From Caldithrix sp. (GTDB lineage: Bacteria; Calditrichota; Calditrichia; Calditrichales; Calditrichaceae), in contig DYOS01000010.1 in assembly GCA_020720405.1 (NCBI GenBank), forward strand, positions 1 to 44,255: 44,255 bases of DNA, given 5' to 3'. Below are positions 1-44,255 of this stretch, in pieces. Below the pieces are notes generated by a model. That model made no database searches. It saw nothing but the letters and a program-made list of their open reading frames with translations, and was not told the origin of the DNA. Position 1 is the first letter of the stretch. Every line of letters begins with the position of its first letter. A program made the translations under genes and the position numbers.

Positions 1-2
1 AA

Positions 3-53
3 CATCCGCACCAGCGGCTGGAAGAATTACTCCCCGCCAACCGGGGAAAATAA
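3..53 (+). CDS. C-terminal end of an upstream gene (partial)
   Basis: Frame 3 is open from the window edge and reads HPHQRLEELLPANRGK before a TAA at 51-53. The composition looks like a natural protein tail, and the stop is followed by two inverted repeats of the kind expected after a gene. The fragment is too short to identify. The other plus-strand frames here read into Arg/Pro-rich sequence typical of the intergenic repeat that follows. Confidence is low because only 16 codons are visible. Confidence 0.3.
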   Translation, partial: HPHQRLEELLPANRGK

Positions 54-120
54 CCCGGTTGCAATATGCACTTCACCGGATGGATACATTCAGTGTTCCC
101 GGTGGCTACTTTTTCTTTTT
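38..120 (+). terminator. Paired inverted repeats and possible terminator after the upstream gene
   Basis: Two structures are seen. CAACCGGG (38-45) and CCCGGTTG (54-61) form a perfect 8-bp stem around the stop codon of the partial gene. CACCGG (74-79) and CCGGTG (99-104) form a second stem, extended inward by an imperfect GA-ACA/TGT-TC pairing, followed by a T-rich run at 110-120. The second looks like an intrinsic terminator with an imperfect stem. Confidence 0.4.
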
Positions 121-129
121 AAGATTTCT

Positions 130-215
130 CATCTCCCGCCCGGGCGGGATTCTTCGAAGACTTGTCCCGCTCCGGCGGGATGACGAATTCCCGCTCATGC
201 CGGAAAATCTGCGGT
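130..215. repeat. GC-rich palindromic intergenic repeat (REP-like)
   Basis: The stretch contains CCCGCCCGGGCGGGA (137-151), TTCTTCGAAGA and TCCCGCTCCGGCGGGATGACG. On the minus strand it reads like the CGTCATCCCGCC...GCGGGA dispersed repeats common between genes in FCB-group genomes. Another CGTCATTCCG-type sequence begins at the right end of the window (about 44237). An 85-codon frame runs across it (59-316), but its Arg/Pro-rich start and lack of family features make it non-coding. Confidence 0.5.
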
Positions 216-257
216 CAGATTCTTCAATTCCCAATTCCTTTTTCCTTAAAATTTTTG

Positions 258-286
258 TTGACATAAAAAAAAATTTGCCCTATGAT
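258..286 (+). promoter_or_regulatory. Sigma70-type promoter for the M20 peptidase operon
   Basis: A perfect -35 hexamer TTGACA (258-263) is separated by exactly 17 bases, mostly A/T, from TATGAT (281-286), which matches the -10 consensus at five of six positions. Transcription would start near 293, giving a leader of about 47 nt before the ATG at 340. This is the clearest housekeeping promoter in the window, and it resembles the classical sigma70 form rather than the TTTG/TAnnTTTG form of Bacteroidota. Confidence 0.8.
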
Positions 287-339
287 TGTAATAGTAATTT
301 CACAGATTGTGTTTAGTGTAACTAATATTTCAGCAGCTT

Positions 340-1437
340 ATGACCCATGACCAAAAACTAACCGACCTCTTTCTTGATCTGGTACAGATCGACGGGCTTT
401 CCGGAAACGAAGCCGGTGTTGCCGGCTACATCAAAAATTTTACAAAAAATTTAGGTCTGACCTGCATCGAAGATGACACCGCCCAAATATCCGGCGGTAA
501 CAGCGGCAATCTGATCTGCCGGGTCGGAAACGGCGGCGATACGGTTCTGACCGCCCACATGGACACCGCCCGACCGACAAAAGACCTCAAACCTCAGGTG
601 TTGACCGATCGCATTACCTCTGATGGTAACACCATACTCGGCGCCGATAACCGGGCCGGACTGGCTGTTTTGCTGCATGTGCTGCGGGAAGCGGTCAGCG
701 TAAACGGGACAAATCTTAATTTTACCCTGGCCTTTACGGTCTGCGAAGAAACCAGTATGGCCGGCTCAAAGAATCTCAACCTGAACGGAATTAAACAGGG
801 TTTTGTTTTCGATTCTTCGGCCCGCCCGGGCAGTTTTATTTATCAGGCTTACGGCGCTCAAAGTTTTGAAGTCCGGGTCAAGGGCCGGGCTTCACATTCC
901 GGCATTGCCCCGGAACGCGGTGTTCATGCCATAAAAATTGCTGCCGACGCCCTTCACGAATTGCCGGTCGGCCGGATTGATGAAAATACGACCATGAATT
1001 TCGGCACGATCCGCGGCGGCAGTGCCGTGAATGTGGTGCCCGATCTGGTGATTATCGATGGTGAAATCCGCTCATCGGTGGCCGACCGCGTTCCGCAGCT
1101 TGGAAATCTTATTGAGCATACTTTCCGCCAAAAAGCAGAAGCGGGCGGCGGATCATCCGTTTACTCGGCCCACTGGGATTTTATGCCCTACCGGATTGAT
1201 CCTGCATCAACCGTTTTCCAAAGAATCTCGGGTGCAATTGAAAGGGCCGGTTTAAAACCCAACCCGGTTATTTCTAAAGGCGGCAGTGATGCCAATTCCT
1301 TTAATGAAAACGGCATACCGACAGTTAATATCGGTATCGGTGCCCAGAATCCCCATGCCAACGACGAGTTTATTTATCTGGACGATCTGGCCCATAGTGC
1401 GGCAATCGCCTGGGAATTAATCAGGAGCGATGTATGA
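340..1437 (+). CDS. M20-family zinc metallopeptidase (peptidase T-like)
   Basis: This is a 365-residue cytoplasmic di-zinc aminopeptidase or dipeptidase with no signal peptide. The M20 metal and catalytic residues are visible in order: H73 and D75 in TAHMDTA, bridging D103 in GADNRAG, the catalytic pair E136-E137 in CEETSMAG, D158 in FVFDSS, and H339 near the C-terminus in NPHANDEF. The dimerisation (lid) domain follows GRASHSG at about 182-188. Length and motif spacing fit the peptidase T-like branch. It lies behind a strong sigma70 promoter, and its stop overlaps the next ATG (ATGA), so it is coupled to the cyanophycinase. In that context it would hydrolyse imported dipeptides, possibly beta-Asp-Arg. 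Substrate is inference; the family assignment is firm. Confidence 0.88.
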   Translation: MTHDQKLTDLFLDLVQIDGLSGNEAGVAGYIKNFTKNLGLTCIEDDTAQISGGNSGNLICRVGNGGDTVLTAHMDTARPTKDLKPQVLTDRITSDGNTILGADNRAGLAVLLHVLREAVSVNGTNLNFTLAFTVCEETSMAGSKNLNLNGIKQGFVFDSSARPGSFIYQAYGAQSFEVRVKGRASHSGIAPERGVHAIKIAADALHELPVGRIDENTTMNFGTIRGGSAVNVVPDLVIIDGEIRSSVADRVPQLGNLIEHTFRQKAEAGGGSSVYSAHWDFMPYRIDPASTVFQRISGAIERAGLKPNPVISKGGSDANSFNENGIPTVNIGIGAQNPHANDEFIYLDDLAHSAAIAWELIRSDV

Positions 1438-2303
1438 GTATTAAACGGTTTATCTTGTCTGCTTTTGTTTTTGCCTTCTTACTCCAGAGCGGATTACCCG
1501 CCGGACCGGGAAAGGGCCATCTGATGATCTTTGGCGGTGAACAGAAATACGATTACACCATGCTGAAATTTCTGGAACTGGCCGGCGGCAAGGATGCCAA
1601 AATAGTTATTATCCCATCGGCCAGTGAGGATCCTCTCAATGAAGCTCTTTATTTGCGGCATCATCTGGAAACCCTGGGTGCAACCAATGTCAAATATGTC
1701 TTGGTCAACAATGAACCGGCCGATACATCCACCGTGCTGGCCATGATGGATAAAACGGACGGTGTTTTCTTCACCGGCGGCGACCAGGTGCGCTTAACCG
1801 GCAAACTGCTCAATACCAGATTACTGGACAAGGTGCGGGCGGTTTATGCAGCCGGCGGCGTGGTCGGAGGCACCAGTGCCGGAGCAGCGGTGATGAGCGA
1901 AATCATGATCACCGGGAATGAACTGCGCAATCCGGATACAACCGCCCCGTTTAATGCCATCCGCCTCAACAATATTGAAGTCAAACAGGGTTTCGGTTTT
2001 GTCACCAAAGCCATCATCGACCAGCATTTTGTAAAGCGCAGAAGAGAACACCGTCTGATGACCCTGGTTCTTCAGCATCCAAAGCTGCTTGGGGTTGGCA
2101 TTGATGAGCGCACCGCCATCATCGTCCGTCCGGATGATACCTTTCAGGTTTTGGGCGAACACACGGTGGTCATTTTTGATGCCCGGCAGGCGGTGAAAAT
2201 TTCTACAGACAAAAATGATAACCTAAGCGGTCAAAATCTGCGAATGCATATTTTAAAATCCGGAGATTGCTTTGATCTGAATTCAGGAACGGTATGCAAA
2301 TAA
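1434..2303 (+). CDS. Cyanophycinase (peptidase S51 family), exported
   Basis: This 289-residue protein has an N-terminal hydrophobic signal sequence (about 1-22). Cyanophycinases are serine hydrolases that cut multi-L-arginyl-poly-L-aspartate to beta-Asp-Arg dipeptides. Visible landmarks are FFTGGDQVR (112-120), the nucleophile elbow GGTSAGAAVMSE with Ser148, and IIDQHFVKRRREHRL (195-208), which carries the family His198 and the basic patch. GIDERTAI follows and is also typical. These match true cyanophycinases better than the shorter peptidase E branch. The ATG overlaps the peptidase stop, with AGGAG at 1422-1426. The gene overlaps the next by 10 bp. It is likely periplasmic, since no T9SS sorting domain is present. 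Substrate has not been shown. Confidence 0.87.
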   Translation: MSIKRFILSAFVFAFLLQSGLPAGPGKGHLMIFGGEQKYDYTMLKFLELAGGKDAKIVIIPSASEDPLNEALYLRHHLETLGATNVKYVLVNNEPADTSTVLAMMDKTDGVFFTGGDQVRLTGKLLNTRLLDKVRAVYAAGGVVGGTSAGAAVMSEIMITGNELRNPDTTAPFNAIRLNNIEVKQGFGFVTKAIIDQHFVKRRREHRLMTLVLQHPKLLGVGIDERTAIIVRPDDTFQVLGEHTVVIFDARQAVKISTDKNDNLSGQNLRMHILKSGDCFDLNSGTVCK

Positions 2304-3700
2304 GAGCACTGCGGATAAAGACGCCAAATACCTATTTTATTATTTTTTTTCTGATCGCACTGGTCGCCCTGCTGACCTGGATTCTGCCAACCGGTCAGTA
2401 CGAACGGGTGACGATTGATGGCCGGGAAATTGTTCAGCCGGGTTCATTCCAGCCCGTCCCGGCAAATCCGCAAGGCATCGGAGCCGTGCTCACGGCACCC
2501 CTGCGGGGATTTGTGGACGCCGGACTAATCATCGGCTTCGTGCTGCTGGTTGGCGGTGCATTTTCTGTTTTTCAGAAAACCCAGGCCATTGATGAAATGA
2601 TTCGCGGCATTGCCAAAGCCCATAAAAATTCAGCCCTGATCCGCTCGCTGCTGATTCCATTGTTCATGGTTATTTTTTCCCTGGCCGGGGCAGTCTTCGG
2701 GATGAGCGAAGAGGTTATCCCCTTTATCCTGATTTTCGTTCCGCTGGCCCTGACCCTGGGTTATGACAGCATCACCGGTGTAAGTATTCCCTTTATTGGT
2801 GCTGGTGTTGGCTTTGCCGGCGCATTTTTAAATCCTTTCACCATCGGCATCGCTCAGGGCCTGACCGGTCTGCCCCTGTTCTCCGGGATTGGCTACCGTT
2901 TTGTGGTCTGGCTGATCGTTACGGCAAGTGCTATTATTTTTGTTATGCGCTATGCCAACCGGATAAAAATAAATCCCGAAAAAAGTTTTATGTACGAGAA
3001 GGATCAACTGCGCCGGGCCGACCTGCATCTCGATGAGATCGATAATTTTACCCGCCTCTCCGGGACACACCTGGCCGTTCTTTTCACTTTTCTGGCCGGA
3101 CTGGTTGTGATGGTTACCGGGGTGCTTTATTTCGGCTGGTTTATCGAAGAGATGTCGGCAGTATTTCTGGCCACCGGTATCGCCGTCGGAATTGTCGGGC
3201 GGATGAAAATTGGGGAGATTACAAATGCCTTTGTCTCGGGTGCCAAAGACCTGGTCGGAACGGCACTGATTATCGGCCTGGCCCGGGGTATTCTGCTCAT
3301 CTCCCGGGAAGGTTTGATTCTGGATGCTCTGTTAAATTTTCTGGCCGAACCGATTGATGCATTACCGGCCGTTGTCTCGGCCCAGTTCATGTTCATCATC
3401 CAGACCATTATCAATTTCTTTGTCCCATCCGGGAGCGGACAGGCCGCGCTGACCATGCCGATTATAGGTCCATTGGCCGATTTAACCGGAATTTCACGGC
3501 AGACCGCCGTTCTTGCTTTTCAATTCGGAGACGGCTTCAGCAATATGATTATCCCGACTTCGGCCGTCACCATGAGTGTGCTTTCCCTGGCCGATATTCC
3601 CTGGGAAAAATGGGCCCGCTGGATATTACCCCTGGAAGTCATTTTTTTACTTTTAGGGATGCTGCTGCTGATACCACCGTTCTTAATTCACTGGCAATAA
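2294..3700 (+). CDS. YfcC/DcuC-type inner-membrane carrier
   Basis: A 468-residue polytopic membrane protein with about 11-12 hydrophobic segments. The pattern fits the YfcC branch of the DcuC/C4-dicarboxylate anaerobic carrier superfamily: an early LLTWILPTGQYER segment, a Gly/Phe-rich helix with FGMSEEVIPF, and a late NFFVPSGSGQAALTMP motif in the second substrate-binding half. Characterised relatives move dicarboxylates, and some annotated members are basic amino-acid or peptide transporters. It overlaps the cyanophycinase stop by 10 bp, so it is translated with it. In this locus it would import the released dipeptides or amino acids (inference). The last of three coupled genes; a 31-bp gap follows. 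Confidence 0.85.
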   Translation: MQIRALRIKTPNTYFIIFFLIALVALLTWILPTGQYERVTIDGREIVQPGSFQPVPANPQGIGAVLTAPLRGFVDAGLIIGFVLLVGGAFSVFQKTQAIDEMIRGIAKAHKNSALIRSLLIPLFMVIFSLAGAVFGMSEEVIPFILIFVPLALTLGYDSITGVSIPFIGAGVGFAGAFLNPFTIGIAQGLTGLPLFSGIGYRFVVWLIVTASAIIFVMRYANRIKINPEKSFMYEKDQLRRADLHLDEIDNFTRLSGTHLAVLFTFLAGLVVMVTGVLYFGWFIEEMSAVFLATGIAVGIVGRMKIGEITNAFVSGAKDLVGTALIIGLARGILLISREGLILDALLNFLAEPIDALPAVVSAQFMFIIQTIINFFVPSGSGQAALTMPIIGPLADLTGISRQTAVLAFQFGDGFSNMIIPTSAVTMSVLSLADIPWEKWARWILPLEVIFLLLGMLLLIPPFLIHWQ

Positions 3701-3731
3701 ATTAACCATCACCAAACTTTATGGAGGTCCC

Positions 3732-4874
3732 ATGAGAGTATTTTTACGGATGTTTTTGGTTGTGATTGGCATACTGGCCGTTATTAAACCGGCACAGGCC
3801 CAATCCTTCAATACGGGCGTGATCGGTGCAGCCGTCAGCGATTACGGCCGGGTGCGTATTTTTGACGGCGCCGATACCCGGCAGATTGACCGTTCCTCGC
3901 TATTGGTTGCTTCCGGTCCGACTGCCGTTTTCGATTACTGGAACGACACCGAGAATATCGATACCGCCCGCACGATTGCTTCACCGGCGTTGAGCCCCTA
4001 CGAGTTGTACACCAAAATCGATAACTCCTATAACGACCCGACCCTGCCCCCGGATGTCAGTGCCGAAATTCATATCTATGGCTGGGATGATGCCAATTTT
4101 GTAATCGTCAAATTCCACATCCTGAATTATGGCGCAACAGCTATTGATGCCCGGATCGGTCTGGAAATTATTCCCCAGCTCGACGGCAGTTACGGATTTG
4201 AAACATCCGAATATCTGGTCGATCAGGATGCCTGTGCTTTTTACTCCGGTGCCTCAACCAATGTCGGTTATAAAACTCTGTCCTCGCCATCGGCCTCATT
4301 TAAAACCATCGACTGGTATGATGGCTATAATTCCTTCGACAGTGATCTTTACAACTGGCTGACCACCAATACCTATGACACACTGGACGAAACCACTTCA
4401 TCCGACGGTATTGTTTCATTCTATTCACAGCCGGCGGTTAATCTTCCGGCCGGCGCCGACACCGATTTTTTTGTTGCTGTAGCTGTAGGTGCTGACAAAC
4501 AGACCATGCAGCTCGGACTTACTGCAGCTGTTGACAAATATGCCCAGGTTTTCGGCACACCCATCGGCGATCCGGAAACAATGGAATCCCGTAACTTCAG
4601 TCTGGCTCAGAATTATCCAAACCCATTCCCCAAAGGCACAACGGGCAATAATCTGCAAACCAGAATCCGGTTCAGCCTGCTGCAAAGCGAACAGGTCCGG
4701 CTTGTGGTTTACAACAGTCTGGGACAGGTGGTTGCCACCCTGACCAATCAGCAATTGCCGGCCGGAAACCATGAGGTTCATTTTAACGGTGCAGGTTTAC
4801 CAAATGGTGTCTATTTCTACACCTTAAGTTCAGGTTCAGCATCCACCACGAGGAAAATGCTGCTGATCCGGTAA
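3732..4874 (+). CDS. Secreted protein with T9SS type A sorting domain
   Basis: A 380-residue protein with a signal peptide ending near AQAQS (about residue 24) and GGAGG at 3723-3727 just before the ATG. The central region (30-280) is Asp- and aromatic-rich beta sequence that I do not recognise. The last 90 residues are a T9SS type A domain: NYPNPFPKG, VYNSLGQVVATL, LPNGVYFYTL and a final KMLLIR. Type A domains direct proteins through the type IX pore to the surface, where they are cleaved and anchored. It sits between the carrier and the RpiR regulator and ends at a strong terminator, so it closes the first transcription unit. A substrate-binding surface role is possible but unsupported. Confidence 0.8.
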   Translation: MRVFLRMFLVVIGILAVIKPAQAQSFNTGVIGAAVSDYGRVRIFDGADTRQIDRSSLLVASGPTAVFDYWNDTENIDTARTIASPALSPYELYTKIDNSYNDPTLPPDVSAEIHIYGWDDANFVIVKFHILNYGATAIDARIGLEIIPQLDGSYGFETSEYLVDQDACAFYSGASTNVGYKTLSSPSASFKTIDWYDGYNSFDSDLYNWLTTNTYDTLDETTSSDGIVSFYSQPAVNLPAGADTDFFVAVAVGADKQTMQLGLTAAVDKYAQVFGTPIGDPETMESRNFSLAQNYPNPFPKGTTGNNLQTRIRFSLLQSEQVRLVVYNSLGQVVATLTNQQLPAGNHEVHFNGAGLPNGVYFYTLSSGSASTTRKMLLIR

Positions 4875-4880
4875 CGTTCT

Positions 4881-4915
4881 AAAAAACGGGTTGCCCGGCC
4901 GGCAGCCCGTTTTTT
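4881..4915 (+). terminator. Intrinsic terminator
   Basis: A 15-bp stem (AAAAAACGGGTTGCC pairing with GGCAGCCCGTTTTTT, one G-T wobble) encloses a short CGGCC loop and ends in a T run. It lies 7 bp after the stop of the T9SS protein and ends the 340-4874 transcription unit. Confidence 0.88.
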
Positions 4916-4938
4916 CTGAACCCTGATTCTACAGAAAT

Positions 4939-4966
4939 ACCTGTCCGCCATTTACAGGAAACAGGT
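4939..4966 (+). promoter_or_regulatory. Inverted repeat upstream of the rpiR-family gene (possible operator)
   Basis: ACCTGT (4939-4944) and ACAGGT (4961-4966) are perfect 6-bp arms separated by 16 bases, 18 bp before the ATG of the RpiR-family gene, with a further TACAGG inside. RpiR regulators bind inverted repeats and often control their own gene, so this is a candidate autoregulatory site. Short arms make chance occurrence possible. Confidence 0.3.
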
Positions 4967-4983
4967 GCAAAAGCGGATTATAA

Positions 4984-5838
4984 ATGCGTTACCAGACCAT
5001 CAAGGAAAAGATCAGGCAGAATTACGGCAATCTGCCCGGGAACCAGAAGAAAATTGCAGATTTCGTCATCGATCATTTTGATCAGATTCCTTTCCGCAAC
5101 GTTCAGCAAATTTCTCAATCCACCGGTACCAGTGTGGCCACCATCGTCCGCTTTGCCCAGCGCATCGGTTTTAGCGGATTCAGTGAACTGCGTGAAGAAA
5201 TCGCCAGTACGCTGCAGGGGCATTTGCAGGGCAGCGCCTTATTCCCTCTGATCGATCAGGAAGAACTGGCCCGCAATACGCTGACCCTGGTTGCCAATCA
5301 GGAAATCACCAATATCAACCAGACCCTGGCCCAGATCGAAATGGCCAATTTTCACCTTGTGGTGGATGAAATCTTAAAGGCGAAACGGGTTTACACCATG
5401 GGTTTGGGTATTTCGAACCTGCTGTGCCAGATATTGGCCTATCAGCTCAATCAGGTTGGCATTGATGCCCATCCTTTCCGCCATGATTACAGCTATTTTT
5501 CGGAGCAGCTTCTGCCGTTGAACAAAAACGACCTGATTGTGGCTTTTTCTTTTCCGCCATACTCGGTCGAGACCATCGAAACCGCACGGATAGCCCGCGA
5601 GCGGGGCATAAAACTGATCGCCCTGACCAACCGGGACAGTTCACCGGTAACACCCTACTGTCTGGTCAACCTTTGTGTGCGCAGCGAAAACATGCTTTTT
5701 ACCAATTCGTTCTCGGCTATTTCCGTTCTGATCAATGCTATTTCCACAGAATGTGCGGTAAAAAATAAAAGCCGGGCGGAAGTAACCGCAACCGAAATTG
5801 ACCGGATGATGTTTGCTCAAAAAAATATTATGTCTTAG
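4984..5838 (+). CDS. MurR/RpiR-family transcriptional regulator
   Basis: A 284-residue cytoplasmic regulator. Residues 1-77 form an HTH_6-type winged domain, with VQQISQSTGTSVATIVRFAQ as the helix-turn-helix and GFSGFSELREEI as its usual end. Residues about 105-255 form a SIS domain that in this family senses phosphorylated sugars or sugar acids (TMGLGISNLLCQ, DLIVAFSFPPYSVETIE, IALTNRDSSPV). It stands alone after a strong terminator and directly before the TonB receptor, so it is the likely local regulator of the uptake genes. An RpiR protein in a peptide-polymer locus is unusual, because characterised members answer mostly to sugars. Ligand unknown. Confidence 0.88.
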   Translation: MRYQTIKEKIRQNYGNLPGNQKKIADFVIDHFDQIPFRNVQQISQSTGTSVATIVRFAQRIGFSGFSELREEIASTLQGHLQGSALFPLIDQEELARNTLTLVANQEITNINQTLAQIEMANFHLVVDEILKAKRVYTMGLGISNLLCQILAYQLNQVGIDAHPFRHDYSYFSEQLLPLNKNDLIVAFSFPPYSVETIETARIARERGIKLIALTNRDSSPVTPYCLVNLCVRSENMLFTNSFSAISVLINAISTECAVKNKSRAEVTATEIDRMMFAQKNIMS

Positions 5839-5880
5839 CATGAACAGCCGGTTTTCTGCCGGGCTGCCGAGGTGAGTATT

Positions 5881-8346
5881 ATGAAACCAGTGCTACTCTT
5901 TTTACTGCTGTCCGTCCTTCATGTCTGGGCTGGAGTAACCGGCAAATTAAGCGGAAGGGTGACCGATGCCCGGAGCGGTGCGCCCCTGGCCGGCGCCAAT
6001 ATCGAAATCAGCGGAACTGGCATCGGCGCATCCGCTGATGCTGAAGGTTATTTCGTTATCCTGAACGTCGTCCCCGGGAAAATTGAAGTGGTAATCAGCT
6101 ATATCGGATATGAAACCCAGCGTCATCAGGATGTTCTGATCAATGCCGATCTGACCACAATTATTCAGGCCGCCTTAAGCGAAGCCCATCTGACCATGAA
6201 TGAAAGCATTGTGGTTATGGCCGAGCGGCCCCTGATTCAGCGTGACCTGACCGGCTCCATGTCCGTTGTCCGGCGGGAGGATATTGAATCCCTGCCGGTG
6301 GCTAATCTGCAGGATATTCTGGCACTGCAGGCCGGTGTGGTCAGTAACGGCAGCCGCTTCAATGTGCGCGGCGGAAGAGCCAATGAAGTGGCTTTTTTAA
6401 TTGACGGTATGTATGTCAGCGATCCGCTGATGGGTGGTCTGGCCACCAATATTAACAACGATGCCATTCAGGAACTGACCCTGCTCAGTGGAACCTTTAA
6501 TGCCGAATATGGCAATGCCCTGAGCGGTGTGGTCAATATCGTCACCCGGGATGGTGCTGAAAAACTGGAAGCACAGCTTGAAACCCGGAGCAGTATTTTC
6601 GGCATTTCGCGCTACGCCAACCTGGAAGAACTGCGGATCAACGGCAATATCAGCGGTCCTTTTATTTCCGATAAAACCCGTTTTTTCATCTCCGCCGAAT
6701 ATAACACCGCCGGCAGTTACCTGCCTTTCGGCTATGAGCGTAATCTGACCTTCTTCAGCAAACTCAGTTTCCGCCAGATTCCCGGTGTAAAAATTACCTT
6801 ATCCAACCGCGGCAGCCGTTCGGCCTGGCAGAATTACAGCCACGATTATAAATACATCCCCGAACAATATCTGCGCAGCCGCAGTGATGACTGGCAGAGT
6901 GTGCTCATGCTGACCCATACCCTGAGCAATAATTTATTTTATGATTTCCGGCTGTCTTATTTTAACCGCGGCAGTTATTCCGGTGTGGATAAGGACACCT
7001 CGGAATACCTGACCTCGTCCCAATGGGAATATTTAGAAGCATACGGGAACGGTGTTGAATTCTACTCGCTGGCCAACCCCCTGCAATTAACACAAAGCCG
7101 TACGGCCACAGCCGATGCCAAATTCGACCTGGTCTGGCAGCCTAATGAGCGCAACGAAATCAAATTCGGCCTGCATTTTAAAAAGCATTATCTCAACCTG
7201 TTCAGCATTTATGACCCAAAACGGGATAACCCGTATGTTGACGATTATAAAGTTGATCCATATGAAGCTGCCGTTTATTTACAGGACAAACTCGAATTCC
7301 CGTCGCTGGTGCTCAATCTTGGCCTGCGCTACGATTATGCCAATGCCAATGTCCGTTTCCGCGAAAGTCCGCTCGAAGCCGGATCGGCGGTTGAAGTAAA
7401 ACCGCGCACACAATTCAGTCCCCGTCTCGGTATTGCCCATCCCATCTCGGAAAAAACAAAACTGCATTTTTCCTACGGCCATTTTTTCCAGAACCCGGAT
7501 TACCAGTACTTATATGAAAACAAACAATACGACATCGGGGTGCGCGAGCCTATTTTTGGTCAGCCCAGTCTTGACGCCGAACGGACTATTGCCTATGAAG
7601 TCGGACTTTCCCATCAGTTTTCCGGCAATAACAGTCTTAATCTGACCGCCTATTATAAAGATGTAACCGGGCTGATCGGCACCCACTATTTTGAATTCCG
7701 TGATGCCTATACCAATCAATATACAGCCTACACCCTGTACGTGAACGAGGACTATGCCAATATCAAAGGATTTGAGTTAAGCCTGAACCTGCGCCCAAAC
7801 CGCCATTTCAGCGGCGGTCTGACTTATACTTTTTCCATAGCCAGGGGCAGTGCCTCTTCTGAAACGGAACAATATCCCGGCACCCAGGAATCGACCCGGC
7901 TGTACTATCTCGACTTTGACAAAACCCATCTGTTTAATGCCACAGCAGCCTATAATCTGAGCCAGAATGAAGGGATAGAAATTTTCGGGTTACCTGTTTT
8001 CGAAAATACAGATTTCAACCTGATTTTCAGTGCCGCCTCCGGCTCTCCCTACACCCCCTCCGGCCGGGATATCGGTTTTGTCGAGAAAAATTCCCTGCGT
8101 CAGCCAGCCATTTATTCTGCCGATCTGGAAATTGGCAAAAGCTGGAAAATCGGACAAACCCAGAAACTGCGCCTGTTTGCAGAGGTCCGCAATCTGACCA
8201 ACCAGCGAAATATTTTATATGTTTACCGTGATACGGGTGACCCGGATTATACGATCGTTGGTGATCACTCCACAGCTTATATGCGCGACCCTTCCAATTA
8301 CGGCGCACCGCGCTCGGTAAGGCTTGGTTTTGGTTGGAGTCTGTAA
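5881..8346 (+). CDS. TonB-dependent outer-membrane receptor with carboxypeptidase-like N-terminal domain
   Basis: A receptor of about 821 residues. I chose the ATG at 5881 because GAGGTG (5869-5874) sits six bases before it; the upstream in-frame GTG at 5872 lies inside that Shine-Dalgarno. A signal peptide (1-17) is followed by a CarboxypepD_reg-like domain (about 20-105; KLSGRVTDARSGAPLAGANI), a plug domain (about 115-220; LQDILALQAGVV, FNVRGGRANEVAFLIDGM, EYGNALSGVVNIVT) and a 22-strand barrel to the C-terminus. The layout is SusC-like. It moves a ligand into the periplasm using TonB energy. It precedes a large secreted protein and a PorV-like barrel, and is flanked by peptidases, which suggests a peptide-type ligand (inference). 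Confidence 0.9.
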   Translation: MKPVLLFLLLSVLHVWAGVTGKLSGRVTDARSGAPLAGANIEISGTGIGASADAEGYFVILNVVPGKIEVVISYIGYETQRHQDVLINADLTTIIQAALSEAHLTMNESIVVMAERPLIQRDLTGSMSVVRREDIESLPVANLQDILALQAGVVSNGSRFNVRGGRANEVAFLIDGMYVSDPLMGGLATNINNDAIQELTLLSGTFNAEYGNALSGVVNIVTRDGAEKLEAQLETRSSIFGISRYANLEELRINGNISGPFISDKTRFFISAEYNTAGSYLPFGYERNLTFFSKLSFRQIPGVKITLSNRGSRSAWQNYSHDYKYIPEQYLRSRSDDWQSVLMLTHTLSNNLFYDFRLSYFNRGSYSGVDKDTSEYLTSSQWEYLEAYGNGVEFYSLANPLQLTQSRTATADAKFDLVWQPNERNEIKFGLHFKKHYLNLFSIYDPKRDNPYVDDYKVDPYEAAVYLQDKLEFPSLVLNLGLRYDYANANVRFRESPLEAGSAVEVKPRTQFSPRLGIAHPISEKTKLHFSYGHFFQNPDYQYLYENKQYDIGVREPIFGQPSLDAERTIAYEVGLSHQFSGNNSLNLTAYYKDVTGLIGTHYFEFRDAYTNQYTAYTLYVNEDYANIKGFELSLNLRPNRHFSGGLTYTFSIARGSASSETEQYPGTQESTRLYYLDFDKTHLFNATAAYNLSQNEGIEIFGLPVFENTDFNLIFSAASGSPYTPSGRDIGFVEKNSLRQPAIYSADLEIGKSWKIGQTQKLRLFAEVRNLTNQRNILYVYRDTGDPDYTIVGDHSTAYMRDPSNYGAPRSVRLGFGWSL

Positions 8347-8448
8347 AAGCGAGTGAAAATCAATGACTGACGATGATTCAAAAAACCAATCCTGCACCGG
8401 CGGTGCAAATCCGCCGGGCGGGATATTTCTGTATAAAACGAGGCTGAT

Positions 8449-11238
8449 ATGAAATTAAAATTGCTGGCCATGCTGATGCTTTATTCTGCCAATCCCGTTT
8501 TCGCCCAGGACAAAGACCGGGACAGTGATTTTCTATACCTGGGAAAAACATCAGCCATTGAGGACCGGGCGGCCGGAACCCATAATGCCGGAAATATCGG
8601 ACTTTTTTTTGAGAACAGGGGTAAACTTTACCCACGGCGGTTAAGCCAGGGGCCCTCCGGGGAATTTCCGATCAATAGCGGAAAACATTATATCTACCGC
8701 ATCAATCCCATGGTTGGCGTGCCCGGAAATGTTATCCAGGGCCGCTACACGGATAATGAAGAATGGGAAGCGGTCGGTGGTTACCACAACAGCGATTATA
8801 CAAAAATAGCCTTTAGCGATAATAACCGCACCTGGCCTTCCGGCGAATGGCCGGTTAAGGATGCCGCCGGCAACCCGGTAATTTTATCCGACCAGGATTC
8901 GTACTGCGTTTATGACGATGCCAACAACAGCGTTACAAAACTGGGTCTGCAGGTGGCTCAGACCGGTTACACCTATGGTGTAAAATTCGCTCAGAACATT
9001 CTCTTTTATAAATACGAGCTGACCAATAATGGTGAAAATGACCTGGACAGTCTGTACTTCAACCTGTACTGTGATATCGATATTGGCAACATCAGCGGTG
9101 GTGCCCCGGAGTATGCCGATGACAAAGTCGGGTTCAGCAAAGAACGGAATCTGCTCTATTTTTATGATAGCGGCTATTCTTCCGAGTGGCCTGGTAACAA
9201 AACCGGGCAGTTTGGTATTGCCCTGCTGCGCACCCCGCAGATCAACGGCTCGGAATTGGGTGCCACCGATATGCACTACAACCGGGAGGAGCATGATATC
9301 GACCGCGATGATATTCAATATGCCATCCTTTCCGGCGACACCAGTTTTCTCGGTATTCCCGAGTTGTTTGGCAATTTCTTTCACACCGGGTCGGGCCACG
9401 ACCTGCACTTCGATGATCTTTCCACCATCCCTTCGGCCGGTCTGGGCATTTTAGCCAATATCAGTTCCGGACCCTATGTCTTAAACCGCGGTGACACGCT
9501 GACTTTTTACACCGCCCTGATCGGGGCCGACAATAATGCCGAACTGCTTGAAACCCACGATATGGCTCTGAAAATTCTGAACCTGAATTTCAATATCAGT
9601 AAACCTCCGGCCACACCCGCCCTTTCCGCCGTTGCCGGCGATGGCAGGGTAACTCTTTTCTGGGATGATGCAGCCGAAGCATCGGTCGATAATTTTAGCG
9701 GTGAACAGGATTTTGAAGGTTATCGTCTTTACCGGAGTACAGATCAGGGTGTCCATTGGGATCAATATGACCGCAATGCGGATCCCAGCGTCGGGGTGGA
9801 TCCGGTGCCAATCGCCGATTACGATGTAAGCAACGAAATTGGTCTTGATTCCGGTCTGCGCTACAGCTTTATCGATTCCAATGTGACCAACGGATTCAAT
9901 TACTGGTACACGGTAACCTCCTATGACCGCGGCGACACTACGCTGGAAAGCCTGGAATCCGCCCGCGGCAATAACCTTGACGCAAAGAACCTGGCCTCGG
10001 TTATACCCTCCGCCTCAGCCATCGACCGGACGCCGGTCAGCAGCGGAGAAGTGGTGCATTCGGGCAGCGGCACCTCCAATTACCTGCTGAATGTAAAACC
10101 GCCTGACCTGGATTCGCTTGCCAGCCGAAGTTACGAGGTCAGCTTCAGCTATAATTACCGCAAAGACCATGGCCGGTTAAAAACCAGGGTGAGCATCGAA
10201 ATAACCGACTCAACCAAAACGCTGGCTGAAAATTACCAGATCAAATTCATTTCTCCCGAAAATCTTTACCTGATCAATCTGTCCACCGATCTGGAAATCG
10301 GCACCAATCCCAAGCGCTATCGTTCCGGCGCCAAATATACCCTGAATCCTGGTCTAAAGGTTGGTTTAACCGATCCGGATCCCAATGCACCGCCCGAAGA
10401 TCTGCCCAGGGCCGGGGATGTTATTTCGATCAATTTTGCCACCACTACCATCCGCAGCGACGGTGACACGGTTGTTGCCAGCCGGGCTTTTGATCTGAAT
10501 CAGCCCATGACCACCAGCGACGGCATCACCTATGCGCTGCAGGCGCCGGAGATGATCGGGCCGGTTATCCGGGTCAGCGGCAGCGATGCTTTTAACCTGG
10601 AGTTTTCGGTCAGTGATGAAAGCGCCATTATGGATGAGACTTATTTTCTGGCAGTTACTCCCGGCGGTTTCGAAGGCAGCCGGGGATTTATCGGGCTGCT
10701 GGTTCAGACTGCCGCCCTGGATACCGTAGCCCACCCGGATAGTCTTTTTAACAATGACACTTTTGACTTCAACGGGCTGACGGTCGGCGTCACTTTCCCG
10801 GATAATCAGCCGCCCGGCACCGGCAACATCTTTTCTGTGGAGACGGTTGTGCCGCGTAAACCTAATATTAAAGACCGCTATACTTTTAACATTCAGGGTG
10901 CCGCCGTCTCAAAACAGCAGCTTTCCCGGAAGATGGAAAATATAAAAGTAGTGCCCAATCCCTACCTCGTTTCATCGCTGTATGAAGAAGAATTCGGTGA
11001 GCTGCGCTATGAACCGGTGCGCCAGATCCGTTTTATAAACCTGCCCTCAAAATGCACCATCCACATTTTTTCCGTGGCCGGACAGCGCATAAAGAAGATT
11101 GAGCATGAGGCCAACAACGGGAGTGAAGCCTGGGATTTGCGTTCCGACGGCGGACGGGAAATCGCCCCGGGAGTTTATGTATTTGTAGTTAAATCGGCCG
11201 GCGGGGAATTCCTTGGCCGCTTTGCCGTGATAAAATAA
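8449..11238 (+). CDS. Large secreted Fn3-containing protein with divergent T9SS-type C-terminus
   Basis: A 929-residue protein with a signal peptide ending near PVFAQ (about residue 20) and an AGG just before the start. The N-terminal 380 residues are rich in Asp, Tyr and Gly and carry no motif I know. About 385-510 is a fibronectin type III-like domain (PATPALSAVAGDGRVTLFWDD, then EGYRLYRSTDQG). The last 85 residues resemble a T9SS C-terminal domain but in divergent form: VVPNPYLVSS, IHIFSVAGQRIKKI, GREIAPGVYVFVVKS and a final GRFAVIK. It follows the TonB receptor and precedes the PorV-like gene, and may be the receptor's surface partner, analogous in position to SusD. It is not homologous to SusD as far as I can see. 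Confidence 0.78.
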   Translation: MKLKLLAMLMLYSANPVFAQDKDRDSDFLYLGKTSAIEDRAAGTHNAGNIGLFFENRGKLYPRRLSQGPSGEFPINSGKHYIYRINPMVGVPGNVIQGRYTDNEEWEAVGGYHNSDYTKIAFSDNNRTWPSGEWPVKDAAGNPVILSDQDSYCVYDDANNSVTKLGLQVAQTGYTYGVKFAQNILFYKYELTNNGENDLDSLYFNLYCDIDIGNISGGAPEYADDKVGFSKERNLLYFYDSGYSSEWPGNKTGQFGIALLRTPQINGSELGATDMHYNREEHDIDRDDIQYAILSGDTSFLGIPELFGNFFHTGSGHDLHFDDLSTIPSAGLGILANISSGPYVLNRGDTLTFYTALIGADNNAELLETHDMALKILNLNFNISKPPATPALSAVAGDGRVTLFWDDAAEASVDNFSGEQDFEGYRLYRSTDQGVHWDQYDRNADPSVGVDPVPIADYDVSNEIGLDSGLRYSFIDSNVTNGFNYWYTVTSYDRGDTTLESLESARGNNLDAKNLASVIPSASAIDRTPVSSGEVVHSGSGTSNYLLNVKPPDLDSLASRSYEVSFSYNYRKDHGRLKTRVSIEITDSTKTLAENYQIKFISPENLYLINLSTDLEIGTNPKRYRSGAKYTLNPGLKVGLTDPDPNAPPEDLPRAGDVISINFATTTIRSDGDTVVASRAFDLNQPMTTSDGITYALQAPEMIGPVIRVSGSDAFNLEFSVSDESAIMDETYFLAVTPGGFEGSRGFIGLLVQTAALDTVAHPDSLFNNDTFDFNGLTVGVTFPDNQPPGTGNIFSVETVVPRKPNIKDRYTFNIQGAAVSKQQLSRKMENIKVVPNPYLVSSLYEEEFGELRYEPVRQIRFINLPSKCTIHIFSVAGQRIKKIEHEANNGSEAWDLRSDGGREIAPGVYVFVVKSAGGEFLGRFAVIK

Positions 11239-11410
11239 AATGGTTTGATGATACGCTGCCAGGTTTTGATTCTGAAAGCGGATCACTGCTAAATTTTTGC
11301 CGGCCAATGCAGTCGGTGGATTATGGCAAACAAAACCGGACATCGGGAAAAGCTGCTCCCGAAGGAACTATGGGAACTATGAAAAAAATGTGCCCTGCAC
11401 AGGAGTAATT

Positions 11411-12406
11411 ATGTCAGCCTGTCTGAAAAGATGGTTATTTTTTCTGCTGCTGCCGGCCATCGGCCTGGCCCAGAATCCAAATCTTGGTACAGCCGGAGCC
11501 CAGTTTCTGAAGATCCCGGTCGGCGCCGCTTCGGTCGGGCTGGGCGGGTCCTGCATTGGTCTGACCAGTGACGCTTCGGCCGTATTCTGGAATCCGGTCG
11601 GTATTTCTGCGGTGAAAAATAACTCTGTACATTTTTCGCATCTGCGCTGGTTCGGTATGTTTGATCTGAACAGTGTGGCCCTGGTGCATCATTTTGAGGG
11701 TATTGGTCACGTCGGTCTTGGTTTGGTCGTCTTCAGCACCGATAAAATGGAGATCACCACCGAAACCCAGCCCAACGGCAGCGGCCAGTTTTTTGATGCC
11801 CAGGACATGGCTTTCAGCCTGAGCTACAGCCGGTTTTTAACTTCAAATTTCAGCGCCGGTGTCAGCCTGAAATACATTTATCAGCGCATCTGGGATGAAA
11901 CAGCCGGCGGCGTGGCCTTTGACATCGGTACAAAATTCTTCACCGGCTATCATAATATTATCCTGGCTATGACCATGTCTAATTTTGGTCCAGACCTTCA
12001 GCTTGACGGTCCAAACCTGGCCATCAAACACGACGGTGACCCGTTTCTGAATAACCGGCTGACCCCGGCCCGTTACACCACCGATCCCTATGCTTTACCG
12101 CTTAATTTCCAGTTCGGGGTCACGGCGGATTTGTACCAGTCGCCGTTTTTCACTCTGCGCGCCGAGCTGGATGCGGTTCACCCCAACGACAATCTCGAAC
12201 ATTTGCAAATGGGCGGCGAGGCGTTGTTTTGGGGTCAACTGGTTCTGCGGGCCGGTTACAAATTCCGTGACGACGATGAAAAACTGAACCTTGGCGCCGG
12301 GATCAAAAGCTATCTGGGCACCTATCTGATCAAACTGGATTATGCCTATTCAATGTATGAAATACTGCCCGATGTCCATTTTATTTCGGCCGGCTTTGAG
12401 TTCTGA
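11411..12406 (+). CDS. PorV/PorQ-family outer-membrane beta-barrel protein
   Basis: A 331-residue protein. AGGAG at 11401-11405 fixes the ATG at 11411; an upstream in-frame start at 11297 has no such signal and would bury the signal peptide. The signal peptide ends near AIGLAQN. The mature N-terminus, LGTAGAQFLKIPVGAASVGLGG followed by SDASAVFWNPVGISAVK, is the PorV/PorQ (FadL-like 14-strand barrel) signature. PorV shuttles T9SS cargo from the pore to the attachment complex; many FCB genomes carry extra copies next to specific cargo. Here it immediately follows a likely T9SS cargo and the TonB receptor, so it may be a dedicated shuttle for this locus (inference). Confidence 0.82.
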   Translation: MSACLKRWLFFLLLPAIGLAQNPNLGTAGAQFLKIPVGAASVGLGGSCIGLTSDASAVFWNPVGISAVKNNSVHFSHLRWFGMFDLNSVALVHHFEGIGHVGLGLVVFSTDKMEITTETQPNGSGQFFDAQDMAFSLSYSRFLTSNFSAGVSLKYIYQRIWDETAGGVAFDIGTKFFTGYHNIILAMTMSNFGPDLQLDGPNLAIKHDGDPFLNNRLTPARYTTDPYALPLNFQFGVTADLYQSPFFTLRAELDAVHPNDNLEHLQMGGEALFWGQLVLRAGYKFRDDDEKLNLGAGIKSYLGTYLIKLDYAYSMYEILPDVHFISAGFEF

Positions 12407-12407
12407 T

Positions 12408-13967
12408 ATGCCTAAAACAATGCCGCCCGCACCTTACCGAAGTAAGACCAGAATTTCGAATCATCCATCATTATTGCTCAGCCTGCTGTTCCTATCGTTA
12501 TTTCTTTTACTCAACCGGGCGGAGGCTCAAATGACGGCACTGACCTGTCCGGAACCGGCCCTGATCAGCAGGCCGGTTACCTATCCGGAAATGGAAGCAT
12601 TTTTAGCCGGGCTGAATCAACCCGGTTTTATCACCATACAACCTGAAGGGCAGAGTCACCAGAACCGGAATATTTATTCAGTCCGCTTATACCGGGGCAA
12701 AGACCAGCCGCGCTACCGTCTGTTGCTTTATGCCCAGCAGCATGGCAATGAGCCGGCCGGGAAAGATGCCCTGCTTTTTCTTCTTCGTAACTTTTCTGAA
12801 AATCCTACTCTGCTGCCGGCGGATACGGAGCTTTGGCTGATGCCCATGATCAATCCCGACGGCGCCGCAGCGGATACCCGGCGCAACGCGGCCGGTGCGG
12901 ATCTGAACCGGGATCATCTGAGCCTCGACCAGCCGGAAACCCGGGCTTTGTATCAGCTGGTGCGCCGGGTTCGGCCGCATATTGCCATCGATTGCCACGA
13001 GTTTGTCCGCGACAGCGAAGACTATGCCTCCATGGGCTGGCTGGAGTGGCCGCAGATTATGATGGACACCGCCAATAACCCGTTTTTCCCGGCCGATATT
13101 TACAAAATGGGATTGGAGTGGTGTCAGACCATTGCCCAACCGCTGGACGCAAAAGGAATAAATTATACACGCTATTATGTCGGCGGCGTCCCGCCGGATG
13201 AGGAGCAGCGCTTCAGCGCCCCGGATCTGGATGATGCCCGCAACGGAATTGGTGCGTTTGGCGGTTTGTCGTTTATCATCGAATCGGGTGTGCGGCGTTC
13301 CCGGCCCGATCCAAATGCCGATCTTGGATTGCGGGTACAAGCCTATCTGGCCATTTTTGATGAGTTTTTTTTTAATAAAACGCTGATAAAAAAAAGCCTG
13401 AAAATGCTGGAAAAAACGGGTGACACCCGGACCCTGCCCGATTTTGTCCCGACCAATTATTTTTGGGCCAACCGTGATTTTAAAATTTCAGAAGTAAAGG
13501 TGATCGAAACGCAGAACAACCGGGAGAGGTCCATTGCTACAGCTAATTTCATGACCGATCTGGTTTGCAAAAACAGTGTCACCCGACCGGCAGCCTATCT
13601 GGTCGATGCCCAAAATGCCGGACCGTTTAAAAACCTGCTCGACCGGCATCAGATTGATTATCAGATCATCAAATCAGACACTTCTATTGAAATCGAATCT
13701 GCCCGGCTGATCCGTTTTGAAGATTATACCGATTCGGTTTACAACCGCTATGCCGACCGGGTTCTGGTTTCCCGTCTGCCAAATTCAGAAAAAACCTTCC
13801 GGCCTGGTTCATTGCTTATTCCGGCCGACGGCTCCCAGGCGCGGCGGGTCATCCTGCTGCTTGAGCCAAACCAGATGTACGGTTTGTATCAATATCCCCA
13901 ATACCGCCAACTGATCGACACCAGCGGTGTTCTGCCGGTTCACCGTCTGCTGCAAAAACAAGAATGA
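12408..13967 (+). CDS. Exported M14-family zinc carboxypeptidase
   Basis: The ATG at 12408 lies one base after the TGA of the previous gene, which favours it over an in-frame ATG 66 bp upstream inside that gene. This gives 519 residues with a long signal-anchor segment (about 20-40, ending AEAQ). M14 zinc ligands are H112 and E115 in QQHGNEPAG and H197 in AIDCHEF. Substrate-binding residues appear as NPDGAAADTRRNAAGADLNRD (149-169), and FIIESGVRRSR carries the catalytic Glu. The C-terminal 200 residues are an extra domain I do not recognise. The enzyme would trim C-terminal residues from peptides, or amides from a backbone, outside the inner membrane. It overlaps the next gene by 4 bp and is clearly part of this peptidase set. 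Confidence 0.85.
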   Translation: MPKTMPPAPYRSKTRISNHPSLLLSLLFLSLFLLLNRAEAQMTALTCPEPALISRPVTYPEMEAFLAGLNQPGFITIQPEGQSHQNRNIYSVRLYRGKDQPRYRLLLYAQQHGNEPAGKDALLFLLRNFSENPTLLPADTELWLMPMINPDGAAADTRRNAAGADLNRDHLSLDQPETRALYQLVRRVRPHIAIDCHEFVRDSEDYASMGWLEWPQIMMDTANNPFFPADIYKMGLEWCQTIAQPLDAKGINYTRYYVGGVPPDEEQRFSAPDLDDARNGIGAFGGLSFIIESGVRRSRPDPNADLGLRVQAYLAIFDEFFFNKTLIKKSLKMLEKTGDTRTLPDFVPTNYFWANRDFKISEVKVIETQNNRERSIATANFMTDLVCKNSVTRPAAYLVDAQNAGPFKNLLDRHQIDYQIIKSDTSIEIESARLIRFEDYTDSVYNRYADRVLVSRLPNSEKTFRPGSLLIPADGSQARRVILLLEPNQMYGLYQYPQYRQLIDTSGVLPVHRLLQKQE

Positions 13968-15643
13968 ACCAGCCGTTTTATTATACCCGGTTGTTTCAGC
14001 TCTGGCTGGTGCTGCTGCTTTACCTTCCCGTTCCGGAAAAACTACCGGCCCAGGGTTCGGTACTGCTGGTCGGTGGAGGTTCCGAAGATGCCAATACCTG
14101 GTCCGACCGGCCTTTTAGCTGGATGGTCAGCCAGGCCGATTCCGGGAAAATCATCAATATCGATGTCGATGCCGCCACACCCTGGTATGCTTCCTATTTC
14201 CGCTGGCTGGGCGCCGATCCGGCCAGTCATCATCTGCAGATTGCCAGCCGTACGGCAGCCAACGATTCCGCCGTTTACCGCGAGCTGATCAGCGCCAGCG
14301 GCATTTTTATTGAAGGCGGTGATCAATGGGATTATATCGAAACCTGGAAAAATACTTTGGTCAGTCAGGCTCTGCAGGAGATCTTTGACCGGGGCGGCGT
14401 AATCGGCGGAACCAGCGCCGGGCTGGCTGTTTTGGGTGAAGTGGTGTTTGATGCCCGCTTCGGAACGGCGGATCCCAAAAATGTTGCTTACGATCCATAC
14501 AATTCACGGGTCAGTTTTACAGATGATTTTCTTATGGTCTTACCCGGCATCCTGACCGATTCTCATTTTCAGGCCCGGGGGCGTTTGGGCCGGCTGATTC
14601 CCATGCTGGCCCGGCGTATTGTGGATTATAATCAGCCCAATCTGACCGCCATCGGCGTCGATGAGGAAATGGCTTTAGGCATAGATCAGAAAGGTCTGGC
14701 CACGGCTTTTGGCAATTCATCCGTTACCATTTTGTACGCCGGAGCCGGGAGCCAGATCAATTGCCGGCCGGGAATCCCCGTTTCATTTACCTCCATCGGC
14801 TGTGATATTCTGCTGCATGAAGCTGTTTATGATTTGAACACCAAAACTTTAATCGACTCCGGTATTTATTTAAAAGCTGCCCGGCCGGCACAGATCCAGC
14901 CCATACCAGCCGAAACGATTCTGCTTGAGGGCAGTATGGAGGAGACGGCCGATAAGGGTGAAATCCGCATCAGCGGGTTAACCGGCAATCCGGAAAACTG
15001 GTGGCAGAATGGTTTGCAGGCCGTTCCCGGAACCAGCCAGTTACCAGGTGCGGTACTGATTCCAAAACTATGGCATGAGGCTGACTTTTACCCCAACCGG
15101 ATCAGTGGCGGTTTACTCGGCGCCGCTTTGCACCCGGGATTTTTTGCCATATTCCTTGATGATTCAAGCCGGGTCACGGTCACTGAAGATGGGAAACTTA
15201 GTACGGAGGGCATTTGCTACCTACTGGAAAGCCCGGATGCAAGGTTTACCGGTAAAAACCAATTTGGCATCCCCGGAATGATCGGCGGGAAAATACAGGT
15301 ACTGGCTGACGGTGACCGTTTTGATCTGCTTTCCGGTCAGGCTGCTTTGGCCATACCACAGAACGTTCAACCAAAACCAGCCGGATTCAGACTGAACCAC
15401 TGCGCCCCAAATCCCTTTAATAACAGCTTTGTCATCGAATTTGAATTACCCGAACCCGGTCAGATTGAGATTGCAGTTTTTAACAGTATTGGTCAGAAAA
15501 TACAACGGGTGATGCCATCTTATTTCCAGGCCGGTTCAAACCGTTTATTCTATCCGGCGGATAATCTTTCTTCCGGCGTCTATTTTCTGCGGCTGAGCTT
15601 TAAGGAGCAGAGCAGGATGTTCAAACTTGTCCATTTGAAGTAA
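13964..15643 (+). CDS. Surface cyanophycinase-like protein fused to a T9SS sorting domain
   Basis: A 559-residue protein with a signal peptide (about 1-30, ending LPAQG). Residues 32-290 are a second S51/cyanophycinase domain: IFIEGGDQWDY (114-124), nucleophile motif GGTSAGLAVLGE with Ser151, and TDSHFQARGRLGRL (198-211) with His201. The usual Gln of DQHF is Ser here, and RGRLGRL is kept. A middle region (300-460) of unknown beta structure leads to a T9SS type A domain (about 470-559: NHCAPNPFNNSF, AVFNSIGQKIQRV, SSGVYFLRLSF). So a cyanophycinase fold is displayed outside the cell. It starts within the carboxypeptidase stop (ATGA). Whether it cuts cyanophycin or a related isopeptide is unknown. 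Confidence 0.82.
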   Translation: MNQPFYYTRLFQLWLVLLLYLPVPEKLPAQGSVLLVGGGSEDANTWSDRPFSWMVSQADSGKIINIDVDAATPWYASYFRWLGADPASHHLQIASRTAANDSAVYRELISASGIFIEGGDQWDYIETWKNTLVSQALQEIFDRGGVIGGTSAGLAVLGEVVFDARFGTADPKNVAYDPYNSRVSFTDDFLMVLPGILTDSHFQARGRLGRLIPMLARRIVDYNQPNLTAIGVDEEMALGIDQKGLATAFGNSSVTILYAGAGSQINCRPGIPVSFTSIGCDILLHEAVYDLNTKTLIDSGIYLKAARPAQIQPIPAETILLEGSMEETADKGEIRISGLTGNPENWWQNGLQAVPGTSQLPGAVLIPKLWHEADFYPNRISGGLLGAALHPGFFAIFLDDSSRVTVTEDGKLSTEGICYLLESPDARFTGKNQFGIPGMIGGKIQVLADGDRFDLLSGQAALAIPQNVQPKPAGFRLNHCAPNPFNNSFVIEFELPEPGQIEIAVFNSIGQKIQRVMPSYFQAGSNRLFYPADNLSSGVYFLRLSFKEQSRMFKLVHLK

Positions 15644-16125
15644 AAACAGAAATGGTTTAATCGAAACCGCCTGCATACAGAAAACAATTCAATATCATTT
15701 ACTTGTTTTGTCCTTTGCCTCATTAAAATATAAGAAACCTTTGCAGAATATCCCGATTTGTCATTCTTCTCCCGGCCATGCGGGAGAAGAATCTGTTAAG
15801 CCCGTAAATAGGGGATAATTCCCGCCCAGAGTGGCATCAATTTGACAGACCAGGGGATATATAAAGGTTTCTAATAGATACAACCTGGTATTAAAAAAAC
15901 GATTCGATATCAATTATTTCCCTTTCCCTTTTCGGCAATGGGATATAATCAAAGATGAATGCCATCCAAACTGTTGCTTCAATAACTCACCCTGCCTAAA
16001 CCGGAAGGGTACTACATATAAAAGAGGTAACCGATAATTCACGCAGTTTTTTCTCCAAAAACTTGACCGGCATCAAAAATTTAGGGCAATCAAAATTTTA
16101 CAAACTCAGACTTAAATCTTAGATT
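15644..16125. other. 480-bp spacer, no gene
   Basis: There is no plausible coding frame here. The spacer separates the peptidase locus from the NRPS-accessory genes and is clearly richer in A/T than the genes around it. It contains the MITE-like element described separately (15733-15872) and a short GGTTT...AAACC repeat just after the preceding stop. I see no convincing promoter or tRNA; a TTGACC at 16063-16068 has no good -10 at the right distance. Confidence 0.6.
15733..15872. repeat. MITE-like element with terminal inverted repeats and central palindrome
   Basis: The ends are perfect 10-bp inverted repeats, AGAAACCTTT (15733-15742) and AAAGGTTTCT (15863-15872). The similarity continues inward imperfectly through ATATCCC and TGTCA. 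In the middle lies a perfect 12-bp hairpin, ATTCTTCTCCCG (15763-15774) and CGGGAGAAGAAT (15781-15792), with a GCCATG loop. Length is 140 bp with no coding capacity. This is the form of a non-autonomous mobile element or REP/MITE family. No clear target-site duplication is seen. Confidence 0.6.
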
Positions 16126-16134
16126 GTGATTGCC

Positions 16135-17559
16135 ATGAAAAACACTATTCAAAAAGATATTACAACTACATCCGAAGCAGAGCTGTCAACCAGCCCGGCT
16201 AAACTGTTCAACCGTGATTACATTCTGCTTTGGCAGGGTCAGTTCGTCAGCAAAATGGGCTCACAGGTCTATTCGATTGTGATTGCCCTGTGGCTGAAAC
16301 AAATCACCGACTCAGGTTCGCTGGTCGGCTTGTTTTTTATGCTTTCCGCCCTGCCGGTGGTTTTATTCGGTGCGCTGGGCGGGGCATTTGCCGACCGCTT
16401 TTCGCGGAAACAGATTATCGTTCTGAGCGATGTGGTTAACGGTCTGTTGATAACTACCTTAGGTGTCCTGCTCTTTATCCTGCCGGCCAAGTCCCCGGCT
16501 GTTCTGATCAGCGTCTTTGTGGTAGCTATTCTTGTTTCAACGGTCAATGCCTTCTTCGGGCCGGCCATTTCCGCCTCTATCCCCGACCTCGTTCCAAAGA
16601 AAATGATAGCCGGCGCCAATTCCATGGGTCAGCTTTCGGATAAAATATCCGTCTTTTTCGGTCAGGGTTTTGGCGTGCCTTTGCTGAGCCTGCTCGGTAT
16701 GCCGGTACTGGTCGTTGCCAACGGAATCACCTACCTGGTTTCTGCCTTCAGCGAATCTTTCATCCGCATTCCGCAGATCATCCCGGAAGGGGTTAAATCC
16801 ATCGGTGAATATATGCGTACCTTCCGGGCCGACCTGCGGGAAGGTGTTGACTATATTTTTGGGAACAGCGGACTGACCAGGCTGCTTTTAGTTTCCGTTG
16901 TTCTCAATTTCTTCACCATGCCGGTGATTGTTCTGCTCATATTTTATGTCCAGGATTTCCTAAAGGTATCCGCCAACTGGTACGGCCCGCTGTTGGCTAT
17001 TTATGGCTTCGGCGCCCTGGCCGGATATACCCTGGTCGGCCTGATCAGGGTTACCGGAAAACTGCGCCAGAGATTATTGCCGGCTTTTATGATCGCCGAA
17101 TCAGCAGGTTATGTTTTTCTCAGCCAGATTCACAGCCCGGTTCTGGCCGCTATTTTATTCTTTGCCGGCGGTGCGATGAGCGGTTTTATCATGATCAACA
17201 TCATGACCCTGCTCCAATTATCTACACCAAGCAAAATCCGCGGTCGGGTGTTCGGAACCCTTTCTACAATTTCCGGCAGTGTAGCGCCGATTGGTATGGG
17301 TTTGGGCGGCTTAATTTATGATTTAGCTAACAAAGATATCAGCCTTATTTACTTATCTTGCGGCTTAATCATGATTGTCCTGATCAGCATTCTGACTGCT
17401 GACCGGAACTTCAAAAAATATATCGGTTATGAACTGGAAGATGAATGGGAAGAAACAGGCTTTAATTATAATGTCCGTTATGTTAAGCAGGAAGAAATCC
17501 CTTCCTACAAAGACCTTCTGGATGAAAATAAATTTAAAAAACCATGGAGTGAACTATGA
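16135..17559 (+). CDS. MFS exporter (MFS_3/EntS-like)
   Basis: A protein of about 474 residues with 12 predicted transmembrane helices. An in-frame GTG at 16126 is an alternative start; neither has a clear Shine-Dalgarno. The N-terminal [25 protein letters not shown] and the loop [12 protein letters not shown] between helices 2 and 3 are typical of the MFS_3 branch that includes enterobactin exporters. The C-terminal 70 residues are a hydrophilic cytoplasmic tail ([12 protein letters not shown]...). The stop overlaps the ATG of the MbtH gene (ATGA), so the two are translated together. In this setting it most likely exports a non-ribosomal peptide or related small molecule; substrate is inferred. 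Confidence 0.85.
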
Positions 17560-17774
17560 GTCAAGAAGAACGGGATGATTCGACCATTTACAAAGTGGTC
17601 TTGAATCATGAAGAACAATATTCAATCTGGCCGGCCGACCGGGAAAACGCCCTGGGCTGGCGTGATGCCGGAAAAACAGGTACAAAAGATGAATGCCTGA
17701 CCTATATAAAAGAAGTTTGGACGGATATGCGTCCGCTCAGCCTGCGTAAAAAAATGGCTGAAGCCGGAAATTAA
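17556..17774 (+). CDS. MbtH-like protein
   Basis: 72 residues matching nearly the whole MbtH family signature: [10 protein letters not shown] (about 17-26), an ALGW turn, [18 protein letters not shown] (43-60) and LSLRKKM. MbtH proteins bind the adenylation domains of non-ribosomal peptide synthetases and are needed for their folding or activity. One departure is that the Pro usually found before the GW (PxGW) is Ala-Leu here. Start overlaps the exporter stop with GGAG at 17545-17548. An MbtH protein has no known job without an NRPS, yet none lies in the window. Confidence 0.95.
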
Positions 17775-17927
17775 AGGCTAAGAAGTAAGAAAGAAGACGG
17801 AAGAAGTAAAGCTGATAAAAGCGGTTTGATGAGGAGATATTCCAGGCTTACTCTTGCTTTTTTACCTGAGTCAGGTTTTCTGACCGCAAACCTGTTGCTA
17901 CTAACCATCCGGTCAGGATAAAGAGAC

Positions 17928-18695
17928 ATGACTAAAGCAATAAAATCAAAATGGCTGGTCTTTCCGAAGCCGCAACCGGCGGCCCGCCTGCGCTTATTTT
18001 GCCTGCCCTTTGCCGGCGGCAGCAGCAATGCCTTCCGCAACTGGACAAAATATTTACCATCCACTGTGGAATTATGTTCTATTGAACTGCCTGGCCGCGG
18101 TTCACGTCTTAGCGAAGCGCTGCGCCACTCATTACCCGAATTATTGCCGGAAATATCCGCTGCCCTTGAACCGCATCTCGATCTGCCTTTCATTTTTTTT
18201 GGCCACAGCATGGGCACGCTACTGGCCTTTGAACTCAACTATTACCTTCGTCAGCAGCTTTCCAAATCCGCCAGCCACATCTTCCTTTCCGGGCGCGGCG
18301 CTCCCCACCTGGCTGACCCCGAACCGCCGATCCACCAGCTCGGACACGATGATTTTATATCCAAAATTAAAGAGTACAACGGTACCCCGAAACAAATTCT
18401 CGAACACCGCGAACTGATGGAACTAATGGTACCGATTCTAAGAGCTGACTTCGAAATCTGTGAAACCTACCGCTTTGAAGCGGATGAACGGGAGCCATTT
18501 GACCAACCCCTGACTATATTTGGGGGATTAAAAGACAGCAGCACGCCTCGCCCGGTACTCGAAGCATGGAGCCGTTATACCACCAGCACATTCCAGGTAC
18601 GCATGTTTCCCGGAGACCATTTTTACCTGCTCGATTCGGAGATGCTCCTGATCCAGACCATGCTTCGGGACATCGGCAACCATTTTAATTTTTAA
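17928..18695 (+). CDS. Type II thioesterase (GrsT/RifR-like)
   Basis: A 255-residue alpha/beta hydrolase. External thioesterases clear misloaded or mis-acylated carrier proteins on NRPS and PKS lines. Visible are RLRLFCLPFAGGSSNAFRNW (20-39), the LPGRGSR segment (54-60) that marks this family, the nucleophile elbow FGHSMG with Ser94, a candidate acid Asp203 after IFGG, and GDHFYLL with the catalytic His231. It follows MbtH by 153 bp and precedes the phosphopantetheinyl transferase by 6 bp. An antisense frame (17771-18238) across its start is a shadow. Confidence 0.9.
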   Translation: MTKAIKSKWLVFPKPQPAARLRLFCLPFAGGSSNAFRNWTKYLPSTVELCSIELPGRGSRLSEALRHSLPELLPEISAALEPHLDLPFIFFGHSMGTLLAFELNYYLRQQLSKSASHIFLSGRGAPHLADPEPPIHQLGHDDFISKIKEYNGTPKQILEHRELMELMVPILRADFEICETYRFEADEREPFDQPLTIFGGLKDSSTPRPVLEAWSRYTTSTFQVRMFPGDHFYLLDSEMLLIQTMLRDIGNHFNF

Positions 18696-18701
18696 AAATA
18701 C

Positions 18702-19415
18702 ATGATTCAGGAAATCGCACCCGGATCATGGCAGCCGGGACAGGCCGCGGTTTTTGTTTTCCAGTTTTCATTGCTCAGTGATCCTGAAAACTTTTTATCC
18801 CTGCTGGACAGGGAAGAAAAAGACCGGGCTGAAAGATTTTATTTTGAGGCAGACCGCCGGAAATTTATTGTCGCCCACGGCCAAACCCGGCACCTGCTAT
18901 CTCAATTTACCAGACGGAAACCGGTGGACCTGAAATTCAGCAAGGCTGGTTTCGGAAAACCATATCTTTCCGATCAGAGCTGGTATTTTAATCTGTCGCA
19001 CTCCGGGGATTACGGTTTGCTGGCAGTAGCCGGAAAAAATGAATTAGGTGTGGATATTGAACGGCATCATCCGCAAGTGAATGATTTACAGATTGCCAGA
19101 CGTTTTTTTTCAGAACCGGAACAGGCGCATCTTTTTGCCCTTCCGCCGGCGGAACAAAAAGAGGCATTTTTCCGGGTTTGGGCGCGCAAAGAAGCAGTGA
19201 TCAAAGCCATCGGACACGGTCTGCAAATTCCTTTGAGTTGTTTCGATGTGGAGGTTCATAAAAACAAACCGGCCGGTTTACACCGGCTTGACTACCAGGA
19301 TTATGAACCGGGTGGCTGGTCAATGTATGAACTGCCGGTTCCGGCAGGATACAACGGCGCTTTGGTTGTTCATGGCATGACCGATCAAATCGCCTTTGTC
19401 CGAATACAGGCCTAG
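18702..19415 (+). CDS. 4'-phosphopantetheinyl transferase (Sfp/Gsp type)
   Basis: A 237-residue enzyme that transfers the phosphopantetheine arm of CoA to carrier-protein serines. Motifs are FGKPYL (84-89), FNLSHSGDY (96-104), the magnesium-binding GVDIE (116-120) and FFRVWARKEAVIKAIGHGL (156-174; WxxKEA). Length and the twin-half layout place it with the Sfp group used in secondary metabolism rather than with AcpS. It lies 6 bp after the thioesterase and ends 73 bp before the sulfotransferase. With MbtH and the thioesterase it forms an NRPS support kit. Confidence 0.92.
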   Translation: MIQEIAPGSWQPGQAAVFVFQFSLLSDPENFLSLLDREEKDRAERFYFEADRRKFIVAHGQTRHLLSQFTRRKPVDLKFSKAGFGKPYLSDQSWYFNLSHSGDYGLLAVAGKNELGVDIERHHPQVNDLQIARRFFSEPEQAHLFALPPAEQKEAFFRVWARKEAVIKAIGHGLQIPLSCFDVEVHKNKPAGLHRLDYQDYEPGGWSMYELPVPAGYNGALVVHGMTDQIAFVRIQA

Positions 19416-19488
19416 GCACCGCTCCGGCCGCAGGAAGGCAGCCTGGCAAAGACCTGATTCCGTCATCATTTTTTTAATCGGGAGAAGC

Positions 19489-20577
19489 ATGGATAGCATT
19501 ATTGGAATTAAATCAAAGGATTGGTTTTATCTGTTGAAAGAAAATCATTATCGGGTGGCACCCAGACATTTTTTAAAAGCCCTGGCCATTACCTGGTACA
19601 GCTTCGGTAACGCCAAGGGTTATCGCCGTGAGCTCGAAAAATTTGGTGTGCAGATCAGGGAAACAAAGGTAGAACCTGATCCGGTATTTATTCTCGGACA
19701 CTGGCGCAGCGGTACAACCTACCTGCATAATATCCTCTCCCAGGATGAACAATTCGCCTATCCCAACCTATTCGACATTAATAACCCGCATACTTTGCTG
19801 ATCAGGGATTTTTTGTATCAGCAATACAAAGCCGGGAATAACCGCTCAGTCCAGCGTCCGATGGACCAGGTTAAGATTGATATCGACAGCCCGAGTGAAG
19901 AAGAATTCGCCATCGGCATCAGTAGTTTAAAAAGTCCGCTGTTGGCCTGGCTGTTCCCGGCCAACAGCAGCTATTACGATCGCTACCTGACTTTTCATCC
20001 GGCGCAGCCGCAGGAAATCGAAGCCTGGAAAAAAGAACTGGATTGGTACCTGAGAAAATTAACATTTAAGTACCGCAGGCAGTTATTACTCAAATCGCCG
20101 GCCAATACCGGTCGGATCCGGCTTCTGCTGGAACTGTATCCCAAAGCCCGTTTTATTCATATCCACCGTAATCCGTACCATGTTTTTGTTTCGACCCAAA
20201 ATCTGTACAAAACAGCGGTGGAAACTTCTGCCCTGCAGAACCCGGCGCTGGCCAGCAGTGACGAGCTGATTATCCGCCGTTACCGAATGATGTACGATCA
20301 GTTTCATGAGGATCTGCCTCTATTGAATTCTGATAATTATATTGATATCTCCTATGAAGAGATGGAGAAGAATCCGGGACAAATAATAAAATCCGCCTAT
20401 CAACAGCTTGGTCTGCCCGGTTTCGAAACAGCCGGTGAAAAAATAAACATCTATCTGAGTTCACTAAGTCAGTATCAAAAAAATCAGTATCCGCTCCTGC
20501 CCGAGGCAATCCGCCACGAATTGAACAAAAAGCTCAAAAGAGAATTTGAGTACTGGAATTATGAAATAATTAAATGA
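19489..20577 (+). CDS. Sulfotransferase family protein
   Basis: A protein of about 362 residues. I chose the ATG at 19489 with GGGAG at 19480-19484; an upstream in-frame start at 19396 lies within the previous gene. Two PAPS-binding sites are visible: the 5'-phosphosulfate loop ILGHWRSGTTYLH (68-80) and the 3'-phosphate region ARFIHIHRNPYHVFVS (about 216-231). No signal peptide or membrane helix is evident, so it should be cytoplasmic. Sulfotransferases of this type act on lipids, glycans or small molecules. Linked to NRPS helper genes, it may sulfate the product of a synthetase encoded elsewhere; this is inference from order only. Confidence 0.85.
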   Translation: MDSIIGIKSKDWFYLLKENHYRVAPRHFLKALAITWYSFGNAKGYRRELEKFGVQIRETKVEPDPVFILGHWRSGTTYLHNILSQDEQFAYPNLFDINNPHTLLIRDFLYQQYKAGNNRSVQRPMDQVKIDIDSPSEEEFAIGISSLKSPLLAWLFPANSSYYDRYLTFHPAQPQEIEAWKKELDWYLRKLTFKYRRQLLLKSPANTGRIRLLLELYPKARFIHIHRNPYHVFVSTQNLYKTAVETSALQNPALASSDELIIRRYRMMYDQFHEDLPLLNSDNYIDISYEEMEKNPGQIIKSAYQQLGLPGFETAGEKINIYLSSLSQYQKNQYPLLPEAIRHELNKKLKREFEYWNYEIIK

Positions 20578-20643
20578 ACTGGATAAAATTGCCTGTTGTT
20601 CAGTATATTTTTGTCAATCAATGATAGGGATAACCGGGGAAAA

Positions 20644-21606
20644 ATGCGTTCACAGGCTCTGATATTAATCGCTGCTGCGCTGCTCATCCGTTGCGATGCA
20701 CCGCGCCTAAATCCATTGGATGCCCAGGGCTCCAATTATCTGCTCAGCGAAACCATTACCCTGCTGACTACAAAACTGAATGTCGAATTTCCGCTCAGCG
20801 GAGTTGAAGTAACCATTCCGGAACTGGTCTATACCGGTTTAACCGGCGCCGACGGCCGGCTGACGATTCCCTTCAAACCCTTGCCGGCGTTAAGGGTTTA
20901 TCTGACCAAAGATTCATACTTCAGTGATACCCTGACCATTGATCTTTCGGAAAGCCTGCGCCAGTTTAGTGTGCCGATGAATGCCAGACCCGGATTTCAG
21001 GAATATAAACTGATTTCTGTTTACGACTCATTTTTTGAGCAAACCCTGATCAATCTGAACTGCCGGGTGTCCGACAGCGACGGTCTGGATGATATTTCTG
21101 CCCTGGTCATTTCCAATCCCTCGCTGAATTTTTCAGATACGCTGCGCTCTTTTAACGTGAATACGGGCCTGGCTGAGAAAATCTGGACCCTGCAGCAAAT
21201 CTCCGCTGAAATTAATGAGCAGCAAATTATCGAACACCCTTTCTTCCTTGAATTATTCAATAAAAATTCTGACCGGATCAACATTGGGAACATCATCATC
21301 AGCCGTGTCCTGGATAAGAAACTAAATCTGGTCAGTCCGGCAGCCGATGCGGAAATTTCAGGAGAAATCCTTTTCCGCTGGCAGCCTGTGGATTTCAAAT
21401 TTAATTTTACCTACCAGCTTGATCTGTACCGGCATCTGGGCGGTCTGCAGCTGATCAGCTCGGTAAAAAATCTGCCACCGACCCAGGATAATTACCAGAT
21501 GCCTGCACTGAGCCGGGGGTCGTACTACTGGCAGGTTCTGGCCATCGATCAACTTGGGAATATCTGCCTGTCCGATTTATCCGGTTTCAGCCATTTGGGA
21601 ATGTGA
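20644..21606 (+). CDS. Envelope protein, probable lipoprotein, function unknown
   Basis: A protein of about 320 residues. The ATG at 20644 is preferred over 20596 because it follows a GGGGA and opens a compact signal sequence, MRSQALILIAAALLIRC, with a Cys at position 17 that may be lipidated (the residue before it is Arg, so the lipobox is not canonical). Residues 40-120 resemble a carboxypeptidase-like regulatory fold (LSGVEVTIPEL, TGADGRLTIPF). The C-terminal 90 residues look like an Fn3-type beta domain (AEISGEILFRWQPV, GSYYWQVLAID). Its stop overlaps the start of the sigma54 activator region, suggesting it belongs to the same signalling unit. Confidence 0.6.
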   Translation: MRSQALILIAAALLIRCDAPRLNPLDAQGSNYLLSETITLLTTKLNVEFPLSGVEVTIPELVYTGLTGADGRLTIPFKPLPALRVYLTKDSYFSDTLTIDLSESLRQFSVPMNARPGFQEYKLISVYDSFFEQTLINLNCRVSDSDGLDDISALVISNPSLNFSDTLRSFNVNTGLAEKIWTLQQISAEINEQQIIEHPFFLELFNKNSDRINIGNIIISRVLDKKLNLVSPAADAEISGEILFRWQPVDFKFNFTYQLDLYRHLGGLQLISSVKNLPPTQDNYQMPALSRGSYYWQVLAIDQLGNICLSDLSGFSHLGM

Positions 21607-21608
21607 AT

Positions 21609-23078
21609 ATGAATGGCATATTTGATCAGATTGAACAGCATCATCTTGAACTGCTCCGCAGCCTCAGCCAGTCTCTGGCCGATAAAACCACCGAGACCGA
21701 CCTGCTTGGACACCTGCTTCGGGAATTGATCAAGCTGACCGGTGCCGAGGTCGGGGCATTTTTCAGCTGGGATCAGGAAACCCAAAGCGCCACTTTGCAG
21801 TCGGTACTTCAATCACACAGCAATTCCGCGGCTGAACCATCCTTTTCACAGTCGGTGCTGAATCAGGTTGCAGAGACCGGGACGGCCGTCCTCTCTTTCG
21901 ATACCAACAGCGATGACCGCTACTCAAAGCAGCGAAGTGTAATTCTCAATAATATCCAGGCCATACTGGCCTTTCCCCTGCTGAACCGCCAATCCATTTA
22001 TGGCATTTTATATCTGGACAGCCGGGTGCAGCGGGGACAATTTACCGAAGCTTCACGTCAGTTTTTAACCCTTTTCTCGCCCATCGCTTCCCTGGCCCTG
22101 GAACAGATTCTGGATCGGGTAAAAATTGAGAACGAGAACCGTTTGTTGCGCGCCGAACGAGATGAAAATCCTATAGTACCGGGAATGATTGGCAGCTCCC
22201 CGGCAATGAAAAAAATGCAGAAAATGATTGTCAAGGTTGCCCGGACCGAGGCGTCCGTACTCATAACCGGTGAAAACGGGACCGGAAAAGATTTGGTTGC
22301 CCGGGCTATTCATCAGCTCAGTCTGCGGGCCGATATGCCCTATTTTGCACAATATATAGGCTCCATTCCGCCGACCATTCTGGATAGTGAATTATTCGGT
22401 CACATGAAAGGCACCTTCACCGGCGCTTTACAGGACCGCCCGGGTTTGTTTGAAGCAATGGATGGCGGCACTCTGTTTCTTGATGAAATCGGTGATCTGT
22501 CCCCTGAATTGCAAACTAAACTGCTCCGTGTTTTGCAAAACAAGGAAATCAAGCGTCTCGGTGAAAACACGATCCGTAAAGTGGATGTGCGCATCCTGGC
22601 CGCAACCAACCATGATCTGACTGAATTAATCCGGGACGGGAAATTCCGCCAGGATTTATATTACCGGCTGAACGTAGTTAAAATTCAGGTACCGCCGCTG
22701 CGCGAAAGAGCGGAAGATATACCGGCTCTGGTTAATCATTTTCTGAAGGATGAGCCGGTTTCCGCCATATCGCGCCAGGCGCTGCGCCGCCTGATGCAGT
22801 ATTCCTGGCCGGGAAATGTGCGGGAACTGGAAAATATCCTGAAACGCGCCGTCATTATGGCTGCCAATCAGCAGATCGAATTGGATGATCTGAGTTTTGA
22901 GAATGTGCTGCAAAACCCGGCAGCATCCCTGGCTGAGGCGACACTGGAAGAAATCAAGCAGTACTTTATCCGGGAGCGCCTCGACCGGTTCAATGGAAAT
23001 AAATCGCAAACCGCCCGCAGTCTTGATATTTCCCTGAGGTCCCTGCAACAAAAATGCAGCGAAGAAGGCTGGACCTGA
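21609..23078 (+). CDS. GAF-domain sigma54-dependent transcriptional activator
   Basis: A protein of about 489 residues; a GTG at 21603 is an alternative start, but GGGA before the ATG at 21609 favours the latter. An N-terminal GAF sensor (about 20-165) is followed by the AAA+ domain: Walker A GENGTGKD, GTFTGALQDRPGLFE (the sigma54-contacting loop, GAFTGA in most members), Walker B GGTLFLDEIGDL, and the sensor II region SWPGNVRELEN. A Fis-type helix-turn-helix ends the protein (NKSQTARSLDISLRSLQQK). There is no receiver domain, so control would come through GAF ligands or the kinase encoded next. The stop overlaps the kinase ATG (TGATG). Confidence 0.93.
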   Translation: MNGIFDQIEQHHLELLRSLSQSLADKTTETDLLGHLLRELIKLTGAEVGAFFSWDQETQSATLQSVLQSHSNSAAEPSFSQSVLNQVAETGTAVLSFDTNSDDRYSKQRSVILNNIQAILAFPLLNRQSIYGILYLDSRVQRGQFTEASRQFLTLFSPIASLALEQILDRVKIENENRLLRAERDENPIVPGMIGSSPAMKKMQKMIVKVARTEASVLITGENGTGKDLVARAIHQLSLRADMPYFAQYIGSIPPTILDSELFGHMKGTFTGALQDRPGLFEAMDGGTLFLDEIGDLSPELQTKLLRVLQNKEIKRLGENTIRKVDVRILAATNHDLTELIRDGKFRQDLYYRLNVVKIQVPPLRERAEDIPALVNHFLKDEPVSAISRQALRRLMQYSWPGNVRELENILKRAVIMAANQQIELDDLSFENVLQNPAASLAEATLEEIKQYFIRERLDRFNGNKSQTARSLDISLRSLQQKCSEEGWT

Positions 23079-24607
23079 TGAATCGCCAGTCTGTCGGCAA
23101 TTACAAATTGCTCCGCAAGTTATCAGATAAGGAAAAGTCAGCCGTTTACCTGGCTGAACATAAAACCCTGCACCGGCCGACCCTGCTCAAAGTATATTTT
23201 GGTGATGAAAGCAACCTTATTGAACGTTTTGAACATGAAGCCAAAATTGTAGCCAGGCTAAAGAGCAGCCACTTCGTGGAAATTTACGACTTCGGGCAGG
23301 AAGACAGCATTTTCTTTATTGCCCTGGAATATGTGGACGGCGACAATCTGCGCGACTATGCCGCAAAGCACCGTCTTGCAACGGAAAAAATAATCGAACT
23401 GGCCGGGCAGATGCTGACCGGACTAAGCCTGATTCACCAGGCCGGGTTTATCCACCGTGATCTGAAACCGGAAAATCTGCTCATTGATAACACCGGCCGC
23501 CTAAAAATTACCGACTTCGGGCTGAGTATTGCTTATGGGCAATCGCGCCAGACACCGGAAAATATAATGATGGGCACCCCGCTTTATATGGCCCCGGAAC
23601 AGATCAACAATCTCCCGCTCAGCCCGGCTACCGACCTGTTTGCCTTTGGTATTATCATTCATGAATTACTGAACAACACTCATCCCTTTGCCGCTGACCA
23701 ATATGGGCAGATCTTTTCGAATATTCTGTCCTTAAAGCCGGCCCGGCTGGACAAAACCCATCCGGATATACCGGAATGGTTTGCCGATCTGATCGATTTC
23801 TGTTTGCAAAAAGAAGCACGGCGGCGTCCTCAGAGCGCTTCGCTGCTGCTTGAAAAATTCCCGCGTACTGAACTTCCGCCTTTGGCGGAGAAGCAATCAT
23901 CCAGACCCTCCTCTGGAACATACCGGAAATTTCTGCTGCCGGCGGTGTTGCTGTTTCTGCTTCTGATGGTCTGGAAATTTTACCCGCTCTGGCTAAAAAC
24001 AAGCCGGCCATCTTTCAATAACCCAGATTCCGTTCTGACTGCAGATTCAACAGCCTTACGGGTAGAAGACACCATGCTGGTCCGTGCTGAAACCGCAGCT
24101 GAAAAAAATTTGGCCAATTCCAAATCTGTTCCGGCCGGGAACAAAGAACGGGTCACACCAAAAATCCTGAAACCAATAAATCTGACCATACAAACCAGAC
24201 CGTGGTGTGTTGTTTTCCTGAACTACGACTCAATGGATACGACACCGATGCAGAAACCGGTCAGCATTGTACCAGGCAAGTATGTGCTCGGTCTTCATAA
24301 CCCGGCTTATCCGATGTATACAGACACGGTTTACATCTCCGGTGAAAAAGATGAGGCGTTGTTTTTTCAGCTGGATTCTCTATTCTTCACGCTGCAGCTC
24401 AGTGTTCAACCCTGGGGCAAAGTATATTTGAATGGAAATTTCTATGGCGAAACACCGCTTCATAAACCACTCGTTTTAAAGCGTGGCCGCTACCAGCTCG
24501 AAATCCGTCATCCTGGTTTTGAATCGTACCGGGAAATAATTGAGGCCCAGCGCCGCACAGTTATCCGCCGCAATATTAACCTGAATAATGGAAAGTCCGA
24601 TGCCTGA
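23078..24607 (+). CDS. Transmembrane Ser/Thr protein kinase with PEGA domains
   Basis: A protein of about 509 residues; the ATG at 23078 overlaps the activator stop, whereas 23054 would lie inside that gene. The Hanks-type kinase domain (about 7-260) shows the ATP lysine in LLKVYF, catalytic loop IHRDLKPENLL, ITDFGLS and GTPLYMAPEQ. One membrane helix (about 285-303, FLLPAVLLFLLLMVWKF) leads to an extracytoplasmic part with two PEGA-like repeats: LTIQTRPWCVVFLNY... and LQLSVQPWGKVYLNGNFYGETPLHKPL. PEGA domains are thought to bind envelope polymers. Translational coupling to the sigma54 activator suggests the two act in one pathway, perhaps by phosphorylation of the activator (inference). Confidence 0.93.
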   Translation: MNRQSVGNYKLLRKLSDKEKSAVYLAEHKTLHRPTLLKVYFGDESNLIERFEHEAKIVARLKSSHFVEIYDFGQEDSIFFIALEYVDGDNLRDYAAKHRLATEKIIELAGQMLTGLSLIHQAGFIHRDLKPENLLIDNTGRLKITDFGLSIAYGQSRQTPENIMMGTPLYMAPEQINNLPLSPATDLFAFGIIIHELLNNTHPFAADQYGQIFSNILSLKPARLDKTHPDIPEWFADLIDFCLQKEARRRPQSASLLLEKFPRTELPPLAEKQSSRPSSGTYRKFLLPAVLLFLLLMVWKFYPLWLKTSRPSFNNPDSVLTADSTALRVEDTMLVRAETAAEKNLANSKSVPAGNKERVTPKILKPINLTIQTRPWCVVFLNYDSMDTTPMQKPVSIVPGKYVLGLHNPAYPMYTDTVYISGEKDEALFFQLDSLFFTLQLSVQPWGKVYLNGNFYGETPLHKPLVLKRGRYQLEIRHPGFESYREIIEAQRRTVIRRNINLNNGKSDA

Positions 24608-25361
24608 TAAATTCCATAAATTATTACTGCTGTTTTTGCTTCTGCCGCTGCTTGCCGCTGCTCAGGAGAAATCACCCCGGATCACCGAATTAGAGAAACA
24701 TTTCCAAAATTTTGAATACGGCCAGATTTTGCGTAAAGGCTGGTACTTTTTAAAAGACCCGGCAACCACAAAAGAAGACAGTCTGAACATTTACCAGTTA
24801 ATGCTAAGTTCAAGTTATGTGGTTCAGGATACGGTTGAAGCCGGAAATATTATCCGCCAGATTATCCGGGAATTCCCGCTGTATAATCCTGATCCGCTCA
24901 GTGTCTCTCCGAAAATCATCGAGTTTTTTCAGGATTACAAAAATAAACTGACCGTGTCTGCGCCTGATGAACTGAAAAAGCCAGGCTTGATCAGACCTGT
25001 CATACCGGCAAAGCTCGGCTTAAATATACTGCTCCCGGGAAGCGGATTCAGCTATGAAAAGTTTCCGGTCAGAAAGATGACTTACCTTGGTGCCTCGGCC
25101 GTTTCAATGACTTTACTGACCTACTTTGCGATCCGGACAAAACAGGCCGAAAAGAAATATCTTTCGCAGGATCAGCAGCATAAAATTGATCAGGCATACC
25201 GGGAGTACAATAAAAATTACAGGAACCGGAATTTTTCCATTATCGGCTGGGTGCTGCTCAGCCTGACCAGCACAGCAGACCTTATCAACAGCGGTCAGTA
25301 CGAGTTTCAATTCTCTATTATACCTGCACCAGACTCGATTACTCTTAGCCTTCAATTTTAA
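24600..25361 (+). CDS. Membrane protein of unknown function, coupled to the kinase
   Basis: A protein of about 253 residues starting inside the kinase stop region. A signal peptide (about 1-22, ending LLAAAQE) precedes a helical segment (30-120) that looks like a short TPR-like repeat region (EKHFQNFEYGQILRKGWYFL, then a stretch with NIYQLMLSS). A Gly-Pro hinge, NILLPGSGFSYEKF (about 145-158), leads to one or two C-terminal hydrophobic helices, with a charged loop between them. The LPGSG-plus-helices pattern recalls DUF5683-like proteins, but the assignment is uncertain. It is the last gene of the signalling block. Confidence 0.6.
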   Translation: MPDKFHKLLLLFLLLPLLAAAQEKSPRITELEKHFQNFEYGQILRKGWYFLKDPATTKEDSLNIYQLMLSSSYVVQDTVEAGNIIRQIIREFPLYNPDPLSVSPKIIEFFQDYKNKLTVSAPDELKKPGLIRPVIPAKLGLNILLPGSGFSYEKFPVRKMTYLGASAVSMTLLTYFAIRTKQAEKKYLSQDQQHKIDQAYREYNKNYRNRNFSIIGWVLLSLTSTADLINSGQYEFQFSIIPAPDSITLSLQF

Positions 25362-25373
25362 AATTTCCTTTTG

Positions 25374-25392
25374 CTATGCAGATTTCGCATAG
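25374..25392. promoter_or_regulatory. Upstream inverted repeat, possible activator-binding site
   Basis: CTATGC (25374-25379) and GCATAG (25387-25392) are perfect arms around a 7-base spacer, centred about 130 bp before the start expected from the sigma54-like promoter at 25486. That is the usual distance for an enhancer bound by a sigma54 activator, one of which is encoded just upstream. Arms are short. Confidence 0.4.
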
Positions 25393-25485
25393 TTGTGCAT
25401 AATTTTCATAAGTCCAACGACATCTCATCCGGCTAAATCTCATGTAAACCCAGTAATATCAGGAAAATAAAAAATTTTACCCCGG

Positions 25486-25501
25486 TGGCATAAAACTTGT
25501 C
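25486..25501 (+). promoter_or_regulatory. Sigma54-type (-24/-12) promoter
   Basis: TGGCATAAAACTTGTC matches the consensus TGGCAYRNNNNTTGCW at every fixed position except the C of the -12 GC, which is T, and the last base. The -24 GG is at 25487-25488. A start near 25512 would leave a leader of about 25 nt with AGGAGG at 25525-25530 before the ATG at 25537. The downstream gene is a secreted T9SS protein. The GC-to-GT change would be expected to weaken the site. Confidence 0.55.
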
Positions 25502-25536
25502 ATAATGAAGTACAAATTCAAAACAGGAGGGAATTT

Positions 25537-27738
25537 ATGCGTTTCAATATTTTCAAAACGGGACTGATCTGGCTGACCCTGACCATGATCAGTTTTGGAT
25601 TTGCCCAGGGCTTTAACACCACCATTTCAGGGACTGTTTCTCTGAACGGTGTGCCTTTGGCCAATCAAACCGTCATCTTAGGGTATGGCGATGAACCGGA
25701 ATTAATGGCTAAAGAGACTAATGCCAATGGTGATTTTTCTTTTAAAACCTTTAACATGACCGGTCTGTTCACCGTCAGTCTTTTCGATACATTTACCTTT
25801 CAGCCGGCCAGCACCAGGCAAGAAGTAAATGTTGAAACTGTAGGTCAGGATTACCGGGCTGATTTTGCTTTTACCGATAAAGACCTGCGTGTTCAGGATG
25901 TCGTCGTTTCAGCCGGTGTCAGCGCTGAGGATGGCAGTGATGTAAATGGCAAAATGGTTTATTTTCTGAAGATCGACAGCGATACAGATCTTTCAGATTT
26001 TACCCAGTATGAATATCATTTCACACCTCCCGGTATGCTTACACGCTGGGCTTCTTACAGCGCCGAAATCAATGAAGGTGCCTTTTCACTTGGTATGATG
26101 CTGGGGAAATATGTCATGTATATCCCGGCCGGTGAAACCACACTGTCTTATTGGTCGGCCATTGAAGTCAGCGCCAGCTCAGAACTGGAAGATGTGTTGC
26201 TCAGAGAGAAGAAGACCGTTTCAGGAACCGTTTTTAATGCCGACAAATATGAATATATCACTGTGTTTGCCCATAATCTTAATGCTACACGTCCGGCCAT
26301 GGCCACAGTAAATCCGGCCGACGGCAGTTATGCTATGGATGTTGCCCCGGGCGAATATATTTTCCGGGTCACAGCCTATTTTGGCAATCACATGTATATG
26401 GCCTTCTATGATGGTAAAGCGACCGCTAAAGAAGCAGATGTGAAAACTGTTGAATCCGATATGCCGGGCATCGATTTTGTTCTGCCGGATACAACCCTGT
26501 ACAGTTTTCAGATCAGCGGTAACGTTTCCAGCAAAACCGGGAACGGCATCGAGGGTGCCAACCTGCATTTCGCCAGCATGACAAAATTTATGGGTGCAAC
26601 CATGCCGATGGGCGCTACAACTGACGCCGAAGGTGCCTACTCCGTTACCGGAGAAACTCTTCTTCAACTGGATTCTCTATACGGATTTGTCTCAGCCGAT
26701 GGTTTCTTTGCCCAGTTCTATGACGGCAAAGCACTGCCAACCGAAGCCGATCCGATTTATGTCGGTGGAAAATATCCGGAAGTTACAGTAAACTTTGTAT
26801 TGGATTCCATAGATCTCAGCGTCGGTTATGGTATTTCCGGCTATGTTTCCGATGAACTCGGCAACCCGGTTATGCAGGGACAGGTTCAGGCCTATTCAGC
26901 TAATGTTCCATCCGGTGTTGTCGCTGCCCTGATTGACACTACTGGTTTCTATTCTTTCGATGGTATTTTCCCCAGCGGCGCAGTAGTTTATCTGCAGGCC
27001 TGGGGCGGCTTCGGTACCTTACCACAGATCTACGATGGTGCTGAAACCTGGCAGGATGCGACACCGGTGGTTATTGGTGATGCCAATGTTGAGAATATCA
27101 ACTTTACTCTGCAGCTCACTGCTCCGGCCCGTTACCTGCTGGCTGAAATTACCGGAAGCATTCATACATCTAATGGGAATAAGACTTCCAAGACCTGGTC
27201 TGAAGAATCTGCCGGTTTTGACGGCGCTACCGTGCTGGTTAAAAAATCCGGTTCAACCCAGGGCTGGAGTGACGCTCAACCGGTATCGGCCGATGGTTCT
27301 TTCAGCGTTTCGGTTGAAGCTGACGGAGAATATGACCTGATGGTAACCGCCAAAGACTATGACAATACCTATGTCAGTGAAGTTACCGTAGAAAATCAGG
27401 AAGCCTCAGTCAACATCGGTCTGGAGGCAACAGCTATCGATCCACGCGACCGGGTTGTTATCAGCAACCTGCTCCATGATGCATATCCAAACCCCTTCAA
27501 TCCAACTACGACGATCCGGGTTGAGATGGTCACCTCTGAACTTGCTTCGCTTGAGGTTTACAACGTTCTGGGACAGAGAGTCAATACGCTTTTCAACGGA
27601 ATGATGAAAACCGGTCTGAATACCTTTACCTGGAATGGAACAGACAATCATGGTAATAACGTGGCTTCCGGACTGTACTTCTACCAGTTAAAATATGGTC
27701 AGCAGGTACAAACCAAGGCAGTCATGTTTATTAAATAA
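25537..27738 (+). CDS. Modular T9SS-secreted protein with repeated beta domains
   Basis: A 733-residue protein with a strong AGGAGG start signal and a signal peptide ending near GFAQGF (about residue 25). It is built of carboxypeptidase-regulatory-like beta domains (e.g. TISGTVSLNGVPLANQTV, QISGNVSSKTGNGIEGANL, GISGYVSDELGNPVMQGQV). Three modules end in related sequences FYDGKATAKEADV, FYDGKALPTEADP and IYDGAETWQDATP, with the Tyr at residues 291, 395 and 499: an exact 104-residue period. The C-terminus is a textbook T9SS type A domain (DAYPNPFNPTTTIR, VYNVLGQRVNTL, VASGLYFYQLKYG, KAVMFIK). It is probably a surface structural or adhesive protein, perhaps produced under sigma54 control; it ends at a strong terminator. 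Confidence 0.85.
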   Translation: MRFNIFKTGLIWLTLTMISFGFAQGFNTTISGTVSLNGVPLANQTVILGYGDEPELMAKETNANGDFSFKTFNMTGLFTVSLFDTFTFQPASTRQEVNVETVGQDYRADFAFTDKDLRVQDVVVSAGVSAEDGSDVNGKMVYFLKIDSDTDLSDFTQYEYHFTPPGMLTRWASYSAEINEGAFSLGMMLGKYVMYIPAGETTLSYWSAIEVSASSELEDVLLREKKTVSGTVFNADKYEYITVFAHNLNATRPAMATVNPADGSYAMDVAPGEYIFRVTAYFGNHMYMAFYDGKATAKEADVKTVESDMPGIDFVLPDTTLYSFQISGNVSSKTGNGIEGANLHFASMTKFMGATMPMGATTDAEGAYSVTGETLLQLDSLYGFVSADGFFAQFYDGKALPTEADPIYVGGKYPEVTVNFVLDSIDLSVGYGISGYVSDELGNPVMQGQVQAYSANVPSGVVAALIDTTGFYSFDGIFPSGAVVYLQAWGGFGTLPQIYDGAETWQDATPVVIGDANVENINFTLQLTAPARYLLAEITGSIHTSNGNKTSKTWSEESAGFDGATVLVKKSGSTQGWSDAQPVSADGSFSVSVEADGEYDLMVTAKDYDNTYVSEVTVENQEASVNIGLEATAIDPRDRVVISNLLHDAYPNPFNPTTTIRVEMVTSELASLEVYNVLGQRVNTLFNGMMKTGLNTFTWNGTDNHGNNVASGLYFYQLKYGQQVQTKAVMFIK

Positions 27739-27754
27739 ATCCCCTGGTCATGCC

Positions 27755-27792
27755 AAAAAAAACCCGGTCAGTTCTTACTGCCGGGTTTTTTT
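27755..27792. terminator. Bidirectional intrinsic terminator between convergent genes
   Basis: AAAAAAACCCGG plus CAG pairs with CTG plus CCGGGTTTTTTT around a TTCTTA loop, with one bulged T. A-tract and T-tract on the two sides let it work in both directions, ending the T9SS gene on the plus strand and the menaquinone operon on the minus strand. Confidence 0.88.
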
Positions 27793-27812
27793 ATTTATTG
27801 GATTCATCACGA

Positions 27813-28862
27813 CTAATCATACCTGCCAAGAAAAGAAATATCCGCTTCAAGGCTGATTCCGGTTTGTGAGCGGGCTGCAGCATTTACTTTTTGAAAAAGA
27901 TTATAAACATCCCGGGCAGTAGCATGCCCAGTATTTTCAATAAATGCGGCATGATCTTCCGATATTTTCGCCCCGCCAATAACTGCACCCCGTAAGCCAA
28001 GAATCCGGTCAATCAGATAGCCAACTGATCCTGTTGGAAGATTTAAACGCAGACGCTGCTCTTCGGTTAGATTGCGGAAAGCAACCCCGGCCGAACGCTG
28101 GGGTTGAAGAGATTTCAAAGTGAAATTATGTTCGGCAATCTGTCGGGCATGGGTCACATCTCCTTTTTTCAGCAATAGATCAACCCATAGAACAACCGCT
28201 TTTTTATCACGCAGGATTGAGTAATTTTCCCGGAACTGGAAATACTCAGAACTCACGGTAAATGCCGACTTTTCATCGATCAGTCGAGCCAGGCGGACCA
28301 CGGCTCCGAAGGACTTCCGGCCATGATCCATATTCGTGTAAACCGCTCCGCCCACCGTAGCCGGAATTCCGGCAAACCATTCCAACCCATAAATTCCCTG
28401 CTCGAACAAGCGGTTAATCAAACTCTCCAGCCTGGTGCCGGAATCAACCCGGACCACAATTTTTTCAGCGCCATCGCTCTTCTTCTCTGATAATTCGCGA
28501 AGTTGCAGGGTCACATTGGAATACTGGCTGATGGTGATCCCGGGCAGGGCATTCGCTTCAGCTTTGGTTAGAATTTTATAATTCTCGCTTTGGTTGATGA
28601 TAACCAGTTCATCAAGACCCTCATCGGAAATAATAACATTACTGCCATGCCCGAAGACCCGGAATGGTATTTTATGCACATTCACAAAGGCAATAACCTG
28701 CTCGAGCGCGGCAGCATTTTTGGTTTGGACAAGAAGGCGGGCCGGGCCTCCAATGCCAATAGTTGTAAACTGATGAAGCGGACAATTCTGTAAAAGAGAC
28801 AGATTCAGTGCCGACATGTGGTGCTCAATAAGACCCACCACCTGTTGATTAAAAATGGTCAA
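27813..28862 (-). CDS. murB: MurB-like FAD-dependent UDP-N-acetylenolpyruvoylglucosamine reductase homologue
   Basis: A 349-residue protein starting at a TTG with AGGAG seven bases before it. The FAD-binding half shows FTTIGIGGPA (32-41) and GHGSNVIISDEGLDELVI (71-88), then GIPATVGGAVYTN (165-177). The C-terminal substrate domain shows FQFRENYS, SAGVAFRNL (257-265) and GYLIDRILGLRG...GGAKISEDHAAFIEN. In characterised MurB the third motif is AGSxFKNP, whose Ser donates the proton to the enolpyruvyl group; here it is Val260 (codon GTT). An insertion around 103-135 makes it longer than usual. It ends the menaquinone operon, 35 bp after ubiE. It may be MurB with altered chemistry or a paralogue with another role; the family is sure, the function is not. 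Confidence 0.8.
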   Translation of the reverse strand: MTIFNQQVVGLIEHHMSALNLSLLQNCPLHQFTTIGIGGPARLLVQTKNAAALEQVIAFVNVHKIPFRVFGHGSNVIISDEGLDELVIINQSENYKILTKAEANALPGITISQYSNVTLQLRELSEKKSDGAEKIVVRVDSGTRLESLINRLFEQGIYGLEWFAGIPATVGGAVYTNMDHGRKSFGAVVRLARLIDEKSAFTVSSEYFQFRENYSILRDKKAVVLWVDLLLKKGDVTHARQIAEHNFTLKSLQPQRSAGVAFRNLTEEQRLRLNLPTGSVGYLIDRILGLRGAVIGGAKISEDHAAFIENTGHATARDVYNLFQKVNAAARSQTGISLEADISFLGRYD

Positions 28863-28897
28863 TGTAACTCTCCTGACAGGAACCGGAACTTATCGGA

Positions 28898-29617
28898 TCA
28901 GGCTTTGCGTCCATAATAAATAACGGCTATTCCATTGAATAACCGGGTGGCGGTTACCGAAACAAAACCACTGGACTGCATCAGGTCAACAAAGCTCCCC
29001 ACGGATGGAAAATCGTTGACCGATGCCGGCAAATACGTATAAGCTTCAGGATCCCTGCTGATAATTCTGCCGACCAGCGGAAGAATTTGATTAAAATAGA
29101 ACCCGTACATATTGCGGATCAGACGATTTGAAGGCAGGGAAAATTCGAGGATAACAATTTCCCCTTGCCGGCACAGAACCCGGGCCATCTCCGCTATGGC
29201 CTGCGGAATATTGCCCATATTGCGGATACCAAAGGCAATTCCGGCTGCATCGAATACCCCGTCTCTGAATGGCAATTGTTCGCCATCGCCATTCAAAAAT
29301 GAAAATTTTATATTTTCATTATCAATTTTATGTTTCCCGATCTGCAGCATTTGCCCGGCGATGTCAACCCCGGTTACCCGGCACTGAAAACGCCGGTTTA
29401 TCTCAAAGCCAAGATCACCAGTACCGCAGGCCAGGTCAAGCACATGGCTGGCGGGAGTTAAATTTAATTTAGCAACGGCCTTTTTCCGCCACCAGATATC
29501 CGTTCCGGCGCTGAGCAGGTGATTCAGAAAATCATAGCGGTGGGCAATACTGTTGAACATGCGCGAGACATATTTTTTCCGTTCCGGCCCATGTTTCAAT
29601 TCGAAAAAATTATTCAA
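28898..29617 (-). CDS. ubiE: Demethylmenaquinone methyltransferase (UbiE/MenG)
   Basis: About 239 residues, SAM-dependent, for the last C-methylation of menaquinone. I chose a TTG at 29617 because GGAGAG lies six bases before it and the start then overlaps the ubiX stop (TTGAATAA); a longer frame to 29665 runs inside ubiX. Visible motifs are MFNSIAHRYDFLNHLLSAG (20-38), the SAM loop LDLACGTGDLG (60-70) and the class signature GIRNMGNIPQAIAEMARVL. This enzyme closes the biosynthetic order of the operon. Confidence 0.92.
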   Translation of the reverse strand: MNNFFELKHGPERKKYVSRMFNSIAHRYDFLNHLLSAGTDIWWRKKAVAKLNLTPASHVLDLACGTGDLGFEINRRFQCRVTGVDIAGQMLQIGKHKIDNENIKFSFLNGDGEQLPFRDGVFDAAGIAFGIRNMGNIPQAIAEMARVLCRQGEIVILEFSLPSNRLIRNMYGFYFNQILPLVGRIISRDPEAYTYLPASVNDFPSVGSFVDLMQSSGFVSVTATRLFNGIAVIYYGRKA

Positions 29618-30227
29618 GACGCTCTCTCCAGCCGGGGTAAAGGGATTGCGGTATGTGCAGTACATTTAAAATACGGGCCGCAATAAAATCGGCCAGGTCT
29701 TCAATGGTCTCCGGTTTATGATAAAATCCCGGACTGGCTGGTAAAATAATTCCGCCGGCCTGATCTATGCTTAGCATATTTTTCAGATGAATCTGGTTCA
29801 AAGGTGTTTCACGGACGACCAATACCAGGGGCCGTTTTTCCTTGAGGCTGACATCGGCTGCCCGTCCGATCAGGGTATCGGCGTAGCCGCCGGCCACACC
29901 GGCTAAGGTTTTGACCGAACAGGGAATGATAACCATGCCCTGTACTTTGAATGATCCACTGGCTACCGGTGCATAATGGTTTCCGGCCTCGTGCCGAATA
30001 AATGTGGCCAGTTGCCTGTTCTGTCCGTATTTTTTCTCTATAAAAGTTCTGAAATCTTCCTGATGCACCTGCCAGCCGTTTTCCGTTGCCATAACCTGCT
30101 GTCCGGTTTCCGAAAAAATCAGATGCACCTCATAATCAACCGGAACAGCCATCAGGAACCGTTCGGTATAAATCATTCCGCTGGCCCCGCTGATCCCGAC
30201 CACAAGACGTTTGGGTATGCTGGTCAT
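29610..30227 (-). CDS. ubiX: Flavin prenyltransferase UbiX
   Basis: A 205-residue enzyme that makes prenylated FMN, the cofactor of UbiD-type decarboxylases. Motifs are VVGISGASGMIY (9-20), PCSVKTLAGVAGGYADTLIGRAADV (about 103-127) and the RPLVLVVRETPLNQIHLKNM segment. In futalosine organisms a UbiD-like decarboxylase (MqnL) acts on the prenylated naphthoate after MqnP; the UbiX here would supply its cofactor, though no ubiD homologue is in the window. It overlaps mqnP by 4 bp. Confidence 0.95.
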   Translation of the reverse strand: MTSIPKRLVVGISGASGMIYTERFLMAVPVDYEVHLIFSETGQQVMATENGWQVHQEDFRTFIEKKYGQNRQLATFIRHEAGNHYAPVASGSFKVQGMVIIPCSVKTLAGVAGGYADTLIGRAADVSLKEKRPLVLVVRETPLNQIHLKNMLSIDQAGGIILPASPGFYHKPETIEDLADFIAARILNVLHIPQSLYPGWRERLE

Positions 30228-31096
30228 GCCAGAACTACATCACCGAGCACCGAAGCAAAAAAAACGATACTGATGATACCATTCATATTGAAAAAAGCCA
30301 TATCCAGTTTTTCCAGATTTTCAGGATGGACAAGCGAATGCTCATAGCTTAACAGGCCGGCGATAAGAACCAGACCCAGCGCATAAATCAATCGCAGGTC
30401 ACCGATCCAGGCCAGGTAACCCATCAGCAAAAAGGCTGCAAAATGGCTGAGCCGGGCTACATTCAGAGCCTTGCGCAATCCAAGACGCAGGGGAATGGAA
30501 TGGAGTTTTTTGCGGGCATCGAAATCAAAATCCTGGCAGGCGTAGATAATATCAAAACCAGCCACCCAGAATACCACGGCCAGACTTAGTATAACCGGCA
30601 GCCAGGCAAAATATCCGGTGATGGCCAGCCAGGCACCAAGCGGCGAAAGACCGAGGGCAATCCCCAACACATAATGGGAAAGACTGGTGAAACGCTTGGT
30701 ATAGGAGTACAAAAGGACAATAAACAGGGCCAGCGGCGACAGGAAAAAACAGAGCAGGTTGAGCTGAAAAGAAGCAAAACTAAAAAGTATGGAAAAAAAG
30801 ATGATAAAAATGATACTTTCCTCTTTTGAGATTCGTCCGCTGGGTAAATGACGCATATTAGTCCGGGGATTCTCGCCATCCAGCCGGCGGTCAACCAACC
30901 GGTTAAAGCCCATGGCCGCACTACGGGCGGCAACCATGGCCAAAATAATCCAGAAGACCTGGCCGGCACTGATTTTCACCTCACGGGCCGCCAGGGTTGC
31001 CCCGGCCAGGGCAAAAGGCATGGCAAAAATGGTATGGGAAAATTTGATCATGTGGCCAAATTCAAGAATTCTACCGAAAAATCTTTTTAGATACAT
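30224..31096 (-). CDS. mqnP: UbiA-family prenyltransferase, menaquinone type (MqnP)
   Basis: A 290-residue membrane enzyme with about eight to nine helices. Both Asp-rich motifs that hold the Mg-pyrophosphate are visible: GFNRLVDRRLDGENPRT (about 63-79) and ACQDFDFDARKKLHSIP. The second motif with QD...HSIP is characteristic of the MqnP branch, which prenylates 1,4-dihydroxy-6-naphthoate, and its position between mqnX and ubiX supports this over ubiquinone or haem O relatives. It overlaps mqnX by 10 bp. Confidence 0.88.
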   Translation of the reverse strand: MYLKRFFGRILEFGHMIKFSHTIFAMPFALAGATLAAREVKISAGQVFWIILAMVAARSAAMGFNRLVDRRLDGENPRTNMRHLPSGRISKEESIIFIIFFSILFSFASFQLNLLCFFLSPLALFIVLLYSYTKRFTSLSHYVLGIALGLSPLGAWLAITGYFAWLPVILSLAVVFWVAGFDIIYACQDFDFDARKKLHSIPLRLGLRKALNVARLSHFAAFLLMGYLAWIGDLRLIYALGLVLIAGLLSYEHSLVHPENLEKLDMAFFNMNGIISIVFFASVLGDVVLA

Positions 31097-32271
31097 TCTA
31101 ATTTACTCCAGTTCCGGGCAACCACTTCCGCACAGGGATCATCACCCGGTTTATAGTCAAAAGAAAATAGATTCAACCGGGCCAGCTTCCCCGGCTCAAT
31201 GGTACCATAATCAGCGCACCGGCCCAATGCTTTTGCCCCATTGATGGTGGCCATTTCGATTATTTTGTCCGCCGCCAGTTCAGGAAAAAGCTGCCCTAAA
31301 AGATTGATTTCTCTGTTCATATCAAGGTCTTCATTGCTGGCCATGCTATCGGTGCCAATAATCAAATTTACATCTTTGTTCAAATACTTTTCAACAGGCG
31401 GCAGACCGACATTCAGAGTCAGGTTACTGCCGGGACAGAGGCAAATACTAACCGTGCGGTGATGGCCCAGAATTTCAAGATCAGCCGGGGTAACCTGCAC
31501 CCCATGTACAAGTATCACCGGATCATCGAAAAGTCCAAGTTCAGCGGCATAGCCGGCCAGCGAATTTTTAATTCCGGTAAAATGGGGATTCATCCGGCCA
31601 ATCCGGTTCAGAAAATCGCGGAACGGACCGCTGGCTGTAAGCAGAAACTCAGCTTCTTCCGGACTTTCAGCAAAATGCAGGGTGATCCGATGCTCGCTGT
31701 TCCGGATTTTACGCAGCAGTTCTGCTGAAACCGAATGCAGGGCATGAGGCGTCAGGTGCAGGTCGTGACGGTCTTTCAGGCGCTGCGCCTGCTCAAAAAC
31801 AAAGCCAGCCTGGTTGGGTAAAAAATTGATTAATTCATAATAAACAATCCGCTCCAGTCCGGTTGGCATCAGCAAATCAGTCAGCGGCAGATTGCTGATG
31901 TCAGCCAGCAGTGCCGTTCCGCTGTTGCGGCAGGCCCGCGCACTCCGTTCCGCAGCAGATCCGATTTGTTCAATTGGCAAGGACTGGCGCAGCGCAGTCA
32001 CCTCGCTGATCCACCCGGTATATTTTCCGGCTGCAGCAAAAGTTTGAGGTACAGCACTTAGTTCCAGGTGGGTATGGGCATTAACCCAGGCTGGCAGAAG
32101 TATGCTGTTCTGAACATAATGAACTTCTGAAGCAGGATAGCGGGTCAGTTCTGAAACAGGGATTAAGCCGGCAATGCGGTCCGATTCAACCAGCACGGCA
32201 TAATCTTTTAGTGGCGGACTGCTGACAGGCAGCACCCAATCGGCTCTGATAATCCGGCGTTTTATACTCAT
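31087..32271 (-). CDS. mqnX: Aminofutalosine deaminase family amidohydrolase (MqnX)
   Basis: A 394-residue metal-dependent hydrolase of the amidohydrolase superfamily. Metal and active-site motifs are NAHTHLELS (about 63-71), ITLHFAESPEEAEF, VILVHGVQV and IIGTDSMASNEDLDM. In the aminofutalosine route MqnX deaminates aminofutalosine to futalosine before MqnB removes the base. No mqnB is present in the window. Its place between mqnC and mqnP makes this role much more likely than a generic deaminase. It shares one base with the mqnC stop. Confidence 0.86.
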   Translation of the reverse strand: MSIKRRIIRADWVLPVSSPPLKDYAVLVESDRIAGLIPVSELTRYPASEVHYVQNSILLPAWVNAHTHLELSAVPQTFAAAGKYTGWISEVTALRQSLPIEQIGSAAERSARACRNSGTALLADISNLPLTDLLMPTGLERIVYYELINFLPNQAGFVFEQAQRLKDRHDLHLTPHALHSVSAELLRKIRNSEHRITLHFAESPEEAEFLLTASGPFRDFLNRIGRMNPHFTGIKNSLAGYAAELGLFDDPVILVHGVQVTPADLEILGHHRTVSICLCPGSNLTLNVGLPPVEKYLNKDVNLIIGTDSMASNEDLDMNREINLLGQLFPELAADKIIEMATINGAKALGRCADYGTIEPGKLARLNLFSFDYKPGDDPCAEVVARNWSKLECI

Positions 32272-33338
32272 TAATTCAGCAGATTGTATTCCATATCCCG
32301 TTGATGCGGTTCGTAACCGGCATCGGAAATCAGTCTTCGGATCTGTTCCAGAGAGAGACGGAAATTCGCACCGGCGGCGGAAACTACGTTTTCTTCGATC
32401 ATCAGACTGCCAAAATCATTGCCGCCAAATTCCAGGGCAACCTGGGCAATTTTATCGCCCATCGTGACCCAGCTAACCTGGAGATTGGGCACATTATCGA
32501 GCATCAGCCGGGAAATCGCCAGGGTGCGCAAATAATCATGGGCGCTGGTTTTTTCCCCGCCCAACTCAGTATTTTCAGGCTGGTATGTCCAGGGAATAAA
32601 GGCGGTAAACCCGCCGGTCTGATCCTGCAGTTGGCGAAGACGCAAAAAATGTTCAATCCGCTCGGACAGGGTTTCGACATGACCAAACATCATAGTTGCC
32701 GTGGTTTTCAGACCCATGCGGTGAGCGGTTGCCATTACCTCCAGCCAGTCATCGGTGCGGGTTTTGTTGGCATTAAGTACCTTCCGCACCCGGTCAACCA
32801 AAATTTCTGCACCGCCTCCGGGGATCGAAGCCAAACCGGCTTCGTGCATCCGGCGGATGGTTTCTTCCAGAGTCAGTTTGGAAATTTTGGCCACATAAGC
32901 AATCTCAGACGGGGATAAAGAATGAATCCGGATACCCGGGAAATTGCTGCGGATAAAATTAAATAATTCCTCATAGTAATCAATTTTCAATGCCGGATTC
33001 AAACCACCCTGCATTAAAACCTGCGTCCCGCCCAGGGCGATGGTTTCTTCAATTTTGCTGGCAATTTCGTCATTATTCAGCACATAGGCCTTTTCCCCGC
33101 CGACCTTCTCATAAAATGCGCAGAAATTGCAGCTGGCCACACAGACATTGGTATAGTTGATATTGCGGTCGATAATGTAAGTCACTTTCCGTTGCGGATG
33201 TTTCCGCCGGCGGACATGATTGGCCATCATACCCAGCCAGAGCAGATCGGCCTGTTCAAAAAGATAAAGCCCTTCCTGGCCGGAAAGCCGTTCTTCATTT
33301 AAAATTTTTTGCTCTATGGAACCGAGATTAATATTCAT
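32271..33338 (-). CDS. mqnC: Cyclic dehypoxanthinyl futalosine synthase (MqnC), radical SAM
   Basis: A 355-residue radical SAM enzyme. The cluster motif CVASCNFCAF (CxxxCxxC) follows the family lead-in YIIDRNINYTNV (about 54-65). LMQGGLNPALKIDYYEEL and IHSLSPSEIAYVAK distinguish MqnC from its relative MqnE. SIPGGGAEIL and a TATMMFGHVET segment complete the core. It converts dehypoxanthine futalosine to its cyclic form. It overlaps the end of mqnA by 11 bp. Confidence 0.95.
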   Translation of the reverse strand: MNINLGSIEQKILNEERLSGQEGLYLFEQADLLWLGMMANHVRRRKHPQRKVTYIIDRNINYTNVCVASCNFCAFYEKVGGEKAYVLNNDEIASKIEETIALGGTQVLMQGGLNPALKIDYYEELFNFIRSNFPGIRIHSLSPSEIAYVAKISKLTLEETIRRMHEAGLASIPGGGAEILVDRVRKVLNANKTRTDDWLEVMATAHRMGLKTTATMMFGHVETLSERIEHFLRLRQLQDQTGGFTAFIPWTYQPENTELGGEKTSAHDYLRTLAISRLMLDNVPNLQVSWVTMGDKIAQVALEFGGNDFGSLMIEENVVSAAGANFRLSLEQIRRLISDAGYEPHQRDMEYNLLN

Positions 33339-34194
33339 AAAAAGACAACTCCGGTATATGCCCGATCAATCCGTGGAAAAAGGCATAGTTGTAAAATTCC
33401 AGCAAACCGTTTTGCTCATTCCCGCCAAAGCTATAACAAATATGCTGGTCGAGATAATTATAATACAGCTCCCAGCCGTGGGGCTGATTCCGGGCGAACT
33501 CCCGGGCAATTTCCGGTAAGTGCTTTTTGCCCAACTGATATGATCCGAGAATGGCCAGCACATCCGGCGGAGTCAGGCTGTATTCATGGCCGGCCCAAAA
33601 GGCATAGACAAAGGGCAATCCGGTCATATCGTGCCACTCTTCCCCGAGATCGATATAGTTTTTGTGGTTGACCTGGTAATTCAGCGCCTTGTCTCCGATA
33701 ATCAAAGCCGCATCAGCTTGTTCCAGCATCAGATCGAGGTCGGGACTCATTTCTATAAAATCCGGGGAAAGCTGGTATTTTTCGCGGAGCAGAATCTTTA
33801 ACAGGGCAACCGAGGTGCGCGAACTGGTATCCAGGGCAATTTTTTTCAGCTTGTGCAGACCACTTTTAAAAAACAGGTTGACACTGGTAACCGTTGAGCG
33901 GGAAGCAATGCACAGGTCGGGTACAATTTTCCAGTTGCCACGTCCTTTAACAAATTCGATGGAGGGAATGATGCCCAGTTCAACTTCGCCATCGGTTAAG
34001 CGCCGGGCGCAAACCGCTGGCACATCCCGACGCATTTCGAATCGGTGTTTTATCAAATCCCGCTCCAGACCATAAATCAGGGGCTTCGTGTTCAGGTAAC
34101 TAACCAGGCTGACCGGCAGGCGTTCGATGCTCTCCTGTTTGCGGGCAAAAGAGGCCGGACTAAGCAGACCGGCTGAGGTGAAATCTAAATCCAT
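33328..34194 (-). CDS. mqnA: Chorismate dehydratase (MqnA)
   Basis: A 288-residue periplasmic-binding-fold enzyme for the first committed step of the futalosine route, dehydration of chorismate to 3-enolpyruvylbenzoate. Family landmarks are VSLVSYLNTKPLIYGL (about 28-43), LTDGEVELGIIPSIEF, IALDTSSRTSVALLKIL and ADAALIIGDKAL. The SYLNTKPL start distinguishes MqnA from its homologue MqnD. About 27 residues precede the usual start, so the true start may be internal, but the ATG at 34194 overlaps the mqnE stop (ATGA), which supports it. Confidence 0.93.
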   Translation of the reverse strand: MDLDFTSAGLLSPASFARKQESIERLPVSLVSYLNTKPLIYGLERDLIKHRFEMRRDVPAVCARRLTDGEVELGIIPSIEFVKGRGNWKIVPDLCIASRSTVTSVNLFFKSGLHKLKKIALDTSSRTSVALLKILLREKYQLSPDFIEMSPDLDLMLEQADAALIIGDKALNYQVNHKNYIDLGEEWHDMTGLPFVYAFWAGHEYSLTPPDVLAILGSYQLGKKHLPEIAREFARNQPHGWELYYNYLDQHICYSFGGNEQNGLLEFYNYAFFHGLIGHIPELSFYEY

Positions 34195-35294
34195 CAGGCC
34201 ACCTGGGTAACAATTTCGTTATAAAGTGCATCCCGCTCGACCGGGATATGGCCGGTTTCGGAAATCAGATTCTGCATTTGTTTTTTGGTCATCATCTGGG
34301 CCGATTTGGAACCGGCCATGTGGTAAATACGCTCTTCAACCACCGAACCGTCGATATCATCTGCGCCAAAAGACAGAGCGATCTGGGCGATATTTACGCC
34401 GAGCATCACCCAATAGGCTTTAATATGGGGAAAATTATCCAGCATGATTCTGCTGATGGAAATCATTTTCAGATCAGTGAAACCGGTGGCCAGGGGCAGT
34501 TTGTGCATCCGTGTGTTTTCCGGGTGAAAGGCCAGCGGGATAAAAGTCAGAAATCCGCCACTTATATCCTGCGCCTCACGCAGTTGAATCAGGTGATCAA
34601 TCCGCTCACGGTTGGTCTCAATATGGCCGTAAAGCATGGTGGCATTGGTCCGTATACCCTTGCTGTGGGCGATATGATGAATCTCGATCCACTGGGCGGC
34701 AGTCAGTTTATCCATAAATAATTTTCTCATCACCCGCGGGCTGAACACTTCAGCTCCGCCGCCCGGCATCGTATTTAATCCGGCCGCGATCAGATCATTC
34801 AGAACTTCGGCCCAGGATTTACCACTGATCTCAGACAGGAAGGCAATCTCAACCGCCGTATAGGCTTTGATGTTTACTTCGGGCCGTATTTCTTTGACCG
34901 TGCGGACCACATCTATATAATACTGGTAAGGCAATTGTTCATCGAGACCGCCGACAATATGAATTTCGCGGATATTTTCAGCCAGCCGTTCTTCCACTTT
35001 GTGGCGGATAGTCTGCAGCGACATCCGGTAGGCGCCTTCCTCTCCGTCTTTGCGGTAGAAGGCGCAGAACAGACAATCGTTGCGGCAGACATTGGTCGGA
35101 TTGATGTGCTGATTCATGGTGAAATAGGCATTCCGGCCATTTATGCGCACCCGCCGCGCATCGGCAATTTTGCCAATGGCCACAATATCATTGGAATCGA
35201 AAAGCCTCATACCGTCTTCTGCGCTGATCCGCTGACCAGCCTGAACCTTTTCGTATATATCAAATAACCCTGACTGTCGAATAATAAAATCCAT
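34194..35294 (-). CDS. mqnE: Aminofutalosine synthase (MqnE), radical SAM
   Basis: A 366-residue radical SAM enzyme joining enolpyruvylbenzoate to the adenosyl group of SAM. The CxxxCxxC cluster is in NVCRNDCLFCAFYRKDGEEG (about 68-87), after the lead-in YFTMNQHINPT. IHIVGGLDEQLPYQYY and NIKAYTAVEIAF are the MqnE versions of motifs that read QGGLNP and HSLSPSEI in MqnC. NTMPGGGAEVF follows. First gene of the eight-gene operon; AAAGGG at 35300-35305 is its Shine-Dalgarno. Confidence 0.95.
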   Translation of the reverse strand: MDFIIRQSGLFDIYEKVQAGQRISAEDGMRLFDSNDIVAIGKIADARRVRINGRNAYFTMNQHINPTNVCRNDCLFCAFYRKDGEEGAYRMSLQTIRHKVEERLAENIREIHIVGGLDEQLPYQYYIDVVRTVKEIRPEVNIKAYTAVEIAFLSEISGKSWAEVLNDLIAAGLNTMPGGGAEVFSPRVMRKLFMDKLTAAQWIEIHHIAHSKGIRTNATMLYGHIETNRERIDHLIQLREAQDISGGFLTFIPLAFHPENTRMHKLPLATGFTDLKMISISRIMLDNFPHIKAYWVMLGVNIAQIALSFGADDIDGSVVEERIYHMAGSKSAQMMTKKQMQNLISETGHIPVERDALYNEIVTQVA

Positions 35295-35349
35295 AAAAAC
35301 CCTTTAATTATATCCCGGATAACTAAACCAAATTGGGTTCAATTTCCTT

Positions 35350-35390
35350 CCGGATAAATACCCGCCGGAAATTTATCGGTGCAATTAAAA
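35350..35390 (-). promoter_or_regulatory. Possible promoter and inverted repeat before mqnE
   Basis: On the minus strand TTGCAC is followed after 18 bases by TATTTA, a weak sigma70-like match. GATAAAT (35353-35359) and ATTTATC (35371-35377) form a 7-bp inverted repeat over the spacer and -10, which could be an operator. Nothing else between 35295 and 35492 looks better. Support is modest. Confidence 0.25.
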
Positions 35391-35451
35391 ATTTAGGATG
35401 CCTTTGCCGGTAATGCAAAAATCAGAGCCCTGAATTTTATCAGTTCTTATG

Positions 35452-35478
35452 GTGGCAGAACTGAGCTGAAACTGCCAC
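35452..35478 (-). terminator. Inverted repeat after the membrane-protein gene
   Basis: GTGGCAG and CTGCCAC (7 bp, perfect) enclose 13 bases, 14 bp downstream of the stop of the minus-strand gene at 35493. There is no U tract, so it is either a weak terminator or a processing or regulatory hairpin. Confidence 0.35.
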
Positions 35479-35492
35479 AGAACGCCGGTCAC

Positions 35493-36032
35493 TTACCGGT
35501 TTTGTGATCTGATCAAAAGTATTTCAAGAAAACTGTAACGTGGAATATGAACCAGCAGGGCCATCAGGGAGACGATATAATAGGTTAAAAAGGTCTGGAA
35601 CCGGTTCAGTATCAGAAATTCAATCAGTGCGGTGAGAGCGACGAGATCAATCACCACCCAGATCAGAATCTGGTATTTAAGCTGCAGGCGGAAAAGTCCG
35701 GCTTGTGTTGTCTCCTCCGCCCTGCTTTGAAGCGCTTGCTTATCTCCGCCCCGGCGGCGGGAATTTATGGCAATCAGCCGGTCGGGCTGAAGAAAATTTT
35801 TACGCAGAAACATGACCAGGAGCAGTAAACCCAGCACCACTGCCATCACCACCTGATCCGTTTTCACCAGGCGCAGGGTTTCGGGCCCGGGCTGCCCCGG
35901 GCGGAGTGTAAGCACAAATACCAAGGCAAGGATGAGTAAATTTAAGGCTAAAGTTGCCAACCAGAAGAGGCGGTTCAGACGGTGTGCCTGAGCCGGAAAC
36001 TGATCACCGGTTGGTGGTAAAAAATTATTCAA
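35493..36032 (-). CDS. Four-helix membrane protein of unknown function
   Basis: About 179 residues. I prefer the TTG at 36032, which overlaps the stop of the upstream gene (TTGAATAA) with GGGGAG about ten bases before it; a second TTG at 36050 is possible. Four hydrophobic helices are visible: two in the first third (LATLALNLLILALVFVLTL; VVMAVVLGLLLLVMFL), a basic loop (INSRRRGGDKQALQSRAEE), then ILIWVVIDLVALTALIEFLI and a final helix. It matches no family I know. It is last in the yhbY-gckA-phosphatase-UAP operon, so may help envelope or polysaccharide work, but this is only position. Confidence 0.6.
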   Translation of the reverse strand: MNNFLPPTGDQFPAQAHRLNRLFWLATLALNLLILALVFVLTLRPGQPGPETLRLVKTDQVVMAVVLGLLLLVMFLRKNFLQPDRLIAINSRRRGGDKQALQSRAEETTQAGLFRLQLKYQILIWVVIDLVALTALIEFLILNRFQTFLTYYIVSLMALLVHIPRYSFLEILLIRSQNR

Positions 36033-37443
36033 TGTACCAGTTCTCCCCAACTTTACTGATCCGGGCCGGATCCAGCCCTTTCAGGTCTTCCGCGCCGGCT
36101 ATGGTCAGCGGAGAAATTTCGGCCTTTATAGCTTCGGCTTCCTGCGCTGTAAGTAGTCCGGCCTGCACCAGCCAGCGCCGGGCCAGGCGGTACTGATCTT
36201 CAATCACCGAATCAATACTGTCCGAGCCATCTTTATTTTTCAATGGGCTGAATTCTTCTTCCCGGGCGACTTCCATGGTAAAATTTTTCCGGGCATCGGG
36301 CAAAGCATCAAAAATAAAACTCTCAAACTTAACGCCGTTGGGCTCTGCCGGCAGAACCGTGCGCCCATCGGCCTGAAGAACAGGGATAACTTTATGCGCC
36401 AGATGCCAGGGCAGTTTAAAACCCTGCTCATTTTCGGCAATTAAAAAATCAACATTTATCCAGTGGATGGCAATTGAACCGGCCCAGAATGTCAGGTTGT
36501 TCTGGTCATCGGTCTGCTCTGCCAAAGCCGGATCAAGATCACTATATTCCACAACCCCGGTTTTATGATCAATCTGGCAGATAATTCCGACTTTTTCGGA
36601 GGCATTCCGTTTACGGACCACTTTACTGGACATCTCTGCCTGCAGCCGGATATGATAGCCGAGAAAAAGCGGATCACATAAACGCACCAGAGCATTGTCC
36701 ACCTGAAAATAAAAAACATAGCGGATTCCGGCTGCTTTCATGTATTTGAGACAACCGTTATCCCACAGGGCCTTGACCGTGCCTCCGTGGCCATTGGGAT
36801 TCCCGAAGATATGATCGGGCCGGTCGAGTATCAGCCGGGCCTGATTATCTAGAGCCGGAATCGTACTCTGTATAAAAAAATGTACCTGACCTGAGGCCAG
36901 ACCGAAATATTGATTCTCGGCAAAGAAGTCCTGTGTTTCGGCATCATTAATCGGGCTGGTCATAATAAACCAGGGTATACTGGTTTGATATTTCTGATTG
37001 AGAAATCGGATTTTTTCAGCAAAAACCTGGAAGAGAGATTTTTCCCGGAGAGGTGTTATTGAAAAAGTGCCTTTGGGTGCGACAAAACCAAGACGCGTGC
37101 CCTGTCCGCCGGCGACTGTAACGACGGCAACCAATCCCTGGCGCAGCGCATTTTCGCCATCAGCGATCACCTCGCTCTGTTCTTTCTGCCATTCGGTGAT
37201 GGTTTTGACCGGGGCCGGCAACAAAAGTTTGGGTTTCGGTTTATCTACACTGCCGCTTTTGGCCATGGTGATCTGAAGGTGCAGCAGATCCAGATCAAGA
37301 CCGGCCACCTGCTGCAGAAGGTGCGCCTGTTCGGCCTCGGTCAGCCGGGCGAAATAATCAAAAATATGCCCCTGGCCAAGCTCATTCAGCCGTTTGATTC
37401 GGGCAGTCATCGCGGGTTGCCGGGAAATTTTATTTATGTCCAT
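36025..37443 (-). CDS. UDPGP-family uridylyltransferase (UAP1-like UDP-sugar pyrophosphorylase)
   Basis: A 472-residue nucleotidyltransferase of the eukaryote-like UDPGP family, which joins UTP to GlcNAc-1-P or hexose-1-P. Key motifs are the nucleotide loop VAGGQGTRLGFVAPKGTF (about 109-126), IMTSPINDAETQDFF, FGNPNGHGGTVKALW (about 212-226), YFQVDNALVRL and EKVGIICQIDHKTGVVEYSDL. A stretch in FWAGSIAIHWI aligns with the FNAGNI/H region of UAP1. The pattern favours UDP-N-acetylhexosamine pyrophosphorylase over UDP-glucose pyrophosphorylase. Most bacteria use GlmU for this step, so the gene suggests a second route or a different sugar. It overlaps the phosphatase gene by 14 bp. Confidence 0.85.
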   Translation of the reverse strand: MDINKISRQPAMTARIKRLNELGQGHIFDYFARLTEAEQAHLLQQVAGLDLDLLHLQITMAKSGSVDKPKPKLLLPAPVKTITEWQKEQSEVIADGENALRQGLVAVVTVAGGQGTRLGFVAPKGTFSITPLREKSLFQVFAEKIRFLNQKYQTSIPWFIMTSPINDAETQDFFAENQYFGLASGQVHFFIQSTIPALDNQARLILDRPDHIFGNPNGHGGTVKALWDNGCLKYMKAAGIRYVFYFQVDNALVRLCDPLFLGYHIRLQAEMSSKVVRKRNASEKVGIICQIDHKTGVVEYSDLDPALAEQTDDQNNLTFWAGSIAIHWINVDFLIAENEQGFKLPWHLAHKVIPVLQADGRTVLPAEPNGVKFESFIFDALPDARKNFTMEVAREEEFSPLKNKDGSDSIDSVIEDQYRLARRWLVQAGLLTAQEAEAIKAEISPLTIAGAEDLKGLDPARISKVGENWYIE

Positions 37444-39637
37444 CTTTTTCCATTACAATCAGGGTTACATCATCCTCAAAATTATCGACTCCGCGGAAGT
37501 CCAGCAGGCTGGTCATTAAATCCGTTATAAATTCTTGCGGGGTTTTCAGGGCCTGGTTTCGCAGGGAAGACTCCAACCGCTCCATGCCAAATTGTACATA
37601 TTCCGGGGTTTCAGCCTCAATCACCCCATCGGTATAAATCACGAGCCGGCAGTGCTGGTTCAAATCAATTTCCTTTTCTTCAAATTCAATTCCGGATTCC
37701 ATCACCCCAAGCAGAAACCCGTCACTGTCCAGCCGCTCAATGGTCCGGCTGGCCGGATAATACAATAGCGGCCAAGGATGGGCGGCATTGCTGTAAACCA
37801 TCTTGCCGGTGCGCAGATTGAGAATAGCATAGAAGGCGGTGAAAAATTCACCCATCTGCAGCACGGTGCAAAACTCACGATTCAGATGCGCCATCATTTC
37901 GGCGGGATGGCTGACGGTTCGGGCATATTTGAAAAAGGTCATCTTAAACATGGCCGAAAGCATGGCTGCAGTCACCCCGTGCCCCGAAGCATCGGCCAGC
38001 AGCAAACCGATTCTCTCCTCATCAATATGGAACACATCGTAATAGTCCCCGCCAAGCTGGTTTGACGGTGTAAAGGAGACCGAAAAATGGAAACCATCCA
38101 CCTCGGGCAGTTTTTCATTGAGCAGGCTGCGCTGGAAATCGCCGGCCTTTCTCAACTCTTCCAGAAATTTTTTATTCTGCCCTTCAATCACTTCTTTTTG
38201 TTTGCTCAGCGTTAAAAAGGCTTCCTTTAGATCGGCGGCCTGTTTTTCGAGCTGCTGATTTTGATTGGTGATTTTCTCCAGCAAACCGATGCGCTCGTAA
38301 CTGATGCTCAGGTATTCCGTTATCGCCTCCAGCATAAACATATCCGATTCATCAAGGGTCATCGGTTCCAGATTTTCCAAAATCAGAACGGCAAAAGCAT
38401 CATTCCGCGAGCGGATGGGAAAGGCAAAGGAACAGCGCATAACCGGGAGCAGGCCATGAAAATCCTGCTCAGTCAGGGCAAAATTGCTGATCAGAATCTG
38501 CTCCGCACGGGTAATGGCCAATCCGGCGCTGGTTGCGGAAAGCTCAAGATCGGCGAAATCCGGAAAGGCCTGCTGCAAAGCCTGATTGTGATTACCAATA
38601 GTCGCCGAGAGCCGGTAGCCGAAGCCTTCTTCCTTTTGATAGATAAAAGAGATCTGTGATGATTCAAAAAAGGTTTTGTGCAGAATTTGGATAACCGACC
38701 CGACCAGCGGATCAAACTGATTACTTTCAGCGACCAGTTTACCGATTTCATTTATGGTCTGCACCTGCAGGTATCGTTTCTCGAGCAGATCATCAGCTTT
38801 GATTTTATCCGTAATATCGGTAAAACTTTCCACCGCCCCGATAATTTCTTCATCCTCATTGGTCAAAACTTTGGCATTTCGCGAGATATAGCGGATTTCA
38901 TGGTTTTTAGTCATGATCTGGTTGATCACATTTTCAAACTGCCGCCCGGCCGGTGATGTATCTGTTTTTCGGATCAGTTGGTCTTCCAGGATAAAAATAT
39001 CAATCAGGTGGCGGCCAATCGATTCTTCGGCAGAGAACCCGGTAATCCGCTCCGCCTCTTCGTTCCAGGTTCTTATAACACCATCAGCGTCATAAGTCAA
39101 AAGGGCGCTCGGTGAACTCTGCAGAACGGTTTCGGTGTACTGCTGTGAGTAGTTGACCTGCTCTAACAGGTGCTCCAGTTTGCTGGTATAGGTTTTAATC
39201 TTGTCCCGCAGGGCCAGACGGTGATTGGCCCGGGCAATGGCTTTGAGCAAAACATCAATATCAATCGGTTTGAAAATAAAATCGGAAGCCTGGTGCTGAA
39301 TGGCCTCGACAATCTGTTCCTGATCGCCGAAACCGGTAACCAGTATAAATTCCTGATCCAGACTTTCCTGGCGCACCGCTTTCAGAAATTCCGTTCCGGT
39401 CAGGCGCGGCATCCGGATGTCGGATAAAATGATATCCGGCTTCATGGACCGGAACATCTCCAACCCCTGCTGACCATCCCTGGCGACCATCACCGCATGG
39501 TTTTCCAGAGTCAGATAGCGTTTCAGAACATTGGCGATTTCCGGTTCATCATCAACAACCAGAATTTTCTTGGCTTCCGAAACGTCCTTCAAGTCCTGGT
39601 TTTTATAACCGGAATCAAAAATCTCTAACCAGCCCAT
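37430..39637 (-). CDS. Response regulator-PAS-GAF-PP2C (RsbU/SpoIIE-type) phosphatase
   Basis: A 735-residue signalling protein. A receiver domain (about 24-140) has acidic D29-D30 and phosphoacceptor D73 in IILSDIRMP, with the Lys in FIFKPID. A PAS domain (about 165-280; SPSALLTYDADGVIRTWNEEAE) and a GAF domain (about 295-440) follow, then a coiled coil (about 455-500). The C-terminal SpoIIE/PPM domain (about 515-730) shows LGGDYYDVFHIDE, LLLADASGHGVTAAML and YTDGVIEAE, with the metal Asp residues in place. Such proteins dephosphorylate anti-sigma-factor antagonists in partner-switching pathways. No STAS or anti-sigma gene is adjacent, so the target is elsewhere. It starts 4 bp after the glycerate kinase stop. 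Confidence 0.93.
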   Translation of the reverse strand: MGWLEIFDSGYKNQDLKDVSEAKKILVVDDEPEIANVLKRYLTLENHAVMVARDGQQGLEMFRSMKPDIILSDIRMPRLTGTEFLKAVRQESLDQEFILVTGFGDQEQIVEAIQHQASDFIFKPIDIDVLLKAIARANHRLALRDKIKTYTSKLEHLLEQVNYSQQYTETVLQSSPSALLTYDADGVIRTWNEEAERITGFSAEESIGRHLIDIFILEDQLIRKTDTSPAGRQFENVINQIMTKNHEIRYISRNAKVLTNEDEEIIGAVESFTDITDKIKADDLLEKRYLQVQTINEIGKLVAESNQFDPLVGSVIQILHKTFFESSQISFIYQKEEGFGYRLSATIGNHNQALQQAFPDFADLELSATSAGLAITRAEQILISNFALTEQDFHGLLPVMRCSFAFPIRSRNDAFAVLILENLEPMTLDESDMFMLEAITEYLSISYERIGLLEKITNQNQQLEKQAADLKEAFLTLSKQKEVIEGQNKKFLEELRKAGDFQRSLLNEKLPEVDGFHFSVSFTPSNQLGGDYYDVFHIDEERIGLLLADASGHGVTAAMLSAMFKMTFFKYARTVSHPAEMMAHLNREFCTVLQMGEFFTAFYAILNLRTGKMVYSNAAHPWPLLYYPASRTIERLDSDGFLLGVMESGIEFEEKEIDLNQHCRLVIYTDGVIEAETPEYVQFGMERLESSLRNQALKTPQEFITDLMTSLLDFRGVDNFEDDVTLIVMEKDGHK

Positions 39638-39641
39638 GGCA

Positions 39642-40961
39642 TTATCCTGTTATCAAAACTATTATGTCCATCACGTTCGTCAGGGTTGGCCCGGTTTTAA
39701 CCAGGGCGCCGATTTTCTCCAGAAAGGGATAGGAATCATTTTCCCGCAACGCCCGGTTTATATCGAGGCCGTATTTTTCAACTTCCGGCCAGCTGTCCTG
39801 ATCAATCCAGGCCCCGGCTGCATCCGTCGGACCGTCACCGCCATCCGTTCCGATACTGAACAGCAGGAACGGCCGCTTCTCATTACGGAGCAGGCTTAGT
39901 GCGGCCAGCACAAATTCCTGGTTACGTCCGCCCCGCCCCGAACCGATTAGAGTAACCGTGGTTTCGCCACCGGCGATAACAGCCAGCGGGGCCGGTCCGG
40001 GAATCCTGTTTTGATAAACCGAACCGGTCAAACCGGCAAAAAATGCGGCCGTTTGCCGCGCTTCACCGCCTAAGCGGTCGGTCAGAATCAACGTCCGGAA
40101 ACCCAGCCCGTTTAATTCATCCGCCACGGCCTGCAAGACCCTTAAATTATTGCCTAAAAGATGATTTTGCACATTTTTAAAAGCAGTTAGTTCATCCTTG
40201 CCGGACACTGCCCGGCTCTTCTGCAGATATTCAGCCACCGCCGGCGGCAGATCGGGAACCAGACTATAGCTGGTAAGCAGGTCCCAAACCCCGGCCGCCG
40301 ATATTTCCGCTGCGACAAGCGGACCGGACGCAATATGGCCAAAATCATCACCGGCGACATCGGAAAGATAAAGCCCGATAACCCGGGCCGGCTGCAGGTA
40401 ACCGGCTAACCGGCCGCCCTTAACCGCTGATAGCTGTTTCCGGACGGCATTCATTTCAACAATATTCATCCCGCTGCCCAGCATCAGCCGGTTCATCGTC
40501 TGCAGATCGGACAGGCTAAGGCCGGCAGCCGGCTGCTCAAAAAGCGCTGAGCCGCCGCCGCTGATCAGCACAAAAACCAGATCATCCGGGCCCGGCGCCC
40601 GGCACAACTCGAGTAATTCAGCAGTCGCCCGGACAGAATTTTCATCCGGCACCGGGTGTCCGGCTTCAAAAAGCCGGATGCGCTGCAGCGCCAGAACATG
40701 ATCATATTTTACAATCACCGCACCGGCAGTCAGCCGGTCACCTAAAATTTCTTCCAGCGCAGCGGCCATCGGCGCAGCCGCCTTGCCAAACCCGATCACA
40801 AAAACCCGCTGTATTTGTGTCAGATCGGCTACGGGCTGGCCATTGATAAAAAGGCGGTCAGCCTGGCGTGTTAATTGACTGCGCAGCAGAGACTGCGGTT
40901 CGGCTGCGGAAAGTACAATTGGCAACAGCCGTTTTAGAATGGCCGGCAATGCCCGGTTCAT
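39642..40961 (-). CDS. Glycerate 2-kinase (MOFRL/DUF4147 type)
   Basis: A 439-residue kinase of the GckA family, converting D-glycerate to 2-phosphoglycerate with ATP. Visible landmarks are VIGFGKAAAPMAAAL (about 51-65), EAGHPVPDENS (about 96-106), LVFVLISGGGSALFE (about 121-135), NAVRKQLSAVKGGRLA (about 160-175) and the C-terminal MOFRL-type GGETTVTLIGSGRGGRNQEFVLAAL with IGTDGGDGPTDAAGA. It overlaps yhbY by 4 bp and is 4 bp from the phosphatase gene, so it is part of one transcript. It links serine, glyoxylate or sugar-acid breakdown to glycolysis. Confidence 0.9.
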   Translation of the reverse strand: MNRALPAILKRLLPIVLSAAEPQSLLRSQLTRQADRLFINGQPVADLTQIQRVFVIGFGKAAAPMAAALEEILGDRLTAGAVIVKYDHVLALQRIRLFEAGHPVPDENSVRATAELLELCRAPGPDDLVFVLISGGGSALFEQPAAGLSLSDLQTMNRLMLGSGMNIVEMNAVRKQLSAVKGGRLAGYLQPARVIGLYLSDVAGDDFGHIASGPLVAAEISAAGVWDLLTSYSLVPDLPPAVAEYLQKSRAVSGKDELTAFKNVQNHLLGNNLRVLQAVADELNGLGFRTLILTDRLGGEARQTAAFFAGLTGSVYQNRIPGPAPLAVIAGGETTVTLIGSGRGGRNQEFVLAALSLLRNEKRPFLLFSIGTDGGDGPTDAAGAWIDQDSWPEVEKYGLDINRALRENDSYPFLEKIGALVKTGPTLTNVMDIIVLITG

Positions 40962-41278
40962 TTGCTCTTGCTACTCTGTGGATGCGGATTGAGTGGCGAG
41001 ACAAGCGCCGGATGAGGCCGGTAAAGCAGAACCGTCCGGCCGATTTTCTGGATGAGATGGGTATCGGGCAGGCTGCTCAGAAAGGCCTCAACCGCGGCCG
41101 GATCGGCAGGAGCATTTTCCTGCAGCTTAATTTTAAGGAGATCGGTTGTATTAAAACCTTCTTCGACCGAACGCAGAGTCTGGCTGCCCAGCCCTTCTTT
41201 ACCAACCAGAATGGTTGGCCGGACCGAATTGCCGCGGCTGCGTAGCAGACTGCGGTCTTTACTGGATATTGTGGCCAT
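40958..41278 (-). CDS. yhbY: YhbY-family ribosome-associated RNA-binding protein
   Basis: 106 residues forming a CRM domain. LLRSRGNSVRPTILVGKEGLG (about 11-31) carries the GKxG loop, and LLKIKLQENA and LIQKIGRTVLLYRPHP are the usual second and third landmarks. YhbY proteins bind pre-50S particles. The last ten residues are a Ser/Lys-rich tail. First gene of the operon running to 35493; a 77-bp divergent gap separates it from the EamA transporter gene. Confidence 0.9.
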   Translation of the reverse strand: MATISSKDRSLLRSRGNSVRPTILVGKEGLGSQTLRSVEEGFNTTDLLKIKLQENAPADPAAVEAFLSSLPDTHLIQKIGRTVLLYRPHPALVSPLNPHPQSSKSK

Positions 41279-41355
41279 AGGTTTTCCCGGATTATTTGAT
41301 ATGAGATTGAATTGAGCTGAAATTTAAACGCTGTGAACACTAACTCAAAACGGCT

Positions 41356-42231
41356 ATGATAAAAGAGAAAAATATTTTTCATGTCTTGCTGGCCGGCATC
41401 CTGGTTATTTCCTGGGGCTCCATTTTCGTCCGTTGGGTCGGGCCGGTCAATCCGGCTGTAATATCTTTTTACCGCCTGCTCTTTTCGGTATTCCTGCTTA
41501 TTCCCTTTCTGCTCCGGGAAAAACAGAGCGCCGGTATTTTCCGCCTGATTTCCGGGCAATGGCCGGCGGTTGGCGGAGCAGGACTTTTTCTGGCCCTGCA
41601 TTTCGGATTATGGATCGGTTCACTGCAACAGACCAGTGTCGGTAATTCCCTGTTTCTGCTCAGTCTGCATCCGTTATTCAGTTGGCTTCTTTCGTCCTTT
41701 TTCCTGAACGAAAAAGGCAGCCCATCCTTTTTCCTGGCCTTTCTGCTGGCCATTCCGGGTATTTTTCTGATTGTCCGGCCCGATCTTCAAACCGGAACCG
41801 GAACCATGGCCGGCAATTTTCTGGCCATGCTTTCTGCCCTGTGCCTGGCTGTTTATCTGCTTATCGCCCGGCGCAGCAGGCATCAGACTTCCCTTGTACC
41901 TTATCTTCTGGCGGTCTATTTCAGTGCTGCCCTGTTTCTGGGTATTTATATTCTGATCCGGAATATACCTTTTACCGGTCTTTCCGGACAAAGCTGGCTG
42001 TTTCTGGTTCTGATGGCCATCGGACCGAATTTTATCGGGCATTCCCTGCTCAACTGGGCGGCCCGCAAAATTGAAGTATTCAAGGTAAATTTAATGCTGC
42101 TGCTGGAAGCAGTAATAGCGACCATTCTGGCGGCTTTGATTTTTGAAGAAATTCCGGACTGGAATTTTTATGCCGGAGCATTTCTGATTATCTCAGCCAT
42201 GATTTTCCTGATCACCCGGCGTAGAGAATGA
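41356..42231 (+). CDS. EamA/DMT-family transporter
   Basis: A 291-residue membrane protein with about ten helices in two EamA halves. SWGSIFVRWVGPVNPAVISFYRLLFS (about 21-46) is the usual first-half signature, and IGPNFIGHSLLNWAARKIEVFKVNL (about 218-242) the second. Members move amino acids, nucleotides or other metabolites, mostly outward. Nothing in the context points to a substrate. It is divergent from yhbY. Confidence 0.85.
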   Translation: MIKEKNIFHVLLAGILVISWGSIFVRWVGPVNPAVISFYRLLFSVFLLIPFLLREKQSAGIFRLISGQWPAVGGAGLFLALHFGLWIGSLQQTSVGNSLFLLSLHPLFSWLLSSFFLNEKGSPSFFLAFLLAIPGIFLIVRPDLQTGTGTMAGNFLAMLSALCLAVYLLIARRSRHQTSLVPYLLAVYFSAALFLGIYILIRNIPFTGLSGQSWLFLVLMAIGPNFIGHSLLNWAARKIEVFKVNLMLLLEAVIATILAALIFEEIPDWNFYAGAFLIISAMIFLITRRRE

Positions 42232-42418
42232 ATCCGGACTACCATCGTTCCACTGACTCTCAGTCCATTCCACCATGCCTTTTCGTCTGCGATTCAGGTA
42301 GATTACAAATTGTAAAACGGCAGATTTATATTTTGATGTCGCAGTTATTTTAACTAACATCACCGACTTGATACAGCGCTGAATGGCTTGATTTTAAAGG
42401 ATATAACGAAAGAAACAC

Positions 42419-43918
42419 ATGATAAAAAACTGGTTATCCAGACTTCTCGGAATTTTCCGGGCAGAAAAACCAAAAGCAAAAAAAGATGTACCCGTCACCC
42501 GGCCGGCAGCACCAGCCCGCAGGCCGGAACAACCCCGGCCGGCCCCGCAAACTCCCAAACCCGTCAGTCCAAAACCGGCGCCGGTAACGGAACCGGAGGC
42601 GTGGCATCAGAGTCAGTTCCCGGTTCCCGAAGAACCGGGCCGGGTCCGGTTCCACGACCTAAACCTGCGTCCCGAAATTATGCATGCTATCGCCGAACTC
42701 GGTTTTAAATACTGCACACCGATCCAGGCCCGGGTTCTGCCGGAATCCCTGCAACACAAGGATGTCATCGGCCGGGCGCAAACCGGAACCGGTAAAACTG
42801 CCGCCTTCCTGATTTCAATTTTCCAGCATCTGCTGACAAATGCTGAAGAAAAAAAACGCACCATGGGTATGCCTTACGCCCTTATTCTGGCTCCAACCCG
42901 GGAACTCTGCCTGCAAATTTATAGAGATGCCCGGACTTTGTCCCGTTTTACTCAAATCAGATCGCTGGCCGTTTATGGTGGTATGCCTTTGCAGCAGCAG
43001 ATGACTCAGCTGGAGCATCCGGTTGATATTCTGGTTGCTACACCCGGCCGCCTGCTCGATTTTCTGGGCCGGAAAAAAGTAAAATTAGAGAGCCTTAAAG
43101 TGCTGGTCATCGACGAGGCCGACCGCATGCTGGACATGGGTTTTATCCCCGATGTGAAACGAATTGTCTATGCCACACCCTACAAAGATGTCCGCCAGAC
43201 CCTGTTTTTCAGCGCCACCATTTCCGAGGATGTCCACCGCCTGAGCCAGCAATGGACCCGCCAGCCGGTGCGCATTGAAATTGATCCTGAGCAGGTTGCC
43301 GCCCGGGAAATTGAACAAATCGTTTACCTGACTACCCATGAAGAAAAAGCCAAACTGCTTTACAATTTTCTGACTCAGCGCAAGCCGGAAAAGGTGCTGA
43401 TTTTTGCCAATCGCAAAGATGAGACCCGGCGCTTGTATGAGATGCTGATGGATTACGGAATTTCCTGCGCCATGATGAGCGGCGACGTAGATCAGGAGCG
43501 CCGCCAGAAAAGACTGGACCGGTTTAAGGAAGGACAGATTTCCGTGCTTGTGGCAACGGATGTAGCCGGGCGCGGTCTGCACATTGAAGGGATGAGTCAT
43601 GTCATCAATTATTCCCTGCCGCGCGACCCGGAAGATTATGTACACCGTATCGGCCGCACCGGCCGGGCCGGACAAAAAGGTACTTCGATCAGTTTTGCCT
43701 GTGAGGAAGATTCTTTTTATATCCCGCCGATTGAAGAATATTTAAAGCATGAACTGTTATGTGTTCATCCGCCGGAAGATCTGGTGCAGGAATTACCGGA
43801 GCGGCTGGTTAAAATGGAAAAACCACGACCGCATCATCATAACCATCCGCCGCGGCACCGGCGTACAGCAAGCAGCCGGCCGCACGGTCAACCCCAAAAT
43901 AAAAAACCCGCCAGGTGA
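42419..43918 (+). CDS. RhlB-like DEAD-box RNA helicase
   Basis: A 499-residue helicase. Residues 1-75 are a Pro/Lys/Arg-rich disordered arm. The Q motif GFKYCTPIQARVLPE (95-109), motif I AQTGTGKT (120-127), PTRELCLQIY, DEAD (232-235), SAT and HRIGRTGRAG are all present in order. The YCTPIQA and AQTGTGKT wording is closest to RhlB. The last 35 residues are basic and His-rich (PHHHNHPPRHRR), likely RNA-binding. It would unwind RNA in decay or ribosome work. A 187-bp spacer without a convincing promoter precedes it. Confidence 0.93.
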   Translation: MIKNWLSRLLGIFRAEKPKAKKDVPVTRPAAPARRPEQPRPAPQTPKPVSPKPAPVTEPEAWHQSQFPVPEEPGRVRFHDLNLRPEIMHAIAELGFKYCTPIQARVLPESLQHKDVIGRAQTGTGKTAAFLISIFQHLLTNAEEKKRTMGMPYALILAPTRELCLQIYRDARTLSRFTQIRSLAVYGGMPLQQQMTQLEHPVDILVATPGRLLDFLGRKKVKLESLKVLVIDEADRMLDMGFIPDVKRIVYATPYKDVRQTLFFSATISEDVHRLSQQWTRQPVRIEIDPEQVAAREIEQIVYLTTHEEKAKLLYNFLTQRKPEKVLIFANRKDETRRLYEMLMDYGISCAMMSGDVDQERRQKRLDRFKEGQISVLVATDVAGRGLHIEGMSHVINYSLPRDPEDYVHRIGRTGRAGQKGTSISFACEEDSFYIPPIEEYLKHELLCVHPPEDLVQELPERLVKMEKPRPHHHNHPPRHRRTASSRPHGQPQNKKPAR

Positions 43919-43924
43919 CGGGTT
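43905..43924 (+). terminator. Weak hairpin at the helicase stop
   Basis: AACCCG and CGGGTT are perfect 6-bp arms around an 8-base loop that holds the stop codon. An A-tract precedes it but no T-tract follows, so termination here is uncertain. Confidence 0.3.
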
Positions 43925-44255
43925 GAAAGAAAGGTTACTAATTGTGTGGAGGATTTAGTACCAGTCTTTTTGAATTTGTGGTTACCGTATGTTATGCTCG
44001 GACAGACTTGTCTTTAACTTTAAAACACCACTGGCTAATGATTTAGAATTGGCCGGAATGACGACCTGTAAACGTTAATCCGACGGATAAGTTACCGGAT
44101 TTTTTATTAGAATCCGGCTAAATCCTGATTCAGAAATAAAGAAGTAAAAATTTATTAATGGCAACAACCCGGCGGTTCATCTGCCGGCAAAAAGAATTGG
44201 ACAGGATAACAGGATAGACAGGATGAAAACAAACCCGTCATTCCGAACGCCGGAG
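43919..44255. other. Right-end spacer, no gene
   Basis: No credible coding frame or RNA gene is seen. The region holds a perfect 7-bp inverted repeat CCGGATT (44095-44101) and AATCCGG (44111-44117), the ACAGGAT repeats, and what looks like the start of a CGTCATTCCG-type dispersed repeat cut by the window edge. Confidence 0.6.
44201..44255. repeat. ACAGGAT tandem motif and start of a dispersed palindromic repeat
   Basis: ACAGGAT occurs three times at 44201, 44209 and 44218, spaced by 8-9 bases. It is followed at about 44237 by CGTCATTCCGAACGCCGGAG, which resembles the left part of the CGTCATTCC...CGGAG intergenic repeat of many FCB and related genomes. The copy is truncated by the window end. 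Confidence 0.5.

Follow-up and report, generated by a model that had tools for sequence, protein, structure and literature searches.

Cyanophycin is a nitrogen-storage polymer of other microbes, and the locus described here raises the question of whether its two S51 proteins, TonB-dependent receptor and type IX secretion (T9SS) signals together serve to scavenge it, as a PUL-like reading in the initial annotation had proposed. The locus lies in a window of 44,255 nucleotides, i.e., the whole stretch of DNA that was analysed (contig DYOS01000010.1 of the Caldithrix sp. assembly GCA_020720405.1). What was read from the sequence itself comprises the genes and their conserved order, the residues of catalytic sites and pockets, the signals for export and sorting, the presence of a SprA homologue and the absence of CphA.

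Layout and gene content of the locus

ORF reading of the window gave ten long ORFs on the same (+) strand at 340-15643, and the ORFs and the Pfam and NCBIfam profiles used to assign the ten proteins to families agreed with the genes and families that the initial annotation had placed there (Table 1). That text named nine proteins; the tenth is the 380-aa T9SS-tailed secreted protein at 3732-4874. Several pairs of neighbouring ORFs overlap by 4-10 bases, as in an operon, with the M20 and S51a genes sharing 4 bases (1434-1437), the S51a and YfcC genes 10 bases (2294-2303), and the M14 and S51b genes 4 bases (13964-13967); intergenic gaps lie at 4874-4984 and 8346-8449. On direct reading of the sequence, the PorV gene probably starts at about 11411 and not at the ORF call of 11297, and the M14 gene at about 12408 and not at 12342. 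The promoter-like site 5′ of the first gene is the best match in a region where such sites are altogether no more numerous than in shuffled sequence.

Table 1. Features of the locus, with window coordinates and supporting matches
Feature	Position	Strand	Basis
Promoter-like site TTGACA-17-TATGAT	258..286	+	5′ of first gene; 11/12 consensus matches, best of region
M20-family (PepT-like) cytoplasmic metallopeptidase, proposed beta-Asp-Arg dipeptidase	340..1437	+	PF01546/PF07687
S51a, exported CphB-like cyanophycinase	1434..2303	+	TIGR02069 204 bits; CphB triad and pocket
YfcC/DcuC-family inner-membrane carrier, proposed beta-Asp-Arg importer	2294..3700	+	PF03606 1e-100
380-aa secreted protein with T9SS type A tail	3732..4874	+	TIGR04183
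RpiR-family regulator (HTH_6 and SIS)	4984..5838	+	PF01418/PF01380
TonB-dependent receptor with CarboxypepD_reg domain (SusC-like)	5872..8346	+	PF00593/PF07715/PF13715
929-aa large secreted receptor partner, weak T9SS tail	8449..11238	+	TIGR04183 19.7 bits, cut-off 23
PorV/PorQ-family outer-membrane barrel	11411..12406	+	NF033709 188 bits, cut-off 90
Exported M14 metallocarboxypeptidase	12408..13967	+	PF00246 1.7e-13
S51b, putative surface cyanophycinase with CphE-like pocket and T9SS sorting tail	13964..15643	+	TIGR02069 85.5 bits; TIGR04183 35.4 bits

Two exported S51 proteins with an arginine pocket

Both S51 proteins are exported. Against the TIGR02069 equivalog cut-off of 126.6 bits, S51a scored above (204.4 bits) and S51b below (85.5 bits), and S51b is therefore called cyanophycinase-like, with a putative CphE-type mode of working. 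The residues critical for activity in CphB and CphE, including three pocket arginines and Gln101, served as the yardstick (PMC3235067). In S51a the Ser-His-Glu triad and the pocket residues Q101, D172, Q173, R178, R180 and R183 are all identical to those of CphB. S51b keeps the triad and Q101, D172, R178, R180 and R183, and has at position 173 a Ser where the extracellular CphE of Pseudomonas has a Thr, so that in both a hydroxyl residue replaces the Gln; CphE bears a Sec signal but has no described T9SS tail (PMC3235067), whereas S51b possesses both such a tail and an additional domain in the middle. Thus the arginine pocket, the loss of which from both proteins had been named beforehand as a ground for abandoning the cyanophycin reading, is present in each. 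In addition, both carry GGDQ and the motif D-x-H-F-x-x-R-x-R-x-x-R, unlike the PepE-like S51 protein of the same genome (L003:1312-1917), which has GGDP and is without the longer motif; a role as simple dipeptidases was rejected on this pocket motif. The suggested structural check pointed the same way: the predicted S51b model (pLDDT 85.5) matched solved cyanophycinases best in Foldseek (7uqw/7uqv/3en0, E ~1e-18, TM by target 0.79-0.85), with PepE-type entries far behind at E 6.5e-9 or weaker.

The T9SS tail of S51b scored 35.4 bits with TIGR04183 (cut-off 23) and such a tail was found in 12 of 14 S51b proteins; the genome also encodes a SprA homologue (839 bits over the reading frame). The N-terminus of S51a is a signal peptide here, and that of some orthologues is lipobox-like. 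Not every orthologue keeps all pocket or triad residues, examples being S51a of genomes G037 and G045 and the Glu201 column of several S51b proteins, and this variation was counted against the preferred explanation.

Accessory proteins, proposed uptake module and conservation

The M20 protein reached 242.8 bits with TIGR01883, under the cut-off of 274, and H73, D75, D103, E136, E137, D158 and H339 are all present, the alignment of the cluster proteins with paralogues being poor around the first metal ligand. By Pfam and NCBIfam it is a PepT-like M20 protein and not a member of the IadA or IaaA families, neither of which is represented among the ten window genes; a genome search returned no IadA, and a separate cytoplasmic IaaA homologue is encoded on another contig. 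Since the M20 gene adjoins a cyanophycinase gene in 11 genomes, its product is, judged by neighbourhood alone, a likely candidate for a beta-Asp-Arg dipeptidase with CphZ-like function. CphZ is an AstE/AspA-type enzyme of the M14 clan. The M14 protein of the locus matches AstE/AspA (Pfam) and the murein tripeptide amidase MpaA (NCBIfam) weakly, has homologues near S51b in G013, G049, G052 and G054, and may serve to liberate arginine or to digest leftover peptides. For the carrier, the best NCBIfam match was YfcC, 'putative basic amino acid antiporter', at 405 bits (cut-off 500). The RpiR regulator is conserved in the locus across relatives. Sugar phosphates are the usual ligands of this family, a point counted against the preferred explanation.

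TonB receptors of cyanophycinase loci formed one clade apart from the paralogues of this genome (support 91/96), and the PorV tree did not recover a single clade for such loci; therefore, joint descent of the receptor, secreted protein and PorV triad is shown in part only. The 929-aa protein had no Pfam match, including none to SusD, which was likewise not matched among the ten window proteins, and its model was too poor for use (pLDDT 48.5); in the loci of relatives, wherever the contig extends far enough, its gene separates those of the TonB receptor and PorV. The triad without SusD occurs in eight copies in this genome. The 380-aa protein, with orthologues in G029, G031, G039, G052, G053, G054 and G058, is a possible surface binding protein.

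The arrangement M20-S51-(YfcC/RpiR)-TonB receptor-large secreted protein-PorV is conserved, with core and receptor on one contig, in 11 genomes from Calditrichota, KSB1, Neomarinimicrobiota, Ignavibacteria and one labelled Bacteroidetes, and a T9SS-tailed cyanophycinase lies beside the core cluster in six of them. The neighbourhood on which the initial annotation had staked its reading thus recurs, in gene order and content, in relatives and several phyla, and the cluster is therefore not due to chance. An equivalent Bacteroidetes contig carries S51a, IadA (TIGR01975, 501 bits) and S51b, a KSB1 contig carries a SusD-like protein, S51a, YfcC and S51b, and in G029 IaaA lies downstream of S51b; by their gene content, related loci that swap in SusD, IadA or IaaA tie the cluster to beta-aspartyl dipeptides. 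Some S51b genes stand alone outside such loci, and four genomes with S51b carry a whole or partial CphA; both observations weigh against the preferred explanation. A plasmid search returned ordinary cphA/asparaginase/cyanophycinase operons in Sphingobium.

Probable scavenging, its alternatives and known systems

CphA (cyanophycin synthetase) was not found in this 97%-complete genome, and full CphA was found in none of 40 genomes of the phylum (this genome and 39 relatives), with the positive control detected. Scavenging is therefore favoured over use of an own store, which was rejected on this absence. The locus is quite probably a cyanophycin utilization locus, belonging to a scavenger that does not itself make the polymer, and the PUL-like proposal draws support from the S51 pockets, the conserved neighbourhood, the lack of CphA, and the IadA, IaaA and SusD genes of equivalent loci.

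The closest competitor keeps the same architecture and assigns it to another beta-linked or isopeptide polymer, or to beta-aspartyl peptides generally (isoaspartyl-damaged protein, Lys-containing cyanophycin variants); S51b is indeed far from CphB in sequence (21-23% identical in the structural match), but given that both enzymes keep the three activity-critical arginines and Gln101 we consider this unlikely. General peptide or muropeptide scavenging, with the S51 proteins as PepE-like dipeptidases beside the M20 and M14 peptidases, could appeal to the PepT-like M20, the weak MpaA match and the MurR-type regulators that the RpiR family includes; set against the two S51 motifs and the low rank of PepE in the fold search, it is very improbable. 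Hardly credible is a set of unrelated neighbours, at least two separate operons side by side, for which the two gaps, the divergent orientation of the M20/S51a/YfcC/RpiR and TonB genes in G039, and the wide separation of S51b from the other cluster genes on the G054 contig could be cited, given that the same combination recurs in 11 genomes of several phyla. Equally remote is the breakdown of an internal cyanophycin reserve: where cyanophycinase and cphA1 genes occur together in a genome, they are usually clustered (PMC10206079), but both S51 proteins are exported and CphA is missing here and in the 39 relatives.

Under the preferred cyanophycin-scavenging reading, we infer the substrate, direction of transport, binding roles, M20 reaction and RpiR ligand as follows. 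S51b, displayed by T9SS, would attack at the surface cyanophycin freed from other cells, and polymer or fragments may be bound by the two T9SS-tailed proteins of 380 and 929 aa. Import of oligomers would fall to the TonB receptor, acting together with the 929-aa protein and PorV instead of as part of a SusC/SusD pair. Once in the periplasm or envelope, the oligomers would be cut down to beta-Asp-Arg by the exported CphB-like S51a, and the YfcC-type carrier would take the dipeptide into the cytoplasm for M20 to split into Asp and Arg, perhaps assisted by the cytoplasmic IaaA homologue, and RpiR would control the operon.

SusCD-type polysaccharide utilization loci likewise combine a SusC-like receptor with a carboxypeptidase-regulatory domain, a surface depolymerase and a regulator, whereas the ten genes here include no SusD homologue, its position being taken by the 929-aa secreted protein and PorV. 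In the abstract of Ben Hania 2017, the transporter of the Salinivirga locus is reportedly called PUL-like. The initial annotation knew of no described TonB/T9SS cyanophycin system, and this claim has to be withdrawn, since publications already describe a cyanophycin utilization locus, Por-tailed cyanophycinases and a TonB receptor encoded next to a cyanophycinase (PMC10206079, PMC6243061, PMC3400609). The published locus is that of a Bacteroidetes clade which scavenges cyanobacteria (Ben Hania et al. 2017, doi 10.1111/1462-2920.13639, cited in PMC10206079), and one of the cyanophycinases of Salinivirga cyanobacteriivorans bears a Por secretion domain (PMC6243061). Its locus, like ours, joins cyanophycinase genes, a dipeptidase and a transporter in a scavenging logic (PMC10206079, PMC6243061). 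Of the features of such a locus sensu Ben Hania, a cyanophycinase and a transporter without cphA1 are found here; iadA (or iaaA) is not among the ten window genes, and M20 would stand in the stead of the Salinivirga iadA (PMC10206079), with the SusD-less triad plus YfcC and RpiR as the proposed uptake part. CYPRO_0608 of the Balneolaeota strain Omega, a cyanobacterial satellite, resembles S51b in joining S51 to a T9SS (Por) tail, and the strain also has a second, untailed S51; the authors describe its genomic context as unlike that of Salinivirga, and the available text reports no TonB/PorV locus (PMC6243061). In the alphaproteobacterium Citromicrobium sp. JLT1363, a TonB receptor adjoins the cyanophycinase and TonB uptake of cyanophycin products was proposed from gene context, T9SS going unmentioned in the available text (PMC3400609).

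New here are the M20 protein as likely beta-Asp-Arg dipeptidase candidate and the SusD-less triad. We put forward tentatively, at slightly less than an even chance, the joint proposal that M20 is the first member of one more family of cyanophycin-dipeptide hydrolases, unrelated to the others and in the place that IadA holds in related loci, and that the triad corresponds to SusCD without depending on SusD and is reused by several FCB phyla for many substrates including cyanophycin. Many CphA1-bearing Bacteroidota and Firmicutes are without recognisable IadA or IaaA (PMC10206079), and the M20 protein offers a concrete candidate for their last-step enzyme. If the scavenging reading is true, several phyla, most of them largely uncultured, would have inherited the ability to scavenge cyanophycin, tying them to nitrogen released by cyanobacteria or other producers, and the SusD-less uptake module would become open to experiment.

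Gene content and cyanophycinase residues

The window forms the start of contig C4 of a 3.3 Mb, 97%-complete genome (G000), and ten long plus-strand ORFs occupy positions 340-15643 in the order M20 peptidase, exported cyanophycinase (S51a), YfcC carrier, 380-aa protein, RpiR regulator, TonB receptor, 929-aa secreted protein, PorV, M14 peptidase and T9SS-tailed S51 protein (S51b), with few-base, operon-like overlaps between several genes. Family searches of the ten ORFs agreed with the families named in the initial annotation. Signal sequences were recognised by direct reading, and SprA is encoded in the genome.

Locations of the features discussed (L, DNA stretch examined)
Feature	Location	Strand	Remark
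Promoter-like TTGACA-17-TATGAT	258-286		Shuffles contain at least as many such sites as the region
S51a	1434-2303	+	CphB-like
380-aa secreted protein, T9SS tail	3732-4874	+	Tenth gene, unnamed in the initial annotation
S51b	13964-15643	+	CphE-like
Thioesterase II-like, Sfp-type phosphopantetheinyl transferase-like and sulfotransferase-like ORFs	17928-20577		Read by eye
Genes including CofH/MqnC-type radical SAM protein and amidohydrolase	31087-35294	-	Perhaps futalosine menaquinone pathway
Third S51 of the genome	L003:1312-1917
M14 gene beside S51b	L044:13944-14933		Genome G013; two ORFs
Longer S51b	L047:15333-17366
MR_MLE (enolase-superfamily) protein	L127:12696-13811		Ignavibacteriales contig
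MR_MLE protein	L189:8929-10896		Gemmatirosa plasmid

No NRPS or PKS gene was recognised in the examined part of the window.

In CphB, residues Gln101, Asp172, Gln173, Arg178, Arg180 and Arg183 are critical, and CphE has Thr for Gln173 while keeping the others (PMC3235067). The arginine pocket expected of the proposed cyanophycinases is present in both proteins: S51a carries all six critical residues and the Ser132/His174/Glu201 triad, and S51b has Ser at Gln173 with the remaining critical residues and the triad, so that both look catalytically competent. The pattern mostly held among 16 S51a and 21 S51b proteins, Gln173 being kept in 15 of the 16 S51a and replaced by Ser or Thr in 20/20 S51b reaching that position; scattered departures occur elsewhere in S51a of genomes G037, G039 and G045 and at the Glu201 column of several S51b. 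A fold search with the S51b model (pLDDT 85.5) returned 7uqw, 7uqv and 3en0 at E about 1e-18, and PepE-type entries at 6.5e-9 or weaker. Since the third S51 shows GGDP and no arginine motif, the pocket is not merely a general S51 trait. Lipobox-like N-termini suggest that S51a of G037, G039, G013 and G045 are membrane-anchored. Some S51b proteins are longer, at about 680-725 aa (L047, L127, L129, L130, L132), and possibly hold a second, degenerate S51 domain, and G031 has two matches of the cyanophycinase model.

Conserved neighbourhood and cyanophycin synthetase

The neighbourhood proved to be conserved: a single contig groups M20, S51a, YfcC and/or RpiR, and the TonB receptor in each of 11 genomes, from the same phylum (G000, G029, G031, G039), KSB1 (G045, G055), Neomarinimicrobiota (G049), Ignavibacteria (G052, G053, G054) and a genome labelled Bacteroidetes (G056). 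S51b is part of the cluster on that contig in G000, G031, G045, G049, G052 and G056, is separated from cluster pieces by contig ends in G029 and G058, and lies far away on the same contig in G054. The receptor tree grouped the members from these loci in a single clade, distinct from the genome's own paralogues (91/96; 94% of bootstrap trees). For the secreted partner, the tree showed the same two-subclade split (84/73 for one clade), and the PorV tree showed two subclades, a single clade not being recovered. The M14 gene of G013 may be decaying or hold an assembly error, because it is split. An NhaC-type Na+/H+ antiporter-family carrier stands beside S51b or M20 in L079, L119, L120, L124, L131 and L188 (KSB1, Neomarinimicrobiota, Calditrichota), and an SNF symporter was seen in G038 and G039; these might be alternative carriers of the locus.

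A CphA model search of the genome gave only partial matches below cut-off, most likely Mur-ligase and ATP-grasp proteins, and none of 40 phylum genomes gave a CphA match at E 1e-100, a control genome being positive. Among 19 further S51b-bearing records, some of which duplicate assemblies of phylum members, 15 had none, two a full and two a partial CphA; in those four, S51b does not adjoin a TonB receptor, although very short contigs limit the view in two of them. The absence of CphA from the genome, the 40 phylum genomes and most S51b-bearing records therefore favours scavenging, and together with the pocket residues and conserved neighbourhood supports the initial scavenging interpretation well in outline.

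Candidate isoaspartyl dipeptidases

The M20 orthologue directly adjoins S51a in 11 genomes (G000, G029, G031, G045, G049, G052, G053, G054, G055, G056, G058) and lies elsewhere inside the cluster in G037 and G039. IadA was found in two of 20 genomes searched, G043 and G057, neither of which has a close M20 orthologue; in G049 and G058, which have M20 beside S51a, no IadA or IaaA reached the search thresholds. This distribution suggests, without proving, that M20 fills the role of IadA, the sample being too small for a firm statistic. Bacteroidetes contig L133 groups S51a, a FecR-like regulator, IadA (TIGR01975, 501 bits against a cut-off of 331) and S51b. KSB1 contig L117 groups a SusD-like protein, S51a, YfcC and S51b, its genome's IadA being on another short contig, and G029 has an IaaA-type protein downstream of S51b. 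Downstream of IadA on L187 (G043:C61) come genes for a 243-aa protein, an M14 peptidase and a gamma-glutamyltranspeptidase; this is the second case in which M14 accompanies isoaspartyl dipeptide genes. The MR_MLE proteins near cyanophycinases are possibly dipeptide epimerases; on the Gemmatirosa plasmid a TonB receptor follows the cyanophycinase.

Putative uptake triad, precedents and proposed pathway

Genes for a TonB receptor, a large secreted protein and PorV follow one another in this order at seven further places in the genome (contigs C184, C127, C39, C49, C143, C95 and C42, stretches L104-L110; an additional gene intervenes in C42), and most of these triads adjoin T9SS-tailed proteins. 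The triad therefore seems to serve the lineage as a general module for nutrient uptake, the cyanophycin locus being one version, and the triads look like a SusD-less PUL family. The C127 triad starts with a gene reading as a LacI-type regulator. A Pfam search with the 929-aa partner gave no match. No such triad was described among titles and abstracts returned by the literature search, which is weak evidence of novelty.

The initial claim that nothing of the kind had been described was wrong in kind because of precedents in Ben Hania et al., cited in PMC10206079 for a cyanophycin utilization locus in Bacteroidetes, and in PMC6243061 and PMC3400609. A Balneolaeota strain and Salinivirga have one Por-tailed and one untailed S51 (PMC6243061), comparable to S51b and S51a here, and cyanophycin was proposed as a TonB-receptor substrate in Citromicrobium (PMC3400609). 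The exact architecture was not found described in the literature searched.

In the proposed pathway, S51b would cleave at the cell surface, import across the outer membrane would be TonB-dependent, S51a would trim in the periplasm, YfcC would import the dipeptide and M20 would split it. The new elements are M20 as a candidate dipeptidase and the SusD-less triad.
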